Assembly (NCBI GenBank): GCA_905181865.1
Contig: CAJIZG010000004.1
Location: 457,501-507,651, forward strand
DNA: 50,151 nucleotides
Reading direction: 5' to 3'
DNA from: Urechidicola croceus
GTDB lineage: Bacteria; Bacteroidota; Bacteroidia; Flavobacteriales; Flavobacteriaceae
This document shows, piece by piece, positions 1-50,151 of this stretch. The notes beneath the pieces are model-generated. The model saw nothing but the letters and a program-made list of their open reading frames with translations, did not search any database and was not told the origin of the DNA. A program made the position numbers and the translations under genes. The stretch's first letter is position 1; each line of letters starts with the position of its first letter.

Positions 1-922
1 AACTTGCCTCCGCTAATTTTATTTTCCCTAATTGTTTTCCAGATTTATCAAAAATCCATACACCGCCAGGTCCGGTTGCGAAAACATTTCCTTTGCTATC
101 AATTTTTAGTCCATCTGGCAACCCCTTTTGTTTTTTGTCAATTCCAATTGCGCTGTAAAATATTTTCCCATTGAAAAGGGATCCATCATCTTTAACGTTA
201 TAGATATACCAATTTGGTTTGGATGGATCTGAATTGGCAATAATTAATTGTTTTTCTTTTGGAAAAAAAGCGATGCCATTGGGTCTTGTGATAGAATCTA
301 TCATTAGTTTTACGTTACCATAAGGGTCTATTTTATAAACTCCTTGAAAAGCGATTTCTTTGGAGGAATCATCCATTCCTTTTTCGAGCCCATAGGGAGG
401 ATCTGTAAAATACAGTTCTTGTTTACTATTATAAGTTGCATCGTTGGGACTGTTAAATTTTTTACCTTTAAAATATTTAGCAATAGGTGTAAACCGTGCC
501 CTGGGTTGGCTAATTGGACTTCGCATTTTTGCTATTTGTCTGTCGCCATGCTGACATAATATTAGGGATCCATTCATGTCTAAAAGAAGGCCATTTGATC
601 CAGTTTCTCCCCCTCTTTCCACATTTCCAGTATAACCGGAAGGTTTTAAATAAAATTCAGCACTATTTTTTTCAGACCATTTATAAATAGTATTTCTAGG
701 TATGTCGGAAAATAGTAGTATTTTTTCATTTTCAAGCCATAAAGGACCTTCACACCACTCAAAGCCTTCAGCAATTATTTCAATTTTGGAATCGGTCAAA
801 ATAATTTTATCAATGGCAGGATCCATTCTTTCAATAGTCCCAGTGGATGTATATTGTGCATGTACGGTGAAAGCTAAAAGTATTAGTACGCTAAAAAGTA
901 TTTTCTGTTTGATACAATTATT
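1..922 (-). CDS. SMP-30/gluconolactonase-like secreted protein (3' part outside window)
   Basis: The reverse-strand frame is open from about 922 to the window edge. It encodes a six-bladed beta-propeller-type protein: EGPLWLENEKILLFSDIP near the N-terminus, then SPNDATYNSKQELYFTDPPYG, RPNGIAFFPKEKQLIIANSD and GLPDGLKIDSKGNVFATGPG. These are the repeated metal/substrate-binding segments of the SMP-30/gluconolactonase/LRE family, which hydrolyse sugar lactones. The N-terminus reads like a signal peptide ending in FTVHAQ, suggesting a periplasmic or lipoprotein-type location. Oddity: no ATG, GTG or TTG precedes that signal peptide in frame; the first in-frame ATG is at 826 (MDPAIDK), after it. 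The gene follows the dehydrogenase stop by a few bases in the same frame, so the two are probably co-transcribed. Family call is firm; the start is unresolved. Confidence 0.8.
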
Positions 923-928
923 TTAAAA

Positions 929-1888
929 TTAATTATTGACCACATTCATTGGATTTCCGTTTAAATAGGAGGAAAGGTTTTTAATCGAAATGTCCATAAG
1001 ACGGCTTCGAGCTGCTTTAGTTGCCCACGCAATATGTGGCGTAATAATGCAATTCTTGGCATGGAATAGCGGATTATCTAACGCCGGAGGTTCTTCGGAT
1101 AAAACATCAACTGCTGCTCCGGCAATACGATTATTGTTTAAAGCATCTGCTAAGTCTTTTTCAACAATAATTGGACCTCTTGAAGTATTTATTAAAAAGG
1201 ATGACTTTTTCATAAGTTGTAAACTCTCTTGATTGATAAGTCCTTTTGTTTCAGCGAATAGAGGGCAATGAATACTTACGATATCGGAGTTGGTTAACAC
1301 TTCTGAAACTGTTGCCCATTGAAAGTTTTTTCTATGGCGTTGGTCACTATGAGTTCTGCTTGTTGCAAGAATATTCATTCCGAATGCTGAAGCAATATCA
1401 GCAACTTGTTCGCCAATGTTTCCGAAGCCAATAATACCCAATTTTTTACCAAACAATTCGACTTGAGGAGTTTCCCAATAACAAAAGTCTGGTGATTCAG
1501 ACCATGTACCTGAATAAACTGTATCGCTATGATTTTGTACCCGATGGCATAATTCTAAAAGTAAAGCGAACGTATGCTGCACAACAGATGTGGTTCCATA
1601 TCCAGGTACATTGGTTACTTTAATTCCTTTTGCTTTAGCATATTCTATGGCTATTACATTGTATCCTGTTGCTAAAACTCCAATATATTTTAAGGTAGGA
1701 AGTTGATTAATTATTTCTTCCCCAACTGGAGTTTTGTTAGTGAATAGTATAGACGCTCCACTGGCTCTTTCTATCACTTTATCGGGTGGAGTCCTATCAT
1801 AAACGTCAAGATCGCCAAATTTTTTAAGTTCCTCCCAACTTAGGTCTCCTGGATTTAAGGTATATCCGTCTAGTACTACAATTTTCAT
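929..1888 (-). CDS. D-2-hydroxyacid dehydrogenase (glycerate dehydrogenase/hydroxypyruvate reductase type)
   Basis: 319 aa, the normal family length. The NAD(P)-binding Rossmann motif is visible as LGIIGFGNIGEQVADIASAFG-type sequence around residues 150-170. SIHCPLFAETKGLI, the Arg region INTSRGPIIVEKDL, the Glu in DVLSEEPPALDNPLF and the catalytic His in ITPHIAWAT all follow in the order expected for the D-isomer-specific 2-hydroxyacid dehydrogenases. The enzyme reversibly reduces a 2-keto acid with NAD(P)H in the cytoplasm. Next to a lactonase-like gene it probably handles a keto or hydroxy acid from sugar-acid breakdown; that role is inferred. It precedes the SMP-30-like gene in the same direction with no real gap. 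The start ATG at 1888 is followed by MKIVVLDGYTLNPG, a typical N-terminus. Confidence 0.9.
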   Translation of the reverse strand: MKIVVLDGYTLNPGDLSWEELKKFGDLDVYDRTPPDKVIERASGASILFTNKTPVGEEIINQLPTLKYIGVLATGYNVIAIEYAKAKGIKVTNVPGYGTTSVVQHTFALLLELCHRVQNHSDTVYSGTWSESPDFCYWETPQVELFGKKLGIIGFGNIGEQVADIASAFGMNILATSRTHSDQRHRKNFQWATVSEVLTNSDIVSIHCPLFAETKGLINQESLQLMKKSSFLINTSRGPIIVEKDLADALNNNRIAGAAVDVLSEEPPALDNPLFHAKNCIITPHIAWATKAARSRLMDISIKNLSSYLNGNPMNVVNN

Positions 1889-2071
1889 AGGGTATTTAAT
1901 TCAGTAGCAACTAAATTAATAAAAAATTCGTTTGATACTACCTTGAATAGAATAATTTCCTCGAATGGAGTTTTTAGATGAATGATTTAACTAAATTGCT
2001 TTTTAGAAATGTATAGCACTGTATTCTATAGCAGATGTATTCTATAGTTTTAATTTTAAGCTGTAGTAAAA

Positions 2072-3139
2072 ATGATAAAGTATTTTGTGATTATATATTT
2101 GATTTTGAGTGGTATCGTTGTTCAATCCCAGAACTTACTAAGGATCTGAATTAAAAATAAAAAAAGCGAAGGATAAAATAAAGTTGGATGATATATTAAA
2201 TGAACAAAGCTGGGAAGATACTGATGTAACGGATAATTGGTGCGAAAATTATCCAACAGATAGTTTGCCTTCACCTTTTCAAACAGAAGCTTGCTTGACT
2301 CTTAATGATGAATTCTTATATGTATCGTTTGTTTGTTACGATGATGAAACACCAGATATTGTAAGTACGCTAAGAAGATATTTTAAGTATTGACTAAATG
2401 ATCATATTTCGATTATTTTTAGTCCGTACAATGACAAGTTGAATGGCTATTTTTTGAATGTGACGCCTTGAGATGCGCAAAGAGAAGGTACGGTTATAAA
2501 TGGAGGCTTTGGAAACAGTATCTTTAATACCTATTGGGATAATAAATGGTTTTCTGAGGCAGTAAGATATGAGGATAAATGGATTGTTGAAATGGCAATT
2601 CCATTCAAAATTTATCAGTATTATAACTAGAATACATGAATATTTTTTAGCGTTTAATATTTGATTTTAATCCGATAAATAAGGATGCTAATAAGCGGTA
2701 TTTAGAAGGGGAGGGATTTATTTGGAACACAATCTATACATCTTATCAAAGTGATTCCAATATAAAATTTATCTATTTGCTTGGTTCTGCTTAGAGAGGA
2801 TTGTGCAATGGTATAAATTTAAATTTATCAGGTCAATTGAATTTAAGGTTTCAACCCTATGTGCATGTTGCTATGCATTTTGATTATAATAAATTGGTAT
2901 TTTCAGCAGAATATGGAAAAGAAGAATTGTTTCTAATTTGGCCAAAAACAGATGTTACTCTTGCTGATAAAGTATTCTTTACCGGTCATTATCAGTATAA
3001 TAATCTCGCGGAAAATATGCATCTAAATGCGCGATTTCAATGGCGTTATAAACCAGCCTCAGACATGTTTGTTTTATACACAGAGAATTACTTTCCGAAT
3101 AATTTTGCGAGTAAAAATAGAGCACCCTGTTTAAATTGA
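2072..3139 (+). pseudogene. Decayed DUF5916 (CBM9-like plus beta-barrel) outer-membrane protein
   Basis: Reading from ATG 2072, a signal peptide-like start (MIKYFVIIYLILSG) soon meets a stop. The next piece, at 2184-2393, contains LDDILNEQSWEDTDV and FQTEACLTLNDEFLYVSF, the carbohydrate-binding family-9-like N-terminal domain of DUF5916 proteins. The frame continues past a TGA into NDHISIIFSPYNDKLNGYF and another TGA into AQREGTVINGGFGNS. After further stops and shifts, 2801-3139 encodes the barrel end (NARFQWRYKPASDMFVLYT, NYFPNNFASKNRA). Family members are about 700-900 residues, so a large middle part is deleted. Stops arise by substitution as well as shifts, so this is genuine decay. The gene lies between sugar-acid catabolism genes and the attachment-site remnant. 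Confidence 0.8.
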
Positions 3140-3208
3140 CCCATTAGTGGAATTTGTAAAAAATGAAGGTTAGAAAACTATAAATAAGTAAAATAGCAGG
3201 AATTAAAA

Positions 3209-3240
3209 AACCCTTGAAATCATAAAGATGTTCAAGGGTT
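3209..3240 (-). terminator. Rho-independent terminator of the former tRNA-Phe locus
   Basis: A perfect 10-bp stem (AACCCTTGAA at 3209-3218 with TTCAAGGGTT at 3231-3240) has a 12-nt loop. On the minus strand it is followed by a run of six T. It lies just beyond the tRNA 3'-end remnant, where a minus-strand tRNA would need its terminator. It could also serve the plus-strand DUF5916 gene, but the T-run is on the minus side. Confidence 0.7.
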
Positions 3241-3254
3241 TACAATTTTTAGTT

Positions 3255-3270
3255 GTGGTACCTCCAGGAA
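3255..3270 (-). other. tRNA-Phe 3'-end remnant, candidate att site
   Basis: Read on the minus strand, TTCCTGGAGGTACCAC matches the end of the T-arm and acceptor strand of the flavobacterial tRNA-Phe as I recall it (5' end GGTGCCT would pair with AGGTACC). No tRNA body follows, only element DNA. A tyrosine integrase gene starts 190 bp away. This is what remains on the distal side when an element integrates into a tRNA 3' end. I found no second copy of the 16-mer in the window. Confidence 0.6.
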
Positions 3271-3307
3271 GTTTTAGGTTTTACTTCATTTTATTCGTTT
3301 TTATATA

Positions 3308-3447
3308 AGTCAATGAAAGTCAATAGTATAATGACTAAATCATGATAAAATAGTATAGAGAAATCAAACGAAATAACAAGGATTTAAACCTGCGGAGCAA
3401 CCTCTCGAGCAACCGGTATTCTCGCCATATCTTAGCCTTAGTCATTA
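3308..3447. repeat. Short direct and inverted repeats next to att (candidate integrase/excisionase sites)
   Basis: Between the att remnant and the integrase start, AGTCAAT occurs at 3308-3314 and 3318-3324, one helical turn apart. A related inverted form appears as TAATGACTA near 3329-3337 and TAGTCATTA at 3439-3447. GAGCAACC occurs twice, at 3395-3402 and 3407-3414, twelve bases apart. Small repeats of this kind near att and int are typical arm-type or excisionase sites. The assignment is inferred from position only. Confidence 0.4.
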
Positions 3448-3459
3448 AATTTAAAAAAT

Positions 3460-4761
3460 ATGTTTAAGGTTTTAAGGTCAACAAAGTCGGCCGTTCGGTT
3501 TAGTTTGAAACATTCAAAAAAGTATCTATTAGAAAATAGATGCCAAGAAAGTTTAATTGTATTGTGGTTCTCCTTTGGAGGTGCAGATAAAAGGGTTAGT
3601 TATTCTACAGGATATTCTGTTTCTTATGCAGATTGGGACTACCAAAAACAACGCATTAAAACCAACAAATCAAGGGTTATTAATTCTCACACTGTAAATA
3701 ATTACTTGAACAAGTTGGACACAGAATTAATGAATCAATACAGTCGATTTGTTGATGAAGAAATACCAATCACAAAAGAATTAATAAAGGAAACTCTTGA
3801 TATAATTTCAGGGAAATTAGTTCCAGTTGAAAAAGAAGAAATAGTTCCTGTTGATTTTTTTAAGTTCTCAGAAAACTATCTCAACCAAAAGAAAGATAGA
3901 ATAGAGAAACCAACATTTACTTTGTATAAAGGAACATTAACAAAATTGAAGAAATATGCACGAATAAGAAAAGTTACAGTTGATTTTAGTTCGTTTAACA
4001 AATCCTTTTTAGATGATTTCAGAGGATTTTTAGAGACTAAAGAGAATCTTGCTTTAAACACAGTGTCAAAACACTTTAAAAACCTTAAAATGTTTGTGAT
4101 TGAAGCCAAGAACCAAGGTCTTATATTGAATCCACCTTTAAAATATTTTAAAGTGTCAACAGAGGAAACCACCAAAATTTATTTAAACGATTCTGAAATT
4201 GAAAAAATGTTGAAATTGGATCTGTCTTATAACAAGAGATTGGAGTTGTCCCGAGATAAATTCCTTATGGGGTGTTACACTGGTCAGAGGGTGAGTGACT
4301 ATAATTCAATTACATTAGACAACATTGTTGATATTGATGGATTAGAGTGTTTTAGAATCAAACAAAGTAAGACCAAGAACATTGTAGATTGTCCGATAAC
4401 ATTGGAGATACGAGAGATTATGGCACGATACAATAATCAACCCCCACCATACCTTTATGATACCGATATAAATGAAAATATTAAGATTGTGGGAAGGGTA
4501 TTAGGATTTAATGAGGTTATAAAAACAGAAATTACTAAAGGAGGGAAGTTAGTGAAGAGAAACAAACTCAAATGGGAGATGATTGAAACACACACTGGTC
4601 GAAGAAGTTTCTGTACCAATAAGTATAAAAAAGGAATGCCATCTTTATTCATCATGCATATTTCTGGTCATAAATCGGAACGAGAATTTCTAAAATATAT
4701 TAGAGATCGGGGAGAAGATCGAACCAAACATATTGTTGATCAAGGGTATTTCAACATATAG
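3460..4761 (+). CDS. Tyrosine recombinase / integrase
   Basis: 433 aa. The N-terminal third carries an arm-binding-like segment (SYADWDYQKQRIKTN). A SAM-like core-binding domain follows at about 130-230 (FFKFSENYLNQKKDRI). The C-terminal catalytic domain shows the full set: Arg277 in GCYTGQRVSD, His378 and Arg381 in HTGRRSF, His404 in ISGHKSE and the nucleophile Tyr413 in FLKYIRD. It should integrate and excise the element at the tRNA-Phe-like att site 190 bp upstream. It is the first gene of the element; the next gene on the strand is the serine recombinase after a 446-bp structured gap. A member of the Bacteroidota integrase group with this architecture; no truncation seen. Confidence 0.93.
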   Translation: MFKVLRSTKSAVRFSLKHSKKYLLENRCQESLIVLWFSFGGADKRVSYSTGYSVSYADWDYQKQRIKTNKSRVINSHTVNNYLNKLDTELMNQYSRFVDEEIPITKELIKETLDIISGKLVPVEKEEIVPVDFFKFSENYLNQKKDRIEKPTFTLYKGTLTKLKKYARIRKVTVDFSSFNKSFLDDFRGFLETKENLALNTVSKHFKNLKMFVIEAKNQGLILNPPLKYFKVSTEETTKIYLNDSEIEKMLKLDLSYNKRLELSRDKFLMGCYTGQRVSDYNSITLDNIVDIDGLECFRIKQSKTKNIVDCPITLEIREIMARYNNQPPPYLYDTDINENIKIVGRVLGFNEVIKTEITKGGKLVKRNKLKWEMIETHTGRRSFCTNKYKKGMPSLFIMHISGHKSEREFLKYIRDRGEDRTKHIVDQGYFNI

Positions 4762-4960
4762 ACTATTGTAAGTTAGATACCTACCCTATGGTCAAAATTC
4801 TGGAAAAACTACTGCAGGAGTAAAACTGATTTTTTTAGAGAAAATTGAAAAAAATTTATTTTTACTTTTAGTGAGATACACCCCCTGATCAATTTTTTCT
4901 GAAAATATTTTTCTCGCGACTCTGAGAGGGTATTTTGATTCATATATATGTATATATTAA

Positions 4961-5108
4961 GGCAGGATGTCCGGCAGGAGTTCCTGCAGGGAGGGGGACC
5001 CCACATTCAAAATCAATGTGCGAGTAACAATAATTCTGATCACCACTGTGACGGTGATCCTTCATGAATTATTATCCGCACACAAAAAGTGTCTCAAAAC
5101 AATTATTG
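4961..5108. other. Structured intergenic region with nested hairpin (candidate origin, oriT or structured RNA)
   Basis: The 446-bp gap between integrase and serine recombinase holds unusually ordered DNA. GGCAGGA repeats at 4961-4967 and 4973-4979 and is answered by TCCTGC at 4982-4987, in a GC-rich patch unlike its surroundings. A three-tier stem follows: GTGCG 5018-5022 with CGCAC 5077-5081, AATAATTC 5029-5036 with GAATTATT 5066-5073, and GATCACC 5038-5044 with GGTGATC 5053-5059 around an 8-nt loop. CAATAATT 5028-5035 can instead pair with AATTATTG at 5101-5108, giving an alternative fold. No ORF with family features fits here. An origin, transfer origin or regulatory RNA are all possible. 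Confidence 0.5.
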
Positions 5109-5162
5109 TAGCAAAAATTTAGCATTTATTATTCCGGTACCCCGATAATCCGCTGTATTATA

Positions 5163-5204
5163 GCCTCATAGAAACCCAAAGGATTATAATGATTAAAATG
5201 AGGC
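5163..5204. promoter_or_regulatory. Inverted repeat directly upstream of the serine recombinase
   Basis: GCCTCAT at 5163-5169 is mirrored by ATGAGGC at 5198-5204, ending three bases before the recombinase ATG at 5208. The 28-bp spacing between arms would suit a dimeric recombinase subsite or an autoregulatory operator. Only the repeat itself is seen; the role is inferred. Confidence 0.4.
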
Positions 5205-5207
5205 ACT

Positions 5208-5840
5208 ATGATAAACGCAGTTATTTACTCAAGAGTTAGTTCTGAGTCAGAGCGACAAGACACTCAAAGACAAACCACAGAATTAAAACAATATGCCAGT
5301 CGAATGGGATATAATATTGTCGAAGTTTATGAGGAAAAGGTTAGTGGATTTAAAAAGAATGAACTAAGACCAATTTTTTCTAAAATGTTAGAAGATATTA
5401 AAACTAATGAAATTGATAAGGTGTTAGTTTGGGAACTTAGTCGAATTGGAAGATCAGTTCTTAATTCCCTTCAAAATATTCAAATCCTACATGATTTAAA
5501 AGTTGGAATCTATATTAAGAATTTCAACTTAGAAACATTAAATGACGATAAGACTCCTAATAACCTATCCATGTTCATGGTCCAAATATTGTTTGCGGTT
5601 GCAAGTATGGAAAGTAAGATGACGCTATCGAGATTACAATCAGGATACAGAAACCACATTAAGAAATATGGTTCCAAAAGCGTTGGAAGAAAAAAAGGAA
5701 ATACAGATAGTGATGATACAATTCTTGAAAGACATTCGGATGTAGTTAAACTTATTAAAAGGAATATTTCCATCCGAAATATAGCAGCTATCACTAATAA
5801 ATCTACAAACACAATTTTAAAAGTTAAGAAATTGCTGTAA
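5208..5840 (+). CDS. Serine recombinase (small resolvase/invertase type)
   Basis: 210 aa, the usual size for a resolvase/invertase. The catalytic motif is YSRVSS with nucleophile Ser11 and Arg9. Downstream come the conserved LSRIGRS segment near 78-84, the E-helix region (MFMVQILFAVASMESKMT), and a C-terminal helix-turn-helix (NISIRNIAAITNKSTNTI). It cuts and rejoins DNA through a phosphoserine link, probably resolving dimers or inverting a segment within the element. The stop codon overlaps the ATG of the next gene by one base, so the two are translationally coupled. An inverted repeat lies just upstream. Confidence 0.92.
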   Translation: MINAVIYSRVSSESERQDTQRQTTELKQYASRMGYNIVEVYEEKVSGFKKNELRPIFSKMLEDIKTNEIDKVLVWELSRIGRSVLNSLQNIQILHDLKVGIYIKNFNLETLNDDKTPNNLSMFMVQILFAVASMESKMTLSRLQSGYRNHIKKYGSKSVGRKKGNTDSDDTILERHSDVVKLIKRNISIRNIAAITNKSTNTILKVKKLL

Positions 5841-6289
5841 TGGATACCTTTTTCACGATCTACTTCATTGTTGTTGGGGGATTACTCATATTAAATGTAA
5901 TTTATAAACTGATTATATTTTTGAAAGGTGATGTCGACGATTGGCAAAGAGAACTCTCAAATGATGTGTTAGATTGGTGCCTGCAGTTGTATCCAATTCG
6001 GAAACAAAAACCATTAATAACTTTAGTGGAAACTAATTCAAAATTTAAAGGAGAATATTGTTTTGATACCAATACTATTATAATATACCGGTCAAACAAT
6101 GTATTACGTATAGATATGATTAAAACAGTTGTGCATGAATTTTTTCACTATTATTTAATTACCTCCCACACCAAAAATAATCTGTATCAAAAACAATTAG
6201 AACATTATGGATATGAGAATCACCCGCAAGAAATTATTTGTAATACTATGGGGAAAACACTTACAAAACTGTATTTGAAAAATAATTAA
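5840..6289 (+). CDS. Membrane-anchored zinc peptidase-like protein
   Basis: 149 aa. One N-terminal membrane segment (about residues 4-28, rich in I, V, L) is followed by a soluble domain with the gluzincin motif VVHEFFHYY: His99, Glu100 and His103 form HExxH. A downstream acidic residue in GYENHPQE could be the third zinc ligand. It resembles the short HExxH proteins found on mobile elements, but I cannot assign a substrate. It overlaps the serine recombinase stop by one base. A diverged homologue of its C-terminus survives at 35775-35866, so this peptidase is a conserved part of the element. Function beyond metallopeptidase-like is unknown. Confidence 0.65.
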   Translation: MDTFFTIYFIVVGGLLILNVIYKLIIFLKGDVDDWQRELSNDVLDWCLQLYPIRKQKPLITLVETNSKFKGEYCFDTNTIIIYRSNNVLRIDMIKTVVHEFFHYYLITSHTKNNLYQKQLEHYGYENHPQEIICNTMGKTLTKLYLKNN

Positions 6290-6291
6290 AA

Positions 6292-6319
6292 ATGGTCCTT
6301 ATTCCACAAAGGGGACCAT
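6292..6319 (+). terminator. Hairpin after the peptidase gene
   Basis: ATGGTCC (6292-6298) pairs with GGACCAT (6313-6319) immediately after the peptidase stop. There is no strong T-run, so termination efficiency is uncertain. The diverged second copy keeps a hairpin at the same place with a different sequence (35873-35894), which supports a conserved structure. Confidence 0.55.
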
Positions 6320-6429
6320 ACCCCCACTAATTACAGCAATCATATTTAGTGTAATACATTAATCAAATTTATGGATCCAAGGGTTTCAATCAAGAATTAG
6401 TAATTATTCCTGTGGGTGCTTTGTGTCTT

Positions 6430-6636
6430 TTAACTGTCAAATTTTTTACGACAAAAAAGTCCAAATTCATTCAACAGAATCAACTTTTTAGCGTCTAATT
6501 CGTGTTCGGGTAGAAGATTTAATTTTTCTTTACAGAAATCCTTTAATAACTTCATGTCTGTTGGATTAACGAATCCACAATTAATCATATAACGATTAAA
6601 ATATTCGTAGTCCAAATTATCCTTTCCTTTTAGCAT
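6430..6636 (-). CDS. Small protein of unknown function, coupled to RHH regulator
   Basis: 68 aa, not recognised. Mostly helical and charged, with FNRYMINCGFVNPTDMKLL and EHELDAKKLILLNEFGLFC as the best preserved parts when compared with the second copy (36003-36219). There the reading frame is broken by one extra base, although the protein sequence on both sides is conserved. Its ATG lies inside the end of the upstream RHH gene (20-bp overlap), so translation is probably coupled. The pairing of a small RHH protein and a second small gene resembles toxin-antitoxin layout, but no toxin family is recognisable. It could also be a partner in mobilisation or regulation. Confidence 0.6.
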   Translation of the reverse strand: MLKGKDNLDYEYFNRYMINCGFVNPTDMKLLKDFCKEKLNLLPEHELDAKKLILLNEFGLFCRKKFDS

Positions 6637-6784
6637 CGTCTTTTAGTTTTTTAAGTTTATCAATTACGGACTCCCTGATTAGATCCGAAACCGTTGTTTG
6701 TTCGTCTATGACGCAATCCATCAAATTTTTTAATTGATTTTCGGTTATTCGAACGATTACTCGTTTTGATTTATTCTCTTTCAT
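6617..6784 (-). CDS. Ribbon-helix-helix DNA-binding protein
   Basis: 55 aa. The sequence begins MKENKSKRVIVRITENQ, a beta-strand of alternating basic and hydrophobic residues. Two helices follow (LKNLMDCVID and VSDLIRESVIDKLKKL), the classic RHH/Arc-MetJ or MobC-like arrangement. A homologue of 58 aa is intact at 36200-36376. It is transcribed divergently from the 164-aa gene at 6937, and the shared intergenic space contains repeated TATGTCA sites and an inverted repeat. Autorepression and control of the divergent operon is the simplest role; antitoxin or mobilisation accessory are alternatives. No toxin is evident. Confidence 0.75.
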   Translation of the reverse strand: MKENKSKRVIVRITENQLKNLMDCVIDEQTTVSDLIRESVIDKLKKLKDDAKRKG

Positions 6785-6821
6785 CTTATTGTTTAAATAA
6801 TAAATATCATAAAATTAAAAA

Positions 6822-6932
6822 TATGTCAGACAACTTTTATTAAAAAAATGTTGATTAACCTCCTAAAATTCTTTAGGAAGTAAAAAAAAATATAAAAATA
6901 TTTGGACAAGTATATGTCATTTTATATATTTG
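6822..6932. promoter_or_regulatory. Divergent control region: promoter, TATGTCA sites and embedded inverted repeat
   Basis: A Bacteroidota-type promoter faces right: TTTG at 6901-6904, 20 nt, TATATTTG at 6925-6932. The ATG of the 164-aa gene is at 6937, so the transcript would be nearly leaderless. Inside the spacer, GACA-AGTATA-TGTC (6905-6918) is an inverted repeat well placed for a repressor. TATGTCA occurs at 6822-6828 and 6913-6919. A short stem TCCTAAA/TTTAGGA lies near 6862-6880. The block is conserved in the second copy (36414-36524), which supports function. Confidence 0.6.
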
Positions 6933-6936
6933 CCCT

Positions 6937-7431
6937 ATGAAACATTCAAAATTCGTAAATCTCGATTACAAAAGTCTTATTGATTTATTTAAAATCGATA
7001 AGTCAAAAAAGTTTATTGAGACAGAGGTTAAGATGAAAGATGGTGTCCAAAAACTGGACCATCTTAGAGCAGGTTCTAAATCTGATTTTGACGAACTTGA
7101 AGATAAATTGCATAAGGTTTTATCATATTTGGATGAAAAAAAAGAGGTTTTCAGTCAATTAGATGAATTAGTAAAAGATTTCGAGCAGCATCAGGTATTA
7201 ATGAACCCTACCATTCATGTTGCGAGGACAAAGGACAAAAAAACTGAAATTGAATATTTTACTGCTAAAACATTTTTTCCATTAACAGGTGGTAAAAGAA
7301 AAGAAGTGAAAATTCACTTGGGACGTGCGGATAATTATAATTTTGATACCCAAAATAAACAAGCTAAAAGAGATGCTACTATAAAAATGAGACAAACAAT
7401 CGCAAGAAGATTAAGAGAAGGTAGCTTATAA
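6937..7431 (+). CDS. Conserved element protein of unknown function (164 aa, copy A)
   Basis: No family recognised. The N-terminal 100 residues look helical and charged (coiled-coil-like around KSDFDELEDKLHKVLSYL and QLDELVKDFEQHQ). The C-terminus is basic, ending KRDATIKMRQTIARRLREG, which would suit nucleic-acid binding. Copy B at 36529 differs in the first 60 residues (for example VQKLDHLRA versus IHKLDPLKA) but is identical over the remainder. The gene begins a rightward operon with the ParB/methyltransferase fusion 44 bp downstream and is opposed to the RHH gene. Position between a regulator and a ParB-like gene suggests a maintenance or replication role; this is inference. Confidence 0.7.
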   Translation: MKHSKFVNLDYKSLIDLFKIDKSKKFIETEVKMKDGVQKLDHLRAGSKSDFDELEDKLHKVLSYLDEKKEVFSQLDELVKDFEQHQVLMNPTIHVARTKDKKTEIEYFTAKTFFPLTGGKRKEVKIHLGRADNYNFDTQNKQAKRDATIKMRQTIARRLREGSL

Positions 7432-7443
7432 TTTTTTTACTCT

Positions 7444-7470
7444 AAAACTATGTCACATAAATAAATTAAC
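7444..7470 (+). promoter_or_regulatory. Repeated 5' motif before the ParB/methyltransferase gene
   Basis: AAAACTATGTCA (7444-7455), 5 nt, ATAAATTAAC (7461-7470), 5 nt, ATG at 7476. The same two boxes with the same spacings precede the gene at 37068 and also the otherwise unrelated polymerase-like gene at 38601. It contains the TATGTCA site found in the promoter region of the operon. Confidence 0.55.
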
Positions 7471-7475
7471 ATATA

Positions 7476-8366
7476 ATGAAAACAGAAATTTCACCATTAA
7501 AATTAAGTGTCCATGACAGTATAATTGCCATGAAAGTAAACGTAGACCATTCATCGATGGAAGCATCTTTAAAACTATTTAGTTTTAAAGACCCAATTAA
7601 AGTTGTTGGTTTTGAAGATGAATATCAAATAATCGACGGGTATAGACGTTGGATGGCAGCTCAGTCATTGGGAATTAAAAAAGTTCCAATAGTAGTTGTT
7701 GACACATCAAACGTAAAGTTAGAATCAATTCTATCAAATTCTACTGAAGACAGAACTGCTCTTGAAATAGTTTTGTCCATTAGATGTGTTTTGGATGAAC
7801 TGGGAAGTTCACAAGGAAAAAAGAGGGAACTAATAGAAGGTTTAGAGGAGGAGGATTTAAAGGATCGTTTTACCATGGTATCAAAAATATTAGGATTAAA
7901 TCTATCTTCAGTACAACTCCGAAAATACATTACTATAGATGACTTTGATAAAGACCCATCGAATCCATTAAATGAGTCATTAATAGATAAAATTGATCTT
8001 GGTACTTTGTCAGTTTCAAGAGCTGATAGTATTGTTAAACGTCTGAAAGAAGAAAGTAAATTAAATAATGAGTTAGATACTCAACTTAAGTGTCCTATAA
8101 TTTCAAACCAATATGAGATATACAATATGAACAATAAAAAAGCATACACCAAAATTGAAGACAATTCAATAGATCTATTGTATTTCTCACCTGATTATTT
8201 AGGGATTAAGAATTATCGCAATGTTCCAAAAGAAGATCAAATTGGTGCCTTGGGTTTAAATGATTACATAGATGAATTAGTGAATCAGTCTTTACTATTA
8301 ATAAAAGACAAACTAAAAGACACGGGAGTTTGTATAATTAACATGTATAACGTCAGCAAAAAGTGA
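7476..8366 (+). pseudogene. ParB-like/DNA methyltransferase fusion, 3' end removed by IS (copy A)
   Basis: The first 90 residues form a ParB/Srx-type N-terminal domain, with the typical IIDGYRRWMAAQSLG motif and the preceding FKDPIKVVG strand. A helical linker follows. After residue 220 a methyltransferase domain begins (YEIYNMNNKKAYTKIEDNSI, then SPDY as the motif IV equivalent of SPPY). The reading frame runs into the IS at 8344 and ends 22 bases later, so the FGGSGTT-type SAM-binding part is missing. The corresponding full module in copy B (37068-38569) shows what was lost. DNA after the right IS end is not the missing half, so the locus was rearranged. Unlikely to be catalytically active. 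Confidence 0.85.
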
Positions 8367-8428
8367 ACTAATTATCACTTTAATATAAGAGATAGGTTTT
8401 ATTATTTTTACAAACCTTTAAATCTTAA

Positions 8429-8779
8429 ATGATGAAAAACAAGAAAAGTGCCAGTGCTTTAATTAGCGACTTAAAACGTAAGACAAGAAAAGCTTACAAT
8501 TCAGAAGACAAAATCAGGATTATTATTGAAGGAATGCGTGGTGAAACGACCATTGCAGAATTGTGTCGAAAAGAAAGCATCCATCAAGCTAATTACTACA
8601 AATGGTCCAAAGATTTCATGGAAGCAGGAAAGCGCAGGCTAAATGGAGATACGATGCGAGAAGCTAACACATCGGAGGTTCACGAACTCAAAGGTGAGAA
8701 TGGTACTTTAAAAGAGTTGGTTGCAGAGCTTTCTCTAGAAGTTCGGTTTCTGAAAAAAAACTTACGTGGAGACGAGTAA
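8429..8779 (+). CDS. IS3-family transposase OrfA (copy A)
   Basis: 116 aa. The helix-turn-helix is seen in ETTIAELCRKESIHQANYYK, followed by a WSKDFMEAGKRRL segment. A C-terminal leucine-zipper-like stretch (LKGENGTLKELVAELSLEV) mediates multimerisation in this family. The end of the gene contains eight A (8753-8760). The frame at A AAA AAC (8755-8761) allows a -1 shift into OrfB, as IS3 elements use to make the full transposase. Identical to the OrfA at 34379. Confidence 0.92.
   Translation: MMKNKKSASALISDLKRKTRKAYNSEDKIRIIIEGMRGETTIAELCRKESIHQANYYKWSKDFMEAGKRRLNGDTMREANTSEVHELKGENGTLKELVAELSLEVRFLKKNLRGDE
8755..8761 (+). other. Programmed -1 frameshift site joining OrfA and OrfB
   Basis: A AAA AAC fits the X XXY YYZ slippery heptamer exactly in the OrfA frame. 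The OrfB frame is open from here through its ATG at 8794 (lysine- and arginine-rich junction LTWRRVKREKY). The same site is at 34705-34711. Confidence 0.7.
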
Positions 8780-8793
8780 AAAGAGAGAAGTAT

Positions 8794-9759
8794 ATGCACT
8801 ATAGTCAATCAGAAAAGTACGAAATGATACAACTTGTTGAGCAGTCTGATCTTGGAATAAACCGAACACTCAAAGAGCTTAAAATCAATAAGACAACCTT
8901 TTATAATTGGTATAATTTATATACCCAAAAAGGCTTTGAAGGTCTAGCTCGTAAGAAATCAGAGAGAGTTGGGACGTGGAATAAGATAAATATCGTCGAT
9001 AGAGACAAAGTAGTTGAAATTGCGTTAGAAAAGCCTGAGTTATCTTCTAGGGAGGTTGCTTGGCATATTACGGATAATTACAACTATTATATCAGCGAGT
9101 CAAGTGTCTATCGGATTTTAAAGGAAAATGGATTCATATCATCGCCTTCATTTAGAATAATGAGTGCTTCGGATAGTTTTCACGATAAAACAACTGCCGT
9201 GAATCAAATGTGGCAAACTGATTTTACTTATTTCAAAATATTTGGTTGGGGTTGGTATTATTTATCAACTATTTTGGATGATTACAGTCGTTACATTGTT
9301 ACATGGAAGCTTTGTTCAACAATGAGAGCAGAAGATGTCACCAATACAATCGATGCAGCTATTGCATTTTCTGGAGTTAATGAAAAATCAATGCCTAGGT
9401 TGTTGTCAGATAATGGGTCTTGTTACATCTCACACGAGTTAGCAGACTATATCGGAGAGAAAAATATGAAACATATCAGAGGAAGACCATTACATCCTCA
9501 AAATCAGGGCAAAATTGAACGTTATCATAGATCAATGAAAAACATTGTAAAACTTGATAATTACTTTAGCCCTGGACAATTAGAAGAAAAAATGAAAGAA
9601 TTTGTTCAGTATTACAATTATGAACGCTATCATGAATCTTTGAAAAATGTAACTCCAGCAGAAGTATATTTTGGAACAGCCGAAAGAAAATTAAGAAAAC
9701 GCAAAATGACAAAAAATAGCACTTTGAAAGCTAGAAAAAAACAGTATCAAAATTTTTAA
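8794..9759 (+). CDS. IS3-family transposase OrfB, DDE integrase domain (copy A)
   Basis: 321 aa. The N-terminal HTH_21-like helices (INRTLKELKINKTTFYNWY) are followed by an rve-type catalytic core: Asp143 in QMWQTDFTYF, Asp206 in LLSDNGSCY and Glu242 in GKIERYHRS, the DD(35)E triad. It catalyses strand transfer of the IS. Residue 237 is Asn (HPQNQGK), whereas copy B has the family-typical Thr (HPQTQGK). That position is close to the catalytic Glu, so activity of this copy might differ. In the -1 frame relative to OrfA. Confidence 0.92.
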   Translation: MHYSQSEKYEMIQLVEQSDLGINRTLKELKINKTTFYNWYNLYTQKGFEGLARKKSERVGTWNKINIVDRDKVVEIALEKPELSSREVAWHITDNYNYYISESSVYRILKENGFISSPSFRIMSASDSFHDKTTAVNQMWQTDFTYFKIFGWGWYYLSTILDDYSRYIVTWKLCSTMRAEDVTNTIDAAIAFSGVNEKSMPRLLSDNGSCYISHELADYIGEKNMKHIRGRPLHPQNQGKIERYHRSMKNIVKLDNYFSPGQLEEKMKEFVQYYNYERYHESLKNVTPAEVYFGTAERKLRKRKMTKNSTLKARKKQYQNF

Positions 9760-10026
9760 CTAAATTAGCAGAAACCTCTCTTAAATTTTGAGCGAAAAAG
9801 TTCATTTTTATTTGACTACATACACGCAGTAAATACGAACAAAGAAAAAAGAATAGTATTAAATTTATAAATTATCAAGAATTGGCTATTTTGGTTTAAC
9901 TATTACGAAACTATGTAATAAAATAGATGTATCTCATAAAAAGATGTTAAATAACTTGATAGGTTGCGGTATCCAACTAATTGATTTTTGAAATATCTGA
10001 TATTTTGATCGCGACTGGAAGTCGAT

Positions 10027-10068
10027 AAAAGCCCGTCCTTAATTATTTTAGACCAAGGAGGTGGGTTT
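10027..10068 (-). terminator. Terminator of the DUF3575 gene
   Basis: On the minus strand, just past the stop at 10071, CCC and TCCTT (10032-10040) pair with AAGGA (10055-10059) and GGG (10063-10065). The stem has a small internal loop and is followed by CTTTTAT. The interval 9825-10026 between the IS end and this hairpin holds no recognisable gene. Confidence 0.6.
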
Positions 10069-10070
10069 TG

Positions 10071-10742
10071 TTATTGCTTATTTTTGTAGGGATGTAATTG
10101 ATAAGTAAGCATTAAACCGCCACGATACAAAACAACTTCTCCACTGCCATTAAAGTCTCTATAATTGTCCTCGTCCACATCGGTTCGTTCCATCCCGTTA
10201 TACCCCTTGTACCACGACATGGTATAGCCTCCTCCAACAAAAGCTTCTAAGGCCCAGCGGTCACTGAGGCGTTTTTTATAGCCTAGCGAGAGGCCGTGAA
10301 AGCCAGAACGTCCTGATTTGAAAGTACCATCCGCCGGATCTGGGTTACTTCCATTGTTGTAATAGTCGTAGATAATAAAATCATACGGTTTTTGTAAGGT
10401 AAACATTCCAAACCCAAGGTGTCCCCCTACAAACCAGCCAGAGGTGTCATTGTTTTGGTAGTATCGAAACTCCAAAAATGTTTGCGTTATCAGTAGAGGG
10501 TCCCCATCGATGGAGTCCCAAAAAGAGCCCAACACATCTAACTGTAAGCTTGTTTTTTTGCCCACTTGAAATTCAATACCTAGATTAGGCACCAGAACGG
10601 CTGCCAACGGCAGGTTGACTTTTAACTCTACTTGAGCTGAGATTGTGTTTAAGCTTCCAAAGAATACACTAAACAGAAGGCCCCAAAAAAAAAACTTAAA
10701 ACTGTAAGACTTCATATGATTGAAATTTAACGTAATAAACAA
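10071..10742 (-). CDS. DUF3575 outer-membrane beta-barrel protein
   Basis: 223 aa. An N-terminal signal peptide (FFFWGLLFSVFFGSLNTISA) precedes alternating amphipathic strands: VELKVNLPLAAVLVPNLGIE, GWFVGGHLGFGMF, GLSLGYKKRLSDRWALEAFV and a terminal aromatic strand GGLMLTYQL. This fits DUF3575, small outer-membrane barrels common in Bacteroidota. Several Met codons lie close to the start; the one at 10742 is the longest, and an ATG a few codons in (MKSYSFKFF) gives a more typical signal peptide. It forms a minus-strand pair with the cytidylyltransferase gene, facing away from the exporter genes. Possibly envelope-related; the precise role is unknown. Confidence 0.75.
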   Translation of the reverse strand: MFITLNFNHMKSYSFKFFFWGLLFSVFFGSLNTISAQVELKVNLPLAAVLVPNLGIEFQVGKKTSLQLDVLGSFWDSIDGDPLLITQTFLEFRYYQNNDTSGWFVGGHLGFGMFTLQKPYDFIIYDYYNNGSNPDPADGTFKSGRSGFHGLSLGYKKRLSDRWALEAFVGGGYTMSWYKGYNGMERTDVDEDNYRDFNGSGEVVLYRGGLMLTYQLHPYKNKQ

Positions 10743-10778
10743 GAGTTAAAGATAAGGCTTTTTGTAGATAGCACTTTT

Positions 10779-11204
10779 TCATTTTTTCAATAGCCAACTG
10801 CTTGACTGAATTTTATCGCCCAAGCCATCTACCAAAGAGATGCCTAGTTTTTCACAGATAGGTGCTTCCGGGATCGATAGGTTATCTTGATCGCCGCCAT
10901 TGGCAAAAGCCAAGGCATAGGTTTCGCCGTATGTTTCTGCAATCTTAGCAATCGTAGCGCAAACCGTGCGGTCGGAATCAATTGAAAGCAGGGCGTGGTC
11001 AACTGCTTTCAGGTTACTCACAATAAAAAGACGTTCCGCTTCTTCTTGAAACTCTTTAGAGCCTTTCAATGCGCGTTGCTGGTCATTATTCACAATAACA
11101 AACAAGGCGTCTGCCAAAGATTTGGCAGCATTTATGTATTCTATATGCCCTTTGTGTAAGGGGTTAAAATACCCGCTAACGATAATAGCTTTCTGTTTAG
11201 ACAT
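10779..11204 (-). CDS. Cytidylyltransferase-like nucleotidyltransferase (HxGH family)
   Basis: 141 aa, the size of glycerol-3-phosphate cytidylyltransferase and heptose-phosphate adenylyltransferase domains. The N-terminal nucleotide-binding loop is VSGYFNPLHKGHIEYINAAK with the HxGH signature. VNNDQQRALKGSKEF and the C-terminal GGDQDN region follow as in the family. It would transfer CMP or AMP to a sugar or polyol phosphate, making an activated precursor. Placement beside the exporter promoter suggests a role in surface-glycan precursor supply, but the substrate cannot be told from sequence. It diverges from the Wza-like gene across a 328-bp intergenic region. Confidence 0.8.
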   Translation of the reverse strand: MSKQKAIIVSGYFNPLHKGHIEYINAAKSLADALFVIVNNDQQRALKGSKEFQEEAERLFIVSNLKAVDHALLSIDSDRTVCATIAKIAETYGETYALAFANGGDQDNLSIPEAPICEKLGISLVDGLGDKIQSSSWLLKK

Positions 11205-11436
11205 TGGTTGTTTTTTATAGACCTCAAAAATAAGAAATTTATTTTGTAATCCAGCTCTGCGCCAAAGGTTTCGGGGCTAACAGAAGTCGTTTTTATTGTG
11301 GTTTTAGTTTGAAAGTCTAATTTAATAAATTCGATTTAAACAGAGACGCCCTCATTTATTAACTTTAGCATGCATTAGTGAGCTACTTTTGGGTGTTGTC
11401 TTCTCGTGTAAAAAGCAGCCATTTAAGTGTAATTAA

Positions 11437-11468
11437 ATTGGTAAGTTTTAAATAAGGTTGTAAATTTG
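11437..11468 (+). promoter_or_regulatory. Promoter of the polysaccharide export operon
   Basis: TTG at 11438-11440, exactly 20 nt, then TAAATTTG at 11461-11468, matching the Bacteroidota consensus. A start around 11475 would give a leader of about 55-60 nt before ATG 11533. The rest of the 328-bp gap (11205-11436) shows no gene. Confidence 0.6.
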
Positions 11469-11532
11469 TTATAATCATAACAGCACCTAAACAAGCTTTT
11501 TTAAGTGTTTTAATATTACATAAAATAAAATC

Positions 11533-14187
11533 ATGAGACTATTTTTTCTATTCACGTTCTTTTGTTTTTTTGGTTTTTCACAATCTAATAATGCGGAACT
11601 TGACCAACTACTTAATTCCGCGAAAAATCAAAATATTAAGACCAAATCTCAAGTTCAGAATGCCCTTCAGAAAAATGGGATTAGCGAAAGCCAAGCCCGC
11701 GCACTAGCGCGTCAAAAAGGCGTTAGCTATGATGAGTTTTTAAATTCAAATTTCACAGATGGTTATGAAAACGAGAGTGATAGCTTTAAAGATCCAAATA
11801 CGTCGGATTTACAAATCAGTGCTGATTCGTTAGCGCATGAGGTATTAACGAACAAAGACGCTCCGGAGCCTGTTTCTGTGAGTGCTGATACGTTAAGTAC
11901 TTACTTTGGTTATGCTATTTTTAAAAATAACCCCTACCTAAACAAAGAGTATTTGTTAGGAAACATCGACGAAGGCTACCTTATCAGTCCTGGTGACGAA
12001 ATGAGAATTATTACCTATGGCGATAACTCACTAGAACAAAATGTCACTGTTGATAGAAATGGAAACATCAATATCACTGGATATGGTTTGTTTTTTGCTT
12101 CTGGAATGACTTTTAAAACTTTAAAATCACGTCTAAAACTATTTTTAGGTAAATACTTATCCGGACTAATGACTACTCCAGCACGTACTTTTATGGACGT
12201 GTCTCTAACCCAACTAAGACCAGTTAAAGTAGTTGTTCTTGGTCAAGTGCAATCGCCTGGGCCACATGTTCTCAATACTTCTGGATCTGCCTTGTCTGCT
12301 TTGTATGCGGCTGGCGGCGTTAAGTACAGTGGATCTCTTAGAGAGATTAAAATTTACAGAAATAACAAGCTACACAAGACAATTGATTTATACGACTATA
12401 TCACTAAAGGAGAGCTTAGACAGGACATCAGGCTAACTAACAATGATATTGTTTTTGTTGGAGCTCGAAAAAATACGATTGAACTAAGTGGAGAGTTGTA
12501 TAATCCAGCTATTTATGAAACCTTGCCTGAAGAAGACTTAAACAGCTTATTGAAAATTGCAGGAGGCCTACCACCAACCACCCAAATCAATAAAATTAAC
12601 ATTAGCCGTATCACACCCAGCAAAGATCGAACACTTGAAATTATTTCAGATAGAACATTGCTAACGGTAGCTCTTGATGACAGTAAAATTAACCTTGTTG
12701 ATGGTGATACAATTACTTTTTTCAAGATCCTAGATAAAGAAACAGATCAAGTTTCGATTTTGGGTCATGTATATGATCCTGGAGTCTATTCTTTGCAGAC
12801 TTATTCTGATCTAAAATCATTAATTTTTGACGCTGCTAAAGGCGTTCAGCCTGATGCTTATTTTGATAAAGTAGATGTGATTAGCATTTTTGATGGTATC
12901 GAAATTGCTAACAGCTATGTCTTAACTGAAGTCGTTTCTGGAGAAATTGTGATAAAACTTAAAGACCAAGATCGGGTAGTAGTGTATAGTAACGATAAAG
13001 TACAAGGCGATAAATCTATTTCAATAGGGGGCTATGGAGTTACCGCCCAAACCATTACATGGAAAGAAAATTTTAGCTTGTATGATTTTATATTTTATGC
13101 TAGCGCAGTGGACAGTCCTGACTTTTTGAAAAATTTGTTACGTTCACGAATTGATTTGAAACGTTACAATATAAAGGCAGGCAATTACACCTCATTTAAG
13201 TTTGATTATAACGATATTGAATCTCTAAAAGAGGTCTTACTTGCTCCTAAAGATGCTGTAGTGATTTACGCAAGATCGGTAACAGAAGTAACCAATAAGT
13301 TCGTTTCTATTTATGGATTTGTAAATAATAACGATTCTAATTCATTTGAGACATCTCTATATGGTACACAAAACGACTCCATACCACTTGAGGAAAACAT
13401 GTATGTAGAAGATGTTATTTTATTGGTTGGAGGGTTTCAGTTTTCAGCAGACCAAACGGTTGCTGTTGTAAACAGGCAAATGATAGATCCGGTCAATGAA
13501 CGGTTGATAGAAAAGTTTAACGTCCAAATAGATAAAGATTATTTACTAGGTCTAAAAGACACTCCAGATAATGGATTTATATTAAATCATAAGGATTTGA
13601 TTTCTATCAAAAAACAAAAAGGCTATTTAGAAGCCGAACGAATTTCAGTTACTGGAGAGGTTGTCTATCCACAATCGGTAATTTTAGAGTTCAGGAGCTC
13701 AAGTTTTCAATATATTATACAAGCTTGTGAAGGCCTTACTAAATACGCAAATTTAGACGCCTCTTATCTTATAAGAGATGGGGAAGTTGTTGTTATTGAT
13801 TTATCTGAAGTGAATGCTAATGATGAAATATTTGTGAATGGGGATCAATTGGTTATCGCATCCAACAAAGGGGAAGTTGAAGTCACTGGTGCAGTGCAAA
13901 ATCAATCTACTTTTATTTGGAATGAGAAATATAGAGCCAAGAAATATATACGAAATTCTGGAGGAAAGACAAAAAAGGCTTCAAAATCTTATATGGTAAT
14001 GCCCAATGGAAAATCGAAAAAAATTAATTTTTTCCATAATCCAAAAATATATTCAAATTCAAGAATCGTAGTGACCACAAAGGAGGAAAAAGAGAAAACC
14101 GAAGGAAAATTTTTAGATAGTTTTACTAAGGTGTTTTCAATTGTAGCATCGACACTCACAACTATATTATTAGCTTCAAGACTATAA
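11533..14187 (+). CDS. Wza-like polysaccharide export protein with multiple SLBB domains
   Basis: 884 aa, long for a Wza homologue because of repeated SLBB units. Signal peptide MRLFFLFTFFCFFGFSQS. A helical region (NAELDQLLNSAKNQNIKTKS) precedes the Poly_export domain (YLISPGDEMRIITYGDNSLE). SLBB-type segments recur (VKVVVLGQVQSPGPHVLN, IELSGELYNPAIYETLPE, VSILGHVYDPGVYSLQTY, RISVTGEVVYPQSVILE). A C-terminal hydrophobic helix (FSIVASTLTTILLA) may span the outer membrane. It forms the periplasm-to-surface channel for the polysaccharide and works with the Wzz-like protein four bases downstream. Translational coupling is likely. Confidence 0.9.
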   Translation: MRLFFLFTFFCFFGFSQSNNAELDQLLNSAKNQNIKTKSQVQNALQKNGISESQARALARQKGVSYDEFLNSNFTDGYENESDSFKDPNTSDLQISADSLAHEVLTNKDAPEPVSVSADTLSTYFGYAIFKNNPYLNKEYLLGNIDEGYLISPGDEMRIITYGDNSLEQNVTVDRNGNINITGYGLFFASGMTFKTLKSRLKLFLGKYLSGLMTTPARTFMDVSLTQLRPVKVVVLGQVQSPGPHVLNTSGSALSALYAAGGVKYSGSLREIKIYRNNKLHKTIDLYDYITKGELRQDIRLTNNDIVFVGARKNTIELSGELYNPAIYETLPEEDLNSLLKIAGGLPPTTQINKINISRITPSKDRTLEIISDRTLLTVALDDSKINLVDGDTITFFKILDKETDQVSILGHVYDPGVYSLQTYSDLKSLIFDAAKGVQPDAYFDKVDVISIFDGIEIANSYVLTEVVSGEIVIKLKDQDRVVVYSNDKVQGDKSISIGGYGVTAQTITWKENFSLYDFIFYASAVDSPDFLKNLLRSRIDLKRYNIKAGNYTSFKFDYNDIESLKEVLLAPKDAVVIYARSVTEVTNKFVSIYGFVNNNDSNSFETSLYGTQNDSIPLEENMYVEDVILLVGGFQFSADQTVAVVNRQMIDPVNERLIEKFNVQIDKDYLLGLKDTPDNGFILNHKDLISIKKQKGYLEAERISVTGEVVYPQSVILEFRSSSFQYIIQACEGLTKYANLDASYLIRDGEVVVIDLSEVNANDEIFVNGDQLVIASNKGEVEVTGAVQNQSTFIWNEKYRAKKYIRNSGGKTKKASKSYMVMPNGKSKKINFFHNPKIYSNSRIVVTTKEEKEKTEGKFLDSFTKVFSIVASTLTTILLASRL

Positions 14188-14191
14188 TTTT

Positions 14192-15304
14192 ATGAAAGAC
14201 AAACAGACGGATTTACAGGACTATTCGGAAGAAGACTCAATAGATATTATCGCCCTTTTAAAGACCGTTTGGGACGGAAGAAAGTTAGTGGTTAAGAGTG
14301 TAGCCGTATTTTTTATAGTAGGCTGTATTGTAGCACTCTCAAGCCCTGTTATTTATACTTCCGAGACCACATTTGTTCCACAAACATCTGATGACCAAAT
14401 GTCTTCTGCACCTAAAGGCTTGGGGTCTTTGGCCGGCCTAGTGGGAATTAACCTGAATTCAGCGGGTTCATCCAATGACTCTTACCTTTCCCCGCTATTA
14501 TATCCAAAAATTGCAGACTCTGAAGAATTTTCTATCCATTTGCTCAACGAAACGATAATCAACTTGGAAGGTTCAACTATTGCCGTTAAGGACTATCTAA
14601 CGAAGGATTCAAGTGGTTTTAACTTAATTGGTTTTATTAAAAAATATACAATAGGGTTGTTTTCTAGTGACAGTTCGGATGAGGCAGTTGTAAATCCAGC
14701 TTTGGAGGCTTACAATTTTATAAGCGCAGAAGATTTTAGTATGATCACAAGTCTACAAACAAAATTCTCTATAGAAATAAACAGTAAAGAAGGTTATATC
14801 AAAGTGATTGCAACCGATGAAGATGCTTTTATTAGTACGCAACTGGTTAGCTTAGTTACTAAGAACTTACAGTCAAGAATCATCGCTCTTAGAACCAATA
14901 AAATTAAAGAGCGCTTAGACTACTCCAAAGAGCAATACGATGATAAACGTAGTGAATTTGAGGCCTTACAAAATAGGGTTGCTCAATTTAAAGACTCTAA
15001 TAAAAATATTTCAACGGCTTTGTTTTTATCCGAACTCGAAAAACTACAGTCGGAGTATTCCTTACAGCAGAATATTTTAATGACTCTGGCCAGTGAATAC
15101 AACAACAATAAAATCAAATTAAATAAAGACACACCAATTTTCTCTGTCATTGATGAGGTTTCTGTGCCTAATAAGCGTTCCGCACCTAAACGGAGTTTGA
15201 TTGTGATTATTTGGGTGTTTCTAGGGCTTGTATTAGTGGTGGGGTACATATTAGCTAAGACGCCTGTAATGAAGCTGCTGAGGGAGCTTAAAGGCGATGC
15301 TTAG
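14192..15304 (+). CDS. Wzz-type chain-length determinant / polysaccharide co-polymerase
   Basis: 370 aa with the family topology: a short cytoplasmic N-terminus (DIIALLKTVWDGRKLVVKSV), TM1 at about 34-54, a large periplasmic domain with a coiled-coil (EQYDDKRSEFEALQNRVAQF), the PNKRSAPKRSL proline-rich motif just before TM2, and TM2 near 338-358 (VIIWVFLGLVLVVGYILA). No Walker motifs or tyrosine tail are present, so it lacks the kinase domain of BY-kinases. It controls polymer length together with the EpsG/Wzy-like polymerase. Four bases after the exporter stop, same operon. Confidence 0.9.
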   Translation: MKDKQTDLQDYSEEDSIDIIALLKTVWDGRKLVVKSVAVFFIVGCIVALSSPVIYTSETTFVPQTSDDQMSSAPKGLGSLAGLVGINLNSAGSSNDSYLSPLLYPKIADSEEFSIHLLNETIINLEGSTIAVKDYLTKDSSGFNLIGFIKKYTIGLFSSDSSDEAVVNPALEAYNFISAEDFSMITSLQTKFSIEINSKEGYIKVIATDEDAFISTQLVSLVTKNLQSRIIALRTNKIKERLDYSKEQYDDKRSEFEALQNRVAQFKDSNKNISTALFLSELEKLQSEYSLQQNILMTLASEYNNNKIKLNKDTPIFSVIDEVSVPNKRSAPKRSLIVIIWVFLGLVLVVGYILAKTPVMKLLRELKGDA

Positions 15305-15439
15305 GGTTTGGGATATACGTTGATTTTACAATTCTTCATAGTGACTACAGCCCTAAGTATATGCGGACAGCTATCATTTGTCATTAATTGATCATTGTGT
15401 CGATTAGCGAGTCTCAGATTTATTAAAATTTACTCCAGA

Positions 15440-15884
15440 TAATTTTACAAAAGCAACAACTAGATTGTATATAGATATCTAGCAACAGAAAACAAAGAAG
15501 GCGGTGACCTGTTGGTGTTGCTGACCCATTAGTTATTTAACTATTAGAGAATGAGTTTCCGAGAAGAGTTTCACAAGTGGTTTTTAATAAACAGATTAAA
15601 GCACTTTGAAGAATGGCGGGAATTGATGAATTGGTAGTGGGTTTAAGAATAACCCAAAGACACGAAGGAAGGAAATTGTAAATGCGCCGAAGTATGAATT
15701 TGTGACCTCACATATTATGCGACGTTCTTTTGCGTCTAACTATTATGGGAAAATTGAAACGCCGCTGCTTATGAATATAACTGGGCATTCTAAAGAGAGT
15801 ACTTTTCTAACCTATATTGGGACGCATCAAAATAAAGATGCCTTGGCAGATTTATTTATGCAGCAGGCGGGAGTTATTTGGTAA
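15440..15884 (+). pseudogene. Remnant of a tyrosine recombinase
   Basis: Only 15702-15884 is an open piece (60 aa). It carries the end of a tyrosine recombinase: TSHIMRRSFASNYYG (HxxR equivalent), NITGHSKESTFLTYIG (the GH motif and the nucleophile Tyr). Upstream, in broken frames, KATTRLYIDI, FPRRVSQ-like and AGIDELVVG fragments match the rest of a catalytic domain. It sits just after the Wzz gene and marks an older insertion at this end of the polysaccharide cluster. The left limit is approximate. Confidence 0.7.
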
Positions 15885-15886
15885 TC

Positions 15887-15985
15887 TTACTTTTTTATTC
15901 CTAACTGAACGAGTTTTTCTTTGTACCAATCTTTATCAGTTAATACATTAAACAACCAAACTCGATACTCTTTATGTATTATGCT
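15887..15985 (-). other. Possible gene remnant
   Basis: A short open stretch on the minus strand reads as a plausible C-terminus (HKEYRVWLFNVLTDKDWYKE, then KLVQLGIKK and stop) but has stops directly upstream. No family recognised. The rest of 15986-16110 shows nothing. Confidence 0.25.
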
Positions 15986-16110
15986 TTATAAATAATGTTT
16001 AATCTAGATTTTATAAATAATAAATCTTAATACATTTGTGTTTATTTTTGTTTGTATGGGATTGGTAAACTGACTATTAAAACCACTCAAATAGGACTCT
16101 GTTTTTGTGT

Positions 16111-16976
16111 TTAGTTGTATTCTAAACTATCTACTTTATTAAAAACTTCATCACAAGCTGCTAAAAAACAATTTAATGGATGTTTTAGTTTGTCTAAAGT
16201 ATTCAACGCCTCTTTTGCATTTGTTTTTTTAGACAATAAAAAAACATCATAGGCATTTCTTAAAGCCATTGTTTTATAATAAAAACCACTGTCGTTTATT
16301 TGATTGGCTATAATGGATAAGTTCAATTTGTTTGCATAACTCAAAACTTTAAATCCGTTTATAACCTGACTGTCTTTCTCTACAAAGCTATAATTAAATT
16401 CGTTAGCGTATTTTTCTATTAAAAGTTCTTTATGAATTTCTATAGCTGCAATGTTATTCTCTTTTTGAAGTCTTCTGTAATGTTTTCCATTTGGAATAAT
16501 AGTCATATTTACTACTTCAGAATATCCAAATTTCTTAAAATTTAATCGCTTTTGGATAGTCTTCTTTTGAGAAAATAAAATCAATGTCGCCCACCATTCT
16601 TTCGGCAATATCTTCATATAATCCTGCTAATAAGTTCCCGTTCCTTTTAAAAATATAGGTCTAATATTATTCGCTAATAATAGGCTGTTTAGTTCTTGTG
16701 CTTGTTGAATTATTTGTGTATTCCTGTCTCTATTTAAATCGGTTATATGTTTCATGTAATCAACCAAATCAGCGGGAAGGTATTTTAAAAAATCAGCTCT
16801 TTTAAAATTACAGTAGATGCGCAGGAAAGACATAATGACTGGTACTTACTTTTACAACAGCATCCCAATCTATAGACGTTGATTTTAATTGCTTTTCTAT
16901 TTCTTGCTCTATTCTTATCTTCCAAAGAAATGGTCAAACATTTTGCAATAAAAAATAGCGTTTCTTTATAATTCAA
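16111..16976 (-). pseudogene. Broken nucleotidyltransferase-family gene (NTP_transf_5-like)
   Basis: Three overlapping frames together give one protein. The start is MNYKETLFFIAKCLTISLED (from 16976). The middle carries FKRADFLKYLPADLVDYMKH and NSLLLANNIRPIFLKGTG, the LKG motif of the family. The C-terminal half holds VVNMTIIPNGKHYRRLQKEN and IAAIEIHKELLIEKYANEF, with MALRNAYDVFLLS near the end. The expected MVGDIDF metal-binding motif can be read in another frame around 16590. At least three one-base shifts separate the pieces. Members are putative nucleotidyltransferases often found in polysaccharide loci. Either decayed or mis-sequenced. Confidence 0.65.
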
Positions 16977-17002
16977 TTGATTATTTTTTTAATAAGTAAG
17001 AA

Positions 17003-17298
17003 TTATTTGGTAGGATCTGGATCTCTATCCATAAAGCCTTGCTTCTCTATTTCTTTTAATTGTTCAATAGTAAATTGATCTCGTACAGATTTTGTTTTTG
17101 GAAAGATATAATTAGAAAGGGTTACAAAGAGTTTTACCCGTTCTGTTTTGGTTAGTTTTTCTTGGTTTATAGCAGATCATCCAACACTTTTTCATAGAGC
17201 ATTTCCATCTTTTCTTTGATGGAAGGTCCTTCTTTTTTTGCAGGACCTCTTTTAGATTTTTTACCTGCTTTCTTTGCTGAATTTGGATCGAATGGCAT
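17003..17298 (-). pseudogene. Small hypothetical gene split by one frameshift
   Basis: From ATG 17298 the frame gives 43 residues (MPFDPNSAKKAGKKSKRG, PSIKEKMEMLYEKVLDDLL) before a stop at 17167. One base away the sequence continues smoothly as INQEKLTKTERVKLFVTLS and KQGFMDRDPDPTK, ending at 17003. The basic N-terminus and helical remainder recall small phage/mobile DNA-packaging-type proteins, but I cannot name a family. Confidence 0.45.
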
Positions 17299-17310
17299 AT
17301 TTATATTTTA

Positions 17311-17979
17311 TTAAAAACTTCGTTTAGGTAAATCTTTAAACCATTTTTCATAAAGTTTAGAAGTTGGAACAAAATTACCCAAGCGTTAAAAATATGAGTT
17401 TATATCTAAAATAAATGATTTATGATTTTGATACCACATTTCTAATTCGCCTTTAAAAGGATAAATTTTCCCTTTATAAAACTCCCAAAGATCTCCACCA
17501 TTATTTTTAACATCAGTGATTAATCTTCTTCATCCCTAAAAATAATAGACCCAATCCCTGTTAATCCTGGCTTCACATTGTAGATCACTTTTTGAATATC
17601 ATTCTGGATAAGCTTCAAAACTAACTTTCATTACGGGTCTTGGACCCACAACACTCATACGACCAAAAAAGATATTAAATAACTGAGGCAGTTCATTAAT
17701 TTTCGACTTCCTCAAAAAGCCACCCATAGGAGTAATTCTAGGATCTTTTTTTGTAGTCATTATCCCTCCAGGCATGTTAGCACTATCTTTAAGCATGGTT
17801 GCGAATTTCCAAATTAAAAAAGGTTTATTTTTATACCCTACACGCTCTTGCTTATAAAAGATATAACCTTCACCAGTCAATTTCAATCCAATAGTTACTG
17901 GAATTAGTAAAGGACTTAAAATTAAAATAGCAATTCCAGACGATAGGACATCAAAAGTTCTTTTTAATAAATAATACAT
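17311..17979 (-). pseudogene. PglC/WcaJ-type sugar-phosphate transferase, frameshifted
   Basis: The intact first 126 residues show a small monotopic phosphoglycosyltransferase. A re-entrant membrane helix (LLKRTFDVLSSGIAILILSP) is followed by GYIFYKQERVGYKNKPFLIW, the KDPRITPMGGFLRKSKINEL motif and the catalytic-site end MSVVGPRPV. After AYPE the frame breaks; the protein continues one base away as DIQKVIYNVKPGLTGIGSII, and after two or more further shifts as DLWEFYKGKIYPFKGELEMW to KDLPKRSF. Such enzymes load the first sugar-1-phosphate onto undecaprenyl phosphate. With the adjacent PglF/E/D-like genes, diacetylbacillosamine-phosphate is the likely substrate. Several indels in 350 bp suggest decay or sequencing error. 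Confidence 0.8.
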
Positions 17980-17982
17980 AGG

Positions 17983-19192
17983 TTACATTTTTTGATCTAA
18001 CGTTTTACCTGTTTCAATATGATTGAAATTTGGTAAAATTTTATTCATTATTTTTATGATATCTTCTTTGTTATAGGATTCTCTTTTAAAAAGAGTTTCA
18101 ATTTCTTTAATCGTTACTTCCATTTCAGAAAAGGAAGGTTTTAATGAATTCGTAACAACTCCTATAGATTCGTATAGATTAAAATTTACTTCATCTTCAG
18201 AGGTATAAAACTCTTCATATAATTTTTCTCCACTGGTATCTGTTTTGAAAAAATAAACTGGATATGAGGAGTTATCTGATAGATTTAAAGCTATTTCTTT
18301 GGCTTCTTTTTCACTTTTACAAATCTTAATATCTTTCTTTAAATATTTAAAGAAATCCTCTGTTATTGATTTAAAATTAACCAGTTGATTTTCATTTAAC
18401 TTTGGAAAATAAATATCTCCACTATTTCCTAAGATACTAGTTAATAAACAAATCTCTCCACTTTCTTCTGGTGATACAAAAAATCGCTTTACATCAGATG
18501 GGCAAGAAATTGGCTGTCTTTGAAGTAGTCTTTCTATATAGCCATAAAGTAATGAGCCGTTTGAAAAAGCAACATTAGCAAATCTAGCTGTAGTAATCTT
18601 TATATCATTAGAGTATGACATAATTACATTCTCCATTAATTTTTTTGATGCACCCATTACATTCACAGGATTTGCAGCCTTATCAGTAGAAACGCAGAAA
18701 AAATGAGATGGTTTGTTTAATTTTAAATAATCTAAAATTTTTAGCATCTAAAACATTATTTTTAATCATAGCTTCAATAGAGAAAGAATCCTTTTCACTT
18801 CTAACATGTTTATGTGCTGCAAAATTTGCTACAATATCAAATGAACCGTGTTTTTTTAACATTTTATAAAAAACATCAGAATTAAAAGACATTGGATACG
18901 TCAAATAACTTTCTGGAACAATTATATTAGAATCACTCCTTAATGTTCTTGTTAACTCTGTTAATCCATTTTCGTTAGTATCAACAACTATTAATTCAGA
19001 TGGATGATACCTAAGTGCTGCCTTAATATAAGAAGACCCTATGGTTCCAGCGCCTCCAATTACTAAAATTGATTTCCCTTTAATTTCTTTGGTTAATTTT
19101 TCTTTGTTATTTATTAAATCATTTTCGAAAAAGCTCTTTTCTCTTTTCGTTACATAATTTTTAATAAAATCGGAAATATTTGGTAACATCAT
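17983..19192 (-). pseudogene. PglF/CapD-like UDP-GlcNAc 4,6-dehydratase, one frameshift
   Basis: The N-terminal piece (from 19192) has the NAD-binding motif SILVIGGAGTIGSSYIKAAL and VVDTNENGLTELTRTLR, then VANFAAHKHVRSEKDSF. The C-terminal piece (from about 18747) continues with FFCVSTDKAANPVNVMGASK, in which Met replaces the usual SDR Tyr and Lys is kept, as in the inverting dehydratases of the polysaccharide-biosynthesis SDR family. A single-base shift near 18740 separates them. The enzyme makes the UDP-4-keto-6-deoxy-HexNAc used by the aminotransferase whose stop directly abuts the start here. One shift only, so an intact gene with a sequencing error is plausible. Confidence 0.8.
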
Positions 19193-20337
19193 TACTTATA
19201 AAAATTTTTAATTTCTGAGATAACTTTATATTGATCATCTATTGTTAAATTAGATGAAGATGGAATACTTATGCATTCTTTAAATATTTTATTTGATATA
19301 TCATTTTCATTGATATACATTAAATCTTTATACATTGGAAGATTATTCATAGGAGTCCAGAATGGTCTACTTTGTATTTCTTTACTATTCAAATGATTTA
19401 GTAAGGCTCTCATTTTTTTTGTTCGAAAGGTGAATAACCAACAATTTGGATCTGAATCAGTGTCATTCTCCTGAAATTTGATATCTCCAACTCCGTGTAA
19501 TTCACTTCTGTAAAGCGCATCAATTTCTTTTTTTCTTTTCAAAATGCTTTCAAAGTTTTCCATTTGTGCAACCCCAATAGCAGCTAGAACATTTACTAAG
19601 CGGTAATTATAACCTACTTCATCATGAAAATAATCTAAAGGATCTGTTTTAGCAGTTGTTGTAATGTGCTTTGCCCTGTTGGCAATATCTTTATCATTTG
19701 TTAAAATCATTCCACCACCACCAGTAGAAATTATTTTATTACCATTAAAACTTAAAACACCAGTTAAACCAAACGTTCCTGCATGCTTTCCATTCTTAAA
19801 ACTTCCTAGTGCTTCTGTACTGTCTTCTATTAAAGGAATACCATAAGTAGCACTGATTTCTACTAATTTGTCAACATCGATAAATCCTCCTAAAACGTAA
19901 ACTGGCATGATTGCACCAATTTTTTTTCCTGAAGCTATTTCTGTGGTTACCGGTTTCTCATTAACAAATTTGGTTGTCGTATTATTTGCTAACCAATTTT
20001 GAAGTAAATCAATATCCATTTGCCAAGAATCTTCACAAACATCTATCAAGGCTATTTGCGCACCTGAGTATGAAATAGCATTTAATGTAGCTACAAAGGT
20101 TAAGTTTGGTGCTATTACAATATCATTTGAAGAAACTCCTGCAAGGTTTAAAGAAACTTGTAAACCAGCTGTTCCATTCATACAAGCTATTGCATATTTT
20201 ACTCCTGTATAATTTTGAATAGCCTCTTCAAATTTAGTAACATATGCTCCAGCTGAAGAAATCCATCCTGTATCTAGACAATCTTTCACATATTGCCATT
20301 CATTTCCATCTATATTTGGTACTGATAATGGTATCAT
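19192..20337 (-). CDS. PglE-like DegT/DnrJ/EryC1 aminotransferase
   Basis: 381 aa, full length. PLP-binding Lys lies in VLSFNGNKIISTGGGGM, with the upstream LIEDSTEALGSFKNGKHAGT and IACMNGTAGLQVSLNLAGV segments typical of fold-type-I sugar aminotransferases. It should transfer an amino group from glutamate to C4 of a UDP-4-keto-6-deoxy sugar, giving the 4-amino sugar that the downstream-adjacent acetyltransferase modifies. Gene order (acetyltransferase, aminotransferase, dehydratase, phosphoglycosyltransferase in transcription order) mirrors the diacetylbacillosamine pathway. LegC-type enzymes are close relatives, but no legionaminic synthase is present. Confidence 0.88.
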   Translation of the reverse strand: MIPLSVPNIDGNEWQYVKDCLDTGWISSAGAYVTKFEEAIQNYTGVKYAIACMNGTAGLQVSLNLAGVSSNDIVIAPNLTFVATLNAISYSGAQIALIDVCEDSWQMDIDLLQNWLANNTTTKFVNEKPVTTEIASGKKIGAIMPVYVLGGFIDVDKLVEISATYGIPLIEDSTEALGSFKNGKHAGTFGLTGVLSFNGNKIISTGGGGMILTNDKDIANRAKHITTTAKTDPLDYFHDEVGYNYRLVNVLAAIGVAQMENFESILKRKKEIDALYRSELHGVGDIKFQENDTDSDPNCWLFTFRTKKMRALLNHLNSKEIQSRPFWTPMNNLPMYKDLMYINENDISNKIFKECISIPSSSNLTIDDQYKVISEIKNFYK

Positions 20338-20338
20338 A

Positions 20339-20947
20339 TTATATTTGTTTAGCAGGATTACCTACGAATATCGTATTAGAATTTACATCTTTTAAAACTA
20401 CAGCTCCAGCTCCAATAATTACGTTGTCACCTACATTTACACCTTGCTTAATTACTGCATTTGCTCCTATCATACATCCACTTCCAATAGAAACATTTCC
20501 AGCTAAAACAGCTCCAGGAGCAATATGACTAAATTTACCGATAGAACAATCATGCTCAATAATTGCCCCAGTATTAATAATACAACCTACACCTATTTTG
20601 ACTTGTGGATTTATAATAACACCAGCACTTATGAAGGTTTGTTCTTCAATCAAAGAAGATTTTGAAATTGTAGTATTCGAATGTATAAGAATCGTATTTA
20701 GGAAAATATTATTTGACCTCAATTTTTCATAGATTTTTCTTCGAATACTATTATCTCCTATAACTATAAATGCTTTATTGTTTGAATCAATATTATCCTC
20801 ATGGCCTAAATATTTTAAGTGATATGGATTACTAACTTTCTCTAAAACATCATGATAACCAACAATTGAAAACCCTTGCTTAATTGCAACTTCAACACAA
20901 CCATACGAATGACCTGAATAACCAATTAATACAATTTTTTTATTCAT
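20339..20947 (-). CDS. PglD/NeuD-like hexapeptide-repeat acetyltransferase
   Basis: 202 aa. The N-terminal nucleotide-sugar-binding half begins KKIVLIGYSGHSYGCVEVAI, the GxSGH signature of PglD/NeuD proteins. The C-terminal half is a left-handed beta-helix of hexapeptide repeats (KIGVGCIINTGAIIEHDCSI, IAPGAVLAGNVSIGSGCMIG, VIIGAGAVVLKDV). The His in EHDCSIG is the likely general base. It acetylates the 4-amino group of the UDP-sugar with acetyl-CoA. It overlaps the upstream glycosyltransferase by 4 bp and sits 1 bp from the aminotransferase, in one operon. Confidence 0.87.
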   Translation of the reverse strand: MNKKIVLIGYSGHSYGCVEVAIKQGFSIVGYHDVLEKVSNPYHLKYLGHEDNIDSNNKAFIVIGDNSIRRKIYEKLRSNNIFLNTILIHSNTTISKSSLIEEQTFISAGVIINPQVKIGVGCIINTGAIIEHDCSIGKFSHIAPGAVLAGNVSIGSGCMIGANAVIKQGVNVGDNVIIGAGAVVLKDVNSNTIFVGNPAKQI

Positions 20948-22110
20948 CTTAAATTTTTGTTTATAATAGATTCATATTCCTTTAAAAGTAAACCCCAATA
21001 AACTTCACGTTCATATTTAATTTTTATGGAATCTCTAGAATTTAATCTAAGTTTATTAAATAAGGATTTGTCAGAAGTTATTTTTATCATTGCATCATAA
21101 ATTGCATCAACACTCTTCAATTTTATGATAAAGCCATTTATATTATTTTCAATAATCTCATTACAACCATTTATATCTGAAACTATGCTAGGTAATTTCA
21201 TTGCTCCAGCTTGCATAACAACATTAGGAAAACCTTCCCTGTAACTCGGAAACACTAGACAATTAGATATTGAAAAATAAGGCCTTACATCATTTTGATA
21301 TCCTACTGAAATAATATTTTCGTTATTATTAATTAATAATTTGGTCCTTTTTTGTAAAGGGTCTAATTCATCTTCAAAAGGACCAACTAATAGTAGTTTT
21401 ATATTTTCTTTAACTAAACATATTTTATCAAAAGCTTCAACTAACTCATTAATCCCTTTATCAGAGACAATACGACCAACAAAAATAAAAACTAAATCAG
21501 TCTTCTTTATTCCTAAATTAGTTTTTAGAACTGCATTTTCTTCAATTGAAAATAATTCAGGATTAAAATAGGAGGTATCAATTCCATTAGAGCTTCCTTT
21601 TCCAATTACCTTAAGCTTGTTTTCTGATGTAAATCTATGGTTTAATATAATTTTTTTTAAACCATATGAGTTAGGATAAACTTTAGTTGAACATTTGTAT
21701 GTTAATTTTTCAACCAAATTTAAAACAATTCTTTTAAATCCTGTTGCTTCCATTAAAGGAAGTCCTGCAACGGTATGCAATCTAATAGGAACTCTGGCAA
21801 AATAGGAAGACAACATCCCTATTATTCCTGCTTTTGGGGTATGTGTATGAACTATATCAGGTTTTTCTTTCCTAATTAGTTTATATAGATTATAAGTAGC
21901 TTTTAAATCTTTAAGAATTGTTATTTTTCTAGTTAATGGGATAATAATATGAGCACATTTTTCATTTTCTATTACATCATTTAGTTCTTGTCCATCAGAA
22001 CTAATCATAGTAACATTAAAGCCATTCTTACTCATAAAATTCATTTGACCTTTCAATAAGTATTTAAAGGACATAGGAACAGTAGTTATGCGGATAAGCT
22101 TTTTATTCAT
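20944..22110 (-). CDS. GT4 glycosyltransferase (PglA/WbyK-like)
   Basis: 388 aa GT-B enzyme. The N-terminal domain shows ITTVPMSFKYLLKGQMNFM and KEKPDIVHTHTPKAGIIGML. The C-terminal domain shows KTDLVFIFVGRIVSDKGINE and the nucleotide-sugar-binding EX7E-type region SNCLVFPSYREGFPNVVMQA. This resembles the retaining glycosyltransferases that add the second sugar to a bacillosamine-type primer (PglA group). It acts at the inner face of the inner membrane on a lipid-linked intermediate. Ends overlap its neighbours by 4 and 8 bp. Intact. Confidence 0.88.
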   Translation of the reverse strand: MNKKLIRITTVPMSFKYLLKGQMNFMSKNGFNVTMISSDGQELNDVIENEKCAHIIIPLTRKITILKDLKATYNLYKLIRKEKPDIVHTHTPKAGIIGMLSSYFARVPIRLHTVAGLPLMEATGFKRIVLNLVEKLTYKCSTKVYPNSYGLKKIILNHRFTSENKLKVIGKGSSNGIDTSYFNPELFSIEENAVLKTNLGIKKTDLVFIFVGRIVSDKGINELVEAFDKICLVKENIKLLLVGPFEDELDPLQKRTKLLINNNENIISVGYQNDVRPYFSISNCLVFPSYREGFPNVVMQAGAMKLPSIVSDINGCNEIIENNINGFIIKLKSVDAIYDAMIKITSDKSLFNKLRLNSRDSIKIKYEREVYWGLLLKEYESIINKNLR

Positions 22111-23179
22111 TTAAAAAAGATTCTACCTTATTTATAAATTTATTAATGCTTCGAGATTTAAGTTCTTTATCAAATAAAACCCTATTGTAACTCGTATCTG
22201 AATCCAAAATAAATTTTAAGTTTTCAACTAATCCAGAAACATCATTCACTTCTACTAAAGATACTCCTTCTAATTTATCAATATCACCTGCACATCTTGT
22301 TGAAATTACATTTGTATTTTGTGACATCATCTCTAAAAGAACATTAGGAAAACCTTCGATTCTTGAAGAAACTACACAAACTCTTGCCAATTTAAAATAA
22401 TCAAATATGTTACTAACACGTCCAGGCAAAAGCACTTTGCTTGCCAAATCTAAGTCGCTGATTTTCGTTTCAAGCTGACTTCTTAATGGACCCTCTCCTA
22501 AAATTACTAGTTTTAGATTAGAATAATCATTTTGTAATAGATTAAACGCATCTATTAAAATGTCAAAACCTTTTTCTTCAATTAACCTTCCTGCAGCTAC
22601 AATGTATTCTTCATTAAAAATAGAATCAGTTCTCGGATTTAAAATTTTAGTTAAATTAATCGGATTTGGAATAGTTTTTATATTTATCTTTTCAGAAATA
22701 AATGGTAGATTTTTAATAAACTGATCTTTCATTAATTCAGTTTGGCAAATTAGTAAATCTATACTACTATATCCAAAAAAAAACATCATTCTATACTTAA
22801 GAAGTTTAATTCCTGAAAATCGATTAAAAACAGCTGTAGATTCTCTAGCTACAAAAAAATTGGTTTTAATTAATTTCAATTTTATTAATAATCCTAGAAA
22901 TCCATTGATTAAAGTTTGTGATGAAAATATGTAATGATATTTTCTAAATTTAAGTATAAAATACAATAAATTAATTAATCCTAAGGTAACTGAATTAAAT
23001 TTACCATAATTTAATGTAATATTTTTATTACTTAACAAATCATCCCACAAGGTTGTTGATCTCCTTTGTAAAAAATAAATAGTAATATTAGCTTTAGTCA
23101 TATAATGAGATGCAATCATTTTTAAGACTTTTTCTGCCCCACCGAGATTATCAGTCGGTAAAATGATTAATATTTTCAT
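22103..23179 (-). CDS. GT4 family glycosyltransferase
   Basis: 358 aa GT-B fold. LIILPTDNLGGAEKVLKMIA is the usual glycine-rich acceptor loop. EYIVAAGRLIEEKGFDILID and RVCVVSSRIEGFPNVLLEMM form the C-terminal donor site, with the E..GFPNVLLE motif clear. It probably adds one sugar of the repeat unit; donor and linkage cannot be inferred. Overlaps the next gene by 8 bp and the previous by 4 bp, so translation is coupled. Intact despite very AT-rich composition. Confidence 0.87.
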   Translation of the reverse strand: MKILIILPTDNLGGAEKVLKMIASHYMTKANITIYFLQRRSTTLWDDLLSNKNITLNYGKFNSVTLGLINLLYFILKFRKYHYIFSSQTLINGFLGLLIKLKLIKTNFFVARESTAVFNRFSGIKLLKYRMMFFFGYSSIDLLICQTELMKDQFIKNLPFISEKINIKTIPNPINLTKILNPRTDSIFNEEYIVAAGRLIEEKGFDILIDAFNLLQNDYSNLKLVILGEGPLRSQLETKISDLDLASKVLLPGRVSNIFDYFKLARVCVVSSRIEGFPNVLLEMMSQNTNVISTRCAGDIDKLEGVSLVEVNDVSGLVENLKFILDSDTSYNRVLFDKELKSRSINKFINKVESFLNE

Positions 23180-24258
23180 GAACCCTTTATGTTGGATAAA
23201 AATAACTTTTGATACTGAGCAATTATCTTTTCTAATGAAAATTTATCGGAAACAGATTTTATAACTTCATCTCTTTTGAAAAAACACGACCCTTTTAAAT
23301 TTTCTAAAGTTTTTACTAGATGTTGTTGATCGTGAATTAAAAAACCATTTATCCCATTACAAATAATTTCTTTAGTTCCTCCAGGACAATTAAATGCTAT
23401 AACCGGGGTGCCAACTGAGCAACTTTCTAAAACACTATTAGGGAAGCCCTCTACATAAGATCCTTGAATAAAAAAATCCGAATCACTTAAATAATCTATA
23501 ATTTTAGAGGAGTAAGTTATAAAGTTTATTTTATCAATAATACCTAATTCATTTGCTAAGGCTTTAATTTTAAGCTCTAAATGTCCACTACCTATAATGG
23601 TATATGAGTAAGAATAATTTTTCACTTTAACTAAACCTCTTAAAATTCTTTCATGCCCTTTCTCTTCACTTAATCTTCCAACAGTAATAAACTTAATTAT
23701 TTCAGTGTTTTCATTATTTTTAATAGGTAACCGTTTAATTTCAGTGATGGGATTATTAATAACAGTTAATTTAGAATCATTAATTCCAAACTCAACTTTA
23801 AGGTCATTTTTTATATCATTAGACTGACAAACAAAACCATCCATGCGATTATATAAATAATTTACTAGAAAATATGGAATTATTACTTTTGAATTTGAAA
23901 ATTTTGACATTACAGACCAGACACTAGATTCTCTGACTATAAAACTTATATTTCTAAAAATAAGATTATAAAAACCTAACAATACATTAATGTGTCTTAT
24001 AGATCCGAAAACGATATCTGGCTTTTCATTTTTCATTAATCTATACAAAGGATAAATACCATTTAACACTCTATTCTTTTTCAAAAAAGTAATATCTAAA
24101 TCACCTAACTCATAAATTGAATCTTTCTCAAAACCAAAAACAATGAGTTTTATCTCAAATAGATTACGATCTAGTCTTTTAGCTATAGAACTAATAACTC
24201 GTTCTGCACCTCCTGCTTTTAAACTTGGTAAAACAAAAATTATCCTTTTTTTAGTCAT
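23176..24258 (-). CDS. GT4 family glycosyltransferase
   Basis: 360 aa. FVLPSLKAGGAERVISSIAK at the N-terminus, KFITVGRLSEEKGHERILRG at the domain junction and DFFIQGSYVEGFPNSVLESC in the donor site identify a GT4 enzyme. It is a relative of the preceding enzyme, with similar motifs and length, suggesting an old duplication and successive additions to the same repeat unit. Overlaps the asparagine-synthase gene by 8 bp. Specificity unknown. Confidence 0.87.
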   Translation of the reverse strand: MTKKRIIFVLPSLKAGGAERVISSIAKRLDRNLFEIKLIVFGFEKDSIYELGDLDITFLKKNRVLNGIYPLYRLMKNEKPDIVFGSIRHINVLLGFYNLIFRNISFIVRESSVWSVMSKFSNSKVIIPYFLVNYLYNRMDGFVCQSNDIKNDLKVEFGINDSKLTVINNPITEIKRLPIKNNENTEIIKFITVGRLSEEKGHERILRGLVKVKNYSYSYTIIGSGHLELKIKALANELGIIDKINFITYSSKIIDYLSDSDFFIQGSYVEGFPNSVLESCSVGTPVIAFNCPGGTKEIICNGINGFLIHDQQHLVKTLENLKGSCFFKRDEVIKSVSDKFSLEKIIAQYQKLFLSNIKGS

Positions 24259-26065
24259 TAATAAAATTATTACCTTTCATCCATTTAATTAAAATATACA
24301 CCCTCCATATATAACTTTTGTAATCTGCTTTTTCTTCCATATGATCATTTAACATTTTCTTAAATTTAAGAATATTTAAATTATGTACCATTTTTAAATT
24401 TTCATCAGATAATACCTCCAACATTTCTTTTCTTAAATCTTGACGAATCCATTCACCTAAAGGAACAGAAAACCCGCTTTTAGGCTGATCAAATACCTCT
24501 TCAGGAATATATTTCTTTAAAATATCCCTTAAGATTCTTTTCTTTTTTCCATGTAAATACCGGTAAGTTATTGGAAGTGTTCTAGCAAACTCAATAATTC
24601 TATAATCTAAAAATGGACTTCTAACCTCGACAGAAAACGCCATACTCGCTCTATCTACTTTTGTGTTACTATCATTCTCTAACCATAATTTAATATTTAA
24701 ATCAGCTGTTTTTTGATAATTATTAAGCGATAAGTATTTGTAATTTTTATAATTTGAGAGCCAATTTAAATTTCTATTTAAGTTGATTGAATTATAGCCA
24801 ATAAATATGCCCTCAATAAATCCGTGATTACTTTTTACTCTAAAAATTCTTTTCAATGATTCTGCTCTATTTTTAAAAATAAATTTTGGAAAGAAAACAA
24901 ATGAAGCTAAATGTCTTAAAAAAAATGGTATATAATTTAAAATACTGAATTTTTTAACCCAATCAAAATGATTATAACCCAAAAAACTTTCGTCTCCTCC
25001 ATCACCAGACAATACTACAGTTACATCTTGCTTTGTGATTTTATTTAATAATAATGAAGGTAATGCGGAACTATCTGCAAATGGCTCGTCATAAACTTCG
25101 ATTAAATTAGGCAACATTTCTAAGATATTCTTTGAATTACAAATCGTCTCTTTATGTTCTGTTCCTAAAATATCTGCATAGGTTGCAGCAACTTTACTTT
25201 CATCATATTTTGGGTCTTCAAAACCAATTGAAAAGGTCCTTATTTTTTCTTTTGATATACCTGCAGCAATACTTGTAACTAGTGCTGAATCAATTCCTCC
25301 TGATAAAAACGAGCCAAAAGGAACATCTGACTGTAATCTAATTCTGACGGCATCTTTAAATAAGTCATGAACCTTTTCAACAGCCTCCTCATAGGATAGG
25401 TTAGAAGGTGTCACAGGTTTTAAATTCCAGTATTCTTCTATTTTAAATGTCTTATCATTTAAATCAATGATAAAATTATTTCCTGGGGGTAATTTATATA
25501 CGTCATTATATATAGAATATGGGCTTGGTATATAACTACAATCTAAATAAATATTAACTGCTTCTTTATTAATTGTTTTATTTTCTGAAATAGGCTTTAA
25601 CTGACTACAGATTTCAAACATTCCATCCTTCCAATAGTAATAAAAAGGTTTTACTCCTAATCTATCTCTAGAACAAAAAAGTATATTATTAATTTTATCA
25701 TAAATAGCGAAAGCAAACATTCCATTCAATTTTGGAACAACAGCTTGCCCCCACTCTACGTATCCTTTTAACAAAACTTCGGAATCTCCAGTTGTATTAA
25801 AAGAATATCCTAAAGTGACTAATTCTTTTTTAATCTCTGAAAAATTATAAATTTCTCCATTAAAAACTATTGTATAATTATCAAAGACCATGGGCTGATT
25901 AGATCTTTCCTCCAAGTCTAAAATAGATAATCGTAAATGCCCAAAACTTAGCTTGTCTTTTTGAATAACCCCTGTATAGTCAGGACCACGAAATTCTATC
26001 GTTTTTAATTTTGTTTTTATTTCCTTCTCGGTAAAAGTGAAATTAGAAACATATATTCCGCACAT
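24251..26065 (-). CDS. asnB: Glutamine-dependent asparagine synthase-type amidotransferase
   Basis: 604 aa with both domains. The Ntn-type glutaminase starts MCGIYVSNF with nucleophile Cys2, then RGPDYTGVI, FGHLRLSILDL and VFNGEIYNF. The synthetase domain has the ATP-binding SGGIDSALVTSIAAG, VVLSGDGGDESFLGY, and KVDRASMAFSVEVRSPFLDY. In a polysaccharide locus carrying TviB/TviC-like UDP-HexNAcA enzymes, this family is known to amidate uronic-acid sugars (as proposed for WbtH of Francisella) rather than make free asparagine. That role is inferred from context. The sequence looks complete and active. Confidence 0.9.
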   Translation of the reverse strand: MCGIYVSNFTFTEKEIKTKLKTIEFRGPDYTGVIQKDKLSFGHLRLSILDLEERSNQPMVFDNYTIVFNGEIYNFSEIKKELVTLGYSFNTTGDSEVLLKGYVEWGQAVVPKLNGMFAFAIYDKINNILFCSRDRLGVKPFYYYWKDGMFEICSQLKPISENKTINKEAVNIYLDCSYIPSPYSIYNDVYKLPPGNNFIIDLNDKTFKIEEYWNLKPVTPSNLSYEEAVEKVHDLFKDAVRIRLQSDVPFGSFLSGGIDSALVTSIAAGISKEKIRTFSIGFEDPKYDESKVAATYADILGTEHKETICNSKNILEMLPNLIEVYDEPFADSSALPSLLLNKITKQDVTVVLSGDGGDESFLGYNHFDWVKKFSILNYIPFFLRHLASFVFFPKFIFKNRAESLKRIFRVKSNHGFIEGIFIGYNSINLNRNLNWLSNYKNYKYLSLNNYQKTADLNIKLWLENDSNTKVDRASMAFSVEVRSPFLDYRIIEFARTLPITYRYLHGKKKRILRDILKKYIPEEVFDQPKSGFSVPLGEWIRQDLRKEMLEVLSDENLKMVHNLNILKFKKMLNDHMEEKADYKSYIWRVYILIKWMKGNNFIND

Positions 26066-26118
26066 ATCCTATTTATATTTTTTTTAATTATTAATAAATA
26101 CCATTACACCATTTTTTT

Positions 26119-27048
26119 TTAAAGCCAAGAGATCCAATGCAAAAGACTATGAAAAAGAAATAATGGAGTGATGAAAAGTAAATCAGTTCTTTTAAATTTA
26201 CTAATTGCTACTAAAAAAAGCACAAAGCCTAGACTTAAAAACCTACTTCCATAAATATTTAGAGCTAGGGTATTAATTAAGTAAATAAATAATAAAACGA
26301 TCCCTGTTAATACAAGCCTATTATTATAAAAATCCTTCCTTTGAATTAAAAAAAACACTGCTAATATCATCCAATATATTGAAAATAAAAACCCTGAATG
26401 ATGAGAATAATCACTACCCACCCTTCGATCATTAAGGTAAGTTAATATTGCGTCTCTAAAAGGACCCAAGATCAAGGACACGACCAAAGCAATTACACAA
26501 GAAAAGAAAATCAATTTCTTTTTCTGACTTCTAAATTTGTTTAGAATAATAAATATGAGAAAATAAATTAATAAAATTAATAAAACCGATGTATGGATAA
26601 AAACCGCAGGCATCAAAATTAAAATTGGCAGATAAGGCCTTCTCTTCCTTAACATATAAGCCAAACACAATAAAGAAAAAGCAAAAGCACTTCTGTACTG
26701 ACTAAAACAGAAATCGACAATTAAGGGATTAATTAAAAAAAATAACATTAAATAATGCCCTTCTACTAGTACTAATAGGACAAATATAAATATACAGAAG
26801 AATGAAATACTTTTAAAAATTAAATCTATATCAATGTTCTTGTTATGAACTAAATACATAAAACCGAAATTCCAAAACTGCTCACTAGAAATACCATCTG
26901 CTATAGAAGAAAATTCATATTCAGTATCATTACTCATTACTCTGGTAGTATTTTCTTTATCTACAAATCCTATATCTTTTAATTCTTCCCAATCTACTTG
27001 AACAAAAAGTAGGGATAAAAGCATAGCAATTATGATTTTCTTTAGCAT
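26119..27048 (-). CDS. EpsG-like polysaccharide polymerase (Wzy role)
   Basis: 309 aa integral membrane protein. It shows a hydrophilic N-terminal loop (VMSNDTEYEFSSIADGISSE) and about eight membrane segments. Between them lies the EpsG-type stretch FCFSQYRSAFAFSLLCLAYM, followed by PYLPILILMPAVFIHTSVLL with the conserved His-Thr. EpsG proteins are short Wzy-like polymerases joining repeat units on the periplasmic face. The family usually has about 350-370 residues with an extra N-terminal helix; the start at 27048 overlaps the flippase end by 7 bp and looks right for this operon. Polymerase function is inferred. Confidence 0.72.
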   Translation of the reverse strand: MLKKIIIAMLLSLLFVQVDWEELKDIGFVDKENTTRVMSNDTEYEFSSIADGISSEQFWNFGFMYLVHNKNIDIDLIFKSISFFCIFIFVLLVLVEGHYLMLFFLINPLIVDFCFSQYRSAFAFSLLCLAYMLRKRRPYLPILILMPAVFIHTSVLLILLIYFLIFIILNKFRSQKKKLIFFSCVIALVVSLILGPFRDAILTYLNDRRVGSDYSHHSGFLFSIYWMILAVFFLIQRKDFYNNRLVLTGIVLLFIYLINTLALNIYGSRFLSLGFVLFLVAISKFKRTDLLFITPLFLFHSLLHWISWL

Positions 27049-28316
27049 TGTTTTTTAATTTCTTTAAAAACTATTCGCCTCTTCGTCATTGCAATATATA
27101 CTTGAGTTATAATCACACAAAGCGGGAAAATATTATAAAATTCATATGAAACTAGAATTATTAATATTGATGTATTTACTACAAATCCTATCATTGTAAC
27201 GTAAACTATCTTTTTACTAATGCTCAACACGAGAAACATTCTTGTATAGAATGCCCCGAATGGTGAGAAAATTAAAGCAACAATAAACAAATTAAAGTAA
27301 TTAATTGAAACTTCGCTATTTTCTAGATTAAGATATTCCAAAATGGAAAATCTAGACACAAACAATATTGCTACAGAAAACAAAACAGCTAAAAAATAAA
27401 CAAATTCAATCTTCCTGAAACTCACTAAAAATTTTTCCTTTACTTTAAACAAAGTAATTAACTTAGGGTATAATACATAGTTCGAAGATGAAATCATAGA
27501 AGTAAAAGCAATGTAAACTTTTTCTGTTACTGAAAACACACCAACAATATAAGGAGATCCAAACAAACCTAAAACAAATGTATTTGTTGTTCCGTAGAAA
27601 CTTACTGCTAAATTAGAAATGAAAGAGTTATAAGATTCTTTAATTATGAATATATTTCTATTAGTGCGTAAATTAGAAAAATCAAACTTTATTTTATATT
27701 TCTTTATTGCAATCACAAACAATATTAACGAAAAAGAAATATAACTTGATATATTAATTATCGCAAATAATAATAAATCTTCTTGAGATTTAATAAAGGT
27801 AAAAACTAATATTAAGTATACTACTTTTGTAATTGAGTTAACAATTGTTATTGTTTTTACATCATTAAAAGCATATACTTGCTGACCCCACCTATTGTAA
27901 ATAGTAACTCTTAATTAAAAACAGATGATTAATAATTCGGAATTATTATTAATTGTAAATACTGATATCACTGTAAAAAAAAATAAAGCCGAAAACAAGA
28001 CTAAAGTTAATTTCGCCACAAACATCATTGAAAAAATAGATGAATTGACGTTTTTAATTTTACAGTAATTTAGTATATGTTTCGTTACAGAAATGTCAAA
28101 ACCAAAATCTACTATTATTTTAAAATAAGAGGCAAATGCAAATGCAAATGCAAATTTTCCATATTCCTCTAATCCTAAAGTTAAAATTAAATAAGGAATC
28201 AAGATAAATGGAATTAGATAACTAATTCCATTATTCAAATATTGAAAAACTAGATTAGTTATAGAAGTTTTATTATTAGTTATTATTAGTTTTAATTTTT
28301 CTTTAAAAACACCCAT
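27042..28316 (-). pseudogene. Wzx-type oligosaccharide flippase, interrupted
   Basis: The N-terminal piece, from MGVFKEKLKLII (ATG 28316, just behind the previous stop), holds the first four helices: FQYLNNGISYLIPFILIPYL and ILTLGLEEYGKFAFAFAFA. It stops after ELLIICF near 27915. The frame past the stop reads LRVTIYNRWGQQVYAFNDV and then KTITIVNSITKVVYLILVF, back in flippase sequence, and is open into 27722-27042. So the gene is broken once by a stop and a short foreign-looking piece. The family (about 410-480 aa) flips lipid-linked repeat units across the inner membrane. If real, the locus lacks its flippase. Confidence 0.75.
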
Positions 28317-28317
28317 G

Positions 28318-29592
<1,275 letters not shown>

Positions 29593-29595
29593 TTT

Positions 29596-30588
<993 letters not shown>

Positions 30589-30765
30589 TTATTTTTTCTC
30601 GACTACAACCGGCAGTCACTTTTTCTTTTTTTAAAGTTTGATTCGTTTGTGACTTCATCGGTCGGTTCGTTATTTATTGCTTGCAAATTGGGTAACAATT
30701 TCTGAATTTTAATAACTAATAGTAACTATTTTAGAGCTCTACACTTCAATCGCTTAAAGTTTTCA

Positions 30766-30796
30766 CGGCTTCGCCGCTGGGAGTTACATGACTCCC
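30766..30796 (-). promoter_or_regulatory. Tandem hairpins in the leader of the minus-strand EPS operon
   Basis: Two stems lie close together in the 314-bp gap between the regulator and the epimerase gene: CGGC-TTC-GCCG (30766-30776) and GGGAGT-TACATG-ACTCCC (30779-30796). They would be in the untranslated leader, about 190 bases before ATG 30579. Leader hairpins are where RfaH/UpxY-type antiterminators act. A UpxY-like gene exists nearby but is truncated. The remaining gap shows no gene. Confidence 0.4.
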
Positions 30797-30848
30797 TGTT
30801 GGTTACACATACATACAGCCATAAATATAGCTCTATTTTATAAATTTT

Positions 30849-30881
30849 AAAGTCCCTTGTTCTAATAGAGTAGGGGACTTT
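30849..30881 (-). terminator. Terminator of the membrane regulator gene
   Basis: AAAGTCCC (30849-30856) pairs with GGGACTTT (30874-30881), 8 bp, followed on the minus strand by an A/T-rich tract, 13 bases past the stop at 30894. T-rich sequence lies on the plus side too. Confidence 0.6.
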
Positions 30882-30893
30882 GGTTTTTGTCTT

Positions 30894-32216
30894 TTATAAT
30901 ATGAACTCCGTTCTAAAATTTGAATAATAGATCAACATTCGTTGGTCTTTTAAACTCTTTTTAGAATTAATAAAATTCTTTACCCCCATAACACTAGATA
31001 CTTTCTGGTTAAGGGATTCTACAATTTCTATTTTTCTTCGATTGTTTTGAGCAACACTCAATTCCGTATCATATATTTTTTTAAGAAGGGTTTTAGATTC
31101 TATTCGTTTATTATACAAGATTAAATTTAGAATCATTAACTCGTTTTTTGAAAGTGGGTAGTGCACTCTGTTAAATCGGAAGCCGGTTTCTGAAAGTCGT
31201 GGACGTTTTCGGTTTTTGGAATATAGGAACAACACAACTATAAAGAGGATAATAAGGGCGACTCCAGTAAATTGTCTTAAATCAGCAAACAGCAGATTGG
31301 TGTCTATGTACATTGTCCCTTGTTCAATCAAATCAGTAGTTAGGTAATCAGCTAGGCTGAGTCCAATCAGCTGATTGTTTCTATAGTTGTAAAGACTGTC
31401 ATTGGCCACAAACCCTGTATTAAATCCCAAAGTTGGGTTGAGGCCTTTCAATTGACTTATTTTATTGTTGTTATAGTCGTAAATAAAATTATTGAATTCC
31501 TCATTTTTAGCAAGATGACGTCCGTTTCCTATATCCAATATTAGTTCCTTTGATCTGGTATTAAACTTTGCGACCCCTAAGTTTGTCCACAACTTATTCT
31601 TAAAATTAAAGCGCCAAACATTATCGTTATTAGTTGCTAGTGCTGATTTTGGATCAGACTTAAGACCACCTGAAAAATAAAAATAGTCATTTGAATAAGT
31701 TGAATTTACATCACTTACTCCAGGGGGAAAGTGCGTTCTATAGTTAATGGGGTAGTATTCCCATTCCCTACTTGTTTCAGAGTAATAAGTAAAAAAATTT
31801 CGCCTGCTCCAATACCCATAGCCACCAAATTTCATTAAAGTGTCGTTACGAACAAACACAGTCGATTGGTTGGTCATTTTATGATTATAGGACTTGTCAG
31901 CTCTTTTGAATGTATCATTTTTAACTTTCCAAACCATGCCGCCACCTCGGCTCACTATTACCGGTGCGTCATTTTGAAAAACCAACTTAATACTTTTGTT
32001 TGGATAGCGTTTATCAAATAAAAAAGAATCTAATAATATATTCTTGTAATTCTTTTTTAAAATATAGTCCCCATTCTTTACATAAAAGAAGCGGTCATCA
32101 TTGCCCAATACGCTGCTAGGCTGTGAAGTTTCTTTAGCTAAGTCATCTGTATTATTTTGACTAAATAAGACGTAGTTAAAACTAAAAACTAATAAAATTA
32201 ATACTCTTATTTTCAT
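30894..32216 (-). CDS. Membrane-spanning protein: kelch-like periplasmic domain plus C-terminal winged-helix-like domain
   Basis: 440 aa. Signal peptide MKIRVLILLVFSFNYVLFS. A periplasmic domain of about 300 residues follows, with kelch/propeller-like repeats (MKFGGYGYWSRRNFFTYYS, DYFYFSGGLKSDPKSALATN, WRFNFKNKLWTNLG). One membrane helix lies near 315-335 (FTGVALIILFIVVLFLYS). The cytoplasmic tail has a winged-helix-like region: LSKNELMILNLILYNKRIES, LLKKIYDTELS, NQKVSSVMGVKNFI. The tail resembles the OmpR-type C-terminal DNA-binding fold in pattern only. The layout suggests a one-component transmembrane regulator sensing something in the periplasm. It lies immediately upstream of the EPS operon, so it is a candidate regulator. 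Function is inferred, not recognised. Confidence 0.55.
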   Translation of the reverse strand: MKIRVLILLVFSFNYVLFSQNNTDDLAKETSQPSSVLGNDDRFFYVKNGDYILKKNYKNILLDSFLFDKRYPNKSIKLVFQNDAPVIVSRGGGMVWKVKNDTFKRADKSYNHKMTNQSTVFVRNDTLMKFGGYGYWSRRNFFTYYSETSREWEYYPINYRTHFPPGVSDVNSTYSNDYFYFSGGLKSDPKSALATNNDNVWRFNFKNKLWTNLGVAKFNTRSKELILDIGNGRHLAKNEEFNNFIYDYNNNKISQLKGLNPTLGFNTGFVANDSLYNYRNNQLIGLSLADYLTTDLIEQGTMYIDTNLLFADLRQFTGVALIILFIVVLFLYSKNRKRPRLSETGFRFNRVHYPLSKNELMILNLILYNKRIESKTLLKKIYDTELSVAQNNRRKIEIVESLNQKVSSVMGVKNFINSKKSLKDQRMLIYYSNFRTEFIL

Positions 32217-32295
32217 GAGACCAATATATAATTAATAATTGTATTAACTTGTACTTTATTAGATTACATTTACAATATTTTAAGATTAGATACTC

Positions 32296-33372
32296 ATGTA
32301 CACAATACCCTTTATTTTTTGTTTTATTATAGTTATTATGATGATTGGAGTGGTCATGATCAACTCATTCAGACGCTTTATAATAAAGTACCGTATTTTT
32401 GGTAAAACTAAAAAAAGAGATTTTCACAAATACCCCATACCAAATTCCTGTGGCGTCGTGTTTTTGTTTTTATTTACCTTAGGACTTATCATTCAAGAGC
32501 CTTTTATTGAAAAAACGGATTTAATAGGCTTTATCGCGGGTGGTTTTATAATTTGTGTTACTGGCTTTTGGGATGATTTAAAAATAATGAGCCCTTATAA
32601 GAAAATATTTTACCAGCTAATAGCGGTAGTTTTTATCGTTGTACATAACGGTTTGGTAATTCATAATCTATATGGATTTTTAGGGATAGAAACTATGAAT
32701 CCCATTGTTGGCTTAGTGTTTACTACGTTTATTGGCGTTTTTATGATAAACGCGTTTAATTTAATAGACGGAATTGATGGCTTGGCAGCTATAACTGCTA
32801 TTATTTCTTTTGCAGCCTTTTCGATTGTTTTTTGGTTATTGGACTATAAAGGTTATTTTGGAATTTGTTTTTTAATGATTGGGATTATTGCATCCTATTT
32901 GCCTTTTAATTTTAGTAAAAAGCGTAAAGTCTTCATGGGGGATTCTGGCTCTATGTTTATTGGTTATATTTTATTTATAATGTCTATGCTTGTTGTTAAT
33001 ACTAATGCACCAATTATTGACAATTTGTTATTTGATCGTGCAGTTCTTCCAGTTGTACCTCTAGTTATTTTTTGTATCCCAATCATTGACACAGCGAGTA
33101 TCTATTTGTATCGACTTTCAATTGGAAAAAGTCCCTTCTCACCTGATAAACTTCACATACATCATTTATTTCTTTTGTTTACCAAGTCTCATTTATTATC
33201 AACGTTAATGATGAGCGCCTTTTTAATTTTTGTTATTATTTCATTCTCTTTAATGGTTTCAAGAACAACCACAGTATTTTTTATTAGTTCATATTTTGCT
33301 TTGTTCTTTAGTATGGTTTTAGTCACCATCCTTATTAGAATTTATAGCAAGGAACAACTCAATAAATTGTAA
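32296..33372 (+). CDS. WecA/MraY-family undecaprenyl-phosphate sugar-1-phosphate transferase
   Basis: 358 aa polytopic protein with the family's catalytic motifs: FWDDLKIMSPYKKIFYQLIA (DD motif), MINAFNLIDGIDGLAAITAI (NxxNxxDGIDGL motif), RKVFMGDSGSMFIGYIL and the HIHHLFL histidine motif, with ten or so helices. It transfers a HexNAc-1-phosphate (usually GlcNAc) from UDP-sugar to undecaprenyl phosphate at the inner face of the membrane. The cluster therefore has two possible initiating enzymes, this and the broken PglC-like one. It is divergent from the regulator gene and convergent with the UpxY-like gene; intact. Confidence 0.88.
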   Translation: MYTIPFIFCFIIVIMMIGVVMINSFRRFIIKYRIFGKTKKRDFHKYPIPNSCGVVFLFLFTLGLIIQEPFIEKTDLIGFIAGGFIICVTGFWDDLKIMSPYKKIFYQLIAVVFIVVHNGLVIHNLYGFLGIETMNPIVGLVFTTFIGVFMINAFNLIDGIDGLAAITAIISFAAFSIVFWLLDYKGYFGICFLMIGIIASYLPFNFSKKRKVFMGDSGSMFIGYILFIMSMLVVNTNAPIIDNLLFDRAVLPVVPLVIFCIPIIDTASIYLYRLSIGKSPFSPDKLHIHHLFLLFTKSHLLSTLMMSAFLIFVIISFSLMVSRTTTVFFISSYFALFFSMVLVTILIRIYSKEQLNKL

Positions 33373-33744
33373 TATTTTCCCACGTTCACTAAATTCGTCA
33401 AGTTTCTTGGGTGTTTCTGCATTTTTGTCTAACAGCACAGCTGCACAAAATGAGACCAATTAAAACGGAATGTTATTTAGGAAAGTACTTAATCTCTGCA
33501 GGTTTGCTTGGACTCAATTATTGTGGACTAGCAGTTTTATAGCGGTCAATCGGTTCCGTGAAACGATAGTAGTTATTTTCTTGTTAGGTGCTTTCCATTT
33601 TAGTGTGCCACTTCACTGACCTTTGGGTCTCTATATTCCAATCGCCTTTAGTATTTCGCTATTAATAGGAACAGCATTTTTAGTTAGCTGTTTCACTTTG
33701 TTTTATCCATTGTTTTAAGACAATTTTCCTCTCTCTTGAAATCG
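33373..33744. other. Gap with decayed coding remnants
   Basis: The region after the WecA-like stop has no intact gene. On the plus strand, pieces such as LGKYLISAGLLGLNYCG and PLGLYIPIAFSISLLIGTAF look like membrane-protein remnants separated by stops. The family is not recognised; an acyltransferase-like end is conceivable. Confidence 0.3.
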
Positions 33745-33778
33745 CCGCTATTATTCTCATTAATGAGAATAATAGCGG
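33745..33778. terminator. Perfect 34-bp palindrome between convergent genes
   Basis: Seventeen bases (CCGCTATTATTCTCATT) are followed at once by their exact reverse complement. It lies 20 bp past the stop of the UpxY-like gene and between two convergent transcription units, as expected for a bidirectional terminator. There is essentially no loop and only a weak T-run on either side, so cruciform-type DNA or a protein site is also possible. Confidence 0.6.
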
Positions 33779-33798
33779 TTCATTAGAGGGCCTGATTT

Positions 33799-34247
33799 TT
33801 ACGACTTAATTGTGAGTTTAAGGGTGCATCCTAATGTATCTAATTTGACCCAGCATACGGCGTTGGATACTTTATCAACAATCCCTTTAAGGCCTTTAAA
33901 ACCATAAGAAGTCAAATCTATTTCAATACCTTTTACAAGCAAAGAGACCTCGTGATCAATCACTCGAGTGTTTTCTGTAATGGCTCGTAATTGTTTTATC
34001 TCTATTTCCCTGACAATGGCTGGTTTTCGTTGTTCAAACAAATACTTGACGGTTCCGGGGATTTGAAAGACTTGATCACGGAGCTTCTCTTCGGTTTTTA
34101 CTAACACTATTTTTGGTAACAAAGGGGTAATGACTTTCTTTTTTCTGTCCTTCCATTGCTTCAAAACTACGTGTGTGGGGCTATATGCTTTTATATCCAA
34201 ATTTAGCTCGTTTATGTAATCTTGAATGATGATTTCACGCTTTGATA
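33799..34247 (-). pseudogene. UpxY/NusG-like antiterminator, 5' end removed by the IS junction
   Basis: The frame is open from the junction and reads SKREIIIQDYINELNLD, then AYSPTHVVLKQWKDRKKKVI and PLLPKIVLVKTEEKLRDQVF. IPGTVKYLFEQRKPAIVREI and a C-terminal KOW-like part (DLTSYGFKGLKGIVDKVSNA) follow. This is the NGN-KOW architecture of UpxY/LoaP/RfaH-type specialised NusG proteins, which let RNA polymerase read through long polysaccharide operons. The usual first 12-15 residues (WYVLYVKS-like) are missing because foreign DNA begins at 34246. An internal Met at 34200 could start a 133-aa product that lacks the first strand. Probably inactive, which would matter for EPS expression. Confidence 0.75.
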
Positions 34248-34293
34248 TTAATAAAAGACAAACTAAAAGACACGGGAGTTTGTATAATTAACA
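34246..34293 (+). repeat. 48-bp methyltransferase fragment attached to the left end of IS copy B
   Basis: This stretch appears identical to 8296-8343, the part of the ParB/methyltransferase gene just left of IS copy A. It joins UpxY-like sequence on its left and the IS end on its right. The IS thus brought 48 bp of its former neighbour with it, or the two loci were joined by recombination. Confidence 0.85.
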
Positions 34294-34378
34294 TGTATAA
34301 CGTCAGCAAAAAGTGAACTAATTATCACTTTAATATAAGAGATAGGTTTTATTATTTTTACAAACCTTTAAATCTTAA

Positions 34379-34729
34379 ATGATGAAAAACAAGAAAAGTG
34401 CCAGTGCTTTAATTAGCGACTTAAAACGTAAGACAAGAAAAGCTTACAATTCAGAAGACAAAATCAGGATTATTATTGAAGGAATGCGTGGTGAAACGAC
34501 CATTGCAGAATTGTGTCGAAAAGAAAGCATCCATCAAGCTAATTACTACAAATGGTCCAAAGATTTCATGGAAGCAGGAAAGCGCAGGCTAAATGGAGAT
34601 ACGATGCGAGAAGCTAACACATCGGAGGTTCACGAACTCAAAGGTGAGAATGGTACTTTAAAAGAGTTGGTTGCAGAGCTTTCTCTAGAAGTTCGGTTTC
34701 TGAAAAAAAACTTACGTGGAGACGAGTAA
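34379..34729 (+). CDS. IS3-family transposase OrfA (copy B)
   Basis: 116 aa, identical in sequence to the OrfA at 8429. HTH at ETTIAELCRKESIHQANYYK, C-terminal leucine-rich coiled coil, and the slippery A AAA AAC at 34705-34711 for -1 shifting into OrfB. Confidence 0.92.
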   Translation: MMKNKKSASALISDLKRKTRKAYNSEDKIRIIIEGMRGETTIAELCRKESIHQANYYKWSKDFMEAGKRRLNGDTMREANTSEVHELKGENGTLKELVAELSLEVRFLKKNLRGDE

Positions 34730-34743
34730 AAAGAGAGAAGTAT

Positions 34744-35709
34744 ATGCACTATAGTCAATCAGAAAAGTACGAAATGATACAACTTGTTGAGCAGTCTGAT
34801 CTTGGAATAAACCGAACACTCAAAGAGCTTAAAATCAATAAGACAACCTTTTATAATTGGTATAATTTATATACCCAAAAAGGCTTTGAAGGTCTAGCTC
34901 GTAAGAAATCAGAGAGAGTTGGGACGTGGAATAAGATAAATATCGTCGATAGAGACAAAGTAGTTGAAATTGCGTTAGAAAAGCCTGAGTTATCTTCTAG
35001 GGAGGTTGCTTGGCATATTACGGATAATTACAACTATTATATCAGCGAGTCAAGTGTCTATCGGATTTTAAAGGAAAATGGATTCATATCATCGCCTTCA
35101 TTTAGAATAATGAGTGCTTCGGATAGTTTTCACGATAAAACAACTGCCGTGAATCAAATGTGGCAAACTGATTTTACTTATTTCAAAATATTTGGTTGGG
35201 GTTGGTATTATTTATCAACTATTTTGGATGATTACAGTCGTTACATTGTTACATGGAAGCTTTGTTCAACAATGAGAGCAGAAGATGTCACCAATACAAT
35301 CGATGCAGCTATTGCATTTTCTGGAGTTAATGAAAAATCAATGCCTAGGTTGTTGTCAGATAATGGGTCTTGTTACATCTCACACGAGTTAGCAGACTAT
35401 ATCGGAGAGAAAAATATGAAACATATCAGAGGAAGACCATTACATCCTCAAACTCAGGGCAAAATTGAACGTTATCATAGATCAATGAAAAACATTGTAA
35501 AACTTGATAATTACTTTAGCCCTGGACAATTAGAAGAAAAAATGAAAGAATTTGTTCAGTATTACAATTATGAACGCTATCATGAATCTTTGAAAAATGT
35601 AACTCCAGCAGAAGTATATTTTGGAACAGCCGAAAGAAAATTAAGAAAACGCAAAATGACAAAAAATAGCACTTTGAAAGCTAGAAAAAAACAGTATCAA
35701 AATTTTTAA
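34744..35709 (+). CDS. IS3-family transposase OrfB, DDE domain (copy B)
   Basis: 321 aa with Asp143, Asp206 and Glu242 as the catalytic triad. It has HPQTQGKIERYH around the Glu, which is the consensus form; copy A has Asn in place of this Thr. This copy therefore looks like the parental or more likely active version. Confidence 0.92.
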   Translation: MHYSQSEKYEMIQLVEQSDLGINRTLKELKINKTTFYNWYNLYTQKGFEGLARKKSERVGTWNKINIVDRDKVVEIALEKPELSSREVAWHITDNYNYYISESSVYRILKENGFISSPSFRIMSASDSFHDKTTAVNQMWQTDFTYFKIFGWGWYYLSTILDDYSRYIVTWKLCSTMRAEDVTNTIDAAIAFSGVNEKSMPRLLSDNGSCYISHELADYIGEKNMKHIRGRPLHPQTQGKIERYHRSMKNIVKLDNYFSPGQLEEKMKEFVQYYNYERYHESLKNVTPAEVYFGTAERKLRKRKMTKNSTLKARKKQYQNF

Positions 35710-35774
35710 CTAAATTAGCAGAAACCTCTCTTAAATTTTGAGCGAAAAAGTTCATTTTTATTTGACTACATACA

Positions 35775-35866
35775 AATTATATGAATATGGGTATGAAAAT
35801 CACCCGCAGGAAATACTTTGCAATTCTCTCTCTAAAACACTAAGTAAGGTCTATTTGAATAAATAA
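35775..35866 (+). pseudogene. C-terminal remnant of a second zinc-peptidase gene
   Basis: From the IS boundary the frame reads YEYGYENHPQEILCNSLSKT and LSKVYLNK, then stop. The peptidase at 5840-6289 ends YGYENHPQEIICNTMGKT and LTKLYLKNN, so this is a diverged homologue. The HExxH part is gone. The difference shows the second module came from a related element, not from simple duplication of the first. Confidence 0.8.
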
Positions 35867-35872
35867 TTAAAA

Positions 35873-35894
35873 CTTCCTTTTATTTCAAAGGAAG
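35873..35894 (+). terminator. Hairpin after the peptidase remnant
   Basis: CTTCCTTT (35873-35880) pairs with AAAGGAAG (35887-35894). It is in the same position as the different hairpin at 6292-6319 in the first module, so structure is kept while sequence differs. Confidence 0.55.
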
Positions 35895-36002
35895 GTCAAT
35901 ATCCCAACCAATCGTGCCGATAAGAGTTTAATGTAATACATTGATCAAAATCAGGGATCCAACAGCTCCAATCGAGAATTAGTGATCATTCCTGTAGGTA
36001 CT

Positions 36003-36219
36003 TTATATTTTTGAACTGTGAAATTTATTACGACAAAAAGTTACCAACTCATCTAAGAAAATTACCTTTTTAGCATCTAATTCGTGTTCTTGTAGAATAT
36101 TTAATCGTTCTTTAAAAAAATCATTTAATAACTCCATATTAGATGGATTATTAAACCCACAATTGATTAAGTATTGGTTATAATACTCGTAGGTCTAATT
36201 TATTTTTTCCTTTTAGCAT
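36003..36219 (-). pseudogene. Small unknown gene, frameshifted copy B
   Basis: Homologue of the 68-aa gene at 6430-6636. After MLKGKNKLD one extra base shifts the frame; the remainder reads YEYYNQYLINCGFNNPSN, MELLNDFFKERLNIL and EHELDAKKVIFLDEL to the stop at 36003. Amino-acid changes between copies are mostly conservative, which suggests selection until recently. Its ATG overlaps the end of the RHH gene as in copy A. Confidence 0.7.
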
Positions 36220-36376
36220 CTTCTTTTATTTTATTTAATTTATCGATTACAGATTCTCTGATTAGATCTGAAGTTGTATATCTACTGTTGATTTTCGTTA
36301 TCACACAATCCATCAAATTCTTGAATTGATTTTCTGTTATCCGAACGATTACTCGTTTTGATTTTCTTTCTTTCAT
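36200..36376 (-). CDS. Ribbon-helix-helix DNA-binding protein (copy B)
   Basis: 58 aa, MKERKSKRVIVRITENQF, then NLMDCVITKINSRYTTSDLI and RESVIDKLNKIKEDAKRKK. Compared with the 55-aa copy at 6617-6784 it has a changed, three-residue-longer turn between the helices but keeps the DNA-binding strand (KRVIVRIT) exactly. The intact frame and conserved strand suggest it still binds the same operator. Divergent from the 164-aa gene, as in copy A. Confidence 0.75.
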   Translation of the reverse strand: MKERKSKRVIVRITENQFKNLMDCVITKINSRYTTSDLIRESVIDKLNKIKEDAKRKK

Positions 36377-36413
36377 ACAATGTGTTTCCTTATAAATATC
36401 ATAAAATTAAAAA

Positions 36414-36524
36414 TATGTCAGACAACTTTTATTAAAAAAATGTTGATTAACCTCCTAAAATTCTTTAGGAAGTAAAAAAAAATATAAAAATATTTGGACA
36501 AGTATATGTCATTTTATATATTTG
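36414..36524. promoter_or_regulatory. Divergent control region, copy B
   Basis: TTTG 36493-36496, 20 nt, TATATTTG 36517-36524, with ATG at 36529. TATGTCA at 36414-36420 and 36505-36511, and the GACA/TGTC inverted repeat in the spacer, are all kept as in copy A although the flanking RHH genes have diverged. This is good evidence that the elements are functional. Confidence 0.6.
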
Positions 36525-36528
36525 CCAT

Positions 36529-37023
36529 ATGAAACATTCAAAATTCATAAATCTCGATTACAAAAGTCTTATTGATTTGTTTAAAATCAATAGATCAAAA
36601 AAGTTAATGGAGACAGAAGTCAAGATGAAAGGTGGTATCCACAAACTTGACCCTCTTAAAGCTGGTTCTAAATCTGATTTTGACGAACTTGAAGATAAAT
36701 TGCAAAAGGTTTTATCATATTTGGATGAAAAAAAAGAGGTTTTCAGTCAATTAGATGAATTAGTAAAAGATTTCGAGCAGCATCAGGTATTAATGAACCC
36801 TACCATTCATGTTGCGAGGACAAAGGACAAAAAAACTGAAATTGAATATTTTACTGCTAAAACATTTTTTCCATTAACAGGTGGTAAAAGAAAAGAAGTG
36901 AAAATTCACTTGGGACGTGCGGATAATTATAATTTTGATACCCAAAATAAACAAGCTAAAAGAGATGCTACTATAAAAATGAGACAAACAATCGCAAGAA
37001 GATTAAGAGAAGGTAGCTTATAA
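36529..37023 (+). CDS. Conserved element protein of unknown function (164 aa, copy B)
   Basis: Same length as the protein at 6937. The first 60 residues differ at about a dozen positions (INRSKKLMETE versus IDKSKKFIETE). From residue 61 on they are identical. The abrupt change marks the edge of a homogenised block. Basic C-terminus KRDATIKMRQTIARRLREG. No family recognised. Confidence 0.7.
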   Translation: MKHSKFINLDYKSLIDLFKINRSKKLMETEVKMKGGIHKLDPLKAGSKSDFDELEDKLQKVLSYLDEKKEVFSQLDELVKDFEQHQVLMNPTIHVARTKDKKTEIEYFTAKTFFPLTGGKRKEVKIHLGRADNYNFDTQNKQAKRDATIKMRQTIARRLREGSL

Positions 37024-37035
37024 TTTTTTTACTCT

Positions 37036-37062
37036 AAAACTATGTCACATAAATAAATTAAC
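37036..37062 (+). promoter_or_regulatory. Repeated 5' motif, copy B
   Basis: AAAACTATGTCA, 5 nt, ATAAATTAAC, 5 nt, then ATG 37068. Identical to 7444-7470 and closely similar to 38569-38595. Confidence 0.5.
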
Positions 37063-37067
37063 ATATA

Positions 37068-38569
37068 ATGAAAACAGAAATTTCACCATTAAAATTAAGT
37101 GTCCATGACAGTATAATTGCCATGAAAGTAAACGTAGACCATTCATCGATGGAAGCATCTTTAAAACTATTTAGTTTTAAAGACCCAATTAAAGTTGTTG
37201 GTTTTGAAGATGAATATCAAATAATCGACGGGTATAGACGTTGGATGGCAGCTCAGTCATTGGGAATTAAAAAAGTTCCAATAGTAGTTGTTGACACATC
37301 AAACGTAAAGTTAGAATCAATTCTATCAAATTCTACTGAAGACAGAACTGCTCTTGAAATAGTTTTGTCCATTAGATGTGTTTTGGATGAACTGGGAAGT
37401 TCACAAGGAAAAAAGAGGGAACTAATAGAAGGTTTAGAGGAGGAGGATTTAAAGGATCGTTTTACCATGGTATCAAAAATATTAGGATTAAATCTATCTT
37501 CAGTACAACTCCGAAAATACATTACTATAGATGACTTTGATAAAGACCCATCGAATCCATTAAATGAGTCATTAATAGATAAAATTGATCTTGGTACTTT
37601 GTCAGTTTCAAGAGCTGATAGTATTGTTAAACGTCTGAAAGAAGAAAGTAAATTAAATAATGAGTTAGATACTCAACTTAAGTGTCCTATAATTTCAAAC
37701 CAATATGAGATATACAATATGAACAATAAAAAAGCATACACCAAAATTGAAGACAATTCAATAGATCTATTGTATTTCTCACCTGATTATTTAGGGATTA
37801 AGAATTATCGCAATGTTCCAAAAGAAGATCAAATTGGTGCCTTGGGTTTAAATGATTACATAGATGAGTTGGTGAATCAGTCTTTACATTTTAATAAAAT
37901 GACAAACTAAAAGACACGGGAGTTTGTGTAATTAACATAGACGATGTAATAATCAATAATCAATCACAAGCTATTCCACAGCGAGTTATATTAAAAATGA
38001 TATCTGGTGGTGTGAAATTTATTCAGGAAGTCAAATGGGGTAAATCAAATCCAATTCCACTGTCAAATTTTAAGGGTTTTCAACCTTCAACTGAGTCTAT
38101 TCTAATCTTCGCTAAAGATGAAAAGAAATTTATTTGGAACGATTATAGAAATCTAAATCTTGAGGATCAAATAAAGTTAAAACAAACAAATAAAATAACT
38201 CACGTTGACAGTCCAAATAAGAAAATGGTTAATTTTCTAAATGACGAAAAGATTAATGACTTTTTTAAAACTTCAGTGTTCCGAAAAAATGAATTTAAAG
38301 ATATTGATCCTAACTATAAACATCAAGCACCACAAAATGAACAAATACCATTATTTTTCATTCTATTTTTCACTAAACCAGGGATGAAAGTTTGTGATTT
38401 GTATGGAGGTAGTGGAACAACTGGTGCTGCAGCTCTTAAAAACGGTAGGTCAACTGTTATGTTTGACTTAGACCCAGTAAATATAGATTTCATGGAAAAG
38501 AGATTTAAAATGATTACAGAGAGTAATTTTACAAATCAAGTTGTCAAAGAAATCATTTTTTTTGATTAA
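37068..38569 (+). pseudogene. ParB-like/DNA methyltransferase fusion, split by a frameshift (copy B)
   Basis: The first 273 residues are almost the same as copy A (ParB motif IIDGYRRWMAAQSLG; SPDY). Then CATTTTAATAAAATG replaces the CTATTAATAAAA of copy A, with a net two-base gain, giving a stop at 37910. The reading continues in another frame from about 37901: DKLKDTGVCVINIDDVIINN, VKFIQEVKWGKSNPIPLSN, ESILIFAKDEKKFIW, and the SAM-binding KVCDLYGGSGTTGAAALKNG (FxGxGTT-like) with DLDPVNIDFMEKRF. The whole would be about 500 aa: ParB nuclease-like domain plus beta-class amino-methyltransferase. An internal ATG at 37997 cannot rescue motif IV. Probably inactive unless frameshifting occurs. Confidence 0.8.
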
Positions 38570-38595
38570 AAACTATGTCAATTATATAAATTAAC
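38569..38595 (+). promoter_or_regulatory. Repeated 5' motif before the polymerase-like gene
   Basis: AAAACTATGTCA (38569-38580), 5 nt, ATAAATTAAC (38586-38595), 5 nt, ATG 38601. The spacing is exactly that upstream of the ParB/methyltransferase genes although the downstream genes are unrelated. It overlaps the preceding stop region, so the gene may have its own promoter within the operon. Confidence 0.55.
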
Positions 38596-38600
38596 TTAAT

Positions 38601-40190
38601 ATGAAATTAACTATTCCGAGTTCGATAATTAAAGTGGATTTGAGTCAATACGTAACGGGAAGACCACAGCGTAAGAAATCCATTTGTGATGCTGTTTATT
38701 ATGTCGTGTCTTTATTAACCCCTCCTTTTTTTAATTCTTTAGATTATCAGTATATGAGAGGTTTTAAACCTCTTTCAAGTAAGGATTTAAATAGAATGAC
38801 ACGTAATAGATTTAATGAGGTTAAAACCATTCTATTGGACTCAAATTTGACCGAAAATGGTTCTATTCTTTTATCAGATAATACATCTATCGCAGGAATT
38901 AAACATACTGGTTATAAACTCAATCAATGGGCACTCGAGAAAACCGATTTTGTTGAAGTTGAAATCGATGAAAAGTATGACACTCGAAAAGAAAAACTTA
39001 AAAATGAATGGGAATTGGACATGAAATGTTTTGATGACAGATTCATTCACATCAAAGAGGCTATGGATCAATTTCAAATTACCATAGATGCAGCAGCTGC
39101 TGAAAATTACCTGAAAGAATTGAAAAAAAGGGTGTTGTCAAAGGTGGTAAAGGAGAATAAGACTCGAGTGAAGCAATACTTCAATAAATTACATAAAGTT
39201 ATTGAAAATATCGAAAAGGGGGAATTGAACTATTCTGTTTCGATGAGCAATCATAGAGTCAATTCGGTATTCACTTCGATGAAGAGGGAATTACGATATT
39301 TTCTTAGAACAAATGGAGAACAAATGGTTGAAGTAGATATAACTACCTCGCATCCATTTACTCTTGCTACCATTCTCACTGAGAAATTTTTTAAGGAGAC
39401 TAATCTTGGTTACAATCTTCATTCTCTATTTCCACAATTTTACAAATCCTTTAAGTACTCCTGTGAAGCTATGGAGTATCAAGATTTTTTAAAAAAATTT
39501 GCTGGACATATGGTTATAGAGTCTAATGTTATTAATGATAACTATATATCATATTTAACATATCAAGGTAATGTATTATATAATATAAAATATCCATTAC
39601 TGGATACATTCATATCATATATGTGTGGCAGGTTTTGGAGAAAAAGAGGAATCCAAAAATACAGGTCATTGAACTTCAAAAAAGACATTTATGAGTCAAT
39701 TGGAAAGGATATTGGGATGAGCCGAGAAAAGGTAAAAGACCAATTTAAACTCTACATCAATTTTTCAGACAAAAACAGGAGAGTCAATGTAGAACTCATC
39801 AAACACCTCGAGAGACAATTTAAAGAGGTGAGTAAACTTGTTCAATTCCTGTCCAATATGAATCACTTCAAAAGTCCATTTTCATATCTAATCCAACGGT
39901 GTGAGTCCTATTTATTTTTGAGGCATGCTTGTCTGGAGTTGAGTAAAAATAATATCCCATACATCACCATTCACGATAGCGTATTGTGTCAAAAAGAGAA
40001 GATGTATGAGGTGCAATATCTATTGACGGACTCAATAATTAAACAAACGGGATTAACTCCTGGAATCAAGTTCAAAGAATTGGAGGATCCTTTTCCATTA
40101 TTGGATGAAGCAGCAGCAAAAATAGTAGAGTCAATTAATTATAAAAAAAATGATAAGATCATGATAAGTGAAGTTTTAAATAAATATTAA
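38601..40190 (+). CDS. Putative replication polymerase with A-family/T7-like palm motifs
   Basis: 529 aa, no family named with certainty. The C-terminal 300 residues contain, in the right order, motifs like those of PolA/T7-type polymerases. Motif A-like is GEQMVEVDITTSHPFTLATI with Asp246. Motif B-like is MSREKVKDQFKLYINF with Arg375, Lys377/379 and Tyr385. YLIQRCESYLFLRHACLEL around 429-447 resembles the helix before motif C. IPYITIHDSVLCQKEKM has His459-Asp460 as motif C. The N-terminal 230 residues are helical and charged, without exonuclease motifs. It replaces a normal Rep/primase in this element, so replication initiation or lagging-strand priming is a reasonable guess. It is preceded by the repeated 5' motif and followed closely by a DNA methyltransferase. 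Confidence 0.5.
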   Translation: MKLTIPSSIIKVDLSQYVTGRPQRKKSICDAVYYVVSLLTPPFFNSLDYQYMRGFKPLSSKDLNRMTRNRFNEVKTILLDSNLTENGSILLSDNTSIAGIKHTGYKLNQWALEKTDFVEVEIDEKYDTRKEKLKNEWELDMKCFDDRFIHIKEAMDQFQITIDAAAAENYLKELKKRVLSKVVKENKTRVKQYFNKLHKVIENIEKGELNYSVSMSNHRVNSVFTSMKRELRYFLRTNGEQMVEVDITTSHPFTLATILTEKFFKETNLGYNLHSLFPQFYKSFKYSCEAMEYQDFLKKFAGHMVIESNVINDNYISYLTYQGNVLYNIKYPLLDTFISYMCGRFWRKRGIQKYRSLNFKKDIYESIGKDIGMSREKVKDQFKLYINFSDKNRRVNVELIKHLERQFKEVSKLVQFLSNMNHFKSPFSYLIQRCESYLFLRHACLELSKNNIPYITIHDSVLCQKEKMYEVQYLLTDSIIKQTGLTPGIKFKELEDPFPLLDEAAAKIVESINYKKNDKIMISEVLNKY

Positions 40191-40195
40191 AAATT

Positions 40196-40993
40196 ATGAA
40201 AAAAAATATAATATATAACGAGAATTGTAATGAAACTTTTACCAAGATAGAGGATAAATCTATCGATGGAGTAATTACATCACCACCATACAATATCAAT
40301 ATTAAGAGAAGCGATTGTTACTACAACAATGGATATTCTGAATTAGACGGACTAAGTCAAAATGATTATTTGGAGGTTAGAACAAATGAATTCAAAGAAT
40401 TCTCAAGGGTCATCAAAGATGATGGAGTTATTTGCTACAATATTTCATACAGCAAAGAAAACCCGATACTTCCAACGTTATTAGTAGCTAAAATTCACGA
40501 AGAGTTGGATTTAACAATTTCTGACATTATTTCCTGGAAAAAACCACACGCTATACCTTTTCAAACTTCATCAACAAAATTGAGCAGGGTGACTGAACTT
40601 ATTTACATTTTTGTCAAAAAAGATAGATTACACACGTTTAAAACAAATAAAGAAGTAAGTAAGATTAATGAAAAAACTGGTCAAAAATTTTATAAAAACT
40701 ATGTGAATTTTATTGAAGCAAAAAATAATGATGGATATAAATGCCAACTAAAAGCATCGTATTCACAAGATTTATGTGACCAGTTGATAAATATTTACTT
40801 TTCAAAAGGTAGTTTGATCTATGATCCTTTTACAGGCATAGGAACAACTCAACTAAGCTGTATCGAAAATTTTTGTGATTTTATTGGAAGTGAAATAATA
40901 ACTGAACATTATAATATTGCCGTTGAAAGAGTGGAAGAAAAAAGAAAAGAAAAAGAAGTACAACAACTATTGAAAGACTCAAAAATTAAATAA
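40196..40993 (+). CDS. DNA amino-methyltransferase (beta-class N4/N6)
   Basis: 265 aa. Motif IV is DGVITSPPYNINIK (residues 24-37). The SAM-binding motif I is near the C-terminus, IYDPFTGIGTTQLSCI, so the order of blocks is that of the beta class. Between them lies a variable target-recognition region (IISWKKPHAIPFQTSSTKLS). It methylates adenine N6 or cytosine N4 in a specific site. No restriction endonuclease gene adjoins it, so it is an orphan enzyme that may protect the element or regulate it. It starts 5 bp after the polymerase-like stop. Confidence 0.87.
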   Translation: MKKNIIYNENCNETFTKIEDKSIDGVITSPPYNINIKRSDCYYNNGYSELDGLSQNDYLEVRTNEFKEFSRVIKDDGVICYNISYSKENPILPTLLVAKIHEELDLTISDIISWKKPHAIPFQTSSTKLSRVTELIYIFVKKDRLHTFKTNKEVSKINEKTGQKFYKNYVNFIEAKNNDGYKCQLKASYSQDLCDQLINIYFSKGSLIYDPFTGIGTTQLSCIENFCDFIGSEIITEHYNIAVERVEEKRKEKEVQQLLKDSKIK

Positions 40994-41044
40994 TTTATTA
41001 AACTAAAACCGTGGACAGGGAGATAATACTGAACATTAAATGTT

Positions 41045-41398
41045 ATGAATAAAAATAAAAATAATTCTAATCCAATTTCTGAAGAGGAATTTTTTAATCA
41101 ACTTTTAAAAGATGTGGGTATTACAACAAAAAACTATTTTAAATTCAGAGCAGAGGTCTGTTCTGATGTTATTGAGTTCCACAGAACAATCATGAAAGCA
41201 TCTGATTCTTGTTTTATTATTTGGGAGTTTGGATACAGTAGAGACTATTGTCTACCTGACGTCGAATGTACATTAACAACAAGTTTAAGTATAGAACAGG
41301 TTAGGAGATTTATGAAATTAAATGAAGATTCACATGTTATGATAGAGACCTTAAATTATGCTGATCAGTATGATGGTGAAAGAAATCAAATAGACTAG
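41045..41398 (+). CDS. Hypothetical element protein (117 aa)
   Basis: No family recognised. Acidic N-terminus (SEEEFFNQLLKDVGITTKNY), a possible beta-rich middle (SDSCFIIWEFGYSRDYCLPD) and a helical end. No membrane segment or signal peptide. It lies between the methyltransferase and the HTH gene, all on the plus strand, about 50-100 bp from each, and is probably part of the element operon. It has no counterpart in the left half of the element. Confidence 0.5.
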   Translation: MNKNKNNSNPISEEEFFNQLLKDVGITTKNYFKFRAEVCSDVIEFHRTIMKASDSCFIIWEFGYSRDYCLPDVECTLTTSLSIEQVRRFMKLNEDSHVMIETLNYADQYDGERNQID

Positions 41399-41404
41399 AA
41401 AAAT

Positions 41405-41420
41405 TTTACAGTACTGTAAA
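41405..41420. promoter_or_regulatory. 16-bp perfect palindrome upstream of the HTH gene
   Basis: TTTACAGTACTGTAAA is its own reverse complement and lies 77 bp before ATG 41497. It is a candidate operator for a dimeric regulator, or a weak hairpin after the 117-aa gene. Confidence 0.4.
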
Positions 41421-41496
41421 GGATAAAATCACCAATAATATCAGTGAATTTTTCTCTACTACAAATTGAAATGATTTTTATTAAAAATTAAATAGC

Positions 41497-41799
41497 ATGG
41501 GTGAGCAAACCATACAAATATTGAATGTAACAAGACAAGAACTTCTTGAGATTATTAAGGAAGGTGTCAAATTGGAATTGAACCGACAACGATCGATGGG
41601 AAACCCTTTGAACAGGTTGTCTATAACTGGTGAAGATACTGAGTATTTAACCCGAAATGAAGTCTCTAAGGTGTTAAATGTAACTGTCCAGACATTGAAT
41701 AACTGGAGAAGAGATGGGGTCTTAAATCCACTAAAAATTGGAGGTAGGGTGTTGTACAGAAAAGAAGATGTGTGTAGTAACTCACGTTTAGTTGCTTGA
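41497..41799 (+). CDS. Excisionase-like helix-turn-helix protein
   Basis: 100 aa. The N-terminal half may be a helical dimerisation region (LEIIKEGVKLELNRQRSMGN). The C-terminal half is a MerR/excisionase-type winged helix: YLTRNEVSKVLNVTVQTLNN, WRRDGVLNPLKIGGRVLYRK, as in HTH_17 proteins common beside Bacteroidota integrases. It could bind the small repeats next to the integrase attachment site and direct excision, or regulate the element. It is the last recognisable element gene; the chimeric ORF starts 87 bp later. Confidence 0.75.
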   Translation: MGEQTIQILNVTRQELLEIIKEGVKLELNRQRSMGNPLNRLSITGEDTEYLTRNEVSKVLNVTVQTLNNWRRDGVLNPLKIGGRVLYRKEDVCSNSRLVA

Positions 41800-41886
41800 A
41801 ATTTATAATGTTTTATATTATTTTAACTTTTTTAGTTTCAATTTAGAATTAATAAACTTAAATTTGATTTTATTTAAAAAAAATCT

Positions 41887-42645
41887 ATGAAAAACATCAC
41901 ATTAATAATGGTGCTATTCTGTGCTACACAATTAGTGAATGCACAAGAAACCATACCCGTTTCTGGTGGTGAAGCTGCAGGGGCTGGTGGCACGGTAAGT
42001 CATACTATTGGTCAATTAATATACACAAATCCAACTACTGCAGCAGGTTCATTAAATCAAGGGATACAACATATTAGTGCGCCGGAAAACGTTCTACAAG
42101 CCATCAATAAAATTCCGAAGGAAAAATTGATTATGCTAGACAACCTTAATAATAAAATTGAAGGTAAAATAGTAAAGGTTTATCAAGAATTTGAAAATGA
42201 CATCTACAAGTCCTTAATTGAAGGATATGAAAAAATAGTTAAATACAAGAAATTGGTGATGGTATATCCTACTAAATCTGTGTATCCATATCCTAAAAGA
42301 ATTGTACATGGATTTAGAAAGTTTTGTATTGAAAAATCCTTAGATTTTGAAGTTATTGATGAAATATATGAGGATATGATTCTTAAAAATGGAGATTTAT
42401 TTATCACTATTGTAGAAGATGATTTGGTGAGTTTGGTACATCAAATACGAGACAATGAATTTACGATAGGTAAAGATATTGGGGTGCTTTCCTATAATGA
42501 TACGCCATTAAAAGATCTCCTTGGAATTTCTGTGATTTCTACCGATTTTAATATGATGGGAGCAACTACGGCTCATATGATTTTAAATAAGGAAAAGGGG
42601 AGCGTAAAGAATCCATTTAATTTTATTGATCGGGCGTCTATGTAA
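41887..42645 (+). CDS. Chimeric ORF: secretion signal and repeat-protein N-terminus joined to GntR-regulator ligand domain
   Basis: 252 aa. Residues 1-58 are the start of a secreted flavobacterial protein: signal peptide MKNITLIMVLFCATQLVNAQ, then IPVSGGEAAGAGGTVSHTIG and SLNQGIQ. From about residue 72 (AINKIPKEKLIMLDN) it is the ligand-binding half of a GntR regulator with a LacI-like effector domain: KLVMVYPTKSVYPYPKRIVH, DLVSLVHQIRDNEFTIGKDI, VLSYNDTPLKDLLGISVIST, FNFIDRASM. The winged-helix DNA-binding half (about 150 residues) is missing. As written, the product would be exported and could not act as a repressor. It marks the boundary between mobile DNA and the sulfatase operon, whose regulator this probably once was. 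Confidence 0.75.
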   Translation: MKNITLIMVLFCATQLVNAQETIPVSGGEAAGAGGTVSHTIGQLIYTNPTTAAGSLNQGIQHISAPENVLQAINKIPKEKLIMLDNLNNKIEGKIVKVYQEFENDIYKSLIEGYEKIVKYKKLVMVYPTKSVYPYPKRIVHGFRKFCIEKSLDFEVIDEIYEDMILKNGDLFITIVEDDLVSLVHQIRDNEFTIGKDIGVLSYNDTPLKDLLGISVISTDFNMMGATTAHMILNKEKGSVKNPFNFIDRASM

Positions 42646-42666
42646 TCCTACCCCCTTTTTCTTGTA

Positions 42667-43452
42667 TTATATATCCAGTTTTTCCATTCGAGTGGTCAAA
42701 CTCCCAACCTTATCAATTTCGATTTTTAATGTTGTATCCCGATCGATGTTCACCAATTCAACTGGGGATCCCGGAATGACCAAACTGTCTTTTTTTAGAG
42801 TTTTTCCTTGTTTTGTGAGAAATGTCACCAACCATCGCAAAGAGTGAATAGGGCCACCCATGATCTCTGAACTTGGGGCAGATGTGACCAGATTTCCATC
42901 TTTGTACACTGAAAACACTTCATCTTTAAAAAGCAGTTTTCTGGGGTCAACTTTTTGCTCCCCTACAATGAGCCCAGCGTGAATCCCACCAGAACAAATT
43001 AATTCTTGTATTATTGGTGGTTCAACCCAAAATTTGAAATTATGAAGCTCAATACCAGGGCTAACATATGCTATTGAATTGATGAGTTCTTCATCGGATA
43101 ACTCTATTCCTTTCAAGTCCTTTCCAATTTTGAAGACCATTTCTGGTTCTATGGCGCAATTAATATACTTGCTATAGTCAATAATAGTCTTGCTATCTAG
43201 TATATGTGGTTGAAAAAGTCTCCCGTTTATGGGTTCATTGATACCGAATTGTTCTCTTATAGCAGTACTCGTGCAACCGACTTTGTAACCCACCACACGT
43301 TCTCCTTTTTCTATTCTTTTCTTTGTTACCTCATCTTGAACCTCATAAGCTTCAGCAACCCTAAGTCTACGTATGGCAGCATTGTTTCCAATCCATTCCT
43401 TTTTGTAAAAAGAATGACAGAAAGCAGCAGCTATTGAATCGAGTGATTTCAT
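42667..43452 (-). CDS. 2-keto-4-pentenoate hydratase / fumarylacetoacetate hydrolase family enzyme
   Basis: 261 aa, as for MhpD-type hydratases. RVVGYKVGCTSTAIREQFGI, the metal-binding CAIEPEMVFKIGKDL (ExE), the PGIELHNFKFWVEPP segment and the C-terminal DSLVIPGSPVELVNI are the conserved blocks. It hydrates or cleaves a 2-keto-unsaturated acid with a divalent metal in the cytoplasm. It is last in the sulfatase operon, 3 bp from the sulfatase stop. There it may act on a keto-deoxy sugar acid formed during breakdown of an unsaturated uronic or deoxy sugar; the substrate is inferred. Confidence 0.85.
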   Translation of the reverse strand: MKSLDSIAAAFCHSFYKKEWIGNNAAIRRLRVAEAYEVQDEVTKKRIEKGERVVGYKVGCTSTAIREQFGINEPINGRLFQPHILDSKTIIDYSKYINCAIEPEMVFKIGKDLKGIELSDEELINSIAYVSPGIELHNFKFWVEPPIIQELICSGGIHAGLIVGEQKVDPRKLLFKDEVFSVYKDGNLVTSAPSSEIMGGPIHSLRWLVTFLTKQGKTLKKDSLVIPGSPVELVNIDRDTTLKIEIDKVGSLTTRMEKLDI

Positions 43453-43455
43453 ATC

Positions 43456-44913
43456 TTACTTCCTGTCAGGATGCTTTCCCCACTCGTATCTTTTTGTTGC
43501 GTCAAATGCTGGATTTGGTACAGGTCGTTGAGCGTTGGTATCTACCTGCCATTTTTTTAAAGCCGATTTCATTTTTGTTAATTTTTCTGAATAACTGTAT
43601 TTTAAATCTGTCATTTCATTCACGTCATATTTTAGATTGTATAAGTCAAATTCACCCGACACCAAATTTTCTATGATTTTCCAGTCCCCTTTTCGAAGGG
43701 CCGACATCGGTTGCTCATGATGATACACAGGATAATGCGTAAATATCTCGCGTTCTGGATCAAACTTATTTTCAGTCAATGCAGGAAGCATGGAATACCC
43801 ATCTAACCCCTGATTTTCGGGTTGCAACCCTTTTGCTAATTCCAAGAGCGTAGGATAAAAATCGACACTAGAAACTAGAGCTTCCGAAGTAACATTTTCT
43901 TTCACTTTGTTCGGCCATTTTACAATCAAAGGCACACGAATACCTCCTTCATATAAAGTGCCTTTTCCCGCTCGTAGAGGTGCATTAGAAGTGGCAATGT
44001 ATTGTAATGGATGTCCATTTGGATAGGCGTTTTTACTACGACCGCCTAACAATGGAATATTGTCAAAACGATTGTCTACACCACCATTGTCTGAATAAAA
44101 AATAACAATCGTATTTTCTGCTAATCCTTCATCTTCTAATGCCTGCATAATAGTACCAACACTTCTATCAATATGTTCTATCATTGCTGCGTATACTGCA
44201 TTACCAGGATAATCTGGGTCCTTTTCTTTGTTTTTATATTTATCAATCAAGTCTTTGTCGCCATCTAACTGCACATGTACATCATAATGAGAAAAAAAAA
44301 TGAAAAAGGGATTGTCCTTATTTTTTTTCATAAAATCAACACTCATGGTGGCAAGTACATCGCTTACGCGATCAGATTCAGTTGTTTTGTATGCTGGCGA
44401 GAACTGAGGTGAATAAAAACCACCACTAGCCATATAAGTATAAGCAGCATCATAACCTCTATTTTGAGGTTCATGCTTTTCTAAATGTCCTAAATGCCAT
44501 TTTCCAAAATAGGCTGTTTTGTATCCTGCAGATTGCATGGCATCGCCAATAGTACTTAGGTCATCTGAAAGGTGTTGCTCTTTATGTATTGGAACAGTCA
44601 CCTCTTCATATGGACGCCAATGTCCCGGAATAAAATCAAAAATTCCTACACGAGCTGGATATTGACCAGACTGTATACTCGCTCTTGACGCTGAACATAC
44701 TGGTGCTGCATAGGCATTGTGAAACAGCATTCCCTGGGATGCCAATTTATCAATATTGGGCGTTTCATTGAATTTGTTCCCATAGACTGCCAAGTCCCTT
44801 CCTCCCAAATCATCGGCCATTATCATGATGATGTTTGGACGGTCTTGTGCGGCACTTGTCAATGACATGAGTACTGTAAATAATACGAATGTAAATGTTT
44901 CGATTTTTTTCAT
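43456..44913 (-). CDS. Formylglycine-dependent sulfatase (S1 family)
   Basis: 485 aa with a signal peptide ending LTSAAQ. Metal-binding IIMIMADDLGGRDLAVYG, the FGly motif at Cys73 (C-S-A-S-R), then KWHLGHLEKHEPQNRG, FFSHYDVHVQL and FYSDNGGVDNR in family order. Cys73 is converted to formylglycine, so the strain must have the maturation enzyme. It removes sulfate esters from a polysaccharide fragment in the periplasm. The C-terminus is rich in charged residues (VPNPAFDATKRYEWGKHPD). Third of three sulfatases in the operon; a 35-bp gap separates it from the previous gene. Confidence 0.93.
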   Translation of the reverse strand: MKKIETFTFVLFTVLMSLTSAAQDRPNIIMIMADDLGGRDLAVYGNKFNETPNIDKLASQGMLFHNAYAAPVCSASRASIQSGQYPARVGIFDFIPGHWRPYEEVTVPIHKEQHLSDDLSTIGDAMQSAGYKTAYFGKWHLGHLEKHEPQNRGYDAAYTYMASGGFYSPQFSPAYKTTESDRVSDVLATMSVDFMKKNKDNPFFIFFSHYDVHVQLDGDKDLIDKYKNKEKDPDYPGNAVYAAMIEHIDRSVGTIMQALEDEGLAENTIVIFYSDNGGVDNRFDNIPLLGGRSKNAYPNGHPLQYIATSNAPLRAGKGTLYEGGIRVPLIVKWPNKVKENVTSEALVSSVDFYPTLLELAKGLQPENQGLDGYSMLPALTENKFDPEREIFTHYPVYHHEQPMSALRKGDWKIIENLVSGEFDLYNLKYDVNEMTDLKYSYSEKLTKMKSALKKWQVDTNAQRPVPNPAFDATKRYEWGKHPDRK

Positions 44914-44948
44914 TTAATTGTTTTTTAGTTTGATAAATTTTTATTGCC

Positions 44949-46370
44949 TCACTGTTCTTTAAACCAAACTGGGTAAGGTTCTTTAACTTGCTGATAGGCA
45001 CCACCTTCTGAGGGATAGAATATTCCATAATTTATTTCTCTGCCCTCTGGTTTTGTGTCATCCCAATTTGGGTTGGGACGCATGCGCTGTGCATCTAATT
45101 CTTGTAAATGCTGCTCTAAAAGCGCCGTTAATCGTTCTGTTTCTTTCCGATATTTGGACGAACAATCTATCTTTTCGTAAGGATCCGTTTTTAAATCAAA
45201 TAATTCATATCGATTCGTTTTGAGGGTGTGAACCAGTTTCCAATCACCTTCCATCACCGAAGACGCAGGGTTTTGTCTGTGTGGGAAATGCCAAAAGAAC
45301 CTGCGCTGCTTATAATCGCTATTTTTACCTTTCCATATCGCCAGCATACTCTTTCCGTCTGGGTGGGTTTTGGGATCTAATTCTAATCCTACCAGATCTA
45401 TAAGGGTTGGAAAATAATCCGTGCTAAATACAGGTTTATCAAAAGTGCTCCCTGGCTTAATTTGCCCTGGCCACCGCACTATTAAAGGCACACGAACACC
45501 TCCTTCATATAAATCGCCTTTATTTCCACGATAGGGTTTATTACTCGTTATTTTACGCAACCCTCCGTTATCCGATGTAAATATTACGATGGTGTTTTTT
45601 TCGAGATCCAATGCTTTAAGTTTATCCAAAATAATTTGAACCGAATTGTCGAGATGTGAAATCATTCCCGCATAGGTCTGATTGTTTTGATATTTTCCTT
45701 TCGGTATATTATCATAAATGGCTTTGTCTTTAGGGGGGCTCGCCAAAGGCACATGTGGAGTATGATGAGTTAAATACAATAAAAAAGGACGATTTTGATT
45801 GGCTTCCAGAAATTCGATGCAACGCTCAGTAAGCTCATCCACCCCTTTGTCTCTTTTCTTTTCTGCCCCAGAAACTGCAAAAGCTTCATCAAAACCATAG
45901 TCCTCGTGGCCTCCTTGAGAAAAGAATTTAAATTCATTTCCTAAGTGCCACTTTCCAAAAAGCGCTGTTTTGTATCCAGTCGAACGCAAAGATTTCGCAA
46001 ACGTAGGCAGTGTAGAAGGAAGTTCTTTGAGATGTTTTGGTGGTATTAATTTTGGGTTATTAGACAAACGATCCCACGGTAAAGCATCCGTTATTCGAAC
46101 TCTTTGTGGATAACTACCCGTTAAAATAGAAGCTCGAGTGGGCGAACAGACATGACTTGCGGTGTATGCCTGATTAAATTGCATACTTTGTGAAGCCAGC
46201 TTGTCTATATTTGGAGTCAAGTAATAATCACTTCCATAGCAACCCAAATCCCGAGTGCCTAGGTCGTCGGCCAAAATAAAAATAATATTTGGTTGCGTTG
46301 CTTTTCTTTCCTGACTCCAGGAATTAAAGCAGAAACAAACGAAGGCGATATGAAATATATATTTATGCAT
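44949..46370 (-). CDS. Formylglycine-dependent sulfatase (S1 family)
   Basis: 473 aa. Signal peptide to SWSQ. IIFILADDLGTRDLGCYGSD, FGly motif at Cys75 (C-S-P-T-R, the commonest form), KTALFGKWHLGNEFKFFSQG, LTHHTPHVPLASP, IFTSDNGGLRKI. It is clearly different from the two neighbouring sulfatases, so each probably attacks a different sulfate position or sugar. Begins 3 bp after the upstream sulfatase stop. The C-terminal region ends in an EPYPVWFKEQ tail. Confidence 0.93.
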   Translation of the reverse strand: MHKYIFHIAFVCFCFNSWSQERKATQPNIIFILADDLGTRDLGCYGSDYYLTPNIDKLASQSMQFNQAYTASHVCSPTRASILTGSYPQRVRITDALPWDRLSNNPKLIPPKHLKELPSTLPTFAKSLRSTGYKTALFGKWHLGNEFKFFSQGGHEDYGFDEAFAVSGAEKKRDKGVDELTERCIEFLEANQNRPFLLYLTHHTPHVPLASPPKDKAIYDNIPKGKYQNNQTYAGMISHLDNSVQIILDKLKALDLEKNTIVIFTSDNGGLRKITSNKPYRGNKGDLYEGGVRVPLIVRWPGQIKPGSTFDKPVFSTDYFPTLIDLVGLELDPKTHPDGKSMLAIWKGKNSDYKQRRFFWHFPHRQNPASSVMEGDWKLVHTLKTNRYELFDLKTDPYEKIDCSSKYRKETERLTALLEQHLQELDAQRMRPNPNWDDTKPEGREINYGIFYPSEGGAYQQVKEPYPVWFKEQ

Positions 46371-46373
46371 ACT

Positions 46374-47855
46374 TTATTCTTTTGGTAGGCTCTCATAAAA
46401 ATAATGCGTTAGCCATTCCTTTGGAGCAGGTGCGTCTTTCATTGAGATTCCAGGATGTTTTAATTCTGAACCCCATTGCGTTAAATTTGCTTTTAATTCT
46501 TTTGCTTTGTTTGGATATTTTCCGATTAGATTTACATGTTCGTGTTCGTCATTATATACATTAAATAAGAACTCCGTATTTTGATAATTCAAATATTTCC
46601 AATCTCCCACTCTAATGGCTGCTTGTTGCCAAAAGCGCCAGTATAGTGCATCATGTGGGTCTCCTTTTGTCTCACCATTTAAGTAAGGTATTACATTGAC
46701 TCCATCCAATTCCTTTGGAACTTTTTCTCCTGCAATTGCTAGAGAAGTCGCTGCAATATCGAGCGAACTCACAGGTCGGTCATACACTTTTCCTTTTGGC
46801 AATCCGTTGGGCCAGTTCATAATAAAAGGTACACGAACCCCACCTTCTGAAACCATTCCCTTTTCACCAATATAAGGGTCGTTTAACGACCCATTCCAAG
46901 CACCTCCCTTAAAAGAAAGCGGTACATCTTTTTTATGTAATTTTAATGGAGCACCGTTATCACTTAAAAATATGATAAGGGTGTTTTCTTCTATGTTATT
47001 TTTTCTGAGGGTTTCTTTTATTCTACCAATGCCATCATCCATGGCCGCAATCATTGCCAGACACATACGTCTTCTTTCAGGCATATCTCCCGGAAAACGA
47101 CTTAGATATTTTTCTGTAGCATCAAGCGGCACATGTGGTGCGTAATATGACAAGAAATAAAAGAAGGGCTCATCTTTAAATTTATCTATAAAAGTAACCG
47201 CCGATTCGGTTTGCACCTCCAATCGATAGCCGGGGATATTAATTAATGCTGGCTCTATGAGTTCGCCATCTACATTATGAGTGGCCCAATATTGGTTTAA
47301 ATTACCTTCATGTACAAAATCAAACCCTTTATTATTGGGTAAATAGGGTATCTTAAGTGCATGTGGAACATCCTCATTGTTGTATTTTTTTCTACCAGCA
47401 ATTTCAGGAATATTGGTATTGATCCAATTATGATGGTTACGATTGGGTTCTAAATGCCACTTACCACTCATTCCTGTAACATATCCAGCATCTTTCATCC
47501 GTTGCGCAATCATTTCTTCTTCTAAAGGAAACGGAATGGTTCCGTTATGATCTAAACCAAATCGTTGTTGATATCTTCCAGATAACAATCCAGCCCTTGA
47601 GGGCATACATTGTGATGCCGTAACATAACCTGCCGACATACGTACCCCAGTTTCAGCCAAATCGTTGAGATGTGGTGTTTTTAAATCGTCTAGAGAACCT
47701 TGAATATCCAAATCTGCATAACCCATGTCATCTGTTAGGATCACAATAATATTGGGTCGTGAATTATTTTTATTTTGAGCCACTACTGTCGTGCAAAAAA
47801 CTAAGGCTATAGTCCAAAGCCAATTTCCTTTTTTTATGTTTCTAATATGATTCAT
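46374..47855 (-). CDS. Formylglycine-dependent sulfatase (S1 family)
   Basis: 493 aa. Export signal with IALVFCTTVVAQ. VILTDDMGYADLDIQGSLDD, FGly motif at Cys83 (C-M-P-S-R), GMSGKWHLEPNRNHHNW, FFYFLSYYAPHVPLDATEKY, IFLSDNGAPLKLHKKDVPLS. The active-site order is complete. Six bases separate it from the glycoside hydrolase, and it is the first sulfatase in the operon. It probably works on the same sulfated oligosaccharide as the neighbouring enzymes. Confidence 0.93.
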   Translation of the reverse strand: MNHIRNIKKGNWLWTIALVFCTTVVAQNKNNSRPNIIVILTDDMGYADLDIQGSLDDLKTPHLNDLAETGVRMSAGYVTASQCMPSRAGLLSGRYQQRFGLDHNGTIPFPLEEEMIAQRMKDAGYVTGMSGKWHLEPNRNHHNWINTNIPEIAGRKKYNNEDVPHALKIPYLPNNKGFDFVHEGNLNQYWATHNVDGELIEPALINIPGYRLEVQTESAVTFIDKFKDEPFFYFLSYYAPHVPLDATEKYLSRFPGDMPERRRMCLAMIAAMDDGIGRIKETLRKNNIEENTLIIFLSDNGAPLKLHKKDVPLSFKGGAWNGSLNDPYIGEKGMVSEGGVRVPFIMNWPNGLPKGKVYDRPVSSLDIAATSLAIAGEKVPKELDGVNVIPYLNGETKGDPHDALYWRFWQQAAIRVGDWKYLNYQNTEFLFNVYNDEHEHVNLIGKYPNKAKELKANLTQWGSELKHPGISMKDAPAPKEWLTHYFYESLPKE

Positions 47856-47861
47856 TTGATT

Positions 47862-50105
47862 TTATTTTTTTATTAGGGACTGCTTTAAATAATCTTGACT
47901 TGACATTATTAGCAAAGCTCTGTTGGCCGTCATATTCAATTTAGCGGGTAACGAGACCGCTTTAATTTTCCCGGTAGATGGATCTAATATGTTTAATTGA
48001 TCCGATTTTCCAATGTTACGCTGTCCTTCTATATCGATCGATAAAGATTCCTGCATTCTATTTATCAAGAGATAAACCTGTTCTTCATTTTTATGAAAAC
48101 GGCCAATGGTTAATTTATCTGTTCCCGGAGAAATGTTTAGATCAAATTCTGCTGAATAGGAATCATTGATTGAACTTACCATATTCTTACTATTTACAGA
48201 AGCTACATTCTTTAGAAGCAATTTTACCTTCTCATCATTTTTTGCATGTTCAGCAGCTCTAGGAACGTCATCGATCCAAAGTATTTTACCGCCGGTTTCT
48301 TCAAACCGATTGAGTTGTTCCAAAACATTCAAAGGAATATAATCCAATTGTGGAATGACGAGCGTGTGATACGATCCGTATCCTATATTCATAAATCCAT
48401 TCTTAATTGCTGCTTCTGCCACAGCCTCTGGATGCACAATCATATATTCTATGTCTCCCTTTAACAATGCCTCTTCGGTATGATCCCAGTCTTTTTGTCG
48501 CTCCTCATGTAGTTTGAGGATTTTCGGCCAGAACTCATTTGAAGCAAGTAAATCAGCTTGAAACATGGAGATGGGATAATAAAGACCAACGCCGGCCTCA
48601 CGTTGTGCGCCTTGTAACACTTGGGTTAGTCGACCCGTATATTCATTGAAAAATCGAAACTCCTCCTTGGTATACCCCTTGGAAATTGTACTTCGTCCAC
48701 CGACTTTATGAGTGTTCTTGGCGTCGAGCGGCATGTAGGAGGTAAACATGTTTACACCGTGAAACGATGCCATATTTACTGAATTCAACAATAGCGGAAG
48801 ATCGGGTGAGAGTCGGGATAAACCATATCCACCAATTATAGGGTCTAATAACATGATTGTTTTATCTTTCTTTTTCCATGAGGCCACCGAACTAAAGAAC
48901 CTACTTTGTTGGTAGGAAAAGTCCCTGAATTCATCGGGATTTGGAATGGGTATATCTAGGGCTGGGATATCAAATTCCGAAACAAATTTCATCATATCGC
49001 CATAGCCTTGTACATGCATAGACAGGTAATCATTTAGTAAGAAATGTCCACTCGATTTAATACCACGTGCATTACACCATTCTCTAATTTGTCTTGAGAA
49101 ACTGTCTGTTAAAAGTTCGGCAACCGCTTGGCGATAATGAATTCTCGCTCTACGTGCTTCATCTGAATTACCTTCGAACAGAAAAGAGAGCATCGAAAAT
49201 AAATCATAACCATGCATTTTTTTAAATGTATTGGGGAGCCCATCACTCCAAGGTGTGCAAGCATAGGGAGCATCTGTTTTAGATTCCCAATGCGTTTGCA
49301 TTAAGTTCGGTTCGTTGGTGTAAAAGCCTTCAACACTGTTGGAAGGGTCTTTAATTTGAGCCAAAATAGGTTCGTGCATATTGGCAATAAATCGAGACAT
49401 AGCTTCCTTATTCATAAGATCTGGATACCGCCCCGTATGTCCAAATTGTCTCATCGTAGATTGTCCTTGTGTAAGCGTATCTCGGACATAGCGTGCAAAA
49501 ACCCTCAATTCCCAGTCGCCTTTTAGGCCTTGAACATTGAGTTTCTTTTTTTCTACGACGATTTTATGCCCTTCATTCAAATTTATAGTACCCTTATTTA
49601 CTGGATAGATAGCAGCATACACAATGTCATGCAAATTGTTTGGAAGGGAAAAGTCAATAGATTCACTTCCTTTTCCAGAAACTTTGAGCATGGTGAGACT
49701 CTTTACTTCCCAGTCAGGATTTTCGGCAACGACACGTCCGCCTGCCATACCACTTGGATAGCCCCAATCGTCAGCAAGCCAGACTTTATAGTCAATCTCT
49801 TGTGCAGCATCAACAAGTTCGCCTATCATTTCAGGTCCTTTTTTGCCCAACTTGAAATTCTCTCGACCACTTTCAGGGTAAAGTATGCTGTAAAAAAATG
49901 CCATGGTACCTCCGATCCCGTACTCAGGATATTTTTTCAAGGTTTGGGGTGTCAACTGGTATTGAGTGACACGATATTCATTGGGCGGATTTTTAAAGGC
50001 TTCCGCATCGATGGTTTTTTCATCGGCATTTTGTGCCGAAATGCCTTGACTCAACAATGATAAAATTGCCACTAGCATCCAAAAGTTTATTTTTATTTTT
50101 TTCAT
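47862..50105 (-). CDS. Glycoside hydrolase of the GH106-like / unclassified TIM-barrel group
   Basis: 747 aa. Signal peptide with MLVAILSLLSQGISAQN. The N-terminal domain shows the PPNEYRVTQYQLTPQTLKKY pattern and VWLADDWGYPSGMAGGRVVA, typical of large rhamnosidase-like hydrolases (GH106 and relatives). A barrel region follows with VEGFYTNEPNLMQTHW, where the Glu in NEP is a plausible acid/base, and GIKSSGHFLLNDYLSMHVQG. The C-terminus has a beta-sandwich-like part (EFDLNISPGTDKLTIGRFHK). Some family members are about 1000 residues, so this one lacks some C-terminal domain. It probably cleaves a deoxy or sulfated sugar linkage; I cannot give the substrate. First intact gene of the operon within the window. 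Confidence 0.75.
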   Translation of the reverse strand: MKKIKINFWMLVAILSLLSQGISAQNADEKTIDAEAFKNPPNEYRVTQYQLTPQTLKKYPEYGIGGTMAFFYSILYPESGRENFKLGKKGPEMIGELVDAAQEIDYKVWLADDWGYPSGMAGGRVVAENPDWEVKSLTMLKVSGKGSESIDFSLPNNLHDIVYAAIYPVNKGTINLNEGHKIVVEKKKLNVQGLKGDWELRVFARYVRDTLTQGQSTMRQFGHTGRYPDLMNKEAMSRFIANMHEPILAQIKDPSNSVEGFYTNEPNLMQTHWESKTDAPYACTPWSDGLPNTFKKMHGYDLFSMLSFLFEGNSDEARRARIHYRQAVAELLTDSFSRQIREWCNARGIKSSGHFLLNDYLSMHVQGYGDMMKFVSEFDIPALDIPIPNPDEFRDFSYQQSRFFSSVASWKKKDKTIMLLDPIIGGYGLSRLSPDLPLLLNSVNMASFHGVNMFTSYMPLDAKNTHKVGGRSTISKGYTKEEFRFFNEYTGRLTQVLQGAQREAGVGLYYPISMFQADLLASNEFWPKILKLHEERQKDWDHTEEALLKGDIEYMIVHPEAVAEAAIKNGFMNIGYGSYHTLVIPQLDYIPLNVLEQLNRFEETGGKILWIDDVPRAAEHAKNDEKVKLLLKNVASVNSKNMVSSINDSYSAEFDLNISPGTDKLTIGRFHKNEEQVYLLINRMQESLSIDIEGQRNIGKSDQLNILDPSTGKIKAVSLPAKLNMTANRALLIMSSQDYLKQSLIKK

Positions 50106-50126
50106 TATTATTTCTATTTATTTTCT

Positions 50127-50151
50127 TTACTCGATTACCAATTCAATTGGA
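50127..50151 (-). CDS. Possible end of an upstream gene (partial)
   Basis: The last bases read PIELVIE then stop on the minus strand, a plausible C-terminus, 21 bp before the hydrolase ATG. The rest lies outside the window, so this is only a suggestion that the operon continues to the right. Confidence 0.3.

Follow-up and report, generated by a model that had tools for sequence, protein, structure and literature searches.

The probable polymerase gene and its surroundings

The window (the whole stretch of DNA analysed here, 50,151 nucleotides from Urechidicola croceus) carries at 38601-40190 a gene for a 529-amino acid protein that begins with ATG and that the ORF, its AF2 model, fold matches and alignment lead us to describe as a TV-Pol-like polymerase of the family A type (see below). 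This gene, its parts and the other genes and element alleles given by window coordinates all lie on the + strand. As the original prediction had stated, the protein belongs to no named family: single-sequence searches gave no weighty match to Pfam (best E 0.1) or to PHROG (best E 0.014), and none to PDB sequences or NCBIfam. Phage records searched with the protein likewise gave no match. The segments on which that prediction was built, namely VEVDITTSHPF with Asp246, REKVKDQFKLY at 375-385, IQRCESYLFLRHACLEL and TIHDSVLCQ, are all present in the ORF. The His-Asp pair of the last segment is both present and invariant among relatives, but its numbering had slipped by one and should read His458-Asp459 rather than 459-460. 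No exonuclease domain was recognised, in agreement with the earlier reading.

The first 125 or so residues (38601-38975) comprise helices and short strands whose order suggests a winged helix, by secondary structure in this model and in that of a relative, L029. Helices 128-157, 164-181 and 184-205 of the model (38982-39215) form a probable thumb. The invariant Arg219 (39255-39257) precedes strand 220-222 and stands 27 residues ahead of Asp246, according to model and alignment. The alignment then places motif A (39327-39359), whose ribose-gate position, D+5, is His251; the fingers segment Asp362-Ile363-Tyr364 (39684-39692); and motif B (39723-39755), with R375xxxK379, which is also supported by profile-profile comparison. 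Gln432 to Glu435 (39894-39905) lie on the helix ahead of motif C, and motif C itself, TIHDS, is at 39966-39980, both from model and alignment. Four sequences of the window group, compared in six pairs, have dN/dS of 0.146-0.204, which indicates purifying selection; the gene is therefore kept for its protein.

The next gene encodes an N6/N4 DNA methyltransferase (40196-40993, Pfam), and an HTH_17 excisionase-like protein is encoded at 41497-41799 (Pfam and PHROG). Upstream lie a ParB-N plus DNA methylase gene (37068-38569, from Pfam and relatives), split over ORFs 37068-37910 and 37997-38569, and the gene of a 164-aa element protein with no function assigned by Pfam or neighbourhood comparison (36529-37023). 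The polymerase gene thus has an N6/N4-type methyltransferase gene on either side, and one of the pair includes a ParB-N domain. The left part of this element copy (35775-37938) is 92% identical to 6195-8344, a second allele of the same stretch that is cut by an IS. Beside this other half of the element, neighbourhood comparison places a tyrosine integrase (3460-4761) and a serine resolvase (5208-5840). The IS copies at 8290-9824 and 34240-35774 are 99.8% identical, and each carries the same ParB-methylase fragment of about 55 bp. They bracket about 24 kb, between the two alleles, with genes that by eye look like those of polysaccharide synthesis. Neither allele in the window has a whole ParB-methylase gene, each being cut or split, while intact 499-aa relatives occur elsewhere. 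The window copy of the polymerase gene is not within a simple intact element.

Neighbourhoods of related genes

The second copy in the same genome (L115) lies in the order 148-aa protein, 164-aa protein, 499-aa ParB-N plus methylase, polymerase, methyltransferase, a small protein that by eye looks like an HTH protein, and an integrase-like gene in two ORFs. Loci L117 and L118 have in common genes for 149-, 176-, 499- and 525-aa proteins followed by a 520-aa large serine recombinase, while at L119 the contig ends after the polymerase. L116 is different: a 207-aa protein and a ParB-methylase that is only 27-28% identical precede the polymerase, and proteins of 123 aa and 411 aa follow it, the latter a tyrosine integrase. 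Proteins of 117, 149 and 164 aa, with no function assigned, are among the element proteins.

Is the association with integrases general? Among distant relatives, an integrase profile match occurs within 8 kb at 21 of 29 genome loci and at none of 20 housekeeping polA loci (Fisher p 1.3e-7). Since both the integrase and the HTH profile derive from these very neighbourhoods, the contrast is real but the 21/29 is not an independent census. HTH profile matches lie within 8 kb at 18/29 genome loci, both integrase and HTH at 14/29, and the direct order integrase-HTH-polymerase is seen at 7/29. The same 20 polA loci, one of them on a shortened stretch, served as controls for both profiles and matched neither. 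In those element proteins that were scanned with Pfam, neither a helicase nor an SSB came to light. In the literature searched, we found no integrase-HTH-polymerase module from Bacteroidota.

Distribution and conservation of the family

The second copy in the genome of origin is 87% identical to the window gene, and four genomes of the same bacterial family have one copy each at 84-85%. In all, 22 of 397 genomes of that bacterial family match at E<=1e-3, the genome of origin counted, and a profile search of 296 genomes of the phylum found matches in 13 at E<=1e-6. A single scan of genome contigs gave 31 loci, on contigs labelled as Bacteroidota organisms. Scanned with the window protein, viral contigs yielded no relative; an alignment of distant members found 16 loci there and the huge-phage type 24, many of these on contigs already hit by the alignment. 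The sole match among plasmids searched with the window protein is a 524-aa member on a Hymenobacter plasmid, on which a replication initiation protein is annotated as well. On an uncultured Flavobacteriaceae contig (L075, 9371-10922), a close relative of the window gene is read as four separate ORFs.

Conservation was counted in 55 aligned rows from Bacteroidota and huge phages, representing 54 different proteins (L046 was entered twice with two start choices, and identical rows were merged). ORFs shorter than 380 aa were excluded, namely both L013 pieces, L018, the L024/L027 piece, L060, L073, four L075 pieces and alternative shorter starts; L020 is absent since it gave no local match. Arg219, Asp246, Tyr364, Lys379, Glu435, His458 and Asp459 are invariant in all 55 rows, so that the outcome named as refuting the original prediction, a lack of conservation of the two aspartates in homologues, did not arise. 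The column of Arg375 has R in 51 rows, K in 2 and E in 2, and column 362 has Asp in 18, the window protein (D362) among them. Position 250 (D+4) is Ser in 54 rows; position 251 (D+5) is Gln in 49, His in 4, Ile in 1 and Val in 1, and never Glu. At position 460, Ser in 49 rows, Cys in 4 and Ala in 2 give HDS, HDC and HDA, respectively. Members beyond the close group are 15-22% identical to the window protein (two alignments measured), and on the evidence of the alignment seven invariant columns at such identity are more than chance. In a tree, the phage rows cluster with support of 93/73 for 8 rows and 100/99 for 7, and the four window-type rows cluster with 100/100.

The family as a whole is also unnamed in the libraries used. 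No Pfam or NCBIfam model of weight was found in the members scanned (19 and 38), and PF00476 is absent both from the full Pfam list of 19 members and from the 25 of 31 Pfam families listed for 38 members. The nearest sign of a named library entry is one member with E 0.24 to an NCBIfam exonuclease/DNA polymerase model. Matches to phrog_4756 (1e-6, one member) and phrog_37657 (two members) are to groups without function. An hmmsearch of PDB sequences gave four EF-hand proteins (best E 0.019) with one profile and nothing with another. A 599-aa member (L067, 1506-3305) has a C-terminal extension beyond the polymerase domain, and this is probably the NUMOD4-HNH match mentioned below.

Predicted fold

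The AF2 model of the window protein, built with 38 sequences, has pLDDT 75.7 and pTM 0.69, with pLDDT below 50 at 271-276, 278-294 and 297-333 in the fingers. Asp246 is on strand 240-247, His458-Asp459 is between strands 454-457 and 460-464, and Arg219 is between strands 211-213 and 220-222. Foldseek found 320 PDB matches at E<=10 (best E 1.0e-3, none below 1e-3); the best 50 of these, at probabilities of 0.96-1.00, are 47 family A DNA polymerase and 3 mitochondrial RNA polymerase chains. The model of the relative L029 (pLDDT 87.2, pTM 0.85) gave 845 PDB matches, 61 of them at E<=1e-3 with a best of 2.7e-5, and the best 50 of the 845 are all family A DNA polymerases. Superpositions are loose in the matches listed for both models (query TM-scores 0.17-0.36, rmsd mostly above 10 A), and the likeness is therefore a match of core topology rather than a close superposition. 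Against BFVD, 21 matches of the window model reach E<=1e-3, the best being a 409-aa viral protein (E 2e-17). Also matched are a 403-aa protein of an uncultured marine phage, annotated as "putative DNA polymerase I" (E 1.4e-12), the Barba31A phage DNA polymerase, Aeromonas phage proteins and the DNA replication protein of Zamilon virophage (E 6.5e-4), which we take to be a TV-Pol like that of Sputnik.

The original prediction had read an A-family/T7-like palm in which motifs A, B and C follow one another, and had named structure prediction with a fold search as a way to check it; the family A matches and the predicted structure uphold the palm and the motif order. Profile comparison with the family alignment, a further suggestion, lines up motifs B and C with those of PolA and T7-type RNA polymerase (E 0.03 and 0.015, respectively), but at absolute probabilities of only 1.6-3.0%. 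Column-shuffled nulls scored as high in 2 of 300 trials for PolA and 1 of 299 for T7-type RNA polymerase, after 1 of 200 in a first null run for PolA; in an earlier run of the comparison, reversed controls gave 0.8 and 0.47 against 0.022 and 0.032.

Because of the invariant residues and the fold matches of both models, the reading as a family A palm and polymerase is supported, and we predict with high confidence that the window protein is a polymerase. Might the palm fold instead have lost polymerase activity, for example in a DNA-binding initiator? The sequence is highly diverged, and RRM-only, probably inactive relatives of polymerase genes are described in comparable elements (PMC10061031). 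The conservation of Asp246 and Asp459 in 55/55 rows, of Lys379 in 55/55 and of Arg375 in 51/55 argues against such a loss, which we consider very improbable.

Relation to known polymerases

Iyer, Abhiman and Aravind defined the TV-Pols in 2008 as minimal polymerases that are related to family A and occur in mobile elements of bacteria, among them Bacteroidetes (PMC2579912). These proteins of 400-600 aa have an absolutely conserved hairpin Arg, an RRM-like palm with two Asp, fingers with RxxxK and a conserved Asp, a thumb of two antiparallel helices and no nuclease fusion. Their neighbourhoods contain a resolvase, a lambda-type integrase or a transposase, near restriction-modification operons, and a function as primase and polymerase was predicted at the time (PMC2579912). 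The present family has the same range of lengths, occurs in Bacteroidetes species, has restriction-modification genes nearby, and resides in mobile elements with resolvase, integrase or transposase. Arg219 is on a hairpin before the palm, the palm has its two Asp, and RxxxK follows the first palm strand (see above). The fingers Asp of TV-Pols would correspond to column 362, where only 18/55 rows have Asp, and the two antiparallel thumb helices to the three probable thumb helices of the model. No exonuclease was recognised here, but 1 of 38 members scanned with Pfam matches NUMOD4 and HNH_3. A D5 helicase, found with TV-Pols, was not recognised, and the N-terminal part, predicted as all-helical for a subset in PMC2579912, has strands in our model.

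Given these features, we file the 529-aa protein as a probable TV-Pol, a placement made by features rather than by direct alignment to a named TV-Pol. A figure legend of PMC2579912 names Bacteroidetes species, so part of the family may be in its alignment. The notion that such a polymerase would be "possibly undescribed" thus gives way to the literature: TV-Pols have been known since 2008, one of them, CCPol, has been assayed (PMC7581432), and the family is not a new class. In Microcystis phage LMM01 (three of four stretches, with the last 12 kb outside), the best profile match was a short ORF at E 0.095 and is not credible.

CCPol of SCCmec is a TV-Pol shown to be a primase-polymerase, and the CCPol-MP complex makes DNA primers de novo (PMC7581432). 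CCPol works with a helicase and an SSB, and PolA-SSB primases have an OB-fold SSB gene between those of polymerase and helicase (PMC7581432, PMC10061031). To the knowledge of the CCPol authors in 2020, no other TV-Pol had been assayed (PMC7581432). A 2023 paper mentions one more S. aureus pair as unpublished data, and its polymerase-SSB pairs are all in Bacillota (PMC10061031). What the present family has in common with these systems is a polymerase of the family A type, lodged in an element that has a recombinase and may have restriction-modification genes. The gene order differs: a methyltransferase gene comes next, and among the element proteins scanned Pfam recognised no MP/SSB or helicase partner.

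The divPolA2 proteins of barbaviruses and other phages provide a second comparison: about 430 aa, a palm without exonuclease, an N-terminal domain of their own and another DNA polymerase alongside (PMC11348598). In all these respects they resemble members of the family, and the Barba31A and Aeromonas phage matches in BFVD would be divPolA2. However, divPolA2 AUR84708 has motif A YDFKAFE and motif C VFDE, and against the family profile it scores no better than noise, even though motifs B and C line up. We regard divPolA2 as a parallel case with a comparable fold and other motif letters. A 2026 census of bacterial polymerases recognises, in the part available, the groups PolA1, PolA2, PolA3 and PolA1-like, and no group of the present kind (PMC12926913).

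The active site and sugar choice

The present family shares with PolI and T7 RNA polymerase the palm, the motif order, the Arg, RxxxK and HD; it differs from both in being shorter, in its mixture of motif letters and in having no recognised exonuclease or promoter domain. How, then, is the mixture to be read? In eight T7-type RNA polymerases (one unparsed), seven have Ser at D+4 and seven have HDS, whereas 29 of 31 PolA-type sequences (30 from Bacteroidota plus one from T7) have HDE. The D+5 gate is Glu in 27 of those 31, with 4 unparsed. In the present family this ribose-gate Glu is replaced, mostly by Gln and in the window group by His, and judged by these letters the position is unlike that of either PolA-type or T7-type enzymes. 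We found no active site with the gate Glu replaced, mostly by Gln, in the literature searched.

One alternative is that the family consists of minimal single-subunit RNA polymerases, which would transcribe element or phage genes or make RNA primers. The Ser at D+4 (54/55) and HDS (49/55) point in that direction, as do the constant absence of the PolA gate Glu, the three mitochondrial RNA polymerase chains among the best 50 of 320 fold matches, and the separate DNA polymerases of huge phages that have a member. The distance from Arg to motif A (R219 to D246) is 24-28 aa across the family, and the RLHS-LT block within it reads more like the RLSS-PNLQN block of PolA than like T7 RNA polymerase. 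Moreover, the best 50 of 845 matches of the L029 model are all DNA polymerases, no further domain was recognised by Pfam, and the motif B position that is Met in 8/8 RNA polymerases is L in 15, F in 15, M in only 13, Y in 9 and I in 3 rows of the family. On balance, an RNA polymerase seems unlikely.

CCPol retains the PolI discrimination residues E710 and F762 and strongly prefers dNTPs (PMC7581432). The present family differs at both places, D+5 never being Glu and the motif B position varying as just described. With Gln or His at the gate, compared to Glu in CCPol, the sugar used by the family is therefore not readable from homology, and sugar choice is the point of greatest interest about it. 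Considering that this gate resembles neither that of PolA-type nor that of T7-type enzymes, an incorporation assay could tell how the superfamily sets its choice of sugar. A bolder proposal is that these minimal family A-type enzymes form a distinct lineage in Bacteroidota, combine letters of DNA and RNA polymerases in one active site (D-x-x-x-S-Q in motif A, HDS in motif C), start chains independently of primers with NTPs or both sugars, and act as primase for small integrative elements and huge phages of Bacteroidota. We put this forward as a tentative idea with the odds against it; if true, it would amount to a third biochemical state between PolI and T7 RNA polymerase.

Proposed role in the element

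Our preferred reading, to which we assign a probability of about 65%, is that the gene encodes a minimal TV-Pol-like enzyme of the family A type that is competent to polymerise nucleic acid and belongs to small integrative elements of Bacteroidota. At about the same level of confidence, its most likely role would be that of replication primase-polymerase of the element. The original prediction of a replication protein for a small integrative element is plausible. Against this reading count the annotated replication initiation protein of the Hymenobacter plasmid and the failure of Pfam to show, in the element proteins scanned, the helicase and SSB with which CCPol works.

The integrase and the excisionase-like HTH protein would excise the element, and the winged-helix-like N-terminal part would perhaps place the polymerase on element DNA, where the enzyme would start and extend synthesis. 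By analogy with family A enzymes in general, Asp246 and Asp459 would catalyse with two metal ions, Arg375 and Lys379 on the fingers helix would handle the nucleotide, and Arg219 would handle the template. The host helicase and replicase would probably finish the copy. A biochemical test is worthwhile, since Bacteroidota have the family fairly often, the libraries used give it no name and its gate is unusual.

Members in huge phages

A short form of the protein was detected by tblastn in LR756501 and LR756503 (735 kb), LR756502 (642 kb), LR745206 (635 kb), LR756504 (636 kb) and LR756511 (595 kb). Reading the ORF in two of these records gave 397 aa for LR756501 and 387 aa for LR756511. The largest phage genomes reported at the time belong to the Mahaphage clade, whose hosts are predicted to be Bacteroidetes (PMC7162821); judging by length, the 635-735 kb records should be those genomes. 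In the literature searched, we found no account of family members in phages of 595-735 kb that have other DNA polymerases as well. All five huge-phage records searched have another DNA polymerase, and the family member therefore need not be the replicase there. The idea of a sole replicase for a 735-kb phage was rejected: four of the five records have family B matches, and the fifth, LR756511, has polymerases of families C and A.

An alternative is an accessory polymerase for repair, translesion synthesis or defence, carried as cargo rather than for element replication. Yutin et al. suggest that divPolA2, a comparable protein, serves in repair or makes RNA (PMC11348598). In huge phages the gene coexists with a further DNA polymerase and in one case immediately precedes a 428-aa PolA-type gene, and Type I restriction-modification genes (clusters c4, c8 and c9) occur within 8 kb in 7 of 36 loci. 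Nonetheless, the gene sits with integrase and HTH genes (direct order 7/29, both near 14/29), not among variable cargo, and we consider an accessory role improbable, more so than an RNA polymerase.

In LR756511 (L122), the member at 2833-3996 overlaps by four bases the downstream 428-aa PolA-type gene at 3993-5279, and the two form a tandem pair of family A-type polymerases.
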